Virus record (IMG/VR): IMGVR_UViG_3300036785_000427
Location: 1-52,490 of that record
Strand: one strand, 5' to 3'
DNA length: 52,490 bases
Origin: a virus
A program made the translations under genes and the position numbers. This document shows positions 1 through 52,490 of this stretch, one piece after another. Numbering within the stretch: position 1 is the stretch's first letter; every line of letters starts with the position of its first letter. The notes below the pieces were generated by a model. It was not told the DNA's origin. It saw nothing but the letters and a program-made list of their open reading frames with translations, and ran no database searches.

Positions 1-1
1 G

Positions 2-100
2 GCAATGGTAGCTCTCAAGCGGATCGCCCTTAGAAACAGCACTCCCAACGCTGGGAAGTGGGCAGCACAGATGGCAATGGAGCTAGAAAAATGCATGTAA
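2..100 (+). CDS. 3' end of an upstream gene (partial, unknown)
   Basis: The second reading frame is open from the window edge to a TAA at 98-100 and would encode the last 32 residues of a protein starting outside the window. The peptide contains runs such as VALKRIALRN and AAQMAMELEKC, an ordinary helical composition. Its stop overlaps the start of the next gene (ATG at 91) by ten bases, which matches the overlapping style of the following genes. Nothing in the fragment identifies a function. The first frame stops at 31-33, so this is the better candidate for the upstream gene. It could still be chance, because only 99 bases are visible. Confidence 0.45.
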   Translation, partial: AMVALKRIALRNSTPNAGKWAAQMAMELEKCM

Positions 101-786
101 TCATTCTAGCTGCCGGTAAAAGTAAACGGTTTCAGGAAGAAGGATATACGATTCCTAAGCCATGTTTAAATATAGAATGGCGTGGGAGAATAGCATGGAT
201 GGTATATCATGTATTTTTTACAATTCCAGTCGAGTTTAGTTCAATAACAATCGCAATTCCACCAGGAACTACAAATGATCCAAAAGATATACATTTTAGT
301 GTTTCAGATACCAAAGGTCCAGCAGAAACCGCTATGCAAGTCATTAATAAGGTAGAACCAGATTCTTGTTTAATATTAGATAGTGATATATTAAATTTCA
401 CAAATGATCTGCGTGTGCTCACTAATACTACTGACATTGGAGTATTAGTGAACTCCAGTGCTAATCCAGCTTTTTCTTATGTAGATAGCTTAAACAATTT
501 CACTAGTATCCGAGAAAAGCAGCGTATTTCACCTTATGCTGTTCGTGGAGCATATTTTGTTTCAAAAAAGGCAATGAAAAAATTCCGATTTGCTTTAGAA
601 AATGTAGTGAAAAGCCAGCGAGAGCCATTTATCAGTCATGCTATTGATTTGATGGATTGTACCAAGTACGCATTGGAAACTACATATGATCCTATAGACT
701 GGGGTACCCCGCGTGATATAAAACTAAGTGGAGCAAAAATCGTAACCGAAAAGGGGGAAGAAAATGTACGTGATCCACGCAGCTAA
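91..786 (+). CDS. Nucleotidyltransferase, GT-A fold (sugar-nucleotide type)
   Basis: Predicted cytoplasmic enzyme that would join a nucleoside monophosphate to a phosphorylated sugar or similar acceptor. The N-terminus has the nucleotide-binding signature LAAGKSKRF (residues 6-14) followed by PKP (22-24). KGPAETA lies near residue 75, a metal-binding-like ILDSD ends at residue 99, and DWGTP (203-207) matches the substrate-loop motif of NTP_transferase proteins. At 231 residues it is near the normal size. ATG 91 is preferred over GTG 58 because GGAG sits eight bases upstream and the fold begins there. It overlaps the thymidylate synthase-like gene by 23 bases. The acceptor is unknown; a role in DNA-base or surface modification is possible but unproven. 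Confidence 0.8.
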   Translation: MHVIILAAGKSKRFQEEGYTIPKPCLNIEWRGRIAWMVYHVFFTIPVEFSSITIAIPPGTTNDPKDIHFSVSDTKGPAETAMQVINKVEPDSCLILDSDILNFTNDLRVLTNTTDIGVLVNSSANPAFSYVDSLNNFTSIREKQRISPYAVRGAYFVSKKAMKKFRFALENVVKSQREPFISHAIDLMDCTKYALETTYDPIDWGTPRDIKLSGAKIVTEKGEENVRDPRS

Positions 787-1780
787 TGTTCGAGACGCCC
801 TTCCCAAAGCATTACGATATATTCTACATACGGGAGAAAAAGAAAAGACCAGAAATGGTGATGCTTGGGTCTGTCAAATACCAGTCACCATCCGTTATGA
901 ATTTCCTAAACAACATGTCTTAATAAATCATATAAGAGACGCCAATCCATTCTTCCATTTAATGGAAGCCATGTGGATGCTTGCCGGTAGGGACGATGGG
1001 GAATTTCTTGATTTTTATGTCAAGGACTTCAGCAAGTTATATGGAAATTATGGTAGAATCATGGACGCATATGGCTATAGATGGAAATATGGTCTGGGCC
1101 ATGGTAATCAACTGACTGAGATTATTCAACAATTGCGGAGAACTCCCAATACCCGGCAAGCTGTTCTCCAAATGTGGGGAGCTGGTAGAGAAGATCTTTT
1201 TACAGAAACAGCAAAGCCATGTAATCTCGTCGTTACATTCCGTATCCAGAATAATGGATTACAGATGACTGTATTTAATAGATCAAATGATTTAATTTGG
1301 GGATGTTGTGGTGCAAATGCAGTGCATTTTCCAATTATGCAGGAATATGTGGCAAGTATGCTTGGAATAGGAGTAGGAGTGTATTGGCAGATTTCAACTA
1401 ATCTGCATCTCTATATAGATCATCTAAGCATGCTGCAAAAGCGCATCCGACCAAGTGAAGATCTATATGTTGCTTTGAGAAACACATTTGACTATGAAGG
1501 AACACAATCTTTGATTGAATATCCTGAAACATTTGATGAAGAATTACAAGAAACTATGGCGTGGGTAGATAAGATACATGGTAATGGAGAGATCTATAGT
1601 GGAAATATTTCTAATTCGTTTCTTGGGCAAGTGGTTCTTCCGATGGCTCAAGCTCATTATCTATATAAGAAAAAGGAAATTGCGGGAGCTCTTGAAGTAA
1701 TGGAAAAAGTTATTGCAGAAGATTGGCGAAAAGCTGGAACAGAATGGATAAAAAGGAGATCGTATGATAAATCGCAATGA
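764..1780 (+). CDS. Thymidylate synthase-family enzyme (ThyA fold)
   Basis: Folate-dependent pyrimidine methylase family, 338 residues. It keeps the catalytic cysteine (KPCN, Cys153), the phosphate-binding arginine and aspartate (NRSND, Arg173 and Asp176), an asparagine in GCCGAN (Asn185) at the place that reads uracil in dUMP enzymes, and HLY (His215, Tyr217) near the sugar-binding site. The usual LGLPFN stretch is replaced by WGCCGAN, a divergent phage-type variant. Retention of Asn rather than Asp favours a uridine over a cytidine substrate. Whether it makes dTMP or a hydroxymethylated base cannot be told. ATG 764 follows a purine-rich GGGGGAAG site, and the gene lies in an overlapping operon with nucleotide-metabolism neighbours. 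Confidence 0.85.
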   Translation: MYVIHAANVRDALPKALRYILHTGEKEKTRNGDAWVCQIPVTIRYEFPKQHVLINHIRDANPFFHLMEAMWMLAGRDDGEFLDFYVKDFSKLYGNYGRIMDAYGYRWKYGLGHGNQLTEIIQQLRRTPNTRQAVLQMWGAGREDLFTETAKPCNLVVTFRIQNNGLQMTVFNRSNDLIWGCCGANAVHFPIMQEYVASMLGIGVGVYWQISTNLHLYIDHLSMLQKRIRPSEDLYVALRNTFDYEGTQSLIEYPETFDEELQETMAWVDKIHGNGEIYSGNISNSFLGQVVLPMAQAHYLYKKKEIAGALEVMEKVIAEDWRKAGTEWIKRRSYDKSQ

Positions 1781-2282
1781 CATACACAGTTCACGATATC
1801 TAGCCGGTTGTGTCAAGCGATACTCGACTTGGCCTATGTTGAAAGAACAAACGGTCGGTCATCATTGCTGGCGCGTCGCTTGTATATTTATAGAAGTGTT
1901 TGGACTTCCTCGTGCAGAAGTACTCTATTATTGTCTACATCACGATAGTGGTGAACTATATGCGGGAGACATTCCATTTGGTGTTAAGAAATCCGTACCA
2001 GGACTGAAAGAGTCAATGGACAAGGCAGAATCCATCGGCCTAAAGCATCTCGAGATTAAACTTCCAGAACTAGCAAATGAAGAACTAATAAAAGTCAAAA
2101 TATGCGATCTTTTAGAAATGCATGAAACAGGAGAACACGAGTTGAACATGGGGAACAAATATGCGTTCCCAATAATACAGGATGCACTGCGGACAGCACA
2201 GCAGTTAGCGAAGGAATCATACATGTCAGACCATGTCAACGATTGGCTCAGCAAAAGAGGGAGTTCTATATATGTCCGCTAA
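1764..2282 (+). CDS. HD-domain phosphohydrolase (YfbR-like 5'-deoxynucleotidase candidate)
   Basis: Metal-dependent phosphohydrolase of 172 residues. The HD signature is visible: His33/34 in VGHHCWR, HHD at 59-61, GDIPFGVK at 68-75 (close to the GDIPTPVK of YfbR-like enzymes) and a late Asp115 in KICDLLE. Such proteins remove the 5' phosphate from deoxynucleoside monophosphates. Next to a thymidylate synthase-like gene it could tune dNMP pools or remove unwanted nucleotides. ATG 1764 has a good AAAAGGAG site and overlaps the preceding gene by 17 bases, suggesting coupled translation. The exact substrate is an inference from the family. Confidence 0.8.
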   Translation: MINRNDIHSSRYLAGCVKRYSTWPMLKEQTVGHHCWRVACIFIEVFGLPRAEVLYYCLHHDSGELYAGDIPFGVKKSVPGLKESMDKAESIGLKHLEIKLPELANEELIKVKICDLLEMHETGEHELNMGNKYAFPIIQDALRTAQQLAKESYMSDHVNDWLSKRGSSIYVR

Positions 2283-2730
2283 TGAAAAACAGGTGGGAGG
2301 AAAACACTATAAATCCGGATATGAGCATTGGGATCTCGCTATAGCTATTCCACTTGGTTATTTGGAAGGAACTACGACCAAATACATTTCCAGATGGCGC
2401 AAGAAAGGTGGTATGCAAGACTTAGAGAAGGCTCTACATTACTTGGACAAGTTGATAGAGGTTACGTTCTATAATGTTAACCGTGTGCTTGGACGATTAG
2501 AAATTAAGGTAGAAGTAAATCGATTCGCGCACATAAACAATCTATCAATTTTAGAAGAAGAATATATTTTCATGCTCTGTACTTACGAAACACGAATTGA
2601 TCTTGAAACTGCTAGACTTACACTTCTGGATATGATAGAAGGGGAAGAACTTAGGAGAAATAGCTTGATAAGACCAGAACCAAATTATCCAGGAACCCCT
2701 GAAGATGGAGGTCATCACGCCCAAGAATAG
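2272..2730 (+). CDS. DUF3310 family protein
   Basis: A 152-residue protein whose first 65 residues match the phage DUF3310 pattern: KHYKSGYEHWD, then TKYISRWRKKGG and DLEKALHYLDK. The family is common in phage early regions and often labelled as a nucleotide kinase-like protein, but its activity is not well established. The C-terminal half is helical and not recognised. ATG 2272 is chosen because it follows AGAGGGAG and begins exactly at the conserved domain; an upstream start at 2233 would add 13 unconserved residues. It overlaps the HD gene by 11 bases and closes the nucleotide-metabolism cluster. Confidence 0.78.
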   Translation: MSANEKQVGGKHYKSGYEHWDLAIAIPLGYLEGTTTKYISRWRKKGGMQDLEKALHYLDKLIEVTFYNVNRVLGRLEIKVEVNRFAHINNLSILEEEYIFMLCTYETRIDLETARLTLLDMIEGEELRRNSLIRPEPNYPGTPEDGGHHAQE

Positions 2731-2817
2731 GGGGGTGGGTACAGCCCTAGCTGGCCATATGTTAAGCGGCTTACGCAGGGTCCTGAGTGGCAGGGAACGA
2801 TCATCTAGGGTGCACAA
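2731..2817 (+). ncRNA. Candidate structured intergenic element, copy 1
   Basis: The 87-base gap before the polymerase gene carries a G-run, a short GGG/CCC hairpin, the 17-base sequence GTTAAGCGGCTTACGCA (2761-2777) and then a small hairpin with a GTGG loop. CCCTAG at 2745-2750 can also pair with CTAGGG at 2805-2810, closing the whole element. The 17-mer and flanking layout recur at 9201-9262. The core contains the dyad TAAGC-G-GCTTA. It may be an RNA structure, a protein-binding site or a promoter element; the strand is assumed from the neighbouring genes. Confidence 0.45.
2761..2777 (+). repeat. 17-base intergenic repeat, copy 1
   Basis: GTTAAGCGGCTTACGCA, identical to 9228-9244. It lies 41 bases upstream of the DNA polymerase start codon. 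Downstream bases remain partly alike in the two copies (GGT, then GTGGCA at the same spacing). Confidence 0.85.
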
Positions 2818-4839
2818 ATGGTAGCGCGCAAACAGCCAGTTTTTGATCAATTCCTTCTGCCTTATCAGCACCTAGAAAGCAGTTGGAAACTGCCGGTTGA
2901 GCTGCCAGATCTCTCCCAAGAGACAGAAATCGCAATTGATACTGAAACTTTTGATCCTGGCTTAAAGGAAAATAAAGGACCTGGGTTTTTTAAATGTGAT
3001 AAGAATAATCCTCGTACAGGATATGTCTGCGGTATATCATGTGCATGGAGAGACAAGGCAATCTATATTCCACTATGGCATCACCATAAAGCTTATTTTG
3101 ATCGCAGTCTAGTACAACGATGGCTCAAGTCTTTAGCAGCACAAAATCACACCCGTTTTATATTCCATAACTTTCAGTATGACTGGGGATGGCTTCAAGC
3201 CATATTCGAAGTTCCACCACCAGCTTTGATAGATGATGTTCAGGCAATGTCATCTATGATAAATGAAAATCTTCCTTCATTTTCACTAGACAATCTTTGT
3301 AAGTGGAAAGGACTTCCTGGCAAAGATGAACGATTATTGAAAGAATATGCAGGTTCTTATAGAGTAAAAGAGAATGAAGTCAAATCGTTTATGTACGAAT
3401 ACCCGGCTGAATATGTTGGTCCTTACGCAGAACAAGATGCTATGAGTACACTGCAACTTGCTCATGTTATGCGTCCATTACTTACAGAAGAGAATTTGGA
3501 TGCTGCATATCAAACTGAACGAGACTTGATGCCAATAACTCTAAAAATGAAACAAAGAGGAATACGAGTAGATAAACGCAAAGCAGAAGGAGTGTCAGGC
3601 AGAATTAAAGAACAGCGTGATAACATGCTGTATGATCTTAGCAGTTCAACAGGAGAAAGAGTCACAATAAAAGATATAAGATCTAATCATTGGTTAAAAC
3701 ATCAATTTGATAAACGGGACTTAGTCTATCCTAAAACTTCACCAACTGAAAACTACTCGGAAGGTCAGGCAAGCTTTGAAAAAGGATTCATGGCAAATCA
3801 CCAACATTGGTTCCCCCGTACAGTGCATAAGATTAAAAGCTTAACAGATTTGGCTGACAGGTTCTTGGAAAAATTTATCTTAGATTATGCTCATAAGAGT
3901 AGAGTATTTCCTACAGTTAACCAATTTCGAAATGAAGGTGGAGGTGCACGTAGTCATAGATTCAGCTACAGTGATCCACCACTCCAACAAATGCCTAGCC
4001 GGGATGATGAAACCGCACCTCTTATTCGTTCATGCTTTTTACCAGAAGACGGTGAACTGTGGTGCAGCATCGATTATCAACAACAAGAATATAGGCTCAT
4101 TGTATTCGTAGCAGAGCTACTAAGAGCACGTGGAGCAAAACGTGCTGCTGATATGTATAGAAATGATCCTAAAACAGATTTCCATAACTATGTTATGAAC
4201 ATAACTAAGATACCGCGCAGACGCGCTAAGGACGTAAATTTTGCAAAGAGTTATGGAGCTGGAGTAGCGAAGTTTGCCTTAATGACTGGTATGAGTGAGG
4301 AAGAAGCTAAAAAGACTATAGATCAATATGATGAAGAATTGCCGTTTGTCCGTGAAGCATCTAGTCATTACGCTAGATATGCAGCTAAAAACGGGTACAT
4401 TAAACTGATAGATGGAGCACGAAACCACTTTAATCTTTGGGAACCAATGTATCGTGATTTTGCTAGAGAATGGGAATTTAAACATGCGAACAGAAACATA
4501 GACACACTGCCATGTTCTGAAGAAGAAGTAAACCGTCGTAAGGATGATCCTAAGCATCCTTGGTATGGGGAAAAGATGAAAAGAGCCTATACTCATAAAG
4601 CATTTAACAGAATGATCCAAGGGAGTGCAGCTCGACAGACAAAGAAAGCAATGGTAGAAATCTATAAAGCTGGATTCCAACCCATATTACAAGTCCATGA
4701 TGAACTATGCTTTAGCATTAAGAATAATGATGAAGCAAGAGCTTGTGCTAAGATAATGGAGGATTGTTGTCCTGTTATTACTCTGCCCATGTTAACAGAT
4801 ATTAAGATTGGACCAAATTGGGGTCAGTTGAAAAAATAA
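2818..4839 (+). CDS. Family A DNA polymerase with 3'-5' exonuclease
   Basis: Replicative phage DNA polymerase, 673 residues. The proofreading domain has Exo I (DTETF, Asp41 and Glu43), Exo II (HNFQYDWGWL, Asp122) and Exo III (YAEQDAMS, Tyr203 and Asp207). The polymerase domain has motif A (DYQQQEYRL, Asp419), motif B (RRRAKDVNFAKSYGAG, Arg468, Lys471, Phe475, Tyr479) and motif C (QVHDEL, His627 and Asp628). All catalytic residues are present, so the enzyme should be active. Motif B has Ala where many relatives have Gly after NF. No 5' nuclease domain is present, as in T7-type enzymes. ATG 2818 follows GGGTG and is the first start in frame with the exonuclease domain. The gene is preceded by the repeat-bearing gap. 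Confidence 0.97.
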   Translation: MVARKQPVFDQFLLPYQHLESSWKLPVELPDLSQETEIAIDTETFDPGLKENKGPGFFKCDKNNPRTGYVCGISCAWRDKAIYIPLWHHHKAYFDRSLVQRWLKSLAAQNHTRFIFHNFQYDWGWLQAIFEVPPPALIDDVQAMSSMINENLPSFSLDNLCKWKGLPGKDERLLKEYAGSYRVKENEVKSFMYEYPAEYVGPYAEQDAMSTLQLAHVMRPLLTEENLDAAYQTERDLMPITLKMKQRGIRVDKRKAEGVSGRIKEQRDNMLYDLSSSTGERVTIKDIRSNHWLKHQFDKRDLVYPKTSPTENYSEGQASFEKGFMANHQHWFPRTVHKIKSLTDLADRFLEKFILDYAHKSRVFPTVNQFRNEGGGARSHRFSYSDPPLQQMPSRDDETAPLIRSCFLPEDGELWCSIDYQQQEYRLIVFVAELLRARGAKRAADMYRNDPKTDFHNYVMNITKIPRRRAKDVNFAKSYGAGVAKFALMTGMSEEEAKKTIDQYDEELPFVREASSHYARYAAKNGYIKLIDGARNHFNLWEPMYRDFAREWEFKHANRNIDTLPCSEEEVNRRKDDPKHPWYGEKMKRAYTHKAFNRMIQGSAARQTKKAMVEIYKAGFQPILQVHDELCFSIKNNDEARACAKIMEDCCPVITLPMLTDIKIGPNWGQLKK

Positions 4840-4847
4840 TTTTCTTT

Positions 4848-4882
4848 CATGGGTTGCCTTCTTTCATTTGCCGTGTTATGTA
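4848..4882 (+). promoter_or_regulatory. Putative sigma70-like promoter P1
   Basis: TTGCCT (4854-4859), a 17-base spacer and TATGTA (4877-4882), with a TG just upstream of the -10-like box. The stretch CATGGGTTGCCTTCTT at 4848-4863 is matched at 15 of 16 positions by 6445-6460, which also precedes a GTGTTAT box. Together they look like a pair of related phage promoters. It lies between the polymerase stop and the basic-protein gene. Confidence 0.5.
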
Positions 4883-4910
4883 AAATATTCAACAGAAGGG
4901 AGAAAATTCT

Positions 4911-5306
4911 ATGTCTACACCAGTTGTTCCTACCCCTGTTCCCGCTGGTGCGAAACCAGCAGCAGTGAAAAAGGAGCCCGCAGCTCCCAAGACTCCAAAG
5001 CCCAAGAAGGAAGGGGCCGTTGCACGTCCTCGTCTTCCCAAGTATCCTGATGAACACGTTATCACCGTGTTCAAGGAGAATGCGAAGGCGCGTGGAGCAG
5101 CAGATCGTTTCAAGCGGTATCACACCGGCATGACGGTTAAGCAGTATGTCGAAAAGATTACTGCAGATTTCCAGCGCACAGAAGGCCAGACTTTTGCTGA
5201 TATGCGTTGGGATGAAGACCACAAGTTCATCCACATTGGTCCCACGGTGGTTCCTGTCCCGGTGGCTTCACCCGCTCCTGCAACTCCGGCTCAGGCTTCT
5301 GCCTAA
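4911..5306 (+). CDS. Small basic Ala/Pro/Lys-rich protein, unknown
   Basis: A 131-residue protein with a Pro/Ala/Lys-rich N-terminus (residues 1-40), a compact middle region beginning KYPDEHVITVF (about 44-108), and a Pro/Ala-rich tail. The basic low-complexity arm suggests contact with nucleic acid, but no known fold is recognised. Codon choice is much more GC-rich than in the genes on either side, with many GTT, CCC, AAG and CGT codons. ATG 4911 follows GAAGGGAG at good spacing. The gene stands alone between a promoter-like sequence and a strong intrinsic terminator, which points to separate and probably high expression. Possible roles are DNA coating or host takeover; neither is shown. Confidence 0.75.
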   Translation: MSTPVVPTPVPAGAKPAAVKKEPAAPKTPKPKKEGAVARPRLPKYPDEHVITVFKENAKARGAADRFKRYHTGMTVKQYVEKITADFQRTEGQTFADMRWDEDHKFIHIGPTVVPVPVASPAPATPAQASA

Positions 5307-5323
5307 GATACCAGGACTACTTT

Positions 5324-5353
5324 AGACCCCGCTTCGGCGGGGTCTCCTTTTAT
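5324..5353 (+). terminator. Rho-independent terminator with UUCG tetraloop
   Basis: Perfect 9-base stem AGACCCCGC (5324-5332) and GCGGGGTCT (5337-5345) around a TTCG loop, followed by CCTTTTAT. It ends the transcription unit of the small basic protein on the + strand. The next gene starts only four bases after the T-rich tract. Confidence 0.93.
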
Positions 5354-5356
5354 CTT

Positions 5357-6043
5357 ATGAATCTAATAGTTTTAGATACTGAAACATCTGATTTAGATCC
5401 AGACAAAGGAGCTAGTCTATTAGAACTGGCTTGGATCAAATTAGAACACAATGGTCAGTTATGGGAACAGATTTCTACGGCCGAAAATTATATCATATAT
5501 GATGGTCCTATTTCTCCACATGCTCAAGCTCTTCACCATATCCGTTCTGACATGCTTACTAAGGAAAAGGGAGCTATTTTTAGACACGAAGCAATTACAA
5601 ATCTAATCAATCACATAAGATCAGATACATTCATAGTTGCGCATAATTCCGCATTTGATTCAAAATTTATTCCAGAAATTACTGCACCATGGATCTGTAC
5701 TTTTAGAGCCGCAAAACACATCTGGCCCCATGCCCCCGGCTACTCTAATCAAGTTCTACGTTATTGGCTAAAAATTGATCCATGTGTGCAGGATAGATAC
5801 CCACATCAAGCTCTATACGATGTCACTACAACTGTCAGTATTCTGCTAAAAATGCTAGAGCAATATTCTCCAGAGCAATTATTGCACTTTTCTAGAACAC
5901 CGGTCCGATTAAAGAATATTGGATTTGGAAAACACCGGGGATCATCATTCGACCAGATTCCTCGTGACTATTTATTATGGTTACGATCACAAACTGGTTT
6001 GGATGAAGATCTTAGGCACACACTAGATTCTATCTTAAAATGA
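5357..6043 (+). CDS. DEDDh 3'-5' exonuclease with ExoX-like C-terminal motif
   Basis: DnaQ-fold exonuclease of 228 residues. Catalytic residues are visible: Asp7 and Glu9 in LDTETS, Asp101 in AHNSAFD, and His150 with Asp155 in HQALYD, giving the DEDDh type. A C-terminal segment (189-212) with GFGKHRG, IPRDYL and LWL matches the DUF3820/ExoX-like tail of many RNase T/ExoX relatives. The enzyme would trim single-stranded 3' ends during replication, recombination or host DNA breakdown. Start ATG 5357 has little Shine-Dalgarno sequence because it abuts the terminator. Its stop overlaps the next start as ATGA (6040-6043), so the two nuclease genes are coupled. Confidence 0.88.
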   Translation: MNLIVLDTETSDLDPDKGASLLELAWIKLEHNGQLWEQISTAENYIIYDGPISPHAQALHHIRSDMLTKEKGAIFRHEAITNLINHIRSDTFIVAHNSAFDSKFIPEITAPWICTFRAAKHIWPHAPGYSNQVLRYWLKIDPCVQDRYPHQALYDVTTTVSILLKMLEQYSPEQLLHFSRTPVRLKNIGFGKHRGSSFDQIPRDYLLWLRSQTGLDEDLRHTLDSILK

Positions 6044-6462
6044 AAGACGGTGGTTTAAGATCTATATTTCGAATTAAACTTGCAGGATACCAGTGGACAT
6101 CTGTAGAAACCGCTGGCACAATTAGCGGAGTCCCAGATTCAGAATTCTGCACTCCTCATGGAATTCAAGGTTGGGTTGAATTCAAGCAGACTAAAGTATT
6201 CTATGTAGAGATTAACCCGTTCCAGGTTGCATGGCTCATGCGCCGTTGCCGGATGGGTGGAAATGCTTGGATTGCTGTGCGACGCACGCCAACAGCTAAG
6301 AAATACGATGGAGCTGATGAACTGTGGTTGATGCGTGGTGATCAGGCTCAAGCTTTATTTGATAGTGGATTAAGAAATACCTCTGCATGGTGTTGGGATG
6401 GAGGGGAAAGCAACTGGAATTTTCAAGAGATTCATAATATATTGCATGGGTTGGCTTCTTAA
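6040..6462 (+). CDS. PD-(D/E)XK nuclease, VRR-NUC/resolvase-like
   Basis: A 140-residue protein with the nuclease pattern GVPDSE (Asp33), WVEFK (Glu47 and Lys49) and NPFQVAW (Gln62), followed by GGNAWIAV. This order matches VRR-NUC-like and phage endonuclease proteins that cut branched DNA or nick duplexes. The gene begins at the ATGA overlap with the DEDDh exonuclease, so the two are likely made together in DNA processing. The last 50 residues are tryptophan-rich and not recognised. The substrate cannot be read from the sequence. Confidence 0.75.
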   Translation: MKDGGLRSIFRIKLAGYQWTSVETAGTISGVPDSEFCTPHGIQGWVEFKQTKVFYVEINPFQVAWLMRRCRMGGNAWIAVRRTPTAKKYDGADELWLMRGDQAQALFDSGLRNTSAWCWDGGESNWNFQEIHNILHGLAS

Positions 6463-6480
6463 GCTAGACTGTGTTATATT
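6445..6480 (+). promoter_or_regulatory. Putative sigma70-like promoter P2
   Basis: TTGGCT (6451-6456), a 17-base spacer and TTATAT (6474-6479), preceding a gene with an AAAGGAGG ribosome site. The -35 region overlaps the end of the nuclease gene and shares CATGGGTTG and CTTCTT with P1 at 4848. Both promoters have GTGTTAT at the -10 region. Confidence 0.45.
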
Positions 6481-6502
6481 TTACAGGTAAAAGGAGGATA
6501 AA

Positions 6503-6760
6503 ATGAATCCTAATGATCTAATGGAATTATTGTTCATTGCTGCCAATGCAAGAACAGAAGAAGAAAAAGCTCGCGTTGCATGGCGTACAAATGATTATAT
6601 ATGGACAAATACACCACACACATTTTCTATAGGATTTTGCAGAACCTTCAATAATCTTTGCCAGGATCAAAAATGGCCTTGGATTAACGATCTCTGGTCT
6701 AAAGAAGAAATAAAATTAATGAAAGAAGAAATGAAAAAGACATATGGATCCGCACTATAA
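6503..6760 (+). CDS. Small protein of unknown function
   Basis: An 85-residue protein, acidic in parts and tryptophan-rich, with no recognised domain. The N-terminal 25 residues look helical (LMELLFIAANAR), and the C-terminus is a charged helix (KEEIKLMKEEMKK). It has a strong AGGAGG site seven bases before ATG 6503 and lies directly downstream of the P2 promoter-like sequence. It overlaps the SNF2-type helicase by 17 bases, so it may be a helper or regulator of the helicase, which is only an inference from position. Confidence 0.7.
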   Translation: MNPNDLMELLFIAANARTEEEKARVAWRTNDYIWTNTPHTFSIGFCRTFNNLCQDQKWPWINDLWSKEEIKLMKEEMKKTYGSAL

Positions 6761-8303
6761 GCACCAAGAAACTGCTGCAAAACTATTGTGGGACAATGAT
6801 GTCTTTGCTCTTATTATGGAACAAGGAACCGGTAAGTCACGGCCAGTGTTAGATGATTGGATGGCACGAACTTATAACTATCAGAAATATGGTGTTGATC
6901 CAGATCCAGCAAACAGAAACCTTGATGGATCAGATTATCACATAATGGATGCTATAGCAATGGATCTTGTTATCCTTGCTCCAAAAGGCTGTTATATGAA
7001 TTGGATAGGTACGGAAGAAGAACCTGGGGAACTCACCAAATGGATTCCGTCTGATAAGTTAAAGGATATTCATATTGGTGCATGGAGAAGTGGAGCTAAC
7101 AAGACACAACGGCAAGCCTTGAATAATTTGCTTCATGCTTATAGTCCACGGTTCTTAGCGATGAACGTAGAGGCCCTTAACCGGGATGGTGAGGCTCGGG
7201 AATATCTTCTTAAATTTATTGATGGACATAATGTTATAGGAGTTATTGATGAGTCCACAACAATCTGCCATGAGAATGCAGCACGGACTAAATTTATCTT
7301 AGATACATTATCAGAAAAATTCAGAGTTCGTCGCATTCTTACCGGATTGGTAGCACCGGAAAGTCCTATGGATCTTTATACTCAATACTGTTATTTAGAT
7401 TGGAGGATTATAGGGCAGAAATCATTCTGGGGATTTAAGAACCGATATGCGATTCTACAACAGATAGATTTCCGTCGTACTTCCCAGCGACTTGAAGATA
7501 GTGCAAATAAGAAGTTTTATAGGAGACCTTCTGTTGTAGTTGCCTATCGCAATATAGAAGAACTTAATCAGAAGATAATGAAATCTAGTTACAGGGTCCT
7601 TAAAGAGGATGTACTAGATCTCCTACCTAAGATCTATCAATTTTGGGATATTGATCTTACTGAAGAACAGGAACCTGTTTATAATCAGATGCGTGATGTT
7701 GCCATGGCTCAATTGGCCAGTGGTGACTTCACAACAGCAACTATGAAATTAGATCAGCTAGGAAAGCTTCAGCATATTCTATGTGGGCATGTCCGAAAAG
7801 AAACTGGTGAAATCGAAGATATTCCAGAAAATCGAACCGATGCTGTTGTGGAAATACTTCATAATCATGCTGGTAAGGCTATCATCTGGGCTCCTTATCC
7901 TCGTGCATTAAGAAAAATTCGGGACCGACTTCAAGATGAATTCGGTCCCGACAGTACGGTAGGCTTCTGGGGAGAAACTAAACTAGAAGAGCGCTTAGAG
8001 GCACGATCACGTATTCAGAATGATGATACTTGTAGATTCATTGTAAGTAACCAGAGTGTTGGTAAGTTCGGAAATACCTGGACCGCCTGTAATCTGGTCA
8101 TTTACTATGCGAACTCTTTCGATAACGAGGACAGACAACAGAGCGAAGATCGGGCACATAGAATTGGCCAGACTAGATCTGTAACATATATCGATCTTCG
8201 AGCTAAAGGAACAATTGATGAAAAATTAATTCAAACACTCCGAAAGAAGATAAATATCAGTTCTACTCTAGTAGGAGATGCGTTTAGATCCTGGTTAATA
8301 TAA
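6744..8303 (+). CDS. SNF2/DEAD-like superfamily 2 helicase
   Basis: ATP-dependent DNA translocase or helicase of 519 residues. Walker A is EQGTGKSR (GTGKS at 28-32). The Walker B/DExx motif is GVIDEST (Asp169 and Glu170). The second RecA lobe ends with SEDRAHRIGQT (about 467-477), the motif VI form typical of SNF2 proteins, followed by GTIDEKL. It is a minimal two-lobe enzyme without extra domains. It likely acts in replication, recombination or remodelling together with the adjacent exonuclease and resolvase-like nuclease. Translation is probably coupled to the preceding small gene, since its own ribosome site is weak. Confidence 0.92.
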   Translation: MDPHYKHQETAAKLLWDNDVFALIMEQGTGKSRPVLDDWMARTYNYQKYGVDPDPANRNLDGSDYHIMDAIAMDLVILAPKGCYMNWIGTEEEPGELTKWIPSDKLKDIHIGAWRSGANKTQRQALNNLLHAYSPRFLAMNVEALNRDGEAREYLLKFIDGHNVIGVIDESTTICHENAARTKFILDTLSEKFRVRRILTGLVAPESPMDLYTQYCYLDWRIIGQKSFWGFKNRYAILQQIDFRRTSQRLEDSANKKFYRRPSVVVAYRNIEELNQKIMKSSYRVLKEDVLDLLPKIYQFWDIDLTEEQEPVYNQMRDVAMAQLASGDFTTATMKLDQLGKLQHILCGHVRKETGEIEDIPENRTDAVVEILHNHAGKAIIWAPYPRALRKIRDRLQDEFGPDSTVGFWGETKLEERLEARSRIQNDDTCRFIVSNQSVGKFGNTWTACNLVIYYANSFDNEDRQQSEDRAHRIGQTRSVTYIDLRAKGTIDEKLIQTLRKKINISSTLVGDAFRSWLI

Positions 8304-8370
8304 AAAAGAAAGCATGGATTTTTATGGTGTGGTACACTGTGGTAGCATAGTAATAGAGTGAGTATAAGTC
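8304..8370 (+). promoter_or_regulatory. Leader of the 71-residue gene; no clear motif
   Basis: A 67-base AT-rich gap with an A-run, CATGGATTTTTATGG and repeated GGTA/TGTGG words. It loosely resembles the P1/P2 promoters (CATGG followed by T-rich sequence), but no confident -35/-10 pair can be placed. No terminator hairpin was seen. Confidence 0.2.
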
Positions 8371-8586
8371 ATGGTAAGTTTAGACACATGGCCGTATCGT
8401 AGATACGGTCGCAAACATGGGACCGAACCAAGAGAACCTAGTAAGATCATGAAGATCATACGTTTAAGAGATATAGAAAATATGCGCTGGCGACAAATAG
8501 GAGAACAGATGGGAATGAGCCATCAAGGCCCATATCTACTCTATAAACGATGGCGAGACTGGGCGTACAGTTCCCAAGGAGAATAA
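8371..8586 (+). CDS. Small HTH-like basic protein
   Basis: A 71-residue basic protein. Its C-terminal half has a helix-turn-helix look: IENMRWRQIGEQMGMS followed by a recognition-like helix ending KRWRDW, as in sigma region 4 or homeodomain-like domains. It could be a phage transcription regulator for a switch to late genes. ATG 8371 lacks an obvious Shine-Dalgarno sequence, which lowers confidence in the start. It ends two bases before the next gene, whose ribosome site lies inside it. Function is inferred only from the helix-turn-helix pattern. Confidence 0.6.
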   Translation: MVSLDTWPYRRYGRKHGTEPREPSKIMKIIRLRDIENMRWRQIGEQMGMSHQGPYLLYKRWRDWAYSSQGE

Positions 8587-8588
8587 TT

Positions 8589-9050
8589 ATGGAACCGCGC
8601 GAATTTGTAGACAAAGAGTTACAGATAATTGGAATAATGTTCAAGACACAAAAAGAAATTTATCCCATGGTAGTTTTGATAAAGGACAATGAACGATTTC
8701 AAATACCATTTTCTTATAAGAATGCTGCTCACAAAGAAATTGTGAGCCAAGGAATAAAAGATCTTGTTAAGAAATCAGAACCGGACGTTGTTGTCTTTAT
8801 GGCAGAAGCATGGTCGAAAATTATTAAGGATAAATTAGATCGGATACCACTTGGGATTTCTCCCAATGATCCCGATAAACATGAAATTTTAATTGTCCAG
8901 ATAGAATTTCAGTCAGGAGAAAAATTTTCGGCTGAGGCTCAAATTATTAGGGAAGGACAAGAAACTCATCTAGCCCCATTCATGTATGCTGATTCGAGTA
9001 TGAGTATGGGGGGATTTATGGACTTTTTCCCTATAAAACGGGTGAATTAA
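8589..9050 (+). CDS. Conserved-looking phage protein, unknown
   Basis: A 153-residue mixed alpha/beta protein with no recognised family. Notable stretches are DVVVFMAEAWSK and HEILIVQIEF, which look like core strands, and a methionine- and serine-rich tail. ATG 8589 is chosen because AAGGAG lies six bases upstream; an in-frame ATG at 8550 inside the previous gene has no such site. It is the last gene of the + strand arm, facing the late genes across the 9051-9458 junction. Confidence 0.7.
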   Translation: MEPREFVDKELQIIGIMFKTQKEIYPMVVLIKDNERFQIPFSYKNAAHKEIVSQGIKDLVKKSEPDVVVFMAEAWSKIIKDKLDRIPLGISPNDPDKHEILIVQIEFQSGEKFSAEAQIIREGQETHLAPFMYADSSMSMGGFMDFFPIKRVN

Positions 9051-9150
9051 GCTTGTGTATCGGTGATTTGGAACCCTGAGCGACTGGAACCATGGGCGGT
9101 AGCATGTCAACCAGTATGGTAAGGACCACTCTCCTCGATGCATCTGGTGC

Positions 9151-9180
9151 GGATAGTTCCAGTAAGTCCTGGAACTATCC
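9151..9180. terminator. Perfect 12-bp hairpin in convergent gap
   Basis: GGATAGTTCCAG (9151-9162), loop TAAGTC, and CTGGAACTATCC (9169-9180). It sits between converging transcription units, where bidirectional termination is expected, but it lacks a T-run on either strand. It could instead be a structured RNA arm or a dyad protein site. Confidence 0.45.
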
Positions 9181-9200
9181 CTCCCATATGGCGTATTTTG

Positions 9201-9262
9201 GGGGGCACTTAGGTAGCGGCCCCCTCTGTTAAGCGGCTTACGCACGGTGCTTTGTGGCACTG
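9201..9262 (+). ncRNA. Candidate structured intergenic element, copy 2
   Basis: Starts with a G-run pairing with a C-run (GGGGGG near 9200 with CCCCC near 9221), then GTTAAGCGGCTTACGCA at 9228-9244, then the hairpin GTGC-TTTGTG-GCAC. This is the same order as in 2731-2817: G/C hairpin, identical core, GTGG-containing hairpin. The surrounding stems differ in sequence while still being able to pair, which would fit selection on structure. The strand and role are uncertain. Confidence 0.45.
9228..9244 (+). repeat. 17-base intergenic repeat, copy 2
   Basis: GTTAAGCGGCTTACGCA, identical to 2761-2777, here in the convergent non-coding junction. Confidence 0.85.
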
Positions 9263-9339
9263 AATTCCGTCCTACCGGGCATTTTGCCCCGGTTTGCCAT
9301 TGAAGGCGCGGGAACGACAGAATTTGGTGACTGATACGG

Positions 9340-9363
9340 AGGTTTCTGCACCCACAGAAACCT
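9340..9363. terminator. Perfect 9-bp hairpin in convergent gap
   Basis: AGGTTTCTG (9340-9348), six-base loop, CAGAAACCT (9355-9363). It lies about 100 bases beyond the end of the late operon and is symmetric, so it could act on either transcript. There is no T-tract, so an intrinsic terminator function is uncertain. Confidence 0.4.
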
Positions 9364-9458
9364 AGATCCAGATTGCATGTAAGATGGATTTAACAACCGG
9401 CTAGTTTGGAGTGAAGTTACACGAGGTTTAATTGAGTAGATACCATGGATAGGCATGA

Positions 9459-11759
9459 CTATACATCTCTATCCAAATTTGCATCGATCCAATCCTGGAC
9501 CTGCTTCAACATCACATCAGCATCTGATTTTAACTCAGCCTCTTCACGATTAATCGGACCGTAATGCTGGCGTAGTTTCCGCAGCACAATCGCACAGGTC
9601 TCACAGGCAAATGCCGGTTGCTTCTTGCACATGTCCTGAAACTTTGCGCCATTGCCAGAACCATAGTTCTGCCAGTCCGAGCTAGAGCACGATACATCTT
9701 CGCTAAAGTAATCCATAAAACCTTGTGGATTGTCGGTCGAGGAAGCAGCAGAAAACGCATTGAACAGTTCATCGAATTTCGAGGAGCATGAGTGTGCATT
9801 GTATGAGGTCTGAAACAACCCAGCTTCGGCGGTATCAGAAGAGACATTGTCTGCTGATTGATCCCTGCCGCAGCAGTGCTGACCGGAACTTTCGCGCATC
9901 CCCAGACCCATCAACAGTGCCCACAGATGCCGAAGTGTGTCAGCCCCGTCTCTAGTATTGTCCATGTTTGCATCACGGTATTGCGTGTAATACCATTGGA
10001 GCACGTCCTTCTCAGAGTTACCTGAGTTCTTCTTAGCCATCTCGACCGCAGGTCCGTAACCCATCTGCCATTGCCGATACGTGTTGGCCCAAGCGAGAGC
10101 AAAGCCTTTGACATAACCATCTGGAGCTAAACCGCGATCACGCCAACTGTAGCCTGAAATCCTAGATTGGATCGCTATTTTAGCGATTACTTCCTGCTGC
10201 TGTGATGTCAGCGGAGCCGGTAATCCCGGCGGAATGTAGGGTGGCATATGAGTATCGAGTGCATTCCAAGTCTGCTCGCCTACGACACCATCAGCATCCA
10301 AACCACGCGAACGTTGATAGTCGTACACTGCTTCCTCTGTCAAGGAGCCAAAGTCGCCGTCCGCGGTAAGATTACAACCCTCCAACTCTATATTCAGATC
10401 GCTCTGTAATTCGACCACGTATGGCCCTTCGTCGCCAATACCGAGCACCGGTTTAGATCCTGATGTGGGAGGCTCTGTCGGAGGCCTGTCAGGCGGATTA
10501 ATCGGGGGGCGATCCGGCGGCTGCTCTGGTGGCGTGCCAATCGCCTGCCCAGAAACTGACTCGGCAATCGATTGGCAGATAGCATCAAAATTGTTGCGAT
10601 AAAGATCTGCATCCGCACTACTATCTACAAAACAGGTTTCAATTAAGATTGCTGGCTCATTGGTATTGTTGAGGAAAAACAGGTCAGTACGCTTCTTTGG
10701 ACCGCGGTCTAGAAAATGACCACTATCAGCAATAGCACTGGACACATCTGCTGCCAAAGTCTGCTGAGTAACATACAGACATTCAACACCCATCGGCTTG
10801 CTAGTGGTCTGGTAAGCATTGAAATGAACACTCACATCGAGATCACGTGTACGTGCATTGTGATAATTCACAATTGTATTGAGATTTGTGCTTTGGTCAT
10901 GTGAGGTGTTATCGTGAAATGTTTCAACACCAACGCCGATGTGCCGCAGCATTGCTGCAGTCTGCTCGACAACTCGCCGCGCCTCGTTTACTTCATCAAG
11001 ATAGCCGCTCGCTCCGCGGATATACTTGCCGTGACCACTGCTGATTACGATCTTCATGGGTGCTCCAATGCTCGACTGATAAGGCAAAACATCTTCCACA
11101 TTCACGTACTCCCCATATTCGGAGTAGGTGACACCTACGTTGCCAAGTCCGGCAACCTGCTCAGCCATCTTGTTGGCCCAGCTCCAACCAACTCCATGCC
11201 CGTCGAGATCAAATGCAACAAACCAGATCGGAAGGTTTGGCTTGTCGCAGTCCTTCCTGAGCAGATCCAGGAGCGCGACCGACTGCATGCCACGTTCGAC
11301 TATTATCCCAATCACGTTGGGGTGAGAGACGTAACGCAGCGCGTTGTTTAGTGACAGCAGCACCGGATTTTTGGCGATAATCAGGAACCCGCTGTTCTCC
11401 ACCTCCTCCATCACGTAGTCAAAATAGGCATCATAGCTGTCTGGATTGTCCAGCTCTATTATCGTATGCCCTTGCGCGCGCCGTAGTGCATACTGACGAT
11501 CCAGGTTCCGCCGCCAGCCCGCACCGCGCGGATCAATTCGACCCTCATTATACTGACCAGACACGTCGTCATCCGGCAGGTAGGGTTCGTAGATCGGACC
11601 GTCATCCTCGTAGTTCTCGTGGAACAGGTTGCAGTAGGCAATATTGTCTCCGCTCCCTACGCGCGGATCATCGTAAGGCACCTCGGTTATCCGAGCATCG
11701 TCGTCCGCAATGTCTTCGAGATCCGCGCCAATAAGGTAGCTGAGCGCTTTCTGTGGCAT
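9459..11759 (-). CDS. Multidomain endolysin (amidase, PG-binding, lysozyme-like)
   Basis: A 766-residue cell-wall hydrolase at the end of the late operon. Residues 70-225 resemble a GH114-like TIM barrel (WRRNLDRQY, IIELDNPDSYD, GIIVERG). Residues 235-402 are an Amidase_3 (zinc N-acetylmuramoyl-L-alanine amidase) with all four expected residues: His243, Glu256, His312 and Glu374. A Pro-rich linker (408-432) leads to a PG_binding_1 domain (441-502). The last 240 residues contain GMRESSGQ (Glu623) and AEAGLFQTS, a lysozyme or transglycosylase-like active-site pattern. No signal peptide is visible, so export would need a holin. Two tiny membrane proteins lie about 400 bases upstream. The N-terminal domain may be degenerate and used only for binding. 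Confidence 0.88.
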   Translation of the reverse strand: MPQKALSYLIGADLEDIADDDARITEVPYDDPRVGSGDNIAYCNLFHENYEDDGPIYEPYLPDDDVSGQYNEGRIDPRGAGWRRNLDRQYALRRAQGHTIIELDNPDSYDAYFDYVMEEVENSGFLIIAKNPVLLSLNNALRYVSHPNVIGIIVERGMQSVALLDLLRKDCDKPNLPIWFVAFDLDGHGVGWSWANKMAEQVAGLGNVGVTYSEYGEYVNVEDVLPYQSSIGAPMKIVISSGHGKYIRGASGYLDEVNEARRVVEQTAAMLRHIGVGVETFHDNTSHDQSTNLNTIVNYHNARTRDLDVSVHFNAYQTTSKPMGVECLYVTQQTLAADVSSAIADSGHFLDRGPKKRTDLFFLNNTNEPAILIETCFVDSSADADLYRNNFDAICQSIAESVSGQAIGTPPEQPPDRPPINPPDRPPTEPPTSGSKPVLGIGDEGPYVVELQSDLNIELEGCNLTADGDFGSLTEEAVYDYQRSRGLDADGVVGEQTWNALDTHMPPYIPPGLPAPLTSQQQEVIAKIAIQSRISGYSWRDRGLAPDGYVKGFALAWANTYRQWQMGYGPAVEMAKKNSGNSEKDVLQWYYTQYRDANMDNTRDGADTLRHLWALLMGLGMRESSGQHCCGRDQSADNVSSDTAEAGLFQTSYNAHSCSSKFDELFNAFSAASSTDNPQGFMDYFSEDVSCSSSDWQNYGSGNGAKFQDMCKKQPAFACETCAIVLRKLRQHYGPINREEAELKSDADVMLKQVQDWIDANLDRDV

Positions 11760-11760
11760 T

Positions 11761-12138
11761 TCACCGCTGCCGTCTGCCAGACGGTGTAGGGACGGGAAAA
11801 CCAGGAATCACAACCCATCCGGTACCAGGGAGCCAAACCGGGATAAAGAGCGGCGGCTTGCTTGGGTCTGGTGGAATGTCTGGAACGATTGGCCCACCGC
11901 CAATCATGGGAGGATAACCACCGGGAGCAGACGGCTCGAACGGCGGAGTACCGGGTGGCAAGGCGATAGGAAACTGCGGTTCGCCACCAGGAGGTGCTGT
12001 AGAAACATCTGGGGGAATAATCGGACCGCCGCCAACACCAAGACCAGTGATCGTGAGATCACCGGTTATGGTAACGGGAACAGATATGCCATCTGGACCA
12101 GTTGTAGAGCCAACAATCGTTACTGCTATTGCCGTCAT
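11761..12138 (-). CDS. Gly/Pro-rich protein, unknown
   Basis: A 125-residue protein whose first 35 residues look like beta strands (TAIAVTIVGS, ISVPVTITGDLTITG), while the rest is Pro- and Gly-rich with repeated PPG and PIxP words. It has no catalytic motif and no membrane segment. AAAGGAG precedes ATG 12138. It lies immediately upstream of the endolysin gene, whose ATG follows this stop after one base. It could be a structural appendage or a lysis accessory; nothing decides between them. Confidence 0.65.
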   Translation of the reverse strand: MTAIAVTIVGSTTGPDGISVPVTITGDLTITGLGVGGGPIIPPDVSTAPPGGEPQFPIALPPGTPPFEPSAPGGYPPMIGGGPIVPDIPPDPSKPPLFIPVWLPGTGWVVIPGFPVPTPSGRRQR

Positions 12139-12163
12139 GACATTTCTCCTTTGTGTAAAGTCT

Positions 12164-12376
12164 TCATCGAAAGTTATCTAGGATGCAGTTGGACAACACT
12201 TGATCCGTAATCAGATCGGCAGCAACGTATCGTGCGAAATTGGATGAGCGCGCATTGGTGGTATTATTAAATAGATTCCACATCAACACGATCAGACATA
12301 GGTTCAAGATCACAAGCGACATTTCCAGCGGCCTTGTCCTGCCAATGGCAACAGCAATGCCGCTGAATATTGTCAT
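12164..12376 (-). CDS. Small membrane protein B (holin candidate)
   Basis: A 70-residue protein with one strong membrane segment (MSLVILNLCLIVLMWNLF, about residues 19-36) and a polar C-terminus. It begins at an ATGA overlap with the preceding gene (12373-12376); the TTG at 12400 is less likely. Along its length it aligns with its neighbour: PLxxxLxxxNxxLIxLxW, then a polar stretch and a cysteine at matching positions, so the two look like tandem paralogues. Because they are two genes from the endolysin, holin or holin/antiholin function is plausible. The single membrane span does not settle topology. Confidence 0.65.
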   Translation of the reverse strand: MTIFSGIAVAIGRTRPLEMSLVILNLCLIVLMWNLFNNTTNARSSNFARYVAADLITDQVLSNCILDNFR

Positions 12377-12612
12377 GGCTGTTTCGGCGGTATAATGCAA
12401 CGAGCCAAGAGCTGGGATGTCTCTTTCTGGTGCGTGAAATATAGCTCAAGATCGTGATTGCGCACCTCGATTTGTTTAGTCGTAAACCACCAGATCAGCG
12501 CAATCAGAGCAATATTCATAATTGAAAGCGCCAGTGAGAGTGGCTGCTCCTTCATGATCGTCATGAAGGTCCCAGCAGCCTTCGCGCCTTCTTCCAGTGC
12601 CCCAGGATTCAT
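12373..12612 (-). CDS. Small membrane protein A (holin candidate)
   Basis: A 79-residue protein with one hydrophobic helix (about residues 26-44, LALSIMNIALIALIWWF), a charged segment (KQIEVRNHDLELYFTHQK) and a Pro-rich end. ATG 12612 sits in a TGATG junction with the preceding gene, so an upstream GTG is not needed. It is similar to the next gene (12164-12376), suggesting duplication. Position before the endolysin favours a lysis role such as holin or its antagonist. No spanin lipobox was seen. Confidence 0.65.
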   Translation of the reverse strand: MNPGALEEGAKAAGTFMTIMKEQPLSLALSIMNIALIALIWWFTTKQIEVRNHDLELYFTHQKETSQLLARCIIPPKQP

Positions 12613-12830
12613 CACAATTTCCTTATTCTTATTCTCCGTGCTTCTGTTAGAAGAGCCTTTGCAACCGCAGTGGCCTCCTCAATACTTAAGAAAATACTTT
12701 GAAGAGGTTGATTTAATTGAAGTACGATCAAACCATTAGGATGATGTGTTATCGTTGCTTGCAGCTCCTCCGGCTTCTCCTCCTTCTTCCGCCTTAAAAG
12801 CGATAAAAGTTGGTCTATCTTCCTGGACAA
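12612..12830 (-). CDS. Overlapping small gene with TTG start
   Basis: A 72-residue basic protein starting at TTG 12830. A very strong ribosome site, GAGGAGGAGG, lies about seven bases upstream, inside the previous gene. The N-terminus is charged (KIDQLLSLLRRKKEEK), and the second half looks like a folded strand-helix unit (PNGLIVLQLNQ, IEEATAVAKALL). It overlaps the 67-residue gene by 95 bases in another frame and is coupled to the next gene by TGATG. No family is recognised. The coherent composition and the ribosome site are the reasons to believe it. Confidence 0.6.
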   Translation of the reverse strand: MSRKIDQLLSLLRRKKEEKPEELQATITHHPNGLIVLQLNQPLQSIFLSIEEATAVAKALLTEARRIRIRKL

Positions 12831-12939
12831 TTTCTACCTCCTCCTCTTGAGGCGTATTGATTAGCCGGGAAACTACATAGGTCGGGTTCTCTTGTGATTC
12901 TGGTTCATTACTAATATAAATAGGCTCTACCCTCTCCAT
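12736..12939 (-). CDS. Small acidic protein, unknown
   Basis: A 67-residue acidic protein rich in Glu, Ser and Asn, ending in a Gly/Ala/Asn-rich tail. It has no recognised domain and is probably poorly folded. It starts at a TGATG junction with the fibre-like gene before it. The end of this gene doubles as the start region of the TTG-initiated gene (12612-12830). It may be a real protein or partly a leader that delivers ribosomes to the embedded start. Confidence 0.5.
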   Translation of the reverse strand: MERVEPIYISNEPESQENPTYVVSRLINTPQEEEVEIVQEDRPTFIAFKAEEGGEAGGAASNDNTSS

Positions 12940-13463
12940 CAATATGTTCCTCCATCCAAACCAGTAACTTCAAATCCACTGATTGTTACGTTTGCACTGC
13001 CGTCAAAACTTGCCGGAGTCTGTGTAATTGTCGTTCCACCAGTAGCACCGATAGCGATAGTGCGTGCTGTCGCCAACTTAATCACACTAAGTGGAACAGT
13101 ATTGCCATCACCGGCCAGCGTTGCATCATGTGAAACGGCTGAGATTCCGCCACCAGGAGCTGCACTCCAACTCACATTGCCAGCACCATCAGTAGTTAGA
13201 ATATTGGTTGATGCACCTCCTGTTAAATGAAAACTTCCTCCAGAACCAGGAGAAAAAGTTTTCGCCCCTGTGACAGTCTGTGCACCGGCAATTTCTACTT
13301 GCCGAGTAGCACTAACGAGTGTCAATACCGCTGTTGGAGAAGTACCAACATAAAGACTAGCAGGTCCACCACCCGGATCTTGGAACGCTAGTTCACCAAC
13401 AGCTAATGTTGCCGGAACTCCGGTAGTACCAACACGCCGCTTGATCTGAATAGTGGCAGTCAT
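12939..13463 (-). CDS. Tail fibre-like protein
   Basis: A 174-residue Gly/Thr/Ser-rich protein. The N-terminus (IQIKRR, then PATLAVGELAF and LYVG) is the common start of phage fibre and tropism-determinant proteins. The middle has AQTVTGAKTFSPG, a repeat word of trimeric fibres, and the C-terminal half has the fibre pattern LATARTIAIG with FDGSANVTIS. It ends in GLDGGTY, similar to the ends of the 182- and 134-residue fibre proteins here. It is likely part of the receptor-binding apparatus at the tail tip. Confidence 0.75.
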   Translation of the reverse strand: MTATIQIKRRVGTTGVPATLAVGELAFQDPGGGPASLYVGTSPTAVLTLVSATRQVEIAGAQTVTGAKTFSPGSGGSFHLTGGASTNILTTDGAGNVSWSAAPGGGISAVSHDATLAGDGNTVPLSVIKLATARTIAIGATGGTTITQTPASFDGSANVTISGFEVTGLDGGTY

Positions 13464-13469
13464 AACATA

Positions 13470-13781
13470 TTAATCCTTACTAACTTTTTCTACTGGATAC
13501 CACTCAATTGTCGGTATGGCGCGTCTCTGTTTCTTAACCTCCCACTCCTGTTCGAGCACTTTGCCATTCCAACGCAGACGACCTGTCAGATTAAAATACG
13601 ACTTCTCAACTTCCGGATCATGTTGCTTAATTACCTCGGCAAGTTTGACCTTTTGTTCATCAGTTAAGTTCTCACGTCCTTCAATGGTGCTGTCACTACC
13701 CCATGTGAATGGTAAACCTCCAAGGCCAGCTGCAATGATTTCGTCACCAAAGGTAGGGCCAAATAGAATTTTCTTTTCCAT
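13470..13781 (-). CDS. Small tail-region protein, unknown
   Basis: A 103-residue soluble protein beginning with KILFGPTFGDEII and containing a helical stretch (LTDEQKVKLAEVIKQHD) and a basic, tryptophan-bearing C-terminus. Its place between two fibre genes suggests a fibre chaperone or a small fibre-associated protein. No family is recognised. It starts three bases after the preceding gene's stop, in keeping with the compact operon. Confidence 0.65.
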   Translation of the reverse strand: MEKKILFGPTFGDEIIAAGLGGLPFTWGSDSTIEGRENLTDEQKVKLAEVIKQHDPEVEKSYFNLTGRLRWNGKVLEQEWEVKKQRRAIPTIEWYPVEKVSKD

Positions 13782-13784
13782 TAT

Positions 13785-14867
13785 CTAACCTCGTGTCATA
13801 ACAGACAAAGTCACCCGACCTGCACCACTAGCAATAGTTCCAAACCAAAAGGCAGTCCCAGTCGCTGTAATGAAACCATAAAGACTCGCCGTATGCCAAC
13901 CTTCAGTTAAAACACTTCCGCCGAATACACTGAACGGCATGTCTCCATTTGCGACGTTGTCAGAAGACGCTTGATTAGCCGTTTGAAGTATCACCCCATC
14001 CATATACATCGTGGTGTTTATGTTAGTTACAGCAGATGCCTGACATGAACCACTAGCACCATAAGACACATGATCACTGGCCCAACACAAGAAGCTTGTA
14101 TCAATTTCAGCATTGATCTTGACAAAAGTATTACTTGTAGTTGAGCGATCAGCAGTCAGGTTAGATTGCGCAAGTTTTGGACTCCTATTAAACCACGAAA
14201 GAACACCGCGCGTTCTTAGACTATCCTGAAAGACTCCAGCAGCACCAGTCTGAATCATTCCAATAAGCGAGCGTGTGTTATCACCAGTAAGGATTTCAAT
14301 ACCTTCATTTCCAGCCGTCGCACTCGGTGCATGTGTAGCAGCGGTTCGAAAATCTGCTGTAACTACACCAGCATTACTGAACGCGAAAACCCAATAAGTC
14401 GTATTTGCAACAAGACTTTGAGCAGCCACGCCATTGACAAAGACATTGGTATTACCGAGACCAACGATGCCAGCCGTTGGAATTGAATATATTGTACCAT
14501 TGATCTTGATTTGATTGCCATAATACGGAACAAATTGCAATGCTGTCGTGCTAACGAAACTTAGTAATCCATTATGTGTTGAGGATGCTCCAGCTCTTGG
14601 TTGAAACCATTGTGCAGGATTAAATGCTGCTGCTGATATTGCCGTACTCGCAATATAAAGAATTCCCTGATAATTGACTGCTGCTCCAGCAACATAACTC
14701 GTATTAGTTGAAAACATCGGCACGCCAAGTAGATCGCGTGCCACGTTGCTCGAGTCAAAAACACCAAGCTGATTATCACCCATATTGACATATGGTTCAC
14801 CATACTGTCTTCCAGATGGGCGACTACCGGGGGTGACAGAACGAAGAACTTGAATAGCGGCGACCAT
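13785..14867 (-). CDS. Tail fibre/adhesin-like protein
   Basis: A 360-residue protein rich in Ser, Thr, Ala, Asn and Gly with few charges, typical of beta-structured fibres. The N-terminus has a motif resembling a short carbohydrate-binding segment (YVAGAAVNYQGILYIAS, then PAQWFQ near residue 85). The central part resembles a beta-sandwich and the end is hydrophobic. It starts in a TAATG junction with the 182-residue fibre gene. It probably contacts the cell surface; no enzymatic residues are recognised. Confidence 0.65.
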   Translation of the reverse strand: MVAAIQVLRSVTPGSRPSGRQYGEPYVNMGDNQLGVFDSSNVARDLLGVPMFSTNTSYVAGAAVNYQGILYIASTAISAAAFNPAQWFQPRAGASSTHNGLLSFVSTTALQFVPYYGNQIKINGTIYSIPTAGIVGLGNTNVFVNGVAAQSLVANTTYWVFAFSNAGVVTADFRTAATHAPSATAGNEGIEILTGDNTRSLIGMIQTGAAGVFQDSLRTRGVLSWFNRSPKLAQSNLTADRSTTSNTFVKINAEIDTSFLCWASDHVSYGASGSCQASAVTNINTTMYMDGVILQTANQASSDNVANGDMPFSVFGGSVLTEGWHTASLYGFITATGTAFWFGTIASGAGRVTLSVMTRG

Positions 14868-15415
14868 TAGTAGGTTCCTACATCAATGCGATTAGTATTG
14901 ACCCAAGCCGCATTATTCCGGCCATAGGTAGTCCCATCAGAAGGGGCATCTGCTATAGAAATTATGGTGCCTGTTCTATTATCTACATACTCTTTCGTAG
15001 CTGCTCCAAGAGCTGCGGTTGGGTCTGCAGACAGAACCAATAGTCCTGTCATTGTCCCACCAGCTTTGGCAACGTAATTAGAAAAATTCCCATTCACAGT
15101 TATGATACTATTATCAACATATTGTTTCGTTGCTGCATCAAAAGCATTAACGGGAACTGCTCCCAAAGTCAAAAGTCCAGTTAATGTTCCTCCAGTAGTA
15201 GGAAGATATTTGGTTAGATCTAAAAGAACTCCATTAGTATAAAGACCTAGAAGATTTACGGTTCCTGGACCTTTATTCCCACCGGCAGGAGTTCCAACTA
15301 TAACTCCATTAGGATATTGAATATAACCAGCGTATTGGTTCCATGGTCCTGGAGCAGTAAGTGGACCGCCTGCTCCTGAACCTAGAATAGTTTCAAGTGG
15401 GGCTGCTTCAGCCAT
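14867..15415 (-). CDS. Tail fibre protein with repeated trimer motif
   Basis: A 182-residue protein with two copies of the classic fibre repeat GGTLTGLLTL/GGTMTGLLVL followed by AATKQYVDN/AATKEYVDN, found in many phage tail fibres and their trimerisation regions. The C-terminal end IADAPSDG, then NNAAW and GTY, is shared with the 134-residue protein at 36314-36718. ATG 15415 lies one base after the stop of the preceding gene and is preferred over an upstream start that would overlap it. It likely forms part of a side fibre with the neighbouring genes. Confidence 0.8.
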   Translation of the reverse strand: MAEAAPLETILGSGAGGPLTAPGPWNQYAGYIQYPNGVIVGTPAGGNKGPGTVNLLGLYTNGVLLDLTKYLPTTGGTLTGLLTLGAVPVNAFDAATKQYVDNSIITVNGNFSNYVAKAGGTMTGLLVLSADPTAALGAATKEYVDNRTGTIISIADAPSDGTTYGRNNAAWVNTNRIDVGTY

Positions 15416-15416
15416 C

Positions 15417-15722
15417 TTAAACCCATTGGACAGCGGTGAACTTATGATTTGGACTGCTAGATGCAACACTCACCGGAGTAGTCGTGTTCGGAATTACAGT
15501 GTACGATTGACCGGGTTGAAGAGCTATGGTCGTACCATTAGCTTGGACAGTTGCAGGACCTACTTGATTAACGTAGAGTACTTCTGCGGTTGCAATTCCT
15601 TGATCTGCTGCCAAGAAAGGATTAACAATGTATCCTCCTGTTTGATTAGAGGCGATAGCGCTGACAGCAATGCCAGCGGTAGAAGAGGTTATGTTCGTAA
15701 GACCAGCTTGAGGAGTGCTCAT
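15417..15722 (-). CDS. Stand-alone copy of a recurring tail module
   Basis: A 101-residue protein made almost entirely of a module that also occurs in the 522-residue wedge/fibre protein (17218-18786) and the 456-residue protein (34944-36314). Shared positions are GGxIxNP, DQGxxxAExL, a GP, LxPGQS and an SxxHxFxA close to the end. The pattern looks like a beta domain. It probably caps or links fibre subunits, since it always occurs in tail genes. The exact function is unknown. Confidence 0.7.
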   Translation of the reverse strand: MSTPQAGLTNITSSTAGIAVSAIASNQTGGYIVNPFLAADQGIATAEVLYVNQVGPATVQANGTTIALQPGQSYTVIPNTTTPVSVASSSPNHKFTAVQWV

Positions 15723-15732
15723 GAGATTCTCC

Positions 15733-17208
15733 TTATGAAGACCATCCAGGAGGATAGACTATACCAGCTTCAGCATTAAATATTGAACCAACTGATACGT
15801 CGTAACTGACACCACCTGCAGATTGAACTATAAACTCTGGAGCACCAATTGTTGTTGGAGGTCCATTGACAGCAATATTTCCAGGTGCATTTCCTACACT
15901 TATGACACCACCATCTGTTGCCCACATAACAGACTGACAAGCAACATTGTTCAACCATGTCCAAGTTAAGGGTTTCCTGTCTGATGCAAAATCACTTATT
16001 CCAGCTATTGCAAAAGTCCCACTTTGATCTGCTTCAAATATACTTCCACCTCCTGTTGTAGATGTAAATTTACAGACACCATGAAGTAGTACTTGTCCTC
16101 CAATTGCAGCAGATATAGATGAAGTTTCTCCACTAGTAGGAGAACTGAAATTACATCCATAGATTTCTAGATAACCACCCAAAGAAGCAGCATTCTGTGC
16201 GTATGATTGAAAAGTAAATCCGTGCACCAGCAGATTGCCGCCTGCTTCAGACATGAAACAAATGCCAAGATAAGAACCAGGAACATAGGAAGCATCTGCT
16301 GTTGATGTGCAATTAATGACAACATTCTGCGGATTAGCGTCATTACCTTGATATTCAATTGAAGCAATATATTGACTTTGATGTGAAAATCCACTCGTAT
16401 AAGTACCATCAGCAACCACGATTTTATAACTTTGTGAAGAGACATAACGTAAAGCAATCGTATTAGCCGCACCTTGAAGTGTCTTAAATGCGGCAGCCGC
16501 AGTGTTGGCAAGTCCAGTATTACTTTCAATACCAGTTGTCATATTAACAACACTTGTAGAATCCGATCTTACATAGAATATATATTGTGGTGGTCCTTGT
16601 ACAACGTTCATAATTGTTGATGAAAAATTTGTTCCATTCCAAATAAATATATACTCCAAATTAGCATAAACATCACCTGAAACAAAATCCGACCCATCCG
16701 TACGCTTACAAAGAGATGCTGGTAGTCCATTCAAAGCCATATCAGTCGCGGCAGTATTGGCATTCGCCACTTTAATAACGAAAACCATCCCTATAGCCAA
16801 GCTCGAAGGCACAGGATTTGTTACTGCTATGATATGATTAGGCGTTCCTGTATCAGTACCAACGTATATAAGAGATGTGTTAGCCGCTGGTGCGACGGTT
16901 TGAACGAAAGCTCTTAGAGTACCAGCAGTAATAAGATTTGCGAAGATATCACCAGCATTCCAAGCTCTAGCCGTTGTTCCTTCTTGTGCTCGCACAATAG
17001 TAGCAACATCACCGGTTATATTCGTGACATGCACTATTTCATTAATAGTCTTTGTTGCTTGATCATAAAAAGTACAGACAAAAAAATCTGTACCAGTTGG
17101 TAGCGGAAATAGGACACCTGTTCCTGCTGCCAGTGCAACAGATGTCGCCGCAGCGGTAATGCTCCCAGAGATTGTGGTGGATGCATTATTACTGAAGAGG
17201 ATAGTCAT
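15733..17208 (-). CDS. Tail fibre/spike with beta-helix-like region
   Basis: A 491-residue protein. The first 110 residues resemble a fibre-anchoring domain (GTGVLFPLP, IVRAQEGTTARAW, AGDIFANL). Residues 230-400 have short repeated beta strands with glycine and asparagine (TLQGAAN, IVVADGTY, GFTFQSY, LEIYGCNF), as in right-handed beta-helix pectate-lyase-like spikes. No catalytic acid cluster could be assigned, so polysaccharide cleavage is only a possibility. It follows the 522-residue protein in the fibre cluster after baseplate J. Confidence 0.7.
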   Translation of the reverse strand: MTILFSNNASTTISGSITAAATSVALAAGTGVLFPLPTGTDFFVCTFYDQATKTINEIVHVTNITGDVATIVRAQEGTTARAWNAGDIFANLITAGTLRAFVQTVAPAANTSLIYVGTDTGTPNHIIAVTNPVPSSLAIGMVFVIKVANANTAATDMALNGLPASLCKRTDGSDFVSGDVYANLEYIFIWNGTNFSSTIMNVVQGPPQYIFYVRSDSTSVVNMTTGIESNTGLANTAAAAFKTLQGAANTIALRYVSSQSYKIVVADGTYTSGFSHQSQYIASIEYQGNDANPQNVVINCTSTADASYVPGSYLGICFMSEAGGNLLVHGFTFQSYAQNAASLGGYLEIYGCNFSSPTSGETSSISAAIGGQVLLHGVCKFTSTTGGGSIFEADQSGTFAIAGISDFASDRKPLTWTWLNNVACQSVMWATDGGVISVGNAPGNIAVNGPPTTIGAPEFIVQSAGGVSYDVSVGSIFNAEAGIVYPPGWSS

Positions 17209-17217
17209 GTTATCTCC

Positions 17218-18786
17218 TTATCCAATGTAGCAGGTAAAATTCCACTGGTACGGAACTTCTAAAACACCTAGATCTAATGCCTGTTTGAAAATATACATAA
17301 AGGGTAATGGAGGATATTTTACATAGCTAGTTTCGAGATCATTTATGTAAATTCCTGCTGGAGGTACAATTCCTGTCGGCATAGGTGTAATATCAGTACC
17401 TATATCCCAAGGAGGAACTTTTTCAAAACCCGGTTCAAATCCATTACATCCAAATTTATTTGGCAATGACCCTCCTGTTACGGTTCGTTCTCCTAAAACA
17501 AAGCGGATAGTGACATTTCTATATGTTCCTAATGTAACACTTATTTGTCGTGTATCAGCAATAAAAACATCTCCAAGCTCGACAATTTGATTAACAGGCT
17601 GTCTCCCTGTCATAGGATCTATTGCATAATCTGTAGATGTCCCATCTTTATTATACAGAAACCGCCACACACGGCGTTTCAAAAATTCCGTTGAAAAGTA
17701 ATTTCCATCTGCCTTAAAGAAATGCCAAGTTATTATCCGACGGTAAATATCATCATTAGTCAAATAAACATTGAAAGGACCATAAAGACCTATCTCATTT
17801 AAGCCAAATTCAGCTTCTATTGCAGCAGCTCTTATCTGTAAATAGGTAGGTTGGATTGTGGTTAATGGTGGATCATTTCCCTGTGGTGCATTCCATAAAA
17901 TCTTATCACCTTGCTGGATAGTAAGTCCACTTATTCCAGGGAGACCAGATGGTGCAGTTTCTGGTATTGCTGGATTAGCAGTGACTGCATTCCAATAATA
18001 ACCGTTAAAGGGAAAAGTATCCGTTGGAGTTAGATTAGGAGTATTGGCTGCAACGTGCCAGTTCCCTTCAAACGAAACTAAAGCATTAAAATCCCACATT
18101 GGGACAAGCCAGTTACATCCATACGTGTTCAAAGGTCCCATCAAACTCGGCACACCACTTCCTAAGGAGGGCCGAGTTATTCCATACAAACCGCGAGCAA
18201 CCCAATCTAAAAGTTTATCAGATACTATTGGACCAGTATAAATTGGAAGATTAAGAGCATTGAATGTATCAACGAAATTCTGTTGCTGTATATTTTGAGA
18301 ATCTACAAAACCTTGACAATCATCATCGTCAGTATATTGTTGGTATAAGTATGACGGAATTACCGTCGTTAATCCTGTCACACTTCCCGGTGGAAATGCT
18401 TGTGTTCCAACTTCTGCAGCTACTCCGGGAGTATCAGAACCCGGCTGACCGGGAACAATAGTCGGAGGATATTGGACTACTAATGTCGTAGTAAAAAAGG
18501 CTGTGAATTGGTGACCGGCAGAAGCAGCACTCACCCAAACATTTACTTCTGGAGGAACAAGAAATGTTTGACCAGGAACAATTTCAACAGTCCCAGGTAT
18601 AGCTTGAGGTAAAGTTGGTCCAAATAGACTAACAAATAAAGATTCAGCAATCCCAAGTCCTTGATCATTACTATCTTTTGGATTAGTAATAACCCCACCA
18701 CGGACACCAATTGTATTATCAGCAACTTGAACTGAAACACCAGCTTCTTCAACTACAGATGTAAATCCAGGCTGAAGAACAATCAT
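17218..18786 (-). CDS. Baseplate wedge/fibre adaptor protein
   Basis: A 522-residue protein directly after baseplate J in the operon (TAATG junction). Residues 5-97 carry the recurring module (GGVITNP, DQGLGIAESLF, SAGHQFTAFF). After this comes a segment with DDDDCQGFVDSQN and LPIYTG, then LLDWVARGLYG, a pattern seen in phage tail proteins downstream of gpJ. The rest is a beta-rich region ending in a hydrophobic segment. It most likely joins the baseplate wedge to side fibres, inferred from gene order. Confidence 0.7.
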   Translation of the reverse strand: MIVLQPGFTSVVEEAGVSVQVADNTIGVRGGVITNPKDSNDQGLGIAESLFVSLFGPTLPQAIPGTVEIVPGQTFLVPPEVNVWVSAASAGHQFTAFFTTTLVVQYPPTIVPGQPGSDTPGVAAEVGTQAFPPGSVTGLTTVIPSYLYQQYTDDDDCQGFVDSQNIQQQNFVDTFNALNLPIYTGPIVSDKLLDWVARGLYGITRPSLGSGVPSLMGPLNTYGCNWLVPMWDFNALVSFEGNWHVAANTPNLTPTDTFPFNGYYWNAVTANPAIPETAPSGLPGISGLTIQQGDKILWNAPQGNDPPLTTIQPTYLQIRAAAIEAEFGLNEIGLYGPFNVYLTNDDIYRRIITWHFFKADGNYFSTEFLKRRVWRFLYNKDGTSTDYAIDPMTGRQPVNQIVELGDVFIADTRQISVTLGTYRNVTIRFVLGERTVTGGSLPNKFGCNGFEPGFEKVPPWDIGTDITPMPTGIVPPAGIYINDLETSYVKYPPLPFMYIFKQALDLGVLEVPYQWNFTCYIG

Positions 18787-20228
18787 TACGGTCCACCCTT
18801 CAATACCTGGACCGTACCATTTTCTGTATAGAAATAACTATATGGATCACCAAAAATAACCTGTGTTCCGAGAACTGGAGTCACGCCAATCCCATTTATA
18901 GTGATCACCCACTCTATATCTATAATATATTCTCCTATTAGAACTGTAGAAACTGCATCTAGAAAAACTTTATTCAGAACATTTAGATTGATCGGAGTTG
19001 TTCCTGCGGGTAATGAGTTAATATAGTCAACAATCTCTGGAACTGCTGCTTGAGCAATGGCGTCTGGTGATACAAAATTTGGTGAATCTGTTCGCCACGT
19101 TAGGACAATAGCAACTTGTTCTTGTGGTGGAATAACATATGGAATAAGATATGAATCTGGAAAATCAGCTATCGTGATATATGCATTAATTGGATTAGGA
19201 GTTATTGTTCCTCCATACGCATATGGTCCCCATGGTGTGCCATCGACATTGATTGTAAATACCTTATCTTTATTAGGATCAGAGTTATCAAGTCTAGTCA
19301 CTGTAACTTGTTGACCATTGATAAGACTCATTCCAACCACATCCACAATCGTTATAATATCCCCAGTCGAAAGATTATGATTATTGGCCGTGGTAATTCT
19401 TATAGGATTTGTATTAGTCATTCCATCAATTCGAATCGTGGCCCCAGAAAGACCAGGAACATAAAAATCTGATTGCCAGATGGCATAGGCAACTTGATAA
19501 GGATCACCTCCACCAACAATCACAACATATTGGTCACCCTCTGTTTGGACAGAAATCAGCCGGTTTTGAACACCAGGAATATTTCCCACTAATGTTTTCA
19601 GATATCTTCCCATTCCTGTAGACGCCGCAAGTCCCGCCGTAAAACATCTTTCACGAAAAATACTGATAGGTTCACCAGACATTGACGGGATACCGGCAAC
19701 AGGATTGGTGACAGTTAAGGGAATGCGAGCTGGGACAGAAGTTAGCATTTGAACAACTGTATTCGGTAAAACTTCCCATGAACCTGACACTGTAGCTAAG
19801 GCATAGATAGGAAGAGTATTCCCATCAAGACCACAAATCCCACCAGATTGACAAGTATACTGGTAAGTTCCATCACCAACAACAAATCCTTGAGCAAGAA
19901 CATAACCTGGAGGACCATTAAAAATTACATAGACTGAAGTATTTGTGATTGGTTGATGATCTACTCCATAGAGTATTCCAAGTTGGTTCAGTAGAAAAGC
20001 ATTCGCACCATACGGTGTAACCGAATTAACTAGATCTACAAGAAAACTATCACTCTCAACCAATGCAAATGTATCAGTGCTTGAAATATCCTCGATTAAA
20101 GAACCCGGCAGATTCGCAGTGTAGTCAGGATTGGTTGCTGCTACAAGCGCAATCAGCGCTGCCCGCAAATCTGCCGGAGCTGCCGGTTGAAGTCCTTGAT
20201 CAGTCATCACAAGTGGGAGAATAGCCAT
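18786..20228 (-). CDS. Baseplate J-like protein
   Basis: A 480-residue wedge subunit of contractile tails. The region FRERCFTAGLAASTGMGRYL, then GNIPGVQNRLISVQ (about residues 205-245), matches the core of Baseplate_J proteins. The C-terminal part has VAIVLTWRT and an INSLPAGTTPINLNVL segment seen in gpJ-like proteins that bridge wedge and fibres. The middle (about 285-345) holds an extra beta domain with GDIITIVDV. The gene starts one base downstream of the preceding stop. Confidence 0.85.
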   Translation of the reverse strand: MAILPLVMTDQGLQPAAPADLRAALIALVAATNPDYTANLPGSLIEDISSTDTFALVESDSFLVDLVNSVTPYGANAFLLNQLGILYGVDHQPITNTSVYVIFNGPPGYVLAQGFVVGDGTYQYTCQSGGICGLDGNTLPIYALATVSGSWEVLPNTVVQMLTSVPARIPLTVTNPVAGIPSMSGEPISIFRERCFTAGLAASTGMGRYLKTLVGNIPGVQNRLISVQTEGDQYVVIVGGGDPYQVAYAIWQSDFYVPGLSGATIRIDGMTNTNPIRITTANNHNLSTGDIITIVDVVGMSLINGQQVTVTRLDNSDPNKDKVFTINVDGTPWGPYAYGGTITPNPINAYITIADFPDSYLIPYVIPPQEQVAIVLTWRTDSPNFVSPDAIAQAAVPEIVDYINSLPAGTTPINLNVLNKVFLDAVSTVLIGEYIIDIEWVITINGIGVTPVLGTQVIFGDPYSYFYTENGTVQVLKGGP

Positions 20229-20645
20229 CTAGATTGGTTGCTCCGTAGGAAAGTCTGGTGCAACACGTACACCGATTCTAGCTCCATAATTTGTTAAGAC
20301 ATTGAGATAGTATCTAGGAGCAGGAGCTCCACCTTGTCCTGATGCGTAACTATCAGCGGTGCCTTGTTCTACCGGCAATGGAGTTAAGATCAATGATGCA
20401 AAATGGCCAGAAAATTGCTGCTGTGTTCGAGCCAGATAGAAATTAGGAAAAATCTGTGTCACGACAGACTCATGAGCTGGTATACCATAGTTAGCAAAAA
20501 AAGGGCTCTCACCCAAGTTTAATTTGCAAACTTGTGCAAGGTCTGTTAACCAGACTGAATCATTAAATCCATTGTAGTCGGTCGTAACGACCCACCATGT
20601 CTTCTTACCAGAACGAACGTCCTGAGTTCTACCGTAAGTTCTCAT
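20229..20645 (-). CDS. Baseplate wedge protein, gp25-like
   Basis: A 138-residue protein between the spike and baseplate J genes, the usual place for gp25/W-like wedge subunits. The pattern DLAQVCKLNLGESPFF, then IPAHESVVTQIFPNF and YLAR, fits that family. It would join the sheath-end wedge to the central hub. It starts at a TGATG junction with the spike gene. The assignment is by order and partial motif only. Confidence 0.65.
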   Translation of the reverse strand: MRTYGRTQDVRSGKKTWWVVTTDYNGFNDSVWLTDLAQVCKLNLGESPFFANYGIPAHESVVTQIFPNFYLARTQQQFSGHFASLILTPLPVEQGTADSYASGQGGAPAPRYYLNVLTNYGARIGVRVAPDFPTEQPI

Positions 20646-21853
20646 CAGCCGATCTTTGCATACACGTTTGTACTTGGACCTTTTTGCGTCTGAACCAAAG
20701 CGAATTGGTCTTTTTGAGGATCACCACCTAAATAAACCTTTCCATCTTTAGGATTAATTATGATCACTTTCTGTCCACCTCCACCTGCACCTCCACCTGC
20801 ACCTCCACCTCCTAATGCACCACCTATCGCACTCCCTATCGCACCACCTATCGCACCTCCTGTTGAACCTCCTACTGCACCACCTATCGCACCTCCTATT
20901 GATCCTCCTAATCCACCACCACCCCCTCCACCACCCCCTCCACCAGCACCACCTCCACCAGCACCACCTTGTTGTTCCTTATCTTTAAGTTGGACATGTA
21001 TAGTTTGACTAGAATTAACAACTATGTCTTTATTCTTTGAACTTACAGTAATGTAATGATCATCATCCTTACTCTTCATCGTACACGTTCCGTCTTTATC
21101 AAAACTAATTTCTGTCTTATCCTTCTGTCCACCACCTCCTCCTAATGCGCCTCCTACTGCACTTATTACACCTCCTGCTGTACCTCCTACTGCACCTCCT
21201 ATTGCACCTATTATGCCTCCTAATGCACCACCACCTCCAGCCAATGGGGAAATAATAGGCCCTCCATTAGCTAAGATAGGTGACCTACGTTGCATTATCT
21301 GCAGATATAATCTTGCGGCTGGACTTGTACCACCTCCACCACCACTCCCGTTGCCACCACCACTCCCGTTGCCACCACCACTCCCGTTTTGACCACTCTG
21401 TTGTTCTTGCTGGTCCTCCATTACTTGAACTTTCCAGCCATTAGGACCACCAGTCTCGTGATGCTGGTCATAATCACGCGAGGGAGCATTCATATTACTA
21501 AGAGGCTGGTAAGTAAGAGTAGAAAGATTTCCACGTGGATAAAAGTTAGTTCTTCCTCCTGCAAAAGCTGTATTTCCTCCAAGGTAATAATTGCCGGGAA
21601 CAGCCATTCCCATATCACCAGCCTGAGTAGGTTCTCGACCAAATCTTGAAAATGACTGTGTCATTTTCATTACTGGTGGAGTAAAGATACTATTTGAAGT
21701 TTCAAATGCCATATGAGCAAAGTCTTTTTCCATTTTTTGAACGTGAGCCGGTATAGACTTTGCTTGCTGTTCCTGCTGATTATTACCTCTTCGACTATGC
21801 CACTTGTTCAGTGCATACTGGAACGGATTTTTATGTGCATCATATCTGCCCAT
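20645..21853 (-). CDS. Baseplate spike-like protein, Gly-rich
   Basis: A 402-residue protein. The N-terminal third is polar. Then come alternating Gly-rich tracts and beta stretches such as TEISFDKDGTCTMKS, HYITVSSKNKDIVVNSS and KVIIINPKDGKVYLGG, the strand pattern of gpV/gp5-type tail spikes. The low-complexity parts are GG(A/S) repeats such as GGAIGGAVGG, coded by GGN triplets. It lies between the plug-like protein and the gp25-like wedge, matching a central spike. No histidine-rich tip or zinc site was recognised. Confidence 0.7.
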   Translation of the reverse strand: MGRYDAHKNPFQYALNKWHSRRGNNQQEQQAKSIPAHVQKMEKDFAHMAFETSNSIFTPPVMKMTQSFSRFGREPTQAGDMGMAVPGNYYLGGNTAFAGGRTNFYPRGNLSTLTYQPLSNMNAPSRDYDQHHETGGPNGWKVQVMEDQQEQQSGQNGSGGGNGSGGGNGSGGGGGTSPAARLYLQIMQRRSPILANGGPIISPLAGGGGALGGIIGAIGGAVGGTAGGVISAVGGALGGGGGQKDKTEISFDKDGTCTMKSKDDDHYITVSSKNKDIVVNSSQTIHVQLKDKEQQGGAGGGGAGGGGGGGGGGGLGGSIGGAIGGAVGGSTGGAIGGAIGSAIGGALGGGGAGGGAGGGGQKVIIINPKDGKVYLGGDPQKDQFALVQTQKGPSTNVYAKIG

Positions 21854-21860
21854 TACATCC

Positions 21861-22382
21861 TCATGGATTTATTTCAAAAGCACCATTCCGGTACACCATT
21901 GTAGATCTTGTAAAGATCGTATCTACCATATTCAACAATCGACTAACTTTGCCTAGAACAACAACCATCCCTGGATCATGAGACATTGGAAATGAGAACA
22001 TAAGGTCATTAATGTGTAATGACCTAAACTTTCCATTATATGTAGGAGGTTGAAATCCTTCTAAGGTATAATCTATTATCGTACCGGGCTTAGTACCTGA
22101 TACAGAAATTGGAACTGGCCATAGACTTGGGTCTACAAGTTGCACGACTATAGAATTTAAGAAAGGATCATACACCGCACTTTGGACATTACGTGCAGGC
22201 GGACTAGAGAAAAGAGGGACAGTAATGATCCATGCTCCATCATGTTTTCTATAAATATTGATATAGTATCGTTGAGCTGAAACATTCCAAGTTATTCTAA
22301 CATCATGATCTACTCCATCCAATGTCGCAGGAATTGTAGGAGTTATTATATTTGAAGGAAGGAAAGGAATTATCGTGGTCAT
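21861..22382 (-). CDS. Baseplate plug-like protein
   Basis: A 173-residue beta-rich protein with alternating strands (DHDVRITWNVSAQRYYINIY, DGAWIITVPL, IDYTLEGFQPP). The pattern resembles the small baseplate plug domain known from contractile cyanophage tails. It lies between a tail-end protein and the spike gene, where a plug would be expected. TAATG links it to the previous gene. This is a tentative assignment based on pattern and order. Confidence 0.55.
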   Translation of the reverse strand: MTTIIPFLPSNIITPTIPATLDGVDHDVRITWNVSAQRYYINIYRKHDGAWIITVPLFSSPPARNVQSAVYDPFLNSIVVQLVDPSLWPVPISVSGTKPGTIIDYTLEGFQPPTYNGKFRSLHINDLMFSFPMSHDPGMVVVLGKVSRLLNMVDTIFTRSTMVYRNGAFEINP

Positions 22383-23155
22383 TACGAAATACCACTGTAT
22401 GGAAAGTTTGAAGGATTAATATAAACCGGATAATTAGACATTGCTGGTGTTGATGGAGCTAATATAACAGAAGGAGTTCCAGCAGTAAGTCCTCCTACTA
22501 CTCTAACTGTTCTGGCTTGGGGGGCTTGTCCAGACTGCAATCCAGGACTAGTCCCAGACACACTCCCATCTGTCGGTAGTCCATTGGTTATTTTCTGTAG
22601 AAACTGATTCTGTGCACCTTGAAGTTCTGCAAGAGATACAAGTGGCTTTTCAAAATCAAATCTCCAAGCATTTTGTGGCAAAGAATTATTTCCTCGAGAA
22701 TTATCTGTTAACGCTACCATAATCAAATTATCGTACATATAAGCCGGAGTAGCGACAGTGTATGTACCTCCATCATTATTATGTTGATCAAGAGTTGCTT
22801 TCAATGCCGTGAACACACTCTGCTTAATTTGCCATGCATTTGGAGTTCGCATAGGTGCATCCATAATCACTGACAACGTAAGAGGTTCTCTGATCACAGC
22901 ATTAGCAGCAACACTTTGATTGGCAAACGGATACTTTCCTATTGTTTGAGAGACAAGATTCCCACCCGGTAAGATATTGAATGCTCCAAAAGCATCATCC
23001 AATTTGCCAATATCAAACGGCAGACCAAGATTATTGGTTTCTCCAGTTGCAAACAGACTTAGCATTGGTAACATACCGCCAGGAATCTGGCCAGCAACTC
23101 CACCAGTCAAAATAATTGGACAAACTTGATAAGATAGTTGAGCCTCAAAGGCCAT
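22382..23155 (-). CDS. Baseplate/tail protein, unknown family
   Basis: A 257-residue protein with a segment REPLTLSVIMDAPMRTPNAW and a beta stretch GGTYTVATPAYMYDNLIMVAL, then WRFDFEKPLVSLAELQ, a pattern I associate with small baseplate proteins in myophages. Its C-terminal 50 residues are Ser/Pro/Gly-rich. It starts at a TAATG junction after the second tape measure. It is probably a hub or wedge component close to the tube end. Confidence 0.6.
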   Translation of the reverse strand: MAFEAQLSYQVCPIILTGGVAGQIPGGMLPMLSLFATGETNNLGLPFDIGKLDDAFGAFNILPGGNLVSQTIGKYPFANQSVAANAVIREPLTLSVIMDAPMRTPNAWQIKQSVFTALKATLDQHNNDGGTYTVATPAYMYDNLIMVALTDNSRGNNSLPQNAWRFDFEKPLVSLAELQGAQNQFLQKITNGLPTDGSVSGTSPGLQSGQAPQARTVRVVGGLTAGTPSVILAPSTPAMSNYPVYINPSNFPYSGIS

Positions 23156-25089
23156 TATCCCATTCCTGTTGCTGTTACATATGGATTAGAACCTGGAGTA
23201 TTACGTATTACTATTGAAGCTGTGCGATTAGATTGCCAATTGTTAGCATCTAATGGGCCTCCTCCTTTACCACCACCTCCTCCACCTCCTCCCGCACCTG
23301 TTCCATAGAATCCAAAAAGACCAGCCCATGTGGATCTTCCTTCTGGACTTGGAACCATTCCACCAGTTGCTCTTCCCCATGCACCAAGTTTATCAGCACC
23401 ACCTCCTGCTCCTGTCCCACCTACAAACATAGAACCTAGAGAATTTCCACCCATGAGAGAAAGATTACCCCCTGTTCCACCACCCATGAGAGAAAGATTA
23501 CCCCCTGTTCTACCACCCATGAGGGCAAGATTACCTCCCATTCCACTATTCATAAGGGAAAGATTACCTCCTCTCCCACCACCAGTAAGAGCAAGATTAT
23601 TACCTCCCACCCCACCACCAGTAAGAGCAAGATTATTACCTCCCACCATACCTCCAGTAAATTGCGATCTACCACCAACAGCCATATTAGAAAATTGATT
23701 AGTTCCTCCTATAGATCCTTGTGGACCTGGAGTAATCTGTAAAGGACGTATAGACGGAGATATTCTAGGAAACAGTCCTGGAATCGTTGGAGTTCCTGCT
23801 CCACCAGGAACTACTATAGGACCTGCTCCAGGAACTGGTGTCCCAGGAATTATAATATTTTGACCAGGAGTTGCTGGAACTCCTGGTGCACCAGGAGGCC
23901 CTCCTGCTGGTTGATTATTTCCTGTAAGTCCAGATATTCCTCTCCACAACATTCCTGCCGGGGTATATTTCCAAATAGTTTTCATAACATTCCATACTTT
24001 CCCCATAATATCCCCAACCCTTCTAGTAACTTCAACAAATCCAACTAAAGCATCTTTAAATTCCTTAAGCAAAGGAACCCATCCTTCGACAGTTTTACTG
24101 AATTTTTTCAGATCTTTTTCAAGCTGATTGCTTGCTAGATATTTACTTAATCGATTCAACCATGTTGTTAATTGCTTTACCATCCTTTCTACTATAGGCA
24201 TATTCATTAATGTTCTAACTAATTTCACAAGACTATTACTCAATTCACTAAGCGGTTTAGCAAGATCAGCTAATTTTTCACCAAATATACTTTCTATAGT
24301 AGTCTTAGCAGCCTTGAATTGCAGCTCTAAATCAGCCCATCCCTTTTGGGCTTTTTCGCTTAATTGCATCTCCTTTCCTTGTTGCTTTATCTTTTCTTCA
24401 AAATCTTTTAGTTCTTTGCGACTCATTGTTTTGAGTCGCATCATGTCCATATCGCTTAATCCTAAAGCACTACCGCCAAAAGCTCTTCCTACTGCCAATT
24501 CTGTACCGGGCGTTGCACCCTTTATCTTATCCTGTAATCTTTCTAAAATTTTAGGGAGAATATCCTCCGGCTTCATTTTAGTGCCAAATGGGATTCCTAA
24601 CGCCATGAGCGATCTTAATTGCTCTGGAGCTCCTCCTAATCCAGCTCGAATATTTTCAAGAGCACCTTGCGGAGAATCAAGAAATCCCCTACCAAATGTC
24701 GTTGCAGCTTGAGTTCTGCCGTAGTCACCTCCTAACCCTAACACCATCTTCCGTCTTTGTAGAATAGATGAAGCAAGTCTTTCTATACCAAACAATCCTC
24801 CCCCAAGACCTAGCATTGCTCCAATGCCACCGATAAGAGTAGACCATTTTATGAAATGTGTTGTGATACTTGCAACCGTAGTAGAAAGTGACTTAGTGGT
24901 TGACCACAAAGCTTTCATAGTAGAGGTAAGAGCATTAGATGCTGAAGTAGCTTTTTGGATATTTGCAGTAACTTGACTAAATTGTTGATTTAAACCTTTT
25001 ATTTGGGATGAAAAAGCATTGAATCTAGCAACAAATTGCTTGAACTGTGTATCATCTACTTTTACAGTAAGAGTAACTGATTTAGCCAT
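23155..25089 (-). CDS. Second tape measure-like protein with Gly repeats
   Basis: A 644-residue protein with a long helical N-terminal part (1-380), a hydrophobic stretch near residues 85-105 (LIGGIGAMLGLGGGLFGIER) and a Gly-rich C-terminus with repeats of GGNLSLMGG/GGNNLALTGG. Residues 240-360 resemble the 1795-residue tape measure, including KAxxGWxxxxxxxKxA, xxxEKLADxxxxxxxxLxxL and later LxKxVxxxL-type helices. It lies just downstream of that gene with the hub-like gene between. It may be a second length-control or tail-tip chaperone protein. Confidence 0.7.
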   Translation of the reverse strand: MAKSVTLTVKVDDTQFKQFVARFNAFSSQIKGLNQQFSQVTANIQKATSASNALTSTMKALWSTTKSLSTTVASITTHFIKWSTLIGGIGAMLGLGGGLFGIERLASSILQRRKMVLGLGGDYGRTQAATTFGRGFLDSPQGALENIRAGLGGAPEQLRSLMALGIPFGTKMKPEDILPKILERLQDKIKGATPGTELAVGRAFGGSALGLSDMDMMRLKTMSRKELKDFEEKIKQQGKEMQLSEKAQKGWADLELQFKAAKTTIESIFGEKLADLAKPLSELSNSLVKLVRTLMNMPIVERMVKQLTTWLNRLSKYLASNQLEKDLKKFSKTVEGWVPLLKEFKDALVGFVEVTRRVGDIMGKVWNVMKTIWKYTPAGMLWRGISGLTGNNQPAGGPPGAPGVPATPGQNIIIPGTPVPGAGPIVVPGGAGTPTIPGLFPRISPSIRPLQITPGPQGSIGGTNQFSNMAVGGRSQFTGGMVGGNNLALTGGGVGGNNLALTGGGRGGNLSLMNSGMGGNLALMGGRTGGNLSLMGGGTGGNLSLMGGNSLGSMFVGGTGAGGGADKLGAWGRATGGMVPSPEGRSTWAGLFGFYGTGAGGGGGGGGKGGGPLDANNWQSNRTASIVIRNTPGSNPYVTATGMG

Positions 25090-25091
25090 TG

Positions 25092-26498
25092 TTACTGACT
25101 TTGTACAGGGTCATTATTTGGATTCTGTACAACACTAGAATCTTGCACAGCATTTGATGTAGTACTTGGATCATCTGTACCGCCACCACCACTCCCGGGT
25201 TGTGCAAGACATTCAAAATTACTACTCCAACCAACACCATCCGGATTACGAAAATCACCAATGTGAAGAACTCTATATATTATGAATGTACCACTAAAAG
25301 AAGTATTTGTCTTCTGTTCAGGAGCAGTAGCTCCTGGAATTATAGCATTAGGTGTGAGACCTATAAGAGTTGGAGGTAATGTCACAGCCATCCCACAATG
25401 TAAATCCCCACGTAGAACAGTCTTAATACTTATCATATTGATATCTATCCACGTTGGCTGCCCAATAAGATCTACAGGAGCAATTACTCCTGCTCCTATA
25501 GAAGATGTGTCATCCCATACGTTGATAGTATTCGTATGTGCACTAAATTGAACACCGTGGTAATTCTTAATGCCATTGATAGACTGACTTAGTTTATTGA
25601 TATAACCAGCATATTGCTGAAGATTTTGATACATTCCAGCATCTTGGTATGGAAGTTTCAATGCACTTGAAATATTGACATTTGAAGCACCACTTGGAAA
25701 AGCTTTAGATAATGTGTCTTGAATAGCTCCTGATAGTGAATTATTCGGCAGTAAATTATGAATAAGATTTAACGGTGCCTGTAATCCATCAATACCACCA
25801 CCGAACAATGAACTAGCTAATCCACCAGCAAAAGTTGTTGCAGATCCAATAGCACCACTCCCTAATTGTCCAATATCTCCTATATCTGTGGGTGATACTA
25901 CAGGAGTATCTAATCCAAGAGGTGCTACTGCTCCACGTGCATATGGTCTACGATCAATAGATCGAAACCCAGTTCTCCTAACATGCATTCGCTGGCCACC
26001 ACCTCCCCCATTACCACCACCTCCGCCTTCTCCACCACCTCCACCCCCTCCACCCCCTCCACCCCCTCCACCACCATTACCTCCTCCACCCTCATCACCA
26101 CTGGAACTTGCTCCTGCAGGAACAAATGTCATGCCTATTGACATTTCAGTCCCAATCCAATTCCCCCAAGCCTTGATAATTTGTGCCTGCATCAATAAAC
26201 CAGCTTTAGGAGCTTGAGCAGTAGCAATCGGTAATCCTGGTCTCATCCCTCCTGTTATTATGATTGGTAATCCTATCAAGTACCCTGTATCTTTAATTTG
26301 TTGAAAAGTTACCCCATGAATAGTTAAAGTAGAATCTGAACTAGGAAGATTTGGTCTTAATTCTTCTATCTGAAATTCAACTTGCTGTGCCCCAGGATCA
26401 TAATGACCATTAAATTCTGTACCCCATTGTGCACCTCCATCATATCGAGGAGGAAATGATCCTGGTGCTCCTGCTATTACAATAGAGTAATATCTCAC
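25092..26498 (-). CDS. Baseplate hub-like protein with poly-Gly linker
   Basis: A 468-residue protein starting at GTG 26498 inside a GTGA overlap with the tape measure stop. The N-terminal 125 residues form a beta-rich region (IEELRPNLPSSDSTLTIHGV, LPIIITGGM) similar to small hub domains of tail tips. It is followed by a long glycine tract (about residues 134-166), a helical middle and a second beta domain (about 340-435). It lies between two tape measures, fitting a hub or tail-tip protein. The glycine tract is coded by GGT/GGA/GGG triplets and could vary in length. Confidence 0.6.
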   Translation of the reverse strand: MRYYSIVIAGAPGSFPPRYDGGAQWGTEFNGHYDPGAQQVEFQIEELRPNLPSSDSTLTIHGVTFQQIKDTGYLIGLPIIITGGMRPGLPIATAQAPKAGLLMQAQIIKAWGNWIGTEMSIGMTFVPAGASSSGDEGGGGNGGGGGGGGGGGGGGGEGGGGGNGGGGGQRMHVRRTGFRSIDRRPYARGAVAPLGLDTPVVSPTDIGDIGQLGSGAIGSATTFAGGLASSLFGGGIDGLQAPLNLIHNLLPNNSLSGAIQDTLSKAFPSGASNVNISSALKLPYQDAGMYQNLQQYAGYINKLSQSINGIKNYHGVQFSAHTNTINVWDDTSSIGAGVIAPVDLIGQPTWIDINMISIKTVLRGDLHCGMAVTLPPTLIGLTPNAIIPGATAPEQKTNTSFSGTFIIYRVLHIGDFRNPDGVGWSSNFECLAQPGSGGGGTDDPSTTSNAVQDSSVVQNPNNDPVQSQ

Positions 26499-29400
26499 GG
26501 GCCACCTTCAGAACCTACGGAGCTATCTCCACCATCTCCACCCCCACTATCTCCTCCTCCACCACCTCCTCCACCATCATCTCCCTTACCTCCCCCACCT
26601 CCACCATCTCCACCCTTGTCTCCTCCATCTCCACCCTTTTCCTTATCTCCTCTTACCTTAATTTCTGGTAGTTCGGTAATCCCGGTATCCCCTCTACCAC
26701 CACCACCACCACGATCTCCCCCTGGACCAGTACCAGCCCCTTGGGCTCCAAGTTTACCTCTACTATCTGAACCTTGATATTCAACTGGTTTCTCTTTCCC
26801 ATCACCATGGGATGCTTCTGACGGACGACTATCCTCTCTCATATTAACATCCTGGTCAGAATGATTTCTTACGTTGAATGGTATCTGATTTTGTTGATCT
26901 TGGTCTAAATAATGAATAGGCTCTTGTGCCTGCATATGCGGCGGAGTATCCGGAGGTGTAGGCTGATTCCCTCGTGATGGAGGCCCAGGAGGAACCTTCG
27001 TATCCGGAGGTGTAGGAAATCCTTGCGTTGTTCCTGGTATGGGAGGTCCCCACGGAACAACCCAGTCTGGTAGTTTTGCTGGAGGTACTCCAGGAATTAG
27101 TGGAGGCGGTTTACCAAGAGGAATATTAGGAGGTATGGGTACAAATGTCCATCCAGGTGGAAATGGTGAACCAGGAAACCCAGGAGGAGGTATACCAGGA
27201 GGAAGTCGAGGAGGAAAAGGACCAGTAGGAGGAGTAGTAGGGGGAGGAGCACCAGGAGTAGGTATTCCTAATTTTGCATTAGTCTGAGGGCCAGCTACTC
27301 CATCAACAGTTAATTTATTATCAGATTGATATTTCTTTAAGGCATCTTCTGTCTCTTTTCCAAAGTCTCCATCAACTTTAACAGGATATCCAGCCTTTTT
27401 TAATGCTTCCTGGAGTTTTTTGACGTCTTCACCCTTATCATTTTTCTTCAATGGTCTTTGTTTGGGTGTTTCTTTTCCTTCTCCAGGTTTACTACCTCCT
27501 TGACCTCCATTATATTGTTTTGTCTTTTGATTATATTTTTTCCTCCACCATTCTATAAATTGTTCATTTGTTATATTATCAACTCCTCCCATTTTAGCTA
27601 ATTCATCAGCAGGTATATTCTTATAGACAGTTGCCTTACCCCAAGCTTCATTAGATGGATACCCATGAGTCCCAGGTTCTGCTTCAGCTAGAGCAGTCCA
27701 AGCTGGTCTATTTGGCTCAGCCTTATGTTTAGCGTATCCAGCCATACCTCTCTGATGAACCATATACATGTCAAAGGCAGTTGGTTCTTGTCCAGTCTTT
27801 TCCTTATATTTTTCCATTTCTGCTTTTAGTTTTTTAGCTCCAATCTTCATATTTTCTCCAGGATCAAAAATATTCTTCCCTCCTAATTGTTGAAATTCTT
27901 TATCTGATAACTGTAACAACCCCTTATACTTTCCAGTTGAATCGTTTGGATTTCCTCCGCTTTCTATTCCAACAAATGTCCTCAACATTTCTTCACTGAG
28001 ACCAGACTCTTCTGCAGCGGCTTTAATAGCTCGATCAACTTCTGGTTTAAATTGAGAACTTCCTCCAGCAGGAGTAGAAGTAGGACCAGTTCCAGGTTTG
28101 TGAGTTCCTGCCGTTCGTGCAGGTTGCCCACCTCTCGGTAGATTCTTTTTGTCCCATCCAAACTCTTTAACAGGATCCTTAACTACTTGTTGCCAACCTT
28201 TAGTGCCTCTAATAGGTGGTCCACTCCAACGTTCAAAATGCAAATGTTCAACACCATTAGCCGTTCCACTTTTTCCTATTTGTTGACCACCCTTAACACG
28301 ATCACCAATATTTCCAATACGTTCAGACAGATGCATAAAGGTAGAATACGTACCATCATCATGCTTAATAGTAGTTATCTTCGTACCAAAATTATCTGAA
28401 CCAAAACTATCGATTGTACCATCTAATGGAGAATAAACAGGGCTCCCTTTTGGAGCCATAATATCAATACCTTGATGTTGCCCTGCTCCTCTACTACTAC
28501 CACTTCCTACACCTCCTCCTAATGACGTTCCAGTAATAGGATCATAAAGTACTGGTTTATTAGGATCAGCAGGAGGAGTAACAGGAGGAGTAACAGGAGG
28601 AGGCTGGCCTTCAGGAGTACCAGGAGGAGCTTCTCTTCCAGGCATAGGTGCCCGTCGTCCTGGTCTTGAACCAGGAATAGGGCTTGGAGTACCAGGAATT
28701 CTAGGTGGAGCAGGGACTGGAGGAGGAGCTGGACGACCACCGGGGACTGGTTGTCCTACTGTTTTTCCTGCTGCTACCATATCACGTTGAAGTGCAGTCA
28801 ATCCTCCAGGATAAGCACTATCGATTAAAGATCTTGCAGTTCCTCCTAAAAGCCCTGCTTTTTGATCTATCATTTGAGAAATCGTAGTTTTACCACTCAA
28901 GAGATCAGCCTTCTCTTGAGGTGTCATCTTATCAATATAACTTTGAGCTTGTGTTCTATATCGTTCTGGAAGTTTCTTTAATACAGAACTAAGTGCTTGA
29001 TCTGGAGTAACTGTAGAAACAGGTGGAGCAGGTGGAGCAGGTGGAGCAGGTGGAGCAGTAGGCCCTATCGGAACACGTCGTCCTGGCACAGTGCCAGGAA
29101 TCCTAGGAGCAGCAGAAGGCCTAGGAGTAAATGGCGGATATAAAGCTTTAAGTTCTTCACCTTTCAAATGAGTCAATTTTAAGCTGCTGAGAGCATTGTT
29201 TTGTGTTATCCATTTCTGTATTTCTGGTGGATAATCTTTCATCATTTGTTGATTAGTAATTGGATCCATAGTAGGAACAGGTTTTCCATTTACATCCTTA
29301 AAATAAAATGATGAATGAAATCCCAAGTCAGCAGCATCAGTAGTAAAGAGACGTTCTTTAGGGATAAATGATGTTGCAAAAGTACCAGCAGAATCAAGAT

Positions 29401-31882
29401 GTCCACCAAGAACTACATTTGCTTTAGTATCAGCTAATTGTTTATAAAAATTTTGGAAACTAGGGACGATACCACCTGGAGAATCTAAAATCGTATAAGT
29501 ATTTTGCGGTGCATTTATTTTGACATCATAATAACTTTGATTAGGAAGAGAGGGTGGACGAGGCATATGTAAAGAATGTATCTGTTCTGCTGGATTAAAC
29601 GCAGCCGGATCATATGCTGGCTGAGCACTGGGATCAATAATATCTTTAGTAGGAAACTCCTGATGAGGAATAGAGGGTTGTTGCGAAGGAATTGGTCCTC
29701 GATGCCACGGTCTCTGAAGTGGGTCACCACGCTGAGGTATTCCAGTTGGTCTAGGTTGCTGAGAAGGCAATGGTCCTCGATGCCACGGTCTCTGAAGCTG
29801 ACCTTGTACACCAGCACGCTGAGGTATCCTAGATGGAGCAGGAGGAGCAAATCTACCCTGTGGTGTTGGTCTAGGCTGTGGTGAAGGTCTAGTTGGCCCA
29901 GTTGGATGAGTTGGTACACCTGATGGTAATCCCGGTATAGTTGATGGAGGTCCTCCTGGTATTCTAGGAGGAACTGGCGCAGCACCAGGAGCTCTAGGAA
30001 TTCCAGGAGCACCAGTACCTGGAGGAGCACCAGGAACACCGGGACCTATACCAGGAATACCACTAGGAGGAGGGGGAGGAGCAGTAGGGTCAGTAGGATT
30101 TACTACTATAGGACCTATTTCAACACCACCTGTAGATGGAGGAGCACCAGTAGTTCCAGGAAATCCAGGAGAACCAGGAATACCTGGAGTCTTAGGAGCA
30201 CTAGGAACACCAGTACCAGGAACACTAGGAGCGCCAGATCTTCCTGGCATTCCAGGAGTACGAGGGGGAGCAGGAGAAGGAGCAGGAGAAGGAGTAGGGG
30301 AAGGAGTAGGGGAAGGAGCACCAGGAGGTCCAGGACGGCTTCCTGGACCTAAACCACCTCCTGGACCTAAACGACCTCCTGGACCTAAACGACCTCCAGG
30401 TCCTACACGACCTCCAGGTCCTACACGACCTCCAGGTCCTACACGACCTTCCAACCCTGTACGACCTCCAAGTCTCCTATTAAAAATACCAGGAACATCA
30501 GAAACATCTGGAGAAACAGAAACACTAGGAGGAAAATCTTCCCCAGTTCTAGTAGGTGCTCCTGATGGGGCTGATATCCGCGGACTAGGACCAGTAATTC
30601 CTGGTACTCTAGGAGAAGGTCGGATTACTGGCTGGCCAGCTTGAGCTCTACCAGCTTGGACTTGGGCATCAGAAAGTTCCTTTGCAGAAGCTGCAGAGAT
30701 AAAATCAAATTGCTTTCCAAACCAGATTACTGTATCTCTTGCGTCTATTAAAATCTTAATTATACTCTTTATTTCTTTTATAGAGTCATTTATCCCTTCT
30801 ATAGGCTTTTCAGATTTTAACCACTCTCCAAGTGCAGTTAAATTAGTCTCAATTGAACTAATCATTTTTTGTGAAAAAGGCAATTCTAAAAATGTCTTCA
30901 CAAATTTTATAATCGCCTTACTTAATTCAGTAAGTGCTTTCACAAAGTTTGAATTAGGATCAGCCAATTTTTCAGCAATAATATTTGTGATCTGGATTCC
31001 TGCCTTTTTAACTTGGATAACAAACTCTTTCCAGCCCTCAATAGCCTTTCCTGATATTTCAAACATTCCCTTATGTTTTTCATAAAGCTTTGCTTTCTCC
31101 CTCAAATCTTCTTCACTTATATTCTTTAGACCAATCAAAAACTGCGGGCTGAAAAGCGCAGTCAAACCAAACTTTTCAGCCATAAATAACTCTGTTCCCT
31201 GTTTCTGAGATTTCATAAACTTTTGCGCAGCTAACATCATTTCAACAGCTAAATCAGCAGAATTTTTTATATTTTGAACTCCCAAAATCTGCATAGCAAG
31301 ATATTGCCGGGATGTTCTATTTGCTTGAGCTCGCATCACATTAGGCAATATATTAGGATCATCTGGCAATCCAGCAAATGTAGTACGAAGTGCTCGAACA
31401 CCACCTACTGTAGATAGAGTCCCAGACGCAAGAAGCCAGTCCTGGAGCATAGAATCCCCAAGACCGACCATCGCATCCCACAACCATTTTGCTAATCCAG
31501 CCCCACCAATGACTAGATTAAATGCAGTTTTTGCTGTAAAAACAACACCGGCTATCGCAAAACCAACAGGACCAAATCTCGCAGCTAAGGCTTCAAAAGA
31601 CATACTCTTCATAAATGCTTTGCCGAAACTTCCCATCGAATTAAGTATTCGATCGATTTCTCGCTGGAAAGTTCTAGAAAGCTTCGCAAATAATTGAGCA
31701 GTGTGCTTGAGTTTGGTCGCAACTCCAGATTGAGCAACCTGAGCTTTTGCTAACTGTACATGAGGAACATTTTGATAAACTTGTTGTGCTTGAACCTGAA
31801 ATTTCTGCACATTTGCCATAAACGTGTTCATGGCATTCAAAAAATCTGGCGATATTGGGATTACAATCTGGGGATCAGCCAT
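26495..31882 (-). CDS. Giant tape measure protein with cell-wall hydrolase domains
   Basis: A 1795-residue protein that would set tail length and enter the cell envelope. Residues 1-400 are helical with hydrophobic patches. Residues 415-770 are Pro/Gly-rich collagen-like repeats. Residues 780-900 form a ClpP/COG3904-like domain (LDSPGG at 799-804, Ser831 in LDSAGT, His856 in LGFH). Residues 1115-1240 are an M23 peptidase (His1136, Asp1140, and HLH at 1213-1215). Residues 1275-1400 are an SLT lytic transglycosylase (Glu1307 in IESGG, then GLLQL). Residues 1476-1540 are a PG_binding_1 domain. The end is Pro-, then Gly/Asp-rich. The start abuts the tail chaperone stop. Cell-wall digestion at infection is likely; the serine-hydrolase role is unproven. 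Confidence 0.88.
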   Translation of the reverse strand: MADPQIVIPISPDFLNAMNTFMANVQKFQVQAQQVYQNVPHVQLAKAQVAQSGVATKLKHTAQLFAKLSRTFQREIDRILNSMGSFGKAFMKSMSFEALAARFGPVGFAIAGVVFTAKTAFNLVIGGAGLAKWLWDAMVGLGDSMLQDWLLASGTLSTVGGVRALRTTFAGLPDDPNILPNVMRAQANRTSRQYLAMQILGVQNIKNSADLAVEMMLAAQKFMKSQKQGTELFMAEKFGLTALFSPQFLIGLKNISEEDLREKAKLYEKHKGMFEISGKAIEGWKEFVIQVKKAGIQITNIIAEKLADPNSNFVKALTELSKAIIKFVKTFLELPFSQKMISSIETNLTALGEWLKSEKPIEGINDSIKEIKSIIKILIDARDTVIWFGKQFDFISAASAKELSDAQVQAGRAQAGQPVIRPSPRVPGITGPSPRISAPSGAPTRTGEDFPPSVSVSPDVSDVPGIFNRRLGGRTGLEGRVGPGGRVGPGGRVGPGGRLGPGGRLGPGGGLGPGSRPGPPGAPSPTPSPTPSPAPSPAPPRTPGMPGRSGAPSVPGTGVPSAPKTPGIPGSPGFPGTTGAPPSTGGVEIGPIVVNPTDPTAPPPPPSGIPGIGPGVPGAPPGTGAPGIPRAPGAAPVPPRIPGGPPSTIPGLPSGVPTHPTGPTRPSPQPRPTPQGRFAPPAPSRIPQRAGVQGQLQRPWHRGPLPSQQPRPTGIPQRGDPLQRPWHRGPIPSQQPSIPHQEFPTKDIIDPSAQPAYDPAAFNPAEQIHSLHMPRPPSLPNQSYYDVKINAPQNTYTILDSPGGIVPSFQNFYKQLADTKANVVLGGHLDSAGTFATSFIPKERLFTTDAADLGFHSSFYFKDVNGKPVPTMDPITNQQMMKDYPPEIQKWITQNNALSSLKLTHLKGEELKALYPPFTPRPSAAPRIPGTVPGRRVPIGPTAPPAPPAPPAPPVSTVTPDQALSSVLKKLPERYRTQAQSYIDKMTPQEKADLLSGKTTISQMIDQKAGLLGGTARSLIDSAYPGGLTALQRDMVAAGKTVGQPVPGGRPAPPPVPAPPRIPGTPSPIPGSRPGRRAPMPGREAPPGTPEGQPPPVTPPVTPPADPNKPVLYDPITGTSLGGGVGSGSSRGAGQHQGIDIMAPKGSPVYSPLDGTIDSFGSDNFGTKITTIKHDDGTYSTFMHLSERIGNIGDRVKGGQQIGKSGTANGVEHLHFERWSGPPIRGTKGWQQVVKDPVKEFGWDKKNLPRGGQPARTAGTHKPGTGPTSTPAGGSSQFKPEVDRAIKAAAEESGLSEEMLRTFVGIESGGNPNDSTGKYKGLLQLSDKEFQQLGGKNIFDPGENMKIGAKKLKAEMEKYKEKTGQEPTAFDMYMVHQRGMAGYAKHKAEPNRPAWTALAEAEPGTHGYPSNEAWGKATVYKNIPADELAKMGGVDNITNEQFIEWWRKKYNQKTKQYNGGQGGSKPGEGKETPKQRPLKKNDKGEDVKKLQEALKKAGYPVKVDGDFGKETEDALKKYQSDNKLTVDGVAGPQTNAKLGIPTPGAPPPTTPPTGPFPPRLPPGIPPPGFPGSPFPPGWTFVPIPPNIPLGKPPPLIPGVPPAKLPDWVVPWGPPIPGTTQGFPTPPDTKVPPGPPSRGNQPTPPDTPPHMQAQEPIHYLDQDQQNQIPFNVRNHSDQDVNMREDSRPSEASHGDGKEKPVEYQGSDSRGKLGAQGAGTGPGGDRGGGGGRGDTGITELPEIKVRGDKEKGGDGGDKGGDGGGGGGKGDDGGGGGGGGDSGGGDGGDSSVGSEGGP
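29670..29800 (-). repeat. Tandem repeat in the tape measure linker
   Basis: Two copies of a segment encoding QRPWHRGP(L/I)PSQQP, about 78 bases apart, each followed by IPQR-type words. They lie in the Pro-rich linker (residues 697-736) before the ClpP-like domain. Confidence 0.8.
30347..30445 (-). repeat. 18-base minisatellite coding for R(V/L)GPGG
   Basis: Five or so tandem copies of an 18-base unit encode RVGPGG/RLGPGG at residues 480-512. Copies fall into two sequence types, suggesting recent duplication within the gene. Unit length is a multiple of three, so copy number can change without a frameshift. Confidence 0.85.
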
Positions 31883-32185
31883 CTAAGCCTTCCACATTGC
31901 AATCATATATCGCTGCTGCCACTGGAGTCGAGTTCCATGTGGCCAAGCTAATTCAAACTGATCAAAAAAGTCGCTAAACCCTTCGTCGGTCAACCAAGAC
32001 ATACAAGATTGAACTATTGATTCACTACCATTGGCTTCTCGCCAATACTCTCTTCCACTGTCGAGGTCGGCAAGGAACGCATATATTCCGTAACATTCAA
32101 TAAGGTAGTTTGCGCGTTCCAAAGAGTGTTCAAGCCTTCCGTCGCCACCGCCAACTCCGCCTTTAAGTGAATTGACGAGGCGCAT
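31883..32185 (-). CDS. Tail chaperone C-terminal ORF (-1 frameshift product)
   Basis: A 100-residue frame overlapping the preceding ORF by 172 bases in the -1 frame. An ATG exists at 32185 but no ribosome site is near it; the closest purine-rich run is over 20 bases upstream. The -1 frame is open upstream only back to a TGA near 32225. A slip at CTTAAAG (32161-32167) would fuse 142 residues of the first ORF to 92 of this one. The protein is rich in Trp, Tyr and Glu (LADLDSGREYWREANG, LTDEGFSDFFDQFELAWPHGT). This is the expected layout of tail assembly chaperones just before the tape measure. Confidence 0.6.
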   Translation of the reverse strand: MRLVNSLKGGVGGGDGRLEHSLERANYLIECYGIYAFLADLDSGREYWREANGSESIVQSCMSWLTDEGFSDFFDQFELAWPHGTRLQWQQRYMIAMWKA

Positions 32186-32586
32186 GTAAAATATACGATG
32201 CAGTTTTCCACCTCCGCTGCTGCATCATCAGACAGTATTCCACGTTTCTTGGACACATCAAATGGCATAGAATCCCAACCATTTTCTGTTGGAGCAATGA
32301 CATTTGTCAACCGGTAGATCTCTGCCATTAGTGACTGCTGAGTGCGTTCCCAGACTCCAAGAGTCTTGGCTTCTTGTTTAAGCAATAGAGCCGCTACTCG
32401 CGGCCCTGTAACTGGTCCTAGTCCATTTGTGTAGACGGCGGTAAAAGCTCTCGAGATAACAAGAAAATTGTCCTCAAACACTTCCCTACCTATGGGAACT
32501 GAGTGGACATGAGCCGGACCGTTTTCTGTATCTACACTAAGAACCAGGTTAAGTTTTCTATTTAACTTTACCTGTCCATCAGCCAT
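32014..32586 (-). CDS. Tail assembly chaperone-like protein
   Basis: A 190-residue protein after the tube-like gene and before the tape measure, the place of the gpG-type chaperone. It starts at ATG 32586 behind an AGGGAG site. It begins LNRKLNLVLSVDTENGP and is mainly helical, with LKQEAKTLGVWERTQQSLMA in the centre. The end overlaps the next ORF in the -1 frame. A short form and a longer frameshifted form are expected if the system resembles lambda G/GT. Function is inferred from position and overlap. Confidence 0.65.
   Translation of the reverse strand: MADGQVKLNRKLNLVLSVDTENGPAHVHSVPIGREVFEDNFLVISRAFTAVYTNGLGPVTGPRVAALLLKQEAKTLGVWERTQQSLMAEIYRLTNVIAPTENGWDSMPFDVSKKRGILSDDAAAEVENCIVYFTCASSIHLKAELAVATEGLNTLWNAQTTLLNVTEYMRSLPTSTVEESIGEKPMVVNQ
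32161..32167 (-). promoter_or_regulatory. Possible -1 frameshift slippery site
   Basis: CTTAAAG read in zero frame as C-TTA-AAG. It is not a perfect XXXYYYZ heptamer. The A-site codon AAG would re-pair as AAA. It lies in the overlap, and a GGCGGAG purine run follows. TAT-TTT at about 32189-32194 is another weak candidate. Confidence 0.3.
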
Positions 32587-32600
32587 ATATTACTCCCTGG

Positions 32601-33041
32601 TTAAGTTCCGAAGAATCCTGTGTTGACATTGTAATAGCCACGAGCTGTGACTACCATTGCTGCTTCCATTCCTGCAAATGCCATTTCTCGGACACTTTCC
32701 AGTGCCACGTTATTAATAATGTATGGATTCAATACGTCTGTATCTGGTATAATAGAAGTAAGCCCAATAAGAGTTGTATCCTCAAATTGGAGCTTGTAAA
32801 GAGACGCAAGCACAGAACTGCGCACAATCGACATCGTGATTGACGCAGCAAGATATGGTGCTGGACTACTGACCAAGCTGACCATTGCCGGAAGCAGGTC
32901 TGTTGCATTTCCTTCCAACGCGAGGCGAATACCCTCCGTTGTAAGAAAATTGCTTGTGACATTTAGTTCAGGAAAGTCAGCAAAAATTACCGAGGCCCGG
33001 AGCCGATTCAGGACGCCGGGAGGAGTGAACTGAAAGGCCAT
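32601..33041 (-). CDS. Tail tube-like protein
   Basis: A 146-residue protein directly downstream of the sheath gene, the usual place of the tail tube. It begins FTPPGVLNRLRASVIFADFP and has EGIRLALEG, LLPAMVSLVSSPAPYLAASITMSI, and a C-terminal strand MVVTARGYYNVNTGF. The size is in the tube range, and the pattern of strands and a central helix fits. No direct family match was possible by eye. Its stop is followed by a good ribosome site for the chaperone gene. Confidence 0.7.
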   Translation of the reverse strand: MAFQFTPPGVLNRLRASVIFADFPELNVTSNFLTTEGIRLALEGNATDLLPAMVSLVSSPAPYLAASITMSIVRSSVLASLYKLQFEDTTLIGLTSIIPDTDVLNPYIINNVALESVREMAFAGMEAAMVVTARGYYNVNTGFFGT

Positions 33042-33052
33042 GGGCTAACCTC

Positions 33053-34684
33053 CTAGAGTGAAACAAGGTCGGTTGCAACCACATTCACAAGGATATGAAT
33101 GAAGCCACGCGCAGGGATGAACAGGGTTGACAACCCGTCATATTCTCCAATCTTATAATCTCCCGGGTTGGCCAGAGTATAGTTTAAGAACGGAACGGCA
33201 TTGACATTGCACTTTCCAGCAAACTGGCCTCCATTAATAGCCGCAGAAAGATCTGGACCATCGTAACCTGTCATTTCGATCTTTCCCAGAACCATGCCAA
33301 AGGTTGAAGCACTCTGCATAGTGTGGAAAAGAACAGTTTCTAGGTAGTTGATTCCATCCTGATTATAGTACAACGGTGCAAGTGGATTGTTGGAACCATT
33401 AATGATAGCATTGCTGAGATTCAGGTTAACCTCAATCTGGATCCAATCGATTGTATACCACCAGTTGAAGTAGTCATGCCCATCGAGCGTAACTCCTTCA
33501 TAAACCATGGTGAAACTGATACCACCCTCTGCTCCGGTAGAAACATAGTTCGTGTTTGCAGACTTAAAGTTTCGAAGCAACGGACCATGATTCTTTTGCG
33601 GGTACTCCGTCACTCCAAAGAGGAACTTAAACGCCATTGGTGAAACACGATTCGTGTTTGATGGTCGATAGGCCAAGGCATTATAGAACATCGCTGCCAG
33701 AGTAAATTCACCACCTGGATCAATAAAATTTTGAATTAACCATTCTGCTGGAACAGTACCTTCAGCAGGAGCAAAGATTAAGGTCGGATCCTGCAAAGCA
33801 GGTGCTTCAACCATTTGGATCACATCCTTGAAGGATGATCCAGTGCCTTTGGTTCCACCAGAACCCAATTGACCTGGGAAGAATAGATTCATATATGATT
33901 GCAAAGGCCATTCTTTACTATTTCCATCGGCTACAGTCAGCCAGAAATACTCCATCGTATTAGATGGAGCCTCATACTGTTTCAACAGATTTGTGAGTGG
34001 GAGAGGGAGAGCAGCAGTACCAAGAATACTTGGATCACAACCAAATTTACGTGGAAACAGGAATGCATAGATAGTTAATGGATTATTGGCCAGCCAATTT
34101 GCAAGAGCTGCGACGTTATTGGCTGGATTTGCATCCCAACCAAGTTCCAGAACCCACACTCCAACTTCATTTCCTTGGCCAAAGAAAGAATTTGCCATCT
34201 GCTGCAATTCAATAGTATTATGAAGTGTCACTGTTCCCATCGGTGCAGTAGCCGTTCCCGGGCTAACAGCAACAGGATACGTAAATACGTCCGCACTTAT
34301 AAGAGTAGCATTGTAGAGACCATTATAACCCGGACCAATAGGAGTGAACCCGGACATAACAACTGGGAATAAATCTCCAGTCTTAACTCCTGGAATAGCT
34401 GTTGGACAGGTAACAGTCACTACTCCTGCTGCCCATACTACAGAAGTGACTGCCAACGGAACATGGAGTAGTGGAGGTCCCGCCGGATTGTCAACCGTAG
34501 GCACAAACAAATCTGACAATTGTGTCAGTAAGTTCGTGTCACCAACATTCGTGGTGGTCGCCCCAAAGGACAAGAAGCATCCGGTCCGCTGATAGTTGAT
34601 AGGGGTTGGAGCCTCAATGATTGAAACGTGGACCGTTACAATCGCATTCGGATCCGTACTAAATTGAGTCTGAACACCAGTCAT
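33053..34684 (-). CDS. Tail sheath protein, DUF3383-like
   Basis: A 543-residue protein, the contractile sheath. The N-terminus (IVTVHVSIIEAPTPINYQR, LSFGATTT) begins with strands as in DUF3383 sheath proteins. A beta-rich insert spans about residues 75-150. The C-terminal domain contains AEGGISFTMVYEGVTLDG and FFNWWY-like aromatic stretches, then NLNLSNAIING and GYDGPDLSAAING. The gene lies immediately before the tube-like gene, and a GAGGAATG ribosome site precedes the ATG. The call rests on order, length and partial similarity to the family. Confidence 0.75.
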   Translation of the reverse strand: MTGVQTQFSTDPNAIVTVHVSIIEAPTPINYQRTGCFLSFGATTTNVGDTNLLTQLSDLFVPTVDNPAGPPLLHVPLAVTSVVWAAGVVTVTCPTAIPGVKTGDLFPVVMSGFTPIGPGYNGLYNATLISADVFTYPVAVSPGTATAPMGTVTLHNTIELQQMANSFFGQGNEVGVWVLELGWDANPANNVAALANWLANNPLTIYAFLFPRKFGCDPSILGTAALPLPLTNLLKQYEAPSNTMEYFWLTVADGNSKEWPLQSYMNLFFPGQLGSGGTKGTGSSFKDVIQMVEAPALQDPTLIFAPAEGTVPAEWLIQNFIDPGGEFTLAAMFYNALAYRPSNTNRVSPMAFKFLFGVTEYPQKNHGPLLRNFKSANTNYVSTGAEGGISFTMVYEGVTLDGHDYFNWWYTIDWIQIEVNLNLSNAIINGSNNPLAPLYYNQDGINYLETVLFHTMQSASTFGMVLGKIEMTGYDGPDLSAAINGGQFAGKCNVNAVPFLNYTLANPGDYKIGEYDGLSTLFIPARGFIHILVNVVATDLVSL

Positions 34685-34714
34685 GGTTCACATTCCTCTG
34701 TAAGAAACTAGAAC

Positions 34715-34981
34715 TTACTTGGATTTCTTGTTGCGTTTATGATGAGGTACTGACTCAGATTCAGCCTCTTCCCCATTCCCAGGATTTCCAGAATTTTCCT
34801 CAGCTTCAGCCGCAGGCATTAACTCCTGTGCCATCTGAATCGTTGCTGTAAACGGAACAGTTTTGTTCGGCACATCTCCAGCACCAACAGCAGATAAAAC
34901 AGTCACTCCTCCTGGTTTCTGCGCTTTAGCAAGAATAGGATATTCAGCCGTGTAGACTGGCAGATATGTTGTCTGTGGCAT
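34715..34981 (-). CDS. Small protein with acidic then basic tail
   Basis: An 88-residue protein. Residues 1-58 look ordered (TYLPVYTAEYP, TVPFTATIQMAQELMP); the C-terminus changes to Glu/Gly/Asn-rich and ends in a basic HHKRNKKSK. It overlaps the previous gene by 38 bases, with AGGTGA about nine bases before ATG 34981. It lies between a fibre-like protein and the sheath. Function is unknown; it may be a sheath chaperone or initiator, which is speculative. Confidence 0.6.
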   Translation of the reverse strand: MPQTTYLPVYTAEYPILAKAQKPGGVTVLSAVGAGDVPNKTVPFTATIQMAQELMPAAEAEENSGNPGNGEEAESESVPHHKRNKKSK

Positions 34982-36314
34982 GGGGCGTCACCTGTGATGG
35001 AGGGTCTGTGAACCAAGATGGATCGTAAAACTGAACTCTGGCATGAAGAATAAACTGTCTAGCAATATCCCTAGAAACAGTTTGTAGATAATTAACCTCA
35101 TACTCTATTGATTTATATTGAGAAATTGTCTTTGTTTCTGATGAAGTCTGCTTCTCATCATAAGGAACAGGACTATTGGCAAATCCAAGAGTCATCCAGT
35201 CTCGAGAATAATTTTCTACACAAATCATAAAGTCACTAACATCTTCAGCATCTAATCCATACAAATGGATCTTAACTTTATCCCTACATAGATAAGCAGT
35301 CTGTGTCCTAGAACCCATATATGGGATCATCGCCAATGGTTTTGTCTCTTCAATATGCACAGCACCGAACGGGGGAGGTAGATTATCATCTACTAGATAA
35401 GATGGATATAGAGGAAATGGACAATTAAAAGTAGGATAAGGAGGGACATAATTCGCCAGACTAAGCCAAATAGGTAAAGAATTAGAAGGAATAACAGTGG
35501 GCTCAAATTGACTAGGATCACTAATTATCTGAGTTGCATGAGTTGATTTAACTGCTACCCCCTGATAGTGATAAAGATCAGCTTGCTCATACAACCGACC
35601 ACGACTACTGAAAGCAAATAATAGACTTCCATACGTTCCAATATACAGATTATTTGGACCTATTATATTGAATGCCTGTATTTCTGACAACGAAGTAAAT
35701 ACAATCTCATTAGAATCTACGGTTGCATCTTCGCGTTGTTCACTAACTGATGCATAATGAAAAGAGCCTTGAACCTCCATATCAGTTGGTAAAGTAACAG
35801 ATGGTAATGAAGCATACAAGATACACGAAAATTTATGACCATCACTAGGAGAAGTAACCCATGCTCCATTTGAATTATTAGCCGGAATATCTACACTTTC
35901 TCCTGGCTGAAGTACATTTGTCGTAGAAGTTACATAGGAATAGGAAGGACCAGTAAAATCATAAAATAATGGTTCTGCCACACTAAGCCCTTGATCTGCT
36001 GCTAGAAGAGGATTAATTATCTTACCTCCTACAATCCTGTTTGCACCCCAGAAACTACCAGGAGAAACCTGAGTAGCAGCACCACCATCATCTGTTATTA
36101 TAGCCATTCCTTGCATTGGTTGGATACCAGGAGTAGTAATCGGATTCGCACTTGAAGGCACTTTTATCCAATAAACCATGCCGTCGAGAGGAAAAACATA
36201 ACGCTGATAAAGTGAAAAAGCGATTATCTGGTCCATCGACAGGGTCTTAACCCCTGCCGCAAGCGCTGCACCAAGAGGAGGTTTAGAATTAAGGGCGTCT
36301 GTTACAGAAGCCAT
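34944..36314 (-). CDS. Tail-region protein with recurring module
   Basis: A 456-residue protein. Residues 84-167 contain the recurring module (IVGGKIINP, DQGLSVAEPLF, a GP, LQPGES, GHKFSC) also seen in 17218-18786 and 15417-15722. The rest is beta-rich with many Tyr, Pro and Ser (VQGSFHYASVSEQRED, LPIWLSLANYVPPYP) and a helical end. ATG 36314 lies in a TAATG junction; an upstream start would overlap the previous gene. Its presence before the sheath rather than with the fibres suggests a neck whisker or collar fibre. That is an inference. Confidence 0.65.
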   Translation of the reverse strand: MASVTDALNSKPPLGAALAAGVKTLSMDQIIAFSLYQRYVFPLDGMVYWIKVPSSANPITTPGIQPMQGMAIITDDGGAATQVSPGSFWGANRIVGGKIINPLLAADQGLSVAEPLFYDFTGPSYSYVTSTTNVLQPGESVDIPANNSNGAWVTSPSDGHKFSCILYASLPSVTLPTDMEVQGSFHYASVSEQREDATVDSNEIVFTSLSEIQAFNIIGPNNLYIGTYGSLLFAFSSRGRLYEQADLYHYQGVAVKSTHATQIISDPSQFEPTVIPSNSLPIWLSLANYVPPYPTFNCPFPLYPSYLVDDNLPPPFGAVHIEETKPLAMIPYMGSRTQTAYLCRDKVKIHLYGLDAEDVSDFMICVENYSRDWMTLGFANSPVPYDEKQTSSETKTISQYKSIEYEVNYLQTVSRDIARQFILHARVQFYDPSWFTDPPSQVTPHATDNISASLHG

Positions 36315-36718
36315 TAATACGATCCACCATCCATAGCATGGGTCCAAGAAGCATTTATACGAGAGTACGTGAAACCATCAGACGGAGCATCGGCAATACC
36401 ACCACCTCCACCAACATGAGTATCCACATAACTCTTATTTGCCGCGTCACCAGAATTAGTAGGAGTAGGCAAGTTCTTAACGATAAATGAATTAGCATTT
36501 TTCGCAATTCCAGAAACATTGGGATTTATAGTCAAAGCGTTTAACGAAGCTGAATAGATAAACAGTACTCCATCAGTATTTCTAGTAACTTGTTGGCCAT
36601 TACTCCAAGGTGGAACTGGAGAATACGTCGGCAAACTTATTCCGCTACCAGCGATAACGGATACACTATCAACAAGAACACCAGAGCCAGAGGTGACCAA
36701 TCTAGGAGCTGCATTCAT
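36314..36718 (-). CDS. Short fibre-like protein
   Basis: A 134-residue protein starting at ATG 36718 in a TAATG junction. It has the fibre repeat AANKSYVDTHVGGGG and ends IADAPSDGFTYSR, then INASW and GGSY, nearly the same end as the 182-residue fibre at 14867-15415. This suggests a shared C-terminal tip or a capping unit. It precedes the module protein and lies before the sheath gene, away from the other fibres. Confidence 0.7.
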   Translation of the reverse strand: MNAAPRLVTSGSGVLVDSVSVIAGSGISLPTYSPVPPWSNGQQVTRNTDGVLFIYSASLNALTINPNVSGIAKNANSFIVKNLPTPTNSGDAANKSYVDTHVGGGGGIADAPSDGFTYSRINASWTHAMDGGSY

Positions 36719-36999
36719 TACCAATTAGTACCAATCTGAGTCCAAACCCCAGGATTAGTGTAAAGATACAGACCATTGTTCGCAGGATTTAACCACTGCC
36801 ATCCTAATTGCGGACTAGAAGGAGGACTATTCCCATACCAAGCACCACCTTGAACTGGATAAGATGGTATAGATTCAGGGGGTGGAGAAGAAACAAAAGG
36901 GAAAAATGTAGGAGGAGAAACAATCACAGGTGCAGGAGGAACATAGTTCTTTGCATAATAGTCTTGAGGCAACTGCCTCATATATGGTAGAATAGCCAT
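36718..36999 (-). CDS. Proline-rich small protein
   Basis: A 93-residue Pro-, Ser- and Tyr-rich protein (PPAPVIVSPPTFFPF, PPPESIPSYP). The last 45 residues include GGAWYGNSPP and LGWQWLNPANNGLYLYT, a tryptophan-rich region like the short repeat units of phage fibres and carbohydrate-binding modules. ATG 36999 follows GGTGGG and abuts the previous stop. Function is unknown; it may be the N-terminal stub of a fibre complex with the next gene. Confidence 0.6.
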   Translation of the reverse strand: MAILPYMRQLPQDYYAKNYVPPAPVIVSPPTFFPFVSSPPPESIPSYPVQGGAWYGNSPPSSPQLGWQWLNPANNGLYLYTNPGVWTQIGTNW

Positions 37000-37125
37000 C
37001 TACTTCCCACCAGAAGGATTAGAACATGCACCAGGAGATTCAGGTTTCGAAGGTTTAGGAAGAGGCTTCCCTTTGCCTTTAGGCTCACCGGGTTTATTGA
37101 TAGGAGAACAGGGTTCAGTAGACAT
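37000..37125 (-). CDS. Tiny Pro/Lys-rich protein
   Basis: A 41-residue protein beginning MSTEPCSPINKPGEPK and made of Pro, Lys, Gly and Ser with two cysteines. It is too short for ordinary gene finders. It starts one base after the previous stop and ends directly before the next start (TAG ATG). Composition suggests a disordered peptide. Because the frame is exactly fitted between two genes, it is probably translated, but its role is unknown. Confidence 0.5.
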   Translation of the reverse strand: MSTEPCSPINKPGEPKGKGKPLPKPSKPESPGACSNPSGGK

Positions 37126-37126
37126 G

Positions 37127-37267
37127 CTATTTTCCTTCAGTTACAGAAGATTCCCAACCTCCTGTAAAATAACCAGTCCAGGCTAATATCAACAATGCAA
37201 GAACAATAATAATAAATCCTCCAAGAGCGAGGCGTTCCATCAAACCTAAATTAGCCCACTTAGTCAA
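37127..37267 (-). CDS. Small membrane peptide
   Basis: A 46-residue peptide if it starts at TTG 37267 (TTGA overlap, GGGAGAG eight bases upstream), or 37 residues from ATG 37240. It has one hydrophobic helix (GGFIIIVLALLILAW), then GYFTGGWESSVTEGK. It is one of a cluster of three tiny genes between connector and fibre genes. It might anchor a complex in the host membrane. The start choice is open. Confidence 0.5.
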   Translation of the reverse strand: MTKWANLGLMERLALGGFIIIVLALLILAWTGYFTGGWESSVTEGK

Positions 37268-37425
37268 TGGAATACTCTCCCTAAGCCACCTAGCAGTTCA
37301 CTAGCAATCCAGAAGGCAATAGCAGCCCATCCAAAATTCCAACGTCCAGAACTCTCCATAATACATGCGGCGATAACAGCAAAGACAAATGCAAAAACTA
37401 AGAGAATTAGGCCAACATTCTGCAT
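37264..37425 (-). CDS. Small two-segment membrane protein
   Basis: A 53-residue protein starting at ATG 37425 directly after a stop codon. It has two hydrophobic segments (NVGLILLVFAFVFAVIAA and FGWAAIAFWIASELL), so a helical hairpin in the membrane is likely. Such proteins in late operons can be holins or assembly helpers. It is far from the endolysin gene, which makes a lysis role less likely. It ends with the TTGA overlap to the next gene. Confidence 0.55.
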   Translation of the reverse strand: MQNVGLILLVFAFVFAVIAACIMESSGRWNFGWAAIAFWIASELLGGLGRVFH

Positions 37426-37920
37426 TTAAGGCTCCATCCATGCTTTAAAGCTTCGTTGATAAAGTGACGTGTCTATAAAGCTTGGGCGAGGAGCTCTTTG
37501 AGCATATGGATTTCGAAATAGATGAGAAACACCTTTTTGTGCAGCTAAAGTCGGAACTCCACGTATAAGACCATCAAATCTTCGCCCAGATAAACTTCGC
37601 CTGAATTTTCCTTCTAATGGAACAGGGTTCCACACCACATCCCAAGCTCCACCACTCATTCCAGATTTTAAACCATCCACAAAAACTCCTTCAAAATTAT
37701 CAACAATGTGGTCTTCCTCCAAACCATAAAATGTTTCTACAATCTTGTATTTTTTCTCCAATTCAGTTGCGATTTGTCCTGTAGTTTTACCATATCCATA
37801 AGATAATTGTGGTGTCGATAACTTCTTAGGTCGTCTCTTCTTTAGTGAACCCAGCATCGGAGATGCTTGAGAATACCGAACAGCGTATGGAATATCTTCG
37901 AAACCAAGTTGCAGTTTCAT
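37426..37920 (-). CDS. Head-tail joining / neck protein candidate
   Basis: A 164-residue basic protein starting at ATG 37920 in an ATGA overlap. It contains KKRRPKKLSTPQLSYGYGKTT near residue 30, and the end has APRPSFIDTSLYQRSFKAW, reminiscent of the RPF-type C-terminus of HK97 gp10-like neck proteins. Position after the connector-like gene and before tail genes suits a tail-completion protein. The family assignment is tentative. Confidence 0.6.
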   Translation of the reverse strand: MKLQLGFEDIPYAVRYSQASPMLGSLKKRRPKKLSTPQLSYGYGKTTGQIATELEKKYKIVETFYGLEEDHIVDNFEGVFVDGLKSGMSGGAWDVVWNPVPLEGKFRRSLSGRRFDGLIRGVPTLAAQKGVSHLFRNPYAQRAPRPSFIDTSLYQRSFKAWMEP

Positions 37921-38372
37921 ATTGTGAGACCCCAGATTGGTCCCCATTGACCAGCAAACATTAGATATGTACGTCCCCAAGGAGTTTTAATTAATTGTAG
38001 ACCCAACAATGTTAGATTTTCTAATTGCTTGATAACCGTGATTCCTTCACCAGTACCTTGATCATGTGCCTGAGTTAAGAATCCCGGTACAAAACTATTG
38101 ATGCCAAGTTTATTCCTTAAATCAGTCCAATACGTAGAATTTGGATTATCCTGAGCAATTTCAACTAATATTGCTCCACCAAGATTATAGACCGCCATTG
38201 CATAGATAGATAATGTGGTAGACTGACTTGGTACTGATTGTAATCCTAAATAGGCCAGATTCAAAGCTTCATTATAAGCCACTTCAATCGTAGTAGAGTC
38301 AGGCATAGACCCATCAGGCACGCCCATGATAGCCTGAACCCAAGTGGTGAAATCATCTAAAGTAGGATCCAT
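37917..38372 (-). CDS. Head-tail connector-like protein
   Basis: A 151-residue helical protein with FTTWVQAIMGVPDGSMPD at the start, YNEALNLAYLGLQSVP and YAMAVYNLGGAILVEIAQD in the middle, and TPWGRTYLMFAGQWGPIWGLT at the end. This layout is that of small adaptors between capsid and tail in myophages (comparable in place to DUF4054 proteins). It starts at a TAATG junction with the preceding gene. Function is inferred from gene order and partial recall of the family. Confidence 0.65.
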   Translation of the reverse strand: MDPTLDDFTTWVQAIMGVPDGSMPDSTTIEVAYNEALNLAYLGLQSVPSQSTTLSIYAMAVYNLGGAILVEIAQDNPNSTYWTDLRNKLGINSFVPGFLTQAHDQGTGEGITVIKQLENLTLLGLQLIKTPWGRTYLMFAGQWGPIWGLTI

Positions 38373-38914
38373 TACCCACGACGTCCACGCCGACCTTGAT
38401 TTGACGGTGGTCCACTTTGAGATCTTGTAACACGAATTCCTTCAGCAGCATGGTCTAAATCTTCAGCGTAACCACCTCTAGGTTCTTCTTCAGAAAAACT
38501 CATTTCTAACTGACGCAATGGTGCACCAATCTGTTCTTCAATTTGAGAGTTCACAGCAAGTGCTGCTTCTTGTCGAACACGTTGGCCAAAAGCTTTCAAT
38601 GCATCATCTTTCTTTTGCATTCCCCTACGAAGTTTCTCTGACGAAATTGGTTTCCCAACAGAATAAATTAACCCATTGAATGGACTACTACGATTCTCAC
38701 TTAGATCATCCACAGAAACAATCCCATACATTCGATGCTGATCTATAATAGCATCAATTTCTGGAGGACTTAAATCAACATTTACACCATTAGGAGCAAC
38801 ACGAATTTGCCCACCAATTGGGATTGTTTGCGTCACGATACCAGTTCTTTCTGGTGTACGATACGCAAACATCTGAATCTGTTTAGATACATTCCCAACA
38901 TACAGTTCTGGCAT
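38372..38914 (-). CDS. Phage head-region protein, unknown
   Basis: A 180-residue protein starting at ATG 38914, seven bases after GGAGG; TTG 38926 is less likely. The first 75 residues look ordered (ELYVGNVSKQIQMFAYRTPE, PPEIDAIIDQHRMYGIVSVDD). The rest is charged and helical, ending in a disordered GRRGRRG. It directly follows the capsid gene and the candidate three-way junction at 38929-38995. It may be a head-completion protein; no catalytic motif was recognised. Confidence 0.6.
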   Translation of the reverse strand: MPELYVGNVSKQIQMFAYRTPERTGIVTQTIPIGGQIRVAPNGVNVDLSPPEIDAIIDQHRMYGIVSVDDLSENRSSPFNGLIYSVGKPISSEKLRRGMQKKDDALKAFGQRVRQEAALAVNSQIEEQIGAPLRQLEMSFSEEEPRGGYAEDLDHAAEGIRVTRSQSGPPSNQGRRGRRG

Positions 38915-38928
38915 ACAATCCTCCAATA

Positions 38929-38995
38929 ATTCTGCGCCGGACGCTTACAGTCGTCCCCATAGTTTGAAGCACGGCAGTTCGTGCTGGCGCAGAAT
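38929..38995 (-). ncRNA. Candidate three-way-junction RNA after capsid gene
   Basis: Perfect inverted repeat ATTCTGCGCC (38929-38938) / GGCGCAGAAT (38986-38995) encloses two smaller perfect hairpins: GGACG/CGTCC (38939-38943, 38952-38956) and AGCACG/CGTGCT (38968-38973, 38980-38985). The stems abut without spacer on both sides of the outer stem, forming a compact three-way junction. The element begins eight bases past the capsid stop and ends about 15 bases before the next start, so it may affect transcript stability, termination or the next ribosome site. There is no T-tract. The role is inferred. Confidence 0.5.
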
Positions 38996-39002
38996 CGCCG
39001 GC

Positions 39003-40025
39003 TTACTGATACTGCATCGTCACGATTGTAATCGCTTCTGGGCGGACACCCCATCCAGAAGTAACCCGCTGCTCGGCAAGCACGTCGATTGCACCGCCGG
39101 CGAGAGGCACCGGGATTTCTTTCGGTGCTGCCATGTCACAAAGCTGAAGCGTACAGGCTTCCATTGAAGGAGTCAGCTTCGCAAATTCGTTAGTGTTGAT
39201 GCGTGAACCTTTTGGCTGCTCAACCTCCGGCATAACGATGACAATTGCGTCATTACCACCCGCACCCTTGCCGATCAGAGTATCGTCATAAGCCCAGATG
39301 ATCTCATCATCGTTCATTTCCAAAACATCTTTGATCACGCCAGCCGTGGAAGTGCTGCCTGCACCAACACGCTGATAGCTGGTGAGTTGCACGATGTTCT
39401 GATATTCCATGGCACCGAGTGTCCGTTGTGGTCCAACGAACACAAACTTACGACCAATGCCAAGTTGATTAGTCCTGGTCTTAATTGCACTTACCTGTGC
39501 GATCAGGAAAAATGCCATCTGGCCGTTGTCATAAGTGACAACCGTTGTATTTCCAGCACTGTCTGCCGGTAGAGTGACTGCTGTCGCGCCACTGGTATTG
39601 ACCAAGCCTTCGCCATTGATAGGATTAAACCCATACAACAGAGCATTCCTAATAAGCTGGAATGCAGCTTGCCGCATACCGAGACGATGTGCATCAACAA
39701 TGCTAAGACCCCATCGGGACATCGCCGCAGTGTCGTGGTGATCATATTCTGCACGAACCCGTATCAGATATGTCGGAGCACTGATTTGCGACAGTGAGAA
39801 GTTGACTCCTGGCAACTGATTATAAGAAGACTGACCAGCAGCCATACGAGTACGAAGATCGACACGCTTGATGTAAGCGTAGAGATCTCCATCTGACAAT
39901 CTGATCAAAGGAGCTCCCGAAGCTAGAAGCTCAAATGCACCAGATGCCTGAGAATACGGCATCAAGGTATCAGGCATCATGTAAGAAGGATGGACCTGAA
40001 CGAATGCCGGAGCAATCGAAGCCAT
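39003..40025 (-). CDS. Major capsid protein, DUF2184-like
   Basis: A 340-residue protein with the pattern of DUF2184 capsid proteins: an N-terminal MMPDTLMPYSQASGAF region, RAEYDHHDTAAMSRWGLSIVD, then NALLYGFNPINGEGLVNT and a C-terminal TLQLCDMAAPKEIPVP segment. It is encoded after the scaffold-like and cement-like genes, as expected in the head cluster. Codon usage here is more GC-rich than in the tail genes, fitting high expression. AGGAG lies upstream of ATG 40025. The fold is presumably HK97-like. Confidence 0.85.
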   Translation of the reverse strand: MASIAPAFVQVHPSYMMPDTLMPYSQASGAFELLASGAPLIRLSDGDLYAYIKRVDLRTRMAAGQSSYNQLPGVNFSLSQISAPTYLIRVRAEYDHHDTAAMSRWGLSIVDAHRLGMRQAAFQLIRNALLYGFNPINGEGLVNTSGATAVTLPADSAGNTTVVTYDNGQMAFFLIAQVSAIKTRTNQLGIGRKFVFVGPQRTLGAMEYQNIVQLTSYQRVGAGSTSTAGVIKDVLEMNDDEIIWAYDDTLIGKGAGGNDAIVIVMPEVEQPKGSRINTNEFAKLTPSMEACTLQLCDMAAPKEIPVPLAGGAIDVLAEQRVTSGWGVRPEAITIVTMQYQ

Positions 40026-40086
40026 GTTTATACTCCTATGCTAGATATGGTAGGCCAGAGTTGGCCCCGGCCTCTTCAGGTTAAGA

Positions 40087-40692
40087 TTACAGCAGACAAA
40101 CCGCTGCTGCTCCGTTGTAGTTCCACGTCGTAAAGAAAGTTGTACCACTGTAGGATGGAACCATGCATCCAGCAGCTTTGATCGCTAGAATCCTAACATT
40201 CAACGCTGTAGTAGCAAAGGCAATGATCTTCTGGTTGACAAAGTCCCAGGAGACCTGAGCAGTGATTAATCCACCTTCCAGTGTGATCAGAGTAGGGTCG
40301 ATTGCCAGTGCAACACGAGCACCAGAACCAAGCCGATAGAAATTCACCATACCACCCTTATCAACTGTCGGAACAGGCGATTGAGGTGAATTATATGCGG
40401 CATAGTTCTGGTCAAAAACGCTGAACCCGGTAAGATTCGCGTAAGCTGCGGCACGAGCAATGATACTACCAAGAGCAACATCAGCTCGTGTCACAGGTGG
40501 ACGTTCCTGTGGAACATTCTCTGAAATTGCTACTCCACCAAACATTGGAAGAGTTTCTGTCTGTGCCAACCATCCTCCAGCAAGTGCGAAGCGTGCCGCC
40601 GGATCCGGATAAGCAGTGCCAACAATGAGTCCATCAGACTCGATGTTGAACATTCCAGGCGCATTAGTCTGGACATACGGATTTAGTTGCAT
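40087..40692 (-). CDS. Capsid decoration/cement-like protein
   Basis: A 201-residue Ala-, Val- and Gly-rich protein, beta-rich with few charges: DPAARFALAGGWLAQ, GGVAISENVP, GMVNFYRLGSGARVALAI, QKIIAFATTALNVRILAIKAAG. It lies between the scaffold-like and major capsid genes, where phages often encode a head cement protein. AAAGGAG precedes the ATG. The call rests on position and composition; family membership was not established. Confidence 0.65.
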   Translation of the reverse strand: MQLNPYVQTNAPGMFNIESDGLIVGTAYPDPAARFALAGGWLAQTETLPMFGGVAISENVPQERPPVTRADVALGSIIARAAAYANLTGFSVFDQNYAAYNSPQSPVPTVDKGGMVNFYRLGSGARVALAIDPTLITLEGGLITAQVSWDFVNQKIIAFATTALNVRILAIKAAGCMVPSYSGTTFFTTWNYNGAAAVCLL

Positions 40693-40725
40693 AACTGACT
40701 AGCTCCTTTCTACAAAGCGAGCGGG

Positions 40726-41706
40726 TTACTGGGATGCCAGAGTGCGGAAAGAAGCCACTCTCCGACCAGGACGACCCATCTGTTTAACAAAAGATTCTCT
40801 ACCGTAGAACACGATAGAACGAACACCAGTTGATGGGTCGATCTTCGTAACTGCACGCAACTCTCCTGCTTCCAGATCTACAGGATTAGAAGCTGCAGAA
40901 GCAGCGTCTGAATAGACTTGACTCTCAGCAATTGCAAAAGCCTCATCCGGCAATTGAGAGAATTTTACGTTCTTCCAAACTGTAGAATAGGACTTCAGCT
41001 TCGTAGCCAAACGGCGGCGATAATCGGCAAGGACCTCACCTTCCAGTGGCCGGGGAGCACGCTGCCCAAATCCGGAGAACACAGTATCCGCTCTTGCCTG
41101 TGCATCTGCAAAAGCAGCATGCTCTTCATCAGACTTCGGCTTCAACATGGATTCTAGACGCTTGATGACGGTTGCCTGATTTGCAATCTGACTCCTCAGA
41201 TCGGCAGCATCGGCCTTCATGACGGCATCATCCTTCTTTTTGTCATCGTCGTCGTCATCATCATCCTTGACCTTCTTAGGCGGAGGAAAAGCGTCGTCCT
41301 TTTTGTCATCATCATCGTCAGCTTTGGCCTTCTTAGGCGGAGGAAAAGCGTCAGATTTCTCCTTCCCGTGCTTGATTTCAAGCTCACCGTCGTCAGTTTT
41401 GGTTCCCTTCACCGGGGGCGGAGGCTCTGTTGCATCAGTTTTCGATGCTCTCTTAGCATCATCTTTGATCTTAGTCTTGGGAGCTGTGATACCATCACCT
41501 TTCTTGAGTCCCTTGTCATCGTCGTCGTCGTCGGACTTAGCCGACGAAACCTTGTCACTCCGATCCGACTTTTTATCGTCATCGTCGTCTCCTTTGATGA
41601 TGTGTTTCTCACCAACTTCAAGAGCATCCATCCGCTTGGTGAGAGCATCCATCTTTGAAATAGCGTCGGCCAGCATGGTATCGACGCTCACTGCATCTGC
41701 TGCCAT
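40726..41706 (-). CDS. Scaffold-like protein with Asp/Lys-rich insert
   Basis: A 326-residue protein. The N-terminal 30 residues are helical (MLADAISKMDALTKRMDALE). Residues 35-165 are low-complexity Asp/Lys-rich, with the phrase DAFPPPKK repeated between poly-Asp tracts. The C-terminal half is helical (DLRSQIANQATVIKRLESML, ARADTVFSGFGQ) and ends in a positively charged segment. An acidic disordered part plus a coiled region fits a scaffolding protein placed before the capsid gene. An AAGGAGGA ribosome site precedes the ATG. No protease motif is seen in it. Confidence 0.65.
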   Translation of the reverse strand: MAADAVSVDTMLADAISKMDALTKRMDALEVGEKHIIKGDDDDDKKSDRSDKVSSAKSDDDDDDKGLKKGDGITAPKTKIKDDAKRASKTDATEPPPPVKGTKTDDGELEIKHGKEKSDAFPPPKKAKADDDDDKKDDAFPPPKKVKDDDDDDDDKKKDDAVMKADAADLRSQIANQATVIKRLESMLKPKSDEEHAAFADAQARADTVFSGFGQRAPRPLEGEVLADYRRRLATKLKSYSTVWKNVKFSQLPDEAFAIAESQVYSDAASAASNPVDLEAGELRAVTKIDPSTGVRSIVFYGRESFVKQMGRPGRRVASFRTLASQ

Positions 41707-41754
41707 TGGAATCCTCCTTGGTTGACAGCTACTATTTGCGCGACACCGCGCCGT

Positions 41755-42879
41755 TCAACGTACCATTAGATCTCTTCTAGTCATAAATTTGTCGAGTCTT
41801 TCAGCAAATTTACTAAGACCATCAGCTAATCCAACTAGTCCTGGTGGAATGCCTTGCATAGGTGGAGCAGGAAGACCACCAGCTCCTTGTGGAGGTAATG
41901 ATGGTGCAGGTAGTTCACCACCTTCATTATCCGGTTTAGCAGTCACAACCTTTTCACTAGGTTCACCAATAGCAGCAGAATCATTATCTATCCGGATACC
42001 ACTAGCGTCACCACCTTTATCCCAAACGCCTTTTTCACAAATTGCTAAGTGATCAACAAAGCTTGGCTTACCTTCAACAAGAAGATTATCTCCATTCTCT
42101 AACTCAATATTATAATTGACCTTAGTATCTCGAAAAACCACACTAGGAGAAGTTGATAGTTGGATGCTATGAATCGCGCCTATTGCCATCTTATCATAAA
42201 TCTTTGCGATACCCCAAACTTCATCTCCTTTAATATAAGGAATGAACATTGTCCCAACTACACGTTTAGAGAATTCATCAGAATTAAGTATCTGTGTAGT
42301 TGGATGATCCAATATAATTGGAATTCCACTGCATCGGCGTAAAAATTCAGGAGTAAGATATATGGTGTCACGACGATAGACCCATTCGTTTAGTTTAGGT
42401 CGATAACTGAACCCCGTACCACTGATCCGCAGATCAACTAGACAAACATTTTCAATGAATTGAGGAGAAACAAGTTCTTCATCTCGAATTGCCTCTGCTA
42501 TTTCTAATTCATTCATCCCTTTCATCTTACGTAAAGCAATATCACAACCGGGATGCAAGCCTAAACTAGATGCATGATCTGGATTTATCCATACAAACGC
42601 ATCATGCTCATGATTAAGGACAGGGCGAAACTCGTCAGGACAATTATGAATAAAAGTAGAAAAATCCACTCCATCCTTGACCCTACGACTAAGTAATGGA
42701 CCAACATGTCCAGAATTATATCCAGTTTCTTCTAAACACTCTCGAATCGCGCAACCTTCTATAGTCTCACCGTCTTTTTGCACACCACCAGGGAAGGCCC
42801 ATCCCAACCCATCTGTACGGCGGCAAAGTAGGATACGACCATTTTGCGACTTAAACAGAATTCCGGCAGCTACCGTCAT
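41755..42879 (-). CDS. Nudix hydrolase fused to DUF2213-like domain
   Basis: A 374-residue two-domain protein. Residues 1-130 are a Nudix hydrolase, with the complete Nudix box GVQKDGE (32-38), REC (46-48), LEETGY (49-54). The following domain (about 150-290) resembles DUF2213, a phage head protein considered related to prohead proteases: FIENVCLVDLRISGTGF, YLTPEFLRRCSGIPIILDH. The last 70 residues are Gly/Pro-rich. It begins in an ATGA overlap after a gene of the head cluster. The Nudix substrate is unknown; the fusion raises the possibility of a role in packaging or nucleotide clean-up. Confidence 0.8.
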   Translation of the reverse strand: MTVAAGILFKSQNGRILLCRRTDGLGWAFPGGVQKDGETIEGCAIRECLEETGYNSGHVGPLLSRRVKDGVDFSTFIHNCPDEFRPVLNHEHDAFVWINPDHASSLGLHPGCDIALRKMKGMNELEIAEAIRDEELVSPQFIENVCLVDLRISGTGFSYRPKLNEWVYRRDTIYLTPEFLRRCSGIPIILDHPTTQILNSDEFSKRVVGTMFIPYIKGDEVWGIAKIYDKMAIGAIHSIQLSTSPSVVFRDTKVNYNIELENGDNLLVEGKPSFVDHLAICEKGVWDKGGDASGIRIDNDSAAIGEPSEKVVTAKPDNEGGELPAPSLPPQGAGGLPAPPMQGIPPGLVGLADGLSKFAERLDKFMTRRDLMVR

Positions 42880-43205
42880 CCACCAGGATCCTTTGGATGA
42901 GGATTGCTAGGTTGGAGATTATCTTTCTTCTTCGGTTTCACGCTTATTGGTTGTCTTTGTGCTTTTCGATGTTCAAAAGCATCTATACGTGAAATCAATG
43001 CATCACATGAATCAACTAATTTCTTAACAGGTTCTGCTTGCGCAGCAGTAAATCCCATATGCTGATTATCATCATCTCGATTTGAATCAACTCCAGTAAT
43101 CTTACCTTTATTCTTCGAAGCGTAGAAAACTCTCTCCCCTGTTTCAGGACCATACTGCTTTTCCATAGCAGATTTAATTTTTCCACCCTTTTCAGTCAAT
43201 GGCAT
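42876..43205 (-). CDS. Small head-cluster protein
   Basis: A 109-residue basic protein beginning LTEKGGKIKSAMEKQYG, with GERVFYASKNKGKITGV, a motif I associate with small proteins near phage head maturation genes. The middle has a helical AAQAEPVKKLVDSCDALISR, and the tail is Lys/Pro-rich. GAGGTT precedes the ATG. It ends in ATGA overlap with the Nudix-DUF2213 fusion, so the two may be made in fixed ratio. Function is unknown. Confidence 0.65.
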   Translation of the reverse strand: MPLTEKGGKIKSAMEKQYGPETGERVFYASKNKGKITGVDSNRDDDNQHMGFTAAQAEPVKKLVDSCDALISRIDAFEHRKAQRQPISVKPKKKDNLQPSNPHPKDPGG

Positions 43206-43226
43206 TTTTAACCTCTAGGGAAACTA

Positions 43227-43553
43227 TCATTCCGTACCAGCCAACGGAGGTGGAGTTTCCGCAAAGAACGCTGTAACCTTCGGGTCGTTCGCCTGCAACA
43301 CATTCGAGTTGAAGAAGTTCTGCTCCTGTTTTGTCAGCTTAGGCCATAGCTGCATTAGCTCTGAATCATTTACCTCCACCAACACATTACCAGTATTCTG
43401 ACTGGTATAGATCAAGAACAGATAAAGCGTAGTATCACCCGGCTTTACAGAGTAACCTAAGACCTTTTCCCACCACTGCTGATTTTGTGTCTTCGCCGCC
43501 TCTTTCGCCGTGGCCGGGAAGTATTGCGTGACTCCTGCAGGAGGTGCTGTCAT
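43227..43553 (-). CDS. Small head-cluster protein, unknown
   Basis: A 108-residue protein from ATG 43553 (a GTG two codons earlier would give 110). It contains AAKTQNQQWWEKVLGYSVKP and LYLFLIYTSQNTGNVLVEVN, then a helical C-terminus with Pro residues. No known family was recognised. It follows the tiny gene after the portal and precedes the small head protein. It could be a portal chaperone; this rests on position only. Confidence 0.6.
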   Translation of the reverse strand: MTAPPAGVTQYFPATAKEAAKTQNQQWWEKVLGYSVKPGDTTLYLFLIYTSQNTGNVLVEVNDSELMQLWPKLTKQEQNFFNSNVLQANDPKVTAFFAETPPPLAGTE

Positions 43554-43555
43554 GT

Positions 43556-43732
43556 TCACTTTTTTCTATTTTTTCTCTGTTTTAGATAGTTTTGAGTAAT
43601 CTCTTCCCAACTTTCCTCTTGTTCTTCAACACTCAACAGCTTTTTCGCCAAAGAAACCAAATCTCGCTCAGAAACTTTATATCTTCTTCGTAAATAAGTC
43701 AAAGATTTAGCAATTTCACTGTTTAGAGGCAT
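43556..43732 (-). CDS. Small charged protein overlapping portal end
   Basis: A 58-residue protein starting at ATG 43732 inside the portal gene's last codons (17-base overlap). It is basic and helical: IAKSLTYLRRRYKVSERDLV, then EEQEESWEEITQNYLKQ. The frame is short, but it fits exactly between portal and the next gene, and the composition looks coherent. No good ribosome site precedes it, so translation would depend on coupling to portal translation. Confidence 0.5.
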   Translation of the reverse strand: MPLNSEIAKSLTYLRRRYKVSERDLVSLAKKLLSVEEQEESWEEITQNYLKQRKNRKK

Positions 43733-45233
43733 TTTTAATATGTTCTATCAGTTTAACTACAGAAGAATCAGCACGCGACATTTTTACTTTCGGAAGATCT
43801 GCCTTAGGATCATCAGGCTCCATACCCATTTCTTGTTGTTTTTCACGCTGCGCTTGATCTTTCTTTAGCTGTTCCAATAATGTCTTATAATCAAGATTCA
43901 ATGGGCTGGAGTACAGAAGCTTGTTATTTGTGATTGCATCAGCAATCCATTGAATTAACCGGCCCTTATTCTCTGGATCGAAGCTAAATTCCAAAATTTG
44001 ATAAATGGCAATTGCAGCCTTCATCTTTGTATCATCAACTTTAATCTGATCAGAATCTGGTTCACGCAAATATGACGGCCAAATAGCCTGATAACTGTTC
44101 ATCCAATCATAAAATGCTTCTTTATACGATGTGTCAGTATACAGTTCAGGAAATTTCTTCTTCAATGACTTAAAGAATGTTGGAGTCCAGGCTCGGTGCA
44201 TAACTATACGATCTAAGAATCGGTATACTGGGTCCATGGTCTCCCGAAGTCGATCCATGTATCGTGCTACCGATTTCGCATCCTCCGAACCTTCTCCAAA
44301 CCCCTCAGCAAACGATTCCTGGGTAAGGAGTTTAACCGGCATATCGACTGCATTTGCGATGTTTTCAAGAATATTTCGTCTAGCTAGTACGTGTGGACCT
44401 TCCAAATTTTGCATATTTAGAGATTCAATATCTTCTTCAGGGGTGATATTGATCACATTTCCCGTTTCTGCCTCTTTTATAACAGAACGCTTGAAGGCCA
44501 TCGCCCAAGCCATGATATTATCAACGAAATTACCGGGTTGTTTTGTCTTTGCGACAAGGACACCGACCTTAGTCTCAACCAAATCATCAGCAATTAGACT
44601 TTTGATGTAAGATTTTAGAGGATAAAAAGCTCGTTGGTATGCACTTCGACCAACAAACCCAAATGCTGATGTCGTGTATCCCAAATATATCGGTTTTTCA
44701 TTGGTTACAGTCACAGTTCTCGAAGGATGGTACGCCAATCCACTAACTGCAATCTGCGTATACTTCAAAAAGTCCATTGCATTAGGATTTTGGTTCAAAA
44801 CAAGACTACCAGCCGTATTAAGTGGATCAAGAATATTGAAACTAATGTTAAGTTCAGGTAAATCCCAATAATCAATGACTTGATTACTCTTCATTCCATC
44901 AACCAAGAGGGCAACTGACGCAATACCATATATTCTGCTAAGAGTAAGCAAATTATGAACAAGAAAATCACCAGTAATATTCTTCCATTCTTCATTAAAA
45001 GCATCAACACAGTGTTCACCAGGACTATCTGGAACTTTGATAGTCCGTTTTTGTGAAAGTGCAAGGCTGACTGGTCCTTCAGTTATCCGTGCGCCCAAAG
45101 GATGGTACAAATAGATCTCTTTACAAGTCTGATAGCTCACCACATCTCCCGGAACAATGTCCGGAGCTACCAGAAGCTCCTGCAAAGCATTGCCAGGAGT
45201 AGTATCTACTGTGCTTGACGGAATAGAAGTCAT
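43716..45233 (-). CDS. Portal protein, DUF1073-like
   Basis: A 505-residue portal protein that would form the ring at one capsid vertex through which DNA is packaged. It has the typical YQTCKEIYLYHPLGARITEGP start, TLSRIYGIASVALLVDG, then ARRNILENIANAVDMPVKLL and FAEGFGEGSEDAKSVARYMDRLRE, as in the DUF1073 portal family. The C-terminus is helical and charged. It starts in an ATGA overlap with the BppU-like gene. It is separated from the terminase gene by about 6 kb, which is unusual. Confidence 0.85.
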   Translation of the reverse strand: MTSIPSSTVDTTPGNALQELLVAPDIVPGDVVSYQTCKEIYLYHPLGARITEGPVSLALSQKRTIKVPDSPGEHCVDAFNEEWKNITGDFLVHNLLTLSRIYGIASVALLVDGMKSNQVIDYWDLPELNISFNILDPLNTAGSLVLNQNPNAMDFLKYTQIAVSGLAYHPSRTVTVTNEKPIYLGYTTSAFGFVGRSAYQRAFYPLKSYIKSLIADDLVETKVGVLVAKTKQPGNFVDNIMAWAMAFKRSVIKEAETGNVINITPEEDIESLNMQNLEGPHVLARRNILENIANAVDMPVKLLTQESFAEGFGEGSEDAKSVARYMDRLRETMDPVYRFLDRIVMHRAWTPTFFKSLKKKFPELYTDTSYKEAFYDWMNSYQAIWPSYLREPDSDQIKVDDTKMKAAIAIYQILEFSFDPENKGRLIQWIADAITNNKLLYSSPLNLDYKTLLEQLKKDQAQREKQQEMGMEPDDPKADLPKVKMSRADSSVVKLIEHIKNASKQ

Positions 45234-45580
45234 CTTGGTGCGATCAAGTTTGGTTTGATTTTGATCGTGCCTGTGAGTGGTGTTCCAACAGTACCATCAG
45301 CCAATGTTACTTGTGCTTCATGGTAATAACTTGATCCCGCTAATCCTACTGTATCAGCAGAAAGTAAATGAACGGTAAATTGCCCATATCCCAATGTAAT
45401 TTGTGCCGTATCTGATGTTTTGGTCACTATAACCGCATCTGTATTCGTTGCCCAATCTTGGGTTGCCATTTCCCACAACACATGACCACCAGTCAAACTC
45501 ACCATCGCGCCGTCTTGATCAACAACTGTAACAACTATTTGAGGTGTATCTCCGGCGAACATTTCAAAATTTTTGGCCAT
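45230..45580 (-). CDS. BppU-like baseplate domain protein
   Basis: A 116-residue beta-rich protein. The pattern (FEMFAGDTPQIVVTVVDQDG, VSLTGGHVLWEMATQ, YHEAQVTLADG, GTIKIKP) is that of the BppU N-terminal Ig-like domain used to attach receptor-binding complexes. It starts at a TGATG junction after the giant repeat protein and overlaps the portal gene as ATGA. Its position between the large adhesin and the portal suggests a partner of the adhesin. This is inferred. Confidence 0.7.
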   Translation of the reverse strand: MAKNFEMFAGDTPQIVVTVVDQDGAMVSLTGGHVLWEMATQDWATNTDAVIVTKTSDTAQITLGYGQFTVHLLSADTVGLAGSSYYHEAQVTLADGTVGTPLTGTIKIKPNLIAPR

Positions 45581-48500
45581 CAGGCAGCTTTTTTCAGTCT
45601 AGCTGTTTGATTTAACTTCAAGGTATGATTAAGATTAACTGCCCTATTTATCACACCAGAACAATTGATAGTTCTAACAATTGTTCCAGTCAATGACACT
45701 TTTTGATTCAAGCAACAACCAACAAAACTTACTTTTTGAACAACAACCCCATTAAGATATACTCCACCATAATGATTTCTACTTGCACCAGAGCCAAAGA
45801 CAAACGAACTATATGCATCTAGCACACCGATTCCAGAAGTTTGATCAACACCTATACCATGGATTTGTGAAGAATTAGTGACTAGAGCACCACTTGCACG
45901 CCAAGAAGAAACCGATACACCACTAATCTGCACCGCTCCAGTAGAAAGTATACCAGAGCCAATTGATTTTGTTATAGCTTGTCCAGCTATAATAGCTGGA
46001 CGAGGAACCATTGCCCCACTGTTTGCCTGAAGAGAGAGACCGACACCAGCTACATTAGAATTCTGTGCTATCAATATTCCGGTGGAGATACTACGACTGA
46101 AACCCACACCAGCAATCATGGCCGATGCTGCTACCACTGAGCCAACAGCCGGAGTATTACTGACAGCAGAAGCTACAATCGAAGAATTCGCAGCGGCCAG
46201 TGCAGCCGTAGCAAGAGCCCGACTCGTGCCCGCGCCACTCGCTGTCGCAACCTGTGCTACAAGAGCACCAGTTCCAGTTGTGACTATTACGGCATTTGCT
46301 ACTCCAGCAACAACCGACGATTGTGCTGTCAGCACTCCACTGTTCGCCGCAAGCCCAGAACCGACACCAGCTACAACAGCAGCCTGAGATATCAGCGCTC
46401 CGGTTCCAACACCACGACTAATACCAGAGCCAGCGATCAAGGCTGGTGACACCACCACCGAACCAATAGCAGAACTACTACTAACAGACGAAGCTACGAT
46501 CAAGGAATTTGTTGTCGTCAATACAGCAGTGCCAAGAGCTTTGCTTAAGCCTGCGCCACTCGTCGTCGCAGTCTGCGCTGCAAGAGTGCCAGTTCCAGTT
46601 GTAAATATTATCGCATTCGCCACTCCAGCAATAACAGACGACTGCGAAATTAATACTCCACTGTTCGCCGCAAGTACAGAAGCAACACCAGCGAGAGAAC
46701 TTGACTGTGATGCTAATGCACCAGTCGCAACGCTACTTCCTATGCCAGTAGAAATAAGAGCAGATACTCCTGCCGCTGGTGTGCCAGTAACGACGCTACT
46801 TCCTTTAGCAGAAGAAACAAGAGCAGATACTCCTGCTGCGAGAATACCAGTGCCGACACTACTTCCTACACCAGAAGAAGTAAGAGCAGATACTCCTGCC
46901 GCGAAAGTGCCAGTGCCGACGCTACCTCCTACACCAGAAGAAGTAAGAGCAGATACTCCTGCCGCGAGAGTGCCGGTACCAGCAGCAACATTGCCAGCTA
47001 TACCAGAAGAAGTAAGAACAGATGCTCCTGCTGTGAGAATACCAGTGCCGACGCTACTTCCTACACCAGAGGAAGCAAGAGTAGATACTCCTACAGTCAG
47101 TGTACCAGTTACGATCCAACTGCCTGTGCCAGAAGAAACGAGAGCAGACACTCCTGCCGCTGGCGTTCCAGTAACGATACTACTTCCTTTGGCAGAAGAA
47201 GTAAGAACAGACGAACCTGCCAGAAGTGCACCTGTGCCGACACTACTACTCACAGCCGAAGCTGAAATCGCAACGCTACCAGCAGTCGCAACACCAGAAC
47301 CAAGAGATATTGAAACACCAGTCGAAGCAGCAATAGAGGACTGAGCTGAAAGTACACCTGTTCCTGTCGTAGTTACTGGTGCAGAGCCCCAATAATTAAG
47401 CTGGTTTGAGTCAAGACCTGCACGGTTAAATCCTACTATAGTATCATATATTCCTGTCTCACGAACATTACCGTTGAAATAGACTCCTCCGATCCCTCCC
47501 AAAGTGACAACACCGGCATACATAGAATTGGTACCAAAATTCTGTGAACTATTATCAGTGCCATCAAGCATAATAGCACCAGAACCACCATTATAAATCA
47601 CATTTATTCTATGATATACTCCATCTGTAGCTGTGTAGGTTATACTGGTTCCAGCATTCACAAGCAGCTGGTTAGGATTCGATCCTCCATAGTTAAATAT
47701 CACGGACACAGAACCAGCAGAATCTCCAATGAGATCACTTTGCAAACCATCATTTATATACTCAGCTACGATACTCTCTGCCTCCGGCTGATTGGAGATG
47801 GTAACCCCAGCTTGCATGAGCTGGGCGGAGCTGCGCGTAAATTGCACAGCAGGCTTGTTGTTTCCTCCGTTCAGCAGCAATACTGGCTGATTCGCAGCCG
47901 TGCTTTGGATCATATCCGCAACGCTGGCAGTCTGATCGTAAATTTTTACAACGAACGCAGTTCCTCCATGCGTTGCTATGAATGACGTTACTGCCGCCTG
48001 ATCAAGATCACCACTAGAAATTAGTCCAATGTCAGTTTCAACATTATCACCGCTCGCGCGTACCCTGATCACTTTTATATTGTTAGCAATAGACATAGGA
48101 CTGCCTGCACGCAATCCCCACCATGTCTTAGGTCGCGGCGAAATATCCATCGGCCCGAAATAAGAACTACTGGTAATAAATGCTAGCGAGTTAGCATTCA
48201 GTGCACTTGCATTTGCCGCAGTGAGCACCAATCCATAACAGGACACCTCCAACATGTAACCACCAAACGCATATGTCCCACCAGTCCCGCCTCCTTCATT
48301 CCCGATGAGATTTATTCCAGTGGTAGACGTGTTAGAGACAGATATTACCTCCTCTCCTGCCATAACAAATGTGTGAGATACAGAACCATCATAAGCTGCC
48401 GCTACCGATGTCCATAAATCAGGCGGAACAACAAGTGTGGAACTACCCAATATAGCAATGAAATTTATAACATTCTGAACAGTGTTGACATTGTTGATAC

Positions 48501-49707
48501 GAAACATAAACGCGCCAGATACCGCATTTGAAACAATCGTGCCATAATTTCCACTCAAATGCGGATTGACAACAGCGACTAAACTCCTTGGCAGGCTCGC
48601 TGGCAGCGCCGAAGCCATTGTGAGATAATGCGGCACTGTTCGATCAAAATAAATTGAGGGGACCAAAGTCGCAGTGGAAAATAGAGGTTGATTTCCAACA
48701 GTAGATTGTGAAGCAGTATACCCGTTACCAGTCTGATCATACAAAGTTACAACATACAAGGAGCTTCCTGAGGCAAATGTTGCAATCGCAGCAGTGTCCA
48801 AACCGCCTGCGGGTAAAGTTGCAAAATCTTGCTCTACATTATCGGAGCTGCGGCGTAGACGCACCGCGTTAGTTCCTCTCACAGCAGAGCTATATGCACG
48901 CAGACCCCACCAAGCAGTCGCGCCTGATACAATATCTCCAGGGCCAGTGTACAAAACCGCGCCAGTGACGGTGCCACTTCCAACAACTGTGGACGCAGTA
49001 GCAGCGAGGGCACCAACTGTTGATTGAGAAGAACTGATGCTATTGCTGACAAGTGTAGCAGCCTGAGACACAGGAGTACCGGTCCCAGAAGAGGTAGTAG
49101 CTACGAAATCAGAAGTAGTGATCGCACCAGCAGACTCGACATAGAACACCGCGTCACTAGTGTTACTGCCAGAAGTAGCAACGATACTCCATTCACACTG
49201 GACAAACAAGTACTCATTGTTAAATGTGAGCGTCGAGCCAGGAGTCCAGGTAACGGTCGAGGTGGCCGATGCCGTGGTTGAAAGCACAGCGGTCGTCGTG
49301 CCAGTAAGGACCGCAGTCGTTAGTTCGGTATTACCGGATGCACCGTTATTAGTTGTAGACTTCCAAATCCGGCATTTGATAGCACCAGTCTGGCTCGACA
49401 CTGCCGATACTGCACGAACGCGAAATGCAAACGACCAATTGGTATTTGCGAACGTGCCAGTAAACGGATTCTCTGAGCGCCAACACGTTGCTGGCGTTAA
49501 CGATGGAGTGGCAAGAGCATCAGTCGCAGCAAAAGTAGTAGAAGCCTTCTTAAACCCGACATTCTGGGCCGAGAAATTTGGACTAGCGAGCTTGGCGACA
49601 GTCCAGCCAGTCGCGGTTATTGCTCCAACCGGAGCAGTGCCACCGTCCTGCAAGGACAGAGCACCACTACTGGTAACATCTTTGAAGTAGAGTGTCTTAA
49701 CCGCCAT
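45580..49707 (-). CDS. Giant adhesin/fibre: two LamG/ArfB-like domains and long repeat
   Basis: A 1375-residue protein, the second largest here. Residues 1-230 are a beta-rich N-terminal domain. About 265-500 and 530-770 are two related lectin-like domains with WWGLRA, LYDQTGNGYTA/IYDQTAS and VVxxYDQ signatures, like ArfB-type or LamG folds. Residues about 780-1290 consist of Ala/Ser/Gly/Val repeats such as VGTGxLAAGVSxLxSSGVG, suggesting a beta-solenoid. The end has CCLN and KLNQTARLKKAA. It lies between terminase and portal, so it may be a head fibre or a surface adhesin. Lectin binding is inferred from the folds. Confidence 0.75.
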   Translation of the reverse strand: MAVKTLYFKDVTSSGALSLQDGGTAPVGAITATGWTVAKLASPNFSAQNVGFKKASTTFAATDALATPSLTPATCWRSENPFTGTFANTNWSFAFRVRAVSAVSSQTGAIKCRIWKSTTNNGASGNTELTTAVLTGTTTAVLSTTASATSTVTWTPGSTLTFNNEYLFVQCEWSIVATSGSNTSDAVFYVESAGAITTSDFVATTSSGTGTPVSQAATLVSNSISSSQSTVGALAATASTVVGSGTVTGAVLYTGPGDIVSGATAWWGLRAYSSAVRGTNAVRLRRSSDNVEQDFATLPAGGLDTAAIATFASGSSLYVVTLYDQTGNGYTASQSTVGNQPLFSTATLVPSIYFDRTVPHYLTMASALPASLPRSLVAVVNPHLSGNYGTIVSNAVSGAFMFRINNVNTVQNVINFIAILGSSTLVVPPDLWTSVAAAYDGSVSHTFVMAGEEVISVSNTSTTGINLIGNEGGGTGGTYAFGGYMLEVSCYGLVLTAANASALNANSLAFITSSSYFGPMDISPRPKTWWGLRAGSPMSIANNIKVIRVRASGDNVETDIGLISSGDLDQAAVTSFIATHGGTAFVVKIYDQTASVADMIQSTAANQPVLLLNGGNNKPAVQFTRSSAQLMQAGVTISNQPEAESIVAEYINDGLQSDLIGDSAGSVSVIFNYGGSNPNQLLVNAGTSITYTATDGVYHRINVIYNGGSGAIMLDGTDNSSQNFGTNSMYAGVVTLGGIGGVYFNGNVRETGIYDTIVGFNRAGLDSNQLNYWGSAPVTTTGTGVLSAQSSIAASTGVSISLGSGVATAGSVAISASAVSSSVGTGALLAGSSVLTSSAKGSSIVTGTPAAGVSALVSSGTGSWIVTGTLTVGVSTLASSGVGSSVGTGILTAGASVLTSSGIAGNVAAGTGTLAAGVSALTSSGVGGSVGTGTFAAGVSALTSSGVGSSVGTGILAAGVSALVSSAKGSSVVTGTPAAGVSALISTGIGSSVATGALASQSSSLAGVASVLAANSGVLISQSSVIAGVANAIIFTTGTGTLAAQTATTSGAGLSKALGTAVLTTTNSLIVASSVSSSSAIGSVVVSPALIAGSGISRGVGTGALISQAAVVAGVGSGLAANSGVLTAQSSVVAGVANAVIVTTGTGALVAQVATASGAGTSRALATAALAAANSSIVASAVSNTPAVGSVVAASAMIAGVGFSRSISTGILIAQNSNVAGVGLSLQANSGAMVPRPAIIAGQAITKSIGSGILSTGAVQISGVSVSSWRASGALVTNSSQIHGIGVDQTSGIGVLDAYSSFVFGSGASRNHYGGVYLNGVVVQKVSFVGCCLNQKVSLTGTIVRTINCSGVINRAVNLNHTLKLNQTARLKKAA
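46100..47350 (-). repeat. Degenerate repeat array in the giant adhesin
   Basis: Tandem units of about 18-20 residues with the consensus GTGxLxAGVSxLxSSGxGS, drifting at the C-terminal side to units with xAQxxxxxGxG. Nucleotide copies share GTGCCxACACTAC-like words on the + strand and are diverged, unlike the near-perfect minisatellite at 30347. Confidence 0.8.
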
Positions 49708-49958
49708 TACTCACGCCATTCAAAGCGGTATGTACAAGAGGGCTTATCCATGATTTGGTTAGGATGCGATGGCCAGACGTTACAGCCGTTGAGATAGTAT
49801 GGATGGACACCATAACCAGAACAATGTCCGTGACCGCCTATTATACGATAAAGTGGACAGGCCTCAGGAACAACGGCCGGACCTTCTTCACCATTAAATG
49901 GATCACCACTACAACATTCACCACAGCGACAACATTCTCCTGAACGAATCCAGGTCAT
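49707..49958 (-). CDS. Cys-rich zinc/iron-binding-like protein
   Basis: An 83-residue protein with CCRCGECC near the N-terminus and four more cysteines later, in a CxxCxxCC pattern like YkgJ/UPF0153-type zinc- or iron-chelating proteins. It also contains HGHCSGYGVHPYYLNGCNVWP. It starts in an ATGA overlap. The metal would probably be structural. The fit to a known family is partial, but the cysteine spacing is clear. Confidence 0.7.
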   Translation of the reverse strand: MTWIRSGECCRCGECCSGDPFNGEEGPAVVPEACPLYRIIGGHGHCSGYGVHPYYLNGCNVWPSHPNQIMDKPSCTYRFEWRE

Positions 49959-50332
49959 GGAGGAGCGCTGTAGGTCAACGACGATACGTGAACAGTTTGA
50001 CCGGCAGATATAACAACAGAGTTCAACTGAATATCACCACCACCACCAGTCGCGGTTACCGAGCAAAGAACAACGGGTGTGGCACCACCTTGTCGTAATT
50101 CAGCCTTTGTAATCGTACCACCGACCGCATTGGTATCATCAGTAATCGCATTGGCGGTTGATGTTCCAGTCGCTGCCGCACCGAAAGACGGATTCCCAAA
50201 TGTACATGTCGCCACCGTAACACTCGCTGCTGTTTGGAATACGAGCTTACCGGGTGGCGTGTTAATATCAATCTGACCACAGACGTAGCCAGCAATGCCA
50301 TTCCGAATTGCAGTAGGATGCGTAACCGCCAT
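49955..50332 (-). CDS. Small beta-rich structural protein
   Basis: A 125-residue Ala/Thr/Gly-rich protein with strands such as ASVTVATCTFGNPSFGAAATG and VTATGGGGDIQLNSVVIS, a small beta domain. The end VSSLTYSAPP resembles that of small phage virion proteins of unknown family. It lies between a 70-residue gene and the cysteine-rich gene. It may be a decoration protein; the role is unknown. Confidence 0.6.
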   Translation of the reverse strand: MAVTHPTAIRNGIAGYVCGQIDINTPPGKLVFQTAASVTVATCTFGNPSFGAAATGTSTANAITDDTNAVGGTITKAELRQGGATPVVLCSVTATGGGGDIQLNSVVISAGQTVHVSSLTYSAPP

Positions 50333-50341
50333 GATAAGCTC

Positions 50342-50554
50342 CTATCTAACTTCACCCTGTCCAGAAACATATGCAGATCGTTCACTTTCATATTGTTCAA
50401 TCAACTTTACCAAATTTTCAGCTAACCAGCGATCTAATAGATTTGATAGTGCTGTACCATCTTCACAATTATAACGTAGACCAGGAATATACATACCGAT
50501 CAACCGATCACCATCATGAAACTCAAGTTCTTGTAAAGGCTCAAAGATTCTCAT
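50342..50554 (-). CDS. Small protein, unknown
   Basis: A 70-residue protein starting at ATG 50554 in an ATGA overlap with the preceding gene; the frame is open further upstream but without a suitable start. It has LEFHDGDRLIGMYIPGLRYN and a helix LLDRWLAENLVKLIEQYESER. No family was recognised. The coupled start supports reality. It may be a small assembly protein. Confidence 0.6.
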   Translation of the reverse strand: MRIFEPLQELEFHDGDRLIGMYIPGLRYNCEDGTALSNLLDRWLAENLVKLIEQYESERSAYVSGQGEVR

Positions 50555-50889
50555 GCTGTCACCGTCAGAGAAATCCCAGTGGGACAACTCTGGACATAAA
50601 GACCATTCGCAAATGCTTGTGAACCAGAAACAGGCCACACTGATCTAGGAAAAGTTGGAGCAGTTGTTCCTGGAGTTAGAGCAACTCCCGGCCTTGGTTC
50701 AAACAGAAAGACTAATGCAGATATCGTGGCCGCAAACAAATTACGACCTCCAGGTCCATCTGTAATACGAACCTGAGCATCTTTATCAGTAATCGTCGGA
50801 GCAACAGCGACTGTAAGAGCAGTCATTGTTCCGGCTGCTGCTACAAGAGATGTTCCAACCTTGGTATTGTCAACAGTATAAGTCGCCAT
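50551..50889 (-). CDS. Small beta-rich protein, unknown
   Basis: A 112-residue protein of alternating strands (YTVDNTKVGTSLVAAAGTMT, ALVFLFEPRPG, FANGLYVQSCPTGISLTVTA). It starts at a TAATG junction after the Ig-like protein. No known family. The sequence is uncharged at the end and strand-rich, as in small capsid or tail components. It is one of five small genes between terminase and the giant adhesin. Confidence 0.6.
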   Translation of the reverse strand: MATYTVDNTKVGTSLVAAAGTMTALTVAVAPTITDKDAQVRITDGPGGRNLFAATISALVFLFEPRPGVALTPGTTAPTFPRSVWPVSGSQAFANGLYVQSCPTGISLTVTA

Positions 50890-51485
50890 TATTCTGCCTT
50901 CGCAGGTTCTGTGAAGGTGAAATCAATAGGATCCGTATAAACTGTTCCTTCATGTACTTGGACAGGAATTGGATCTGGAGTAACCAACGGTGGTCTCACT
51001 ACCGTTGTCACTTCTGTATCAGAAACCAAGGTCGTAGGTTTATCAACTCCACCAAACGAGATCACTGAATCAGCCCCAAATCCTGTACCAATGCAAGAAA
51101 GGGTAAAATCAGAGTCACCAGAAACAGCAGTGTCTGGAGAGAGTGATGTTAAAGCTGGAGGTGCAGGAGGTGTGTCATGCTCAATTTCAAAACTACTTCC
51201 TGGAGGAATATCCTTAACCACAAGATTTGAAAAACGCGATCTACCACCAGACATAAGATTGCTATCAATACTCACATGAGAGGTTGCTATATGCAGATTG
51301 AATAATGTATTTTCTTGAAGCACAATATCATTATCATTTTGATCTTTTCCAATGACCTGATTAACCAAACAAAGATAATCATTCCCATATTGAGTTGGAA
51401 CAGACTTCAGTGTAATAGAAGTCAACATCTCATTTGCTGCGATGCTTGTCCCACGAGAAGTTTCATCTATCATTACCGTGGTCAT
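50889..51485 (-). CDS. Protein with C-terminal IPT/TIG Ig-like domain
   Basis: A 198-residue protein starting at ATG 51485, whose first base is the last base of the terminase stop (TAATG), with GGGAGGG seven bases upstream. The first 110 residues are beta-rich. The C-terminal 90 (ALTSLSPDTAVSGDSDFTLS, GTGFGADSVISFGG, VQVHEGTVYTD) have the pattern of an IPT/TIG Ig-like domain, common on phage surfaces. It would bind weakly to surfaces or decorate the capsid. Function is inferred from the domain. Confidence 0.7.
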   Translation of the reverse strand: MTTVMIDETSRGTSIAANEMLTSITLKSVPTQYGNDYLCLVNQVIGKDQNDNDIVLQENTLFNLHIATSHVSIDSNLMSGGRSRFSNLVVKDIPPGSSFEIEHDTPPAPPALTSLSPDTAVSGDSDFTLSCIGTGFGADSVISFGGVDKPTTLVSDTEVTTVVRPPLVTPDPIPVQVHEGTVYTDPIDFTFTEPAKAE

Positions 51486-52490
51486 TAATATCCCTCCCAA
51501 TTTCCTAACGAGATTGCTATTCCATATGTAAAGGCATCAAGTAGATCATCCGCACGTTCTTCAATGTCACCTACACGAAATCCAAGCACCTGACCTAAAA
51601 GATGGTTCTTAGCCACCTGCTTATAAGATATGACTCTATCAAAAGCAGTTTCAAGAAACTTAACCTTCTTTTGGAAGACATAGCCGGATACGTTGATAGC
51701 TCTCTCTGCCTTGCCGAGTTGTGTCAGTTTCTGTGGTAGCTCACTCACAAGAAAATTACGACGACGAGCTTGTTGAAGAAGAATAGAACCAGAAGCCTTA
51801 TCTTCAATGAAGCAACCCTTACTGCCCAATCGAGCCCCACACTTCTTTGCATACTCCTCCAGATTATTATATGCAACCGGAAGCCAAAGCTCTAACATCC
51901 CACCTTCAATTTGAAAGTATTCATAATCAACAACCTTGAGCCACTTTTGATCACCTAATGATTCATAAGCCCAATAGACAATGCCGGTTCCATCATTTTC
52001 TTTGCCAGTTTTAACCGCAGTATCAATCGTGGCGAATACATACATACATCGTTCTGGGAAGGGTTCTGGTTTCCCTTCCGTTAACATATTATCTAAACTA
52101 AAGAATGCTTGTCCTGCCCAATCTACGAACTCAGCTAGATACTCTTGCGCGTAGACTAAGGGGGCGTTGTCTCGTTCAAGTTTTTCCAGTTCATCGGCTG
52201 GGAGGAACGGATTGCTATGTGACGGAGCGTGATATTCTTTGAATCCGTACTCTGGCAAATTGCAGATGCGCCAGAAAAGATTATCCTCGTTGATACCATT
52301 AGTATTTGACGCAATGATAGCTGCCCCACGGAAGTCAAGAAGGGTAGGTCGTATAGCTTTTTCCCAGACAGAGATTGCATTGGGTTTCGTGAATGCGGCT
52401 TCATCTATGATAACAAGATGATAAAACCTAGATCGACCTGCCTTCTCATCCTCAAGGGTCCATATTTCAATACGACCACCAGACGATGTC
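51485..52490 (-). CDS. Terminase large subunit (partial, 5' end outside window)
   Basis: The DNA-packaging motor, cut by the window edge; 334 residues are visible in the frame beginning at 52489. The ATPase part shows Walker B HLVIIDEAAF and the coupling motif ASNTNG. The nuclease part shows FATIDTAVKTG (first catalytic Asp), FIEDKASG, and RADDLLDAFTYGI at the end (last acidic pair). The Walker A region lies outside. It should cut concatemers and push DNA into the prohead through the portal. A GGGAGGG site at its end serves the next gene. Confidence 0.9.
   Translation of the reverse strand, partial: TSSGGRIEIWTLEDEKAGRSRFYHLVIIDEAAFTKPNAISVWEKAIRPTLLDFRGAAIIASNTNGINEDNLFWRICNLPEYGFKEYHAPSHSNPFLPADELEKLERDNAPLVYAQEYLAEFVDWAGQAFFSLDNMLTEGKPEPFPERCMYVFATIDTAVKTGKENDGTGIVYWAYESLGDQKWLKVVDYEYFQIEGGMLELWLPVAYNNLEEYAKKCGARLGSKGCFIEDKASGSILLQQARRRNFLVSELPQKLTQLGKAERAINVSGYVFQKKVKFLETAFDRVISYKQVAKNHLLGQVLGFRVGDIEERADDLLDAFTYGIAISLGNWEGY

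Follow-up and report, generated by a model that had tools for sequence, protein, structure and literature searches.

Which kind of genetic element is represented by a short sequence that recurs unchanged in two gene gaps of a phage, one ahead of the DNA polymerase gene and the other where the early and late genes converge? The window, that is, the whole stretch of 52,490 bases analysed here, is a partial genome of a tailed (sheath-bearing) phage from a partial virus record. The early module lies on the + strand (58-9050) and includes genes for thymidylate synthase, DNA polymerase A, exonuclease and helicase, and the late module lies on the - strand (9459-52258) and includes genes for endolysin, baseplate, sheath, portal and terminase. 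The family A DNA polymerase (2818..4839, + strand; PF00476, 2.1e-43) matches those of cultured phages at an identity no higher than 35%, and a tRNA/tmRNA search of the window found none.

The 17-base core and its distribution

As the first-pass annotation had reported, the 17-base core GTTAAGCGGCTTACGCA is present in identical form at 2761..2777 and 9228..9244, both on the + strand. The 17-mer is not scattered at random through the window, as a search of both strands allowing up to three mismatches gave no further match (0.03 expected from shuffles). Copy 1 lies in an 87-base gap between the stop codon of a 165-aa ORF (2730) and the start of the DNA polymerase gene (2818), with its dyad centre at 2768, 50 bp before the polymerase start codon. 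Copy 2 lies in the early/late convergent junction, between the last + strand gene (ending at 9050) and the first long - strand gene, which encodes an amidase/endolysin (9459-11759). The dyad TAAGC-G-GCTTA noted within the core is literally there, forming an 11-bp palindrome at 2763..2773 and 9230..9240; weaker copies of it showed no excess in the window over these two exact ones. Downstream of each dyad, on the + strand, are a GGC at +21 to +23 from the dyad centre (2789..2791 and 9256..9258) and a box with a conserved A at +39, which reads TAGGGT in copy 1 (2806..2811) and TACCGG in copy 2 (9273..9278).

Relatives of the phage, approximately 75 loci, were collected from IMG/VR with polymerase queries (single sequence and alignment), and versions of the core were found in them at both positions. 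A core version precedes the polymerase start codon in 11 loci, in most of them with 50-61 bp between the dyad centre and that codon, and occupies the early/late convergent junction in 4/4 of the polymerase-core loci whose contigs reach it. The exact core is found in L001, whose polymerase is 99% identical, while L002 (81%) carries GTTAAGGGCATTACGCA before the polymerase gene and GTTAAGGCCATTACGCA in the corresponding convergent junction. A scan of all polymerase relatives for GTTA-xyz-N-z'y'x'-T[AG]C also detected pre-polymerase cores in L021, L003, L084, L085, L087, L099, L011 and L012, and junction cores in L011 and L012, the junctions of which are identical to each other. Both positions are therefore occupied in L002, L011 and L012, as in the window. 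A degenerate scan of IMG/VR with TGTTAANSSCNTTACGCA returned 54 stretches, mostly in unrelated contigs and at about chance level, and was dropped as evidence.

Two larger genomes contain additional copies. In G001 (the near-complete, 75-kb L011 contig), a third exact copy lies between a NusG paralog and a small zinc-finger gene; its core is reversed relative to the latter, the next gene, with its centre approximately 56 bases from the start codon by a by-eye count; such a reversal is compatible with a dyad. In G004 (the 78-kb L007 contig), core copies are found at 24756 and 65273, the latter in the NusG/zinc-finger gap, together with a bare palindrome at 63079, and the core is absent at the polymerase gene and at the junction. 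The number of exact palindromes is thus two in the window, three in G001 and three in G004.

More distant relatives harbor, at both corresponding positions, a GC-rich element without the palindrome, with a consensus of roughly AAANGCCCGCTGG...CACCCC...AACGCACC. A profile of this other type found junction or near-junction copies outside its seeds, in L094 (15474-15579, E 5.7e-11) and L026 (11631-11722, E 5.4e-10). We treat this element as a counterpart by position and base no conclusion about RNA on it.

The dyad and the flanking hairpins

Across the relatives, the core follows the pattern of an 11-bp palindrome, TAxyzNz'y'x'TA, and four distinct perfect arm pairs are found between lineages (AGC|GCT, ATG|CAT, GTG|CAC and AGG|CCT); in L002 one arm pair is broken, in both of its copies. 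In 15 window-type elements, each arm pairs with its own partner at 4.6 of 5 positions versus 3.5 when the arms are dealt among elements, and 0 of 20,000 permutations were as good, in a statistic in which shared ancestry remains. By itself, the core folds as RNA with an energy of 0, and only one base would be left for the loop inside its innermost pair, which argues for a DNA dyad.

The likeness within genomes is also confined to this short site. The central 7 bases are 98% identical within genomes versus 60% between genomes, and the flanks are 40/39% identical within genomes versus 35/38% between. As the flanks are no more alike within than between genomes, only the recognition sequence appears to be kept in step; duplication or conversion of a longer stretch is disfavoured, since the flanks would have travelled along. 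A shared binding protein would explain this core-only likeness, and a short site that is alike within a genome and different between genomes is what operators and stoperators present.

The first-pass annotation had left the choice between a conserved RNA and a two-site DNA element, and the position, arm covariation and core-only identity described above favour its DNA half. The RNA half would make the element a leader, a riboswitch-like structure or a small RNA, its core flanked by conserved hairpins. Such hairpins can indeed be drawn, and the G runs and the GTGG on which they were based are literally present, but they are no more stable than dinucleotide shuffles and are not conserved: in the 15 window-type elements, the two halves of the left hairpin, and likewise those of the right one, pair with each other no better than with halves taken from other elements (p 0.17-0.69). 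The letters of the proposed long-range closure, CCCTAG (2745-2750) with CTAGGG (2805-2810), are likewise in place, but own and other partners again do not differ (p 0.59), and the CTAGGG strand is missing from L001. The neighbouring genes of the window and L001 are mostly 93-100% identical, yet identity drops to 40-63% over the 45 bases that follow the core on its right, and the right flank of L001 is unrelated to that of the window, as if the flanks had been replaced. Nothing significant was found in Rfam at gathering or lax thresholds, RNAalifold gave no consensus structure for either element type, and average folding z-scores were near zero or weakly negative in 17 window-type and 20 other-type elements. 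In a few of the more distant relatives (L004, L014, L110 and L123), the element at the matching positions does have long arms that pair well with each other, but own-arm pairing in the other-type set reaches only p = 0.06. A structured RNA is largely refuted for the window-type element, and we consider it scarcely probable; the conserved entity appears to be the DNA dyad rather than an RNA fold.

Possible functions of the site

The features downstream of the dyad hold a fixed distance from it. GGC at +21 to +23 and A at +39 keep a gapless register in most of 14 elements, with a best six-column block of 5.17 bits versus 1.9 +/- 0.35 under random shifts; the A is present in 13/14 elements, and the hexamer around it is otherwise variable. 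The distances from the dyad centre to the polymerase start codon are 50, 50, 61, 61, 56, 55, 56, 55, 56 and 56. In L012, a gene is inserted between the dyad and the polymerase gene, 69 bases from the dyad, and the core is intact. Copy 1 lacks a consensus -35 and gave no scored sigma-70 promoter; its TAGGGT is a possible -10 element. The bare palindrome of G004 at 63079 lies between GCTTTACA and TAGGTT, which by eye read as -35 and -10 in a sigma-70-like promoter. The polymerase spacing and the register would fit an upstream-activated promoter or operator.

Together, these observations suggest that the element is real, conserved and functional-looking, and most likely a repeated protein-binding control site. 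Our leading explanation, which we hold at somewhat short of an even chance, is a rigid double-stranded DNA control site of approximately 50 bp for a dimeric, co-evolving DNA-binding protein, with a 71-aa helix-turn-helix protein as the putative binder. The site would serve a small number of gene boundaries in these phages; the dimer would dock on the 11-bp palindrome and co-evolve with it, and GGC at +21 and the TA-containing box at +38 would stand at fixed distances downstream. The polymerase copy would most likely be a regulated promoter or operator, its +38 box standing where a -10 element would leave a very short leader. A gene start follows this copy but not copy 2, and no + strand gene was found after the junction element in the window, L002 or L011, so a promoter at copy 2 would be without an obvious product. 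The objection of the first-pass annotation that a promoter makes little sense at the junction is weakened by L013, L096 and L110, in which a + strand frame does follow. At the junction, the same bound protein might initiate antisense transcription or impede the convergent transcripts. The relatives of the other type, which lack the palindrome at equivalent positions, speak against the control-site explanation.

The candidate binder is encoded by the second-last early gene (8371..8586, + strand), and its homologs are found at the equivalent place in relatives. It is a predicted three-helix protein (AlphaFold pLDDT 83) with a sigma-70 region 4 / DeoR-like fold. Its match to sigma-70 region 4 is weak alone (E 0.018), but this domain is matched by 9/19 of its homologs (best 1.6e-4), and among solved structures the closest folds are those of DeoR-type operator-binding domains and sigma region 4, with a probability of 0.99 but an E of 0.4 or worse. 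A helix with Q[GA]P[YF]LLY is found in the window, L002, L011 and L006/L007, all carriers of palindromic cores, and six relatives that carry the other element type have GA[CS]LLY. L006/L007 fall outside the clade of the window in the polymerase tree, yet combine the Q[GA]P[YF]LLY helix with palindromic cores; L123 is an exception, with a D-like helix and a non-palindromic junction element, and the correlation is partly phylogenetic. A gene-content comparison aimed at naming the binder was uninformative, the window being partial. We infer protein binding and promoter or operator action from these sequence patterns, and the 71-aa protein may be regarded as the best candidate binder of the dyad, on evidence that is suggestive only.

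Alternatively, the bound phage protein could act as a roadblock or "stoperator" for RNA polymerase, so that early transcription would end at the junction and less read-through would reach the polymerase gene. The site lies close behind the stop codon of the upstream gene at both places, and a simple scan of both strands found no intrinsic terminator at the junctions of the window, L002, L011 and several relatives, even though one strong terminator-like hairpin is present elsewhere in the phage, at 5324-5345. Mycobacteriophage stoperators are also repeated, lie mostly away from promoters and change with the repressor (PMC6550527). However, merely two to three such sites are present per genome, the near-fixed start-codon distance and the +39 box point to initiation, and one G004 palindrome lies inside promoter-like sequence; we thus consider a roadblock rather unlikely. 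The two functions might also be combined in one site, with a sigma-region-4-like mini-protein of the phage at the dyad starting polymerase transcription and policing convergent early/late transcription at the junction, possibly with the NusG paralog, but this composite appears quite improbable.

The paralog raises another explanation, in which the element recruits it, like RfaH at ops, and thereby alters the elongation of a passing polymerase. A NusG paralog is encoded in four near-complete or long relatives (PF02357 E 2e-9 in G001), a core copy adjoins it in G001 and G004, and a sub-threshold JUMPstart match (22.5 bits, gathering 35) lies at 9061-9106, approximately 120 nt upstream of copy 2. 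This match is the sole one and falls outside the element, within which no ops-like sequence exceeded the family threshold. Furthermore, RfaH recognises a single strand within a paused complex and depends on a fixed orientation, whereas the signal here is a duplex palindrome with one copy reversed; the genes after copy 2 are oppositely oriented, and the NusG gene is absent from the window, itself partial. Recruitment of NusG is therefore very improbable. A site for a host regulator, replication or nucleoid factor, with the lineage differences reflecting different hosts, would yield the same covariation pattern, but the site keeps to phage gene boundaries, and each genome has only a few copies that match one another exactly, which leaves it hardly probable.

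Several specific candidates were rejected. A CtrA site (TTAA-N7-TTAA) does not fit in spacing, and TTAA is absent from several cores; at a recombination site, an exchange between the two direct copies would remove the replication genes; and the core is unlikely to be the cleavage target of a homing endonuclease, as it is intact in L012 with the insertion present. For a T7-like RNA polymerase promoter, a search of 12 relatives for a single-subunit RNA polymerase (PF00940) gave no match, with a control that also gave no signal and was uninformative.

Comparison with known phage control systems

The element provides a clean gene-control marker for an uncultivated phage group without annotated regulators, and its natural variants, together with the candidate protein, are potential matched pairs. 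The junction copy also raises the question of how early and late transcription are kept apart without obvious intrinsic terminators.

The stoperators of cluster A mycobacteriophages (L5, Bxb1) are asymmetric, occur in many copies per genome and are oriented with transcription (PMC6550527, PMC9283540). Like them, the present site is a short repeat whose copies agree within one genome and diverge between related genomes; a cognate DNA-binding protein is established there, while here there is only a candidate. The many asymmetric copies in mostly one orientation that define cluster A are not what is seen here, where an 11-bp palindrome occurs in two to four copies with a putative binder.

The MotA box of phage T4 is not known to be such a dimer palindrome. 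Activator-dependent phage promoters such as the T4 middle promoters (PMC2988021, PMC6755090) would resemble the present element in having an upstream activator site at a fixed spacing from a -10-like box and no good -35; they differ from it in that no gene lies downstream of the junction copy in the window and promoter action here is putative. As with RfaH and ops/JUMPstart (PMC7819879), a NusG paralog is present in near-complete relatives with one core copy beside it, but the sequence does not match ops, and a duplex palindrome of free orientation is found instead. The HK022 put RNA (PMC9378689), a likeness suggested by the initial RNA proposal, is also a phage cis-element between early genes, but put acts as a folded RNA, and the hairpins here are not conserved. 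Overall, the kind of system is known, and the present instance is, as far as our searches show, a new one.

Turnover around the core before the polymerase gene

In pairs of near-identical phages, the sequences flanking the 17-base core before the DNA polymerase gene (window 2733-2817 compared with 3181-3265 of L001, the relative whose polymerase is 99% identical; likewise the relatives L002 and L021) diverge far faster than the neighbouring genes, while the core itself remains fixed. The flanks look as if they had been replaced.

A comparison of two further relatives, L012 (8615-8962) and L011 (around 8893-8960), revealed a T5orf172/MUG113 (GIY-YIG-like) gene inserted between core and polymerase; the two genomes are identical on either side of this difference, and the bases flanking the inserted gene are altered, with the core left intact.

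Neighbouring gap and late genes

Downstream of the gene that follows the polymerase, a GC-rich conserved gap (GATTAGGCGnGGTCGC...CCTAAACACC) was found in the relatives L006 (5020-5215) and L024 (11780-12020). Neither gap gave an Rfam match at the gathering threshold; the gap is a possible structured RNA.

Among the late genes of the window, the terminase large subunit ORF (51485-52258) encodes 257 aa, compared with 433 aa in the 75-kb near-complete relative G001, and must therefore be either disrupted or truncated close to where the contig stops. Nine 63-base repeats (46594-47361) lie within a 1375-aa late ORF, and short Gly/Pro-type repeats occupy parts of 20.8-31 kb.

NusG paralog and junction surroundings

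Four near-complete or long uncultivated relatives encode their own NusG paralog (PF02357; L138 1501-2001 in G001, and L139-L141). A core copy adjoins this gene in G001 and in the 78-kb relative G004, and TGTACA palindromes cluster beside it in three genomes (L139, L140 and L141).

In more distant relatives carrying the GC-rich element without the palindrome (L094, L096, L026, L013 and L010), a conserved block like CTAACC..TTGTTTTTATTAGG lies upstream of the junction element. In the window, a sub-threshold JUMPstart-like match (9061-9106), which includes GGGCGGTAGCATG, is located approximately 120 bases upstream of the junction copy of the core (9228-9244).
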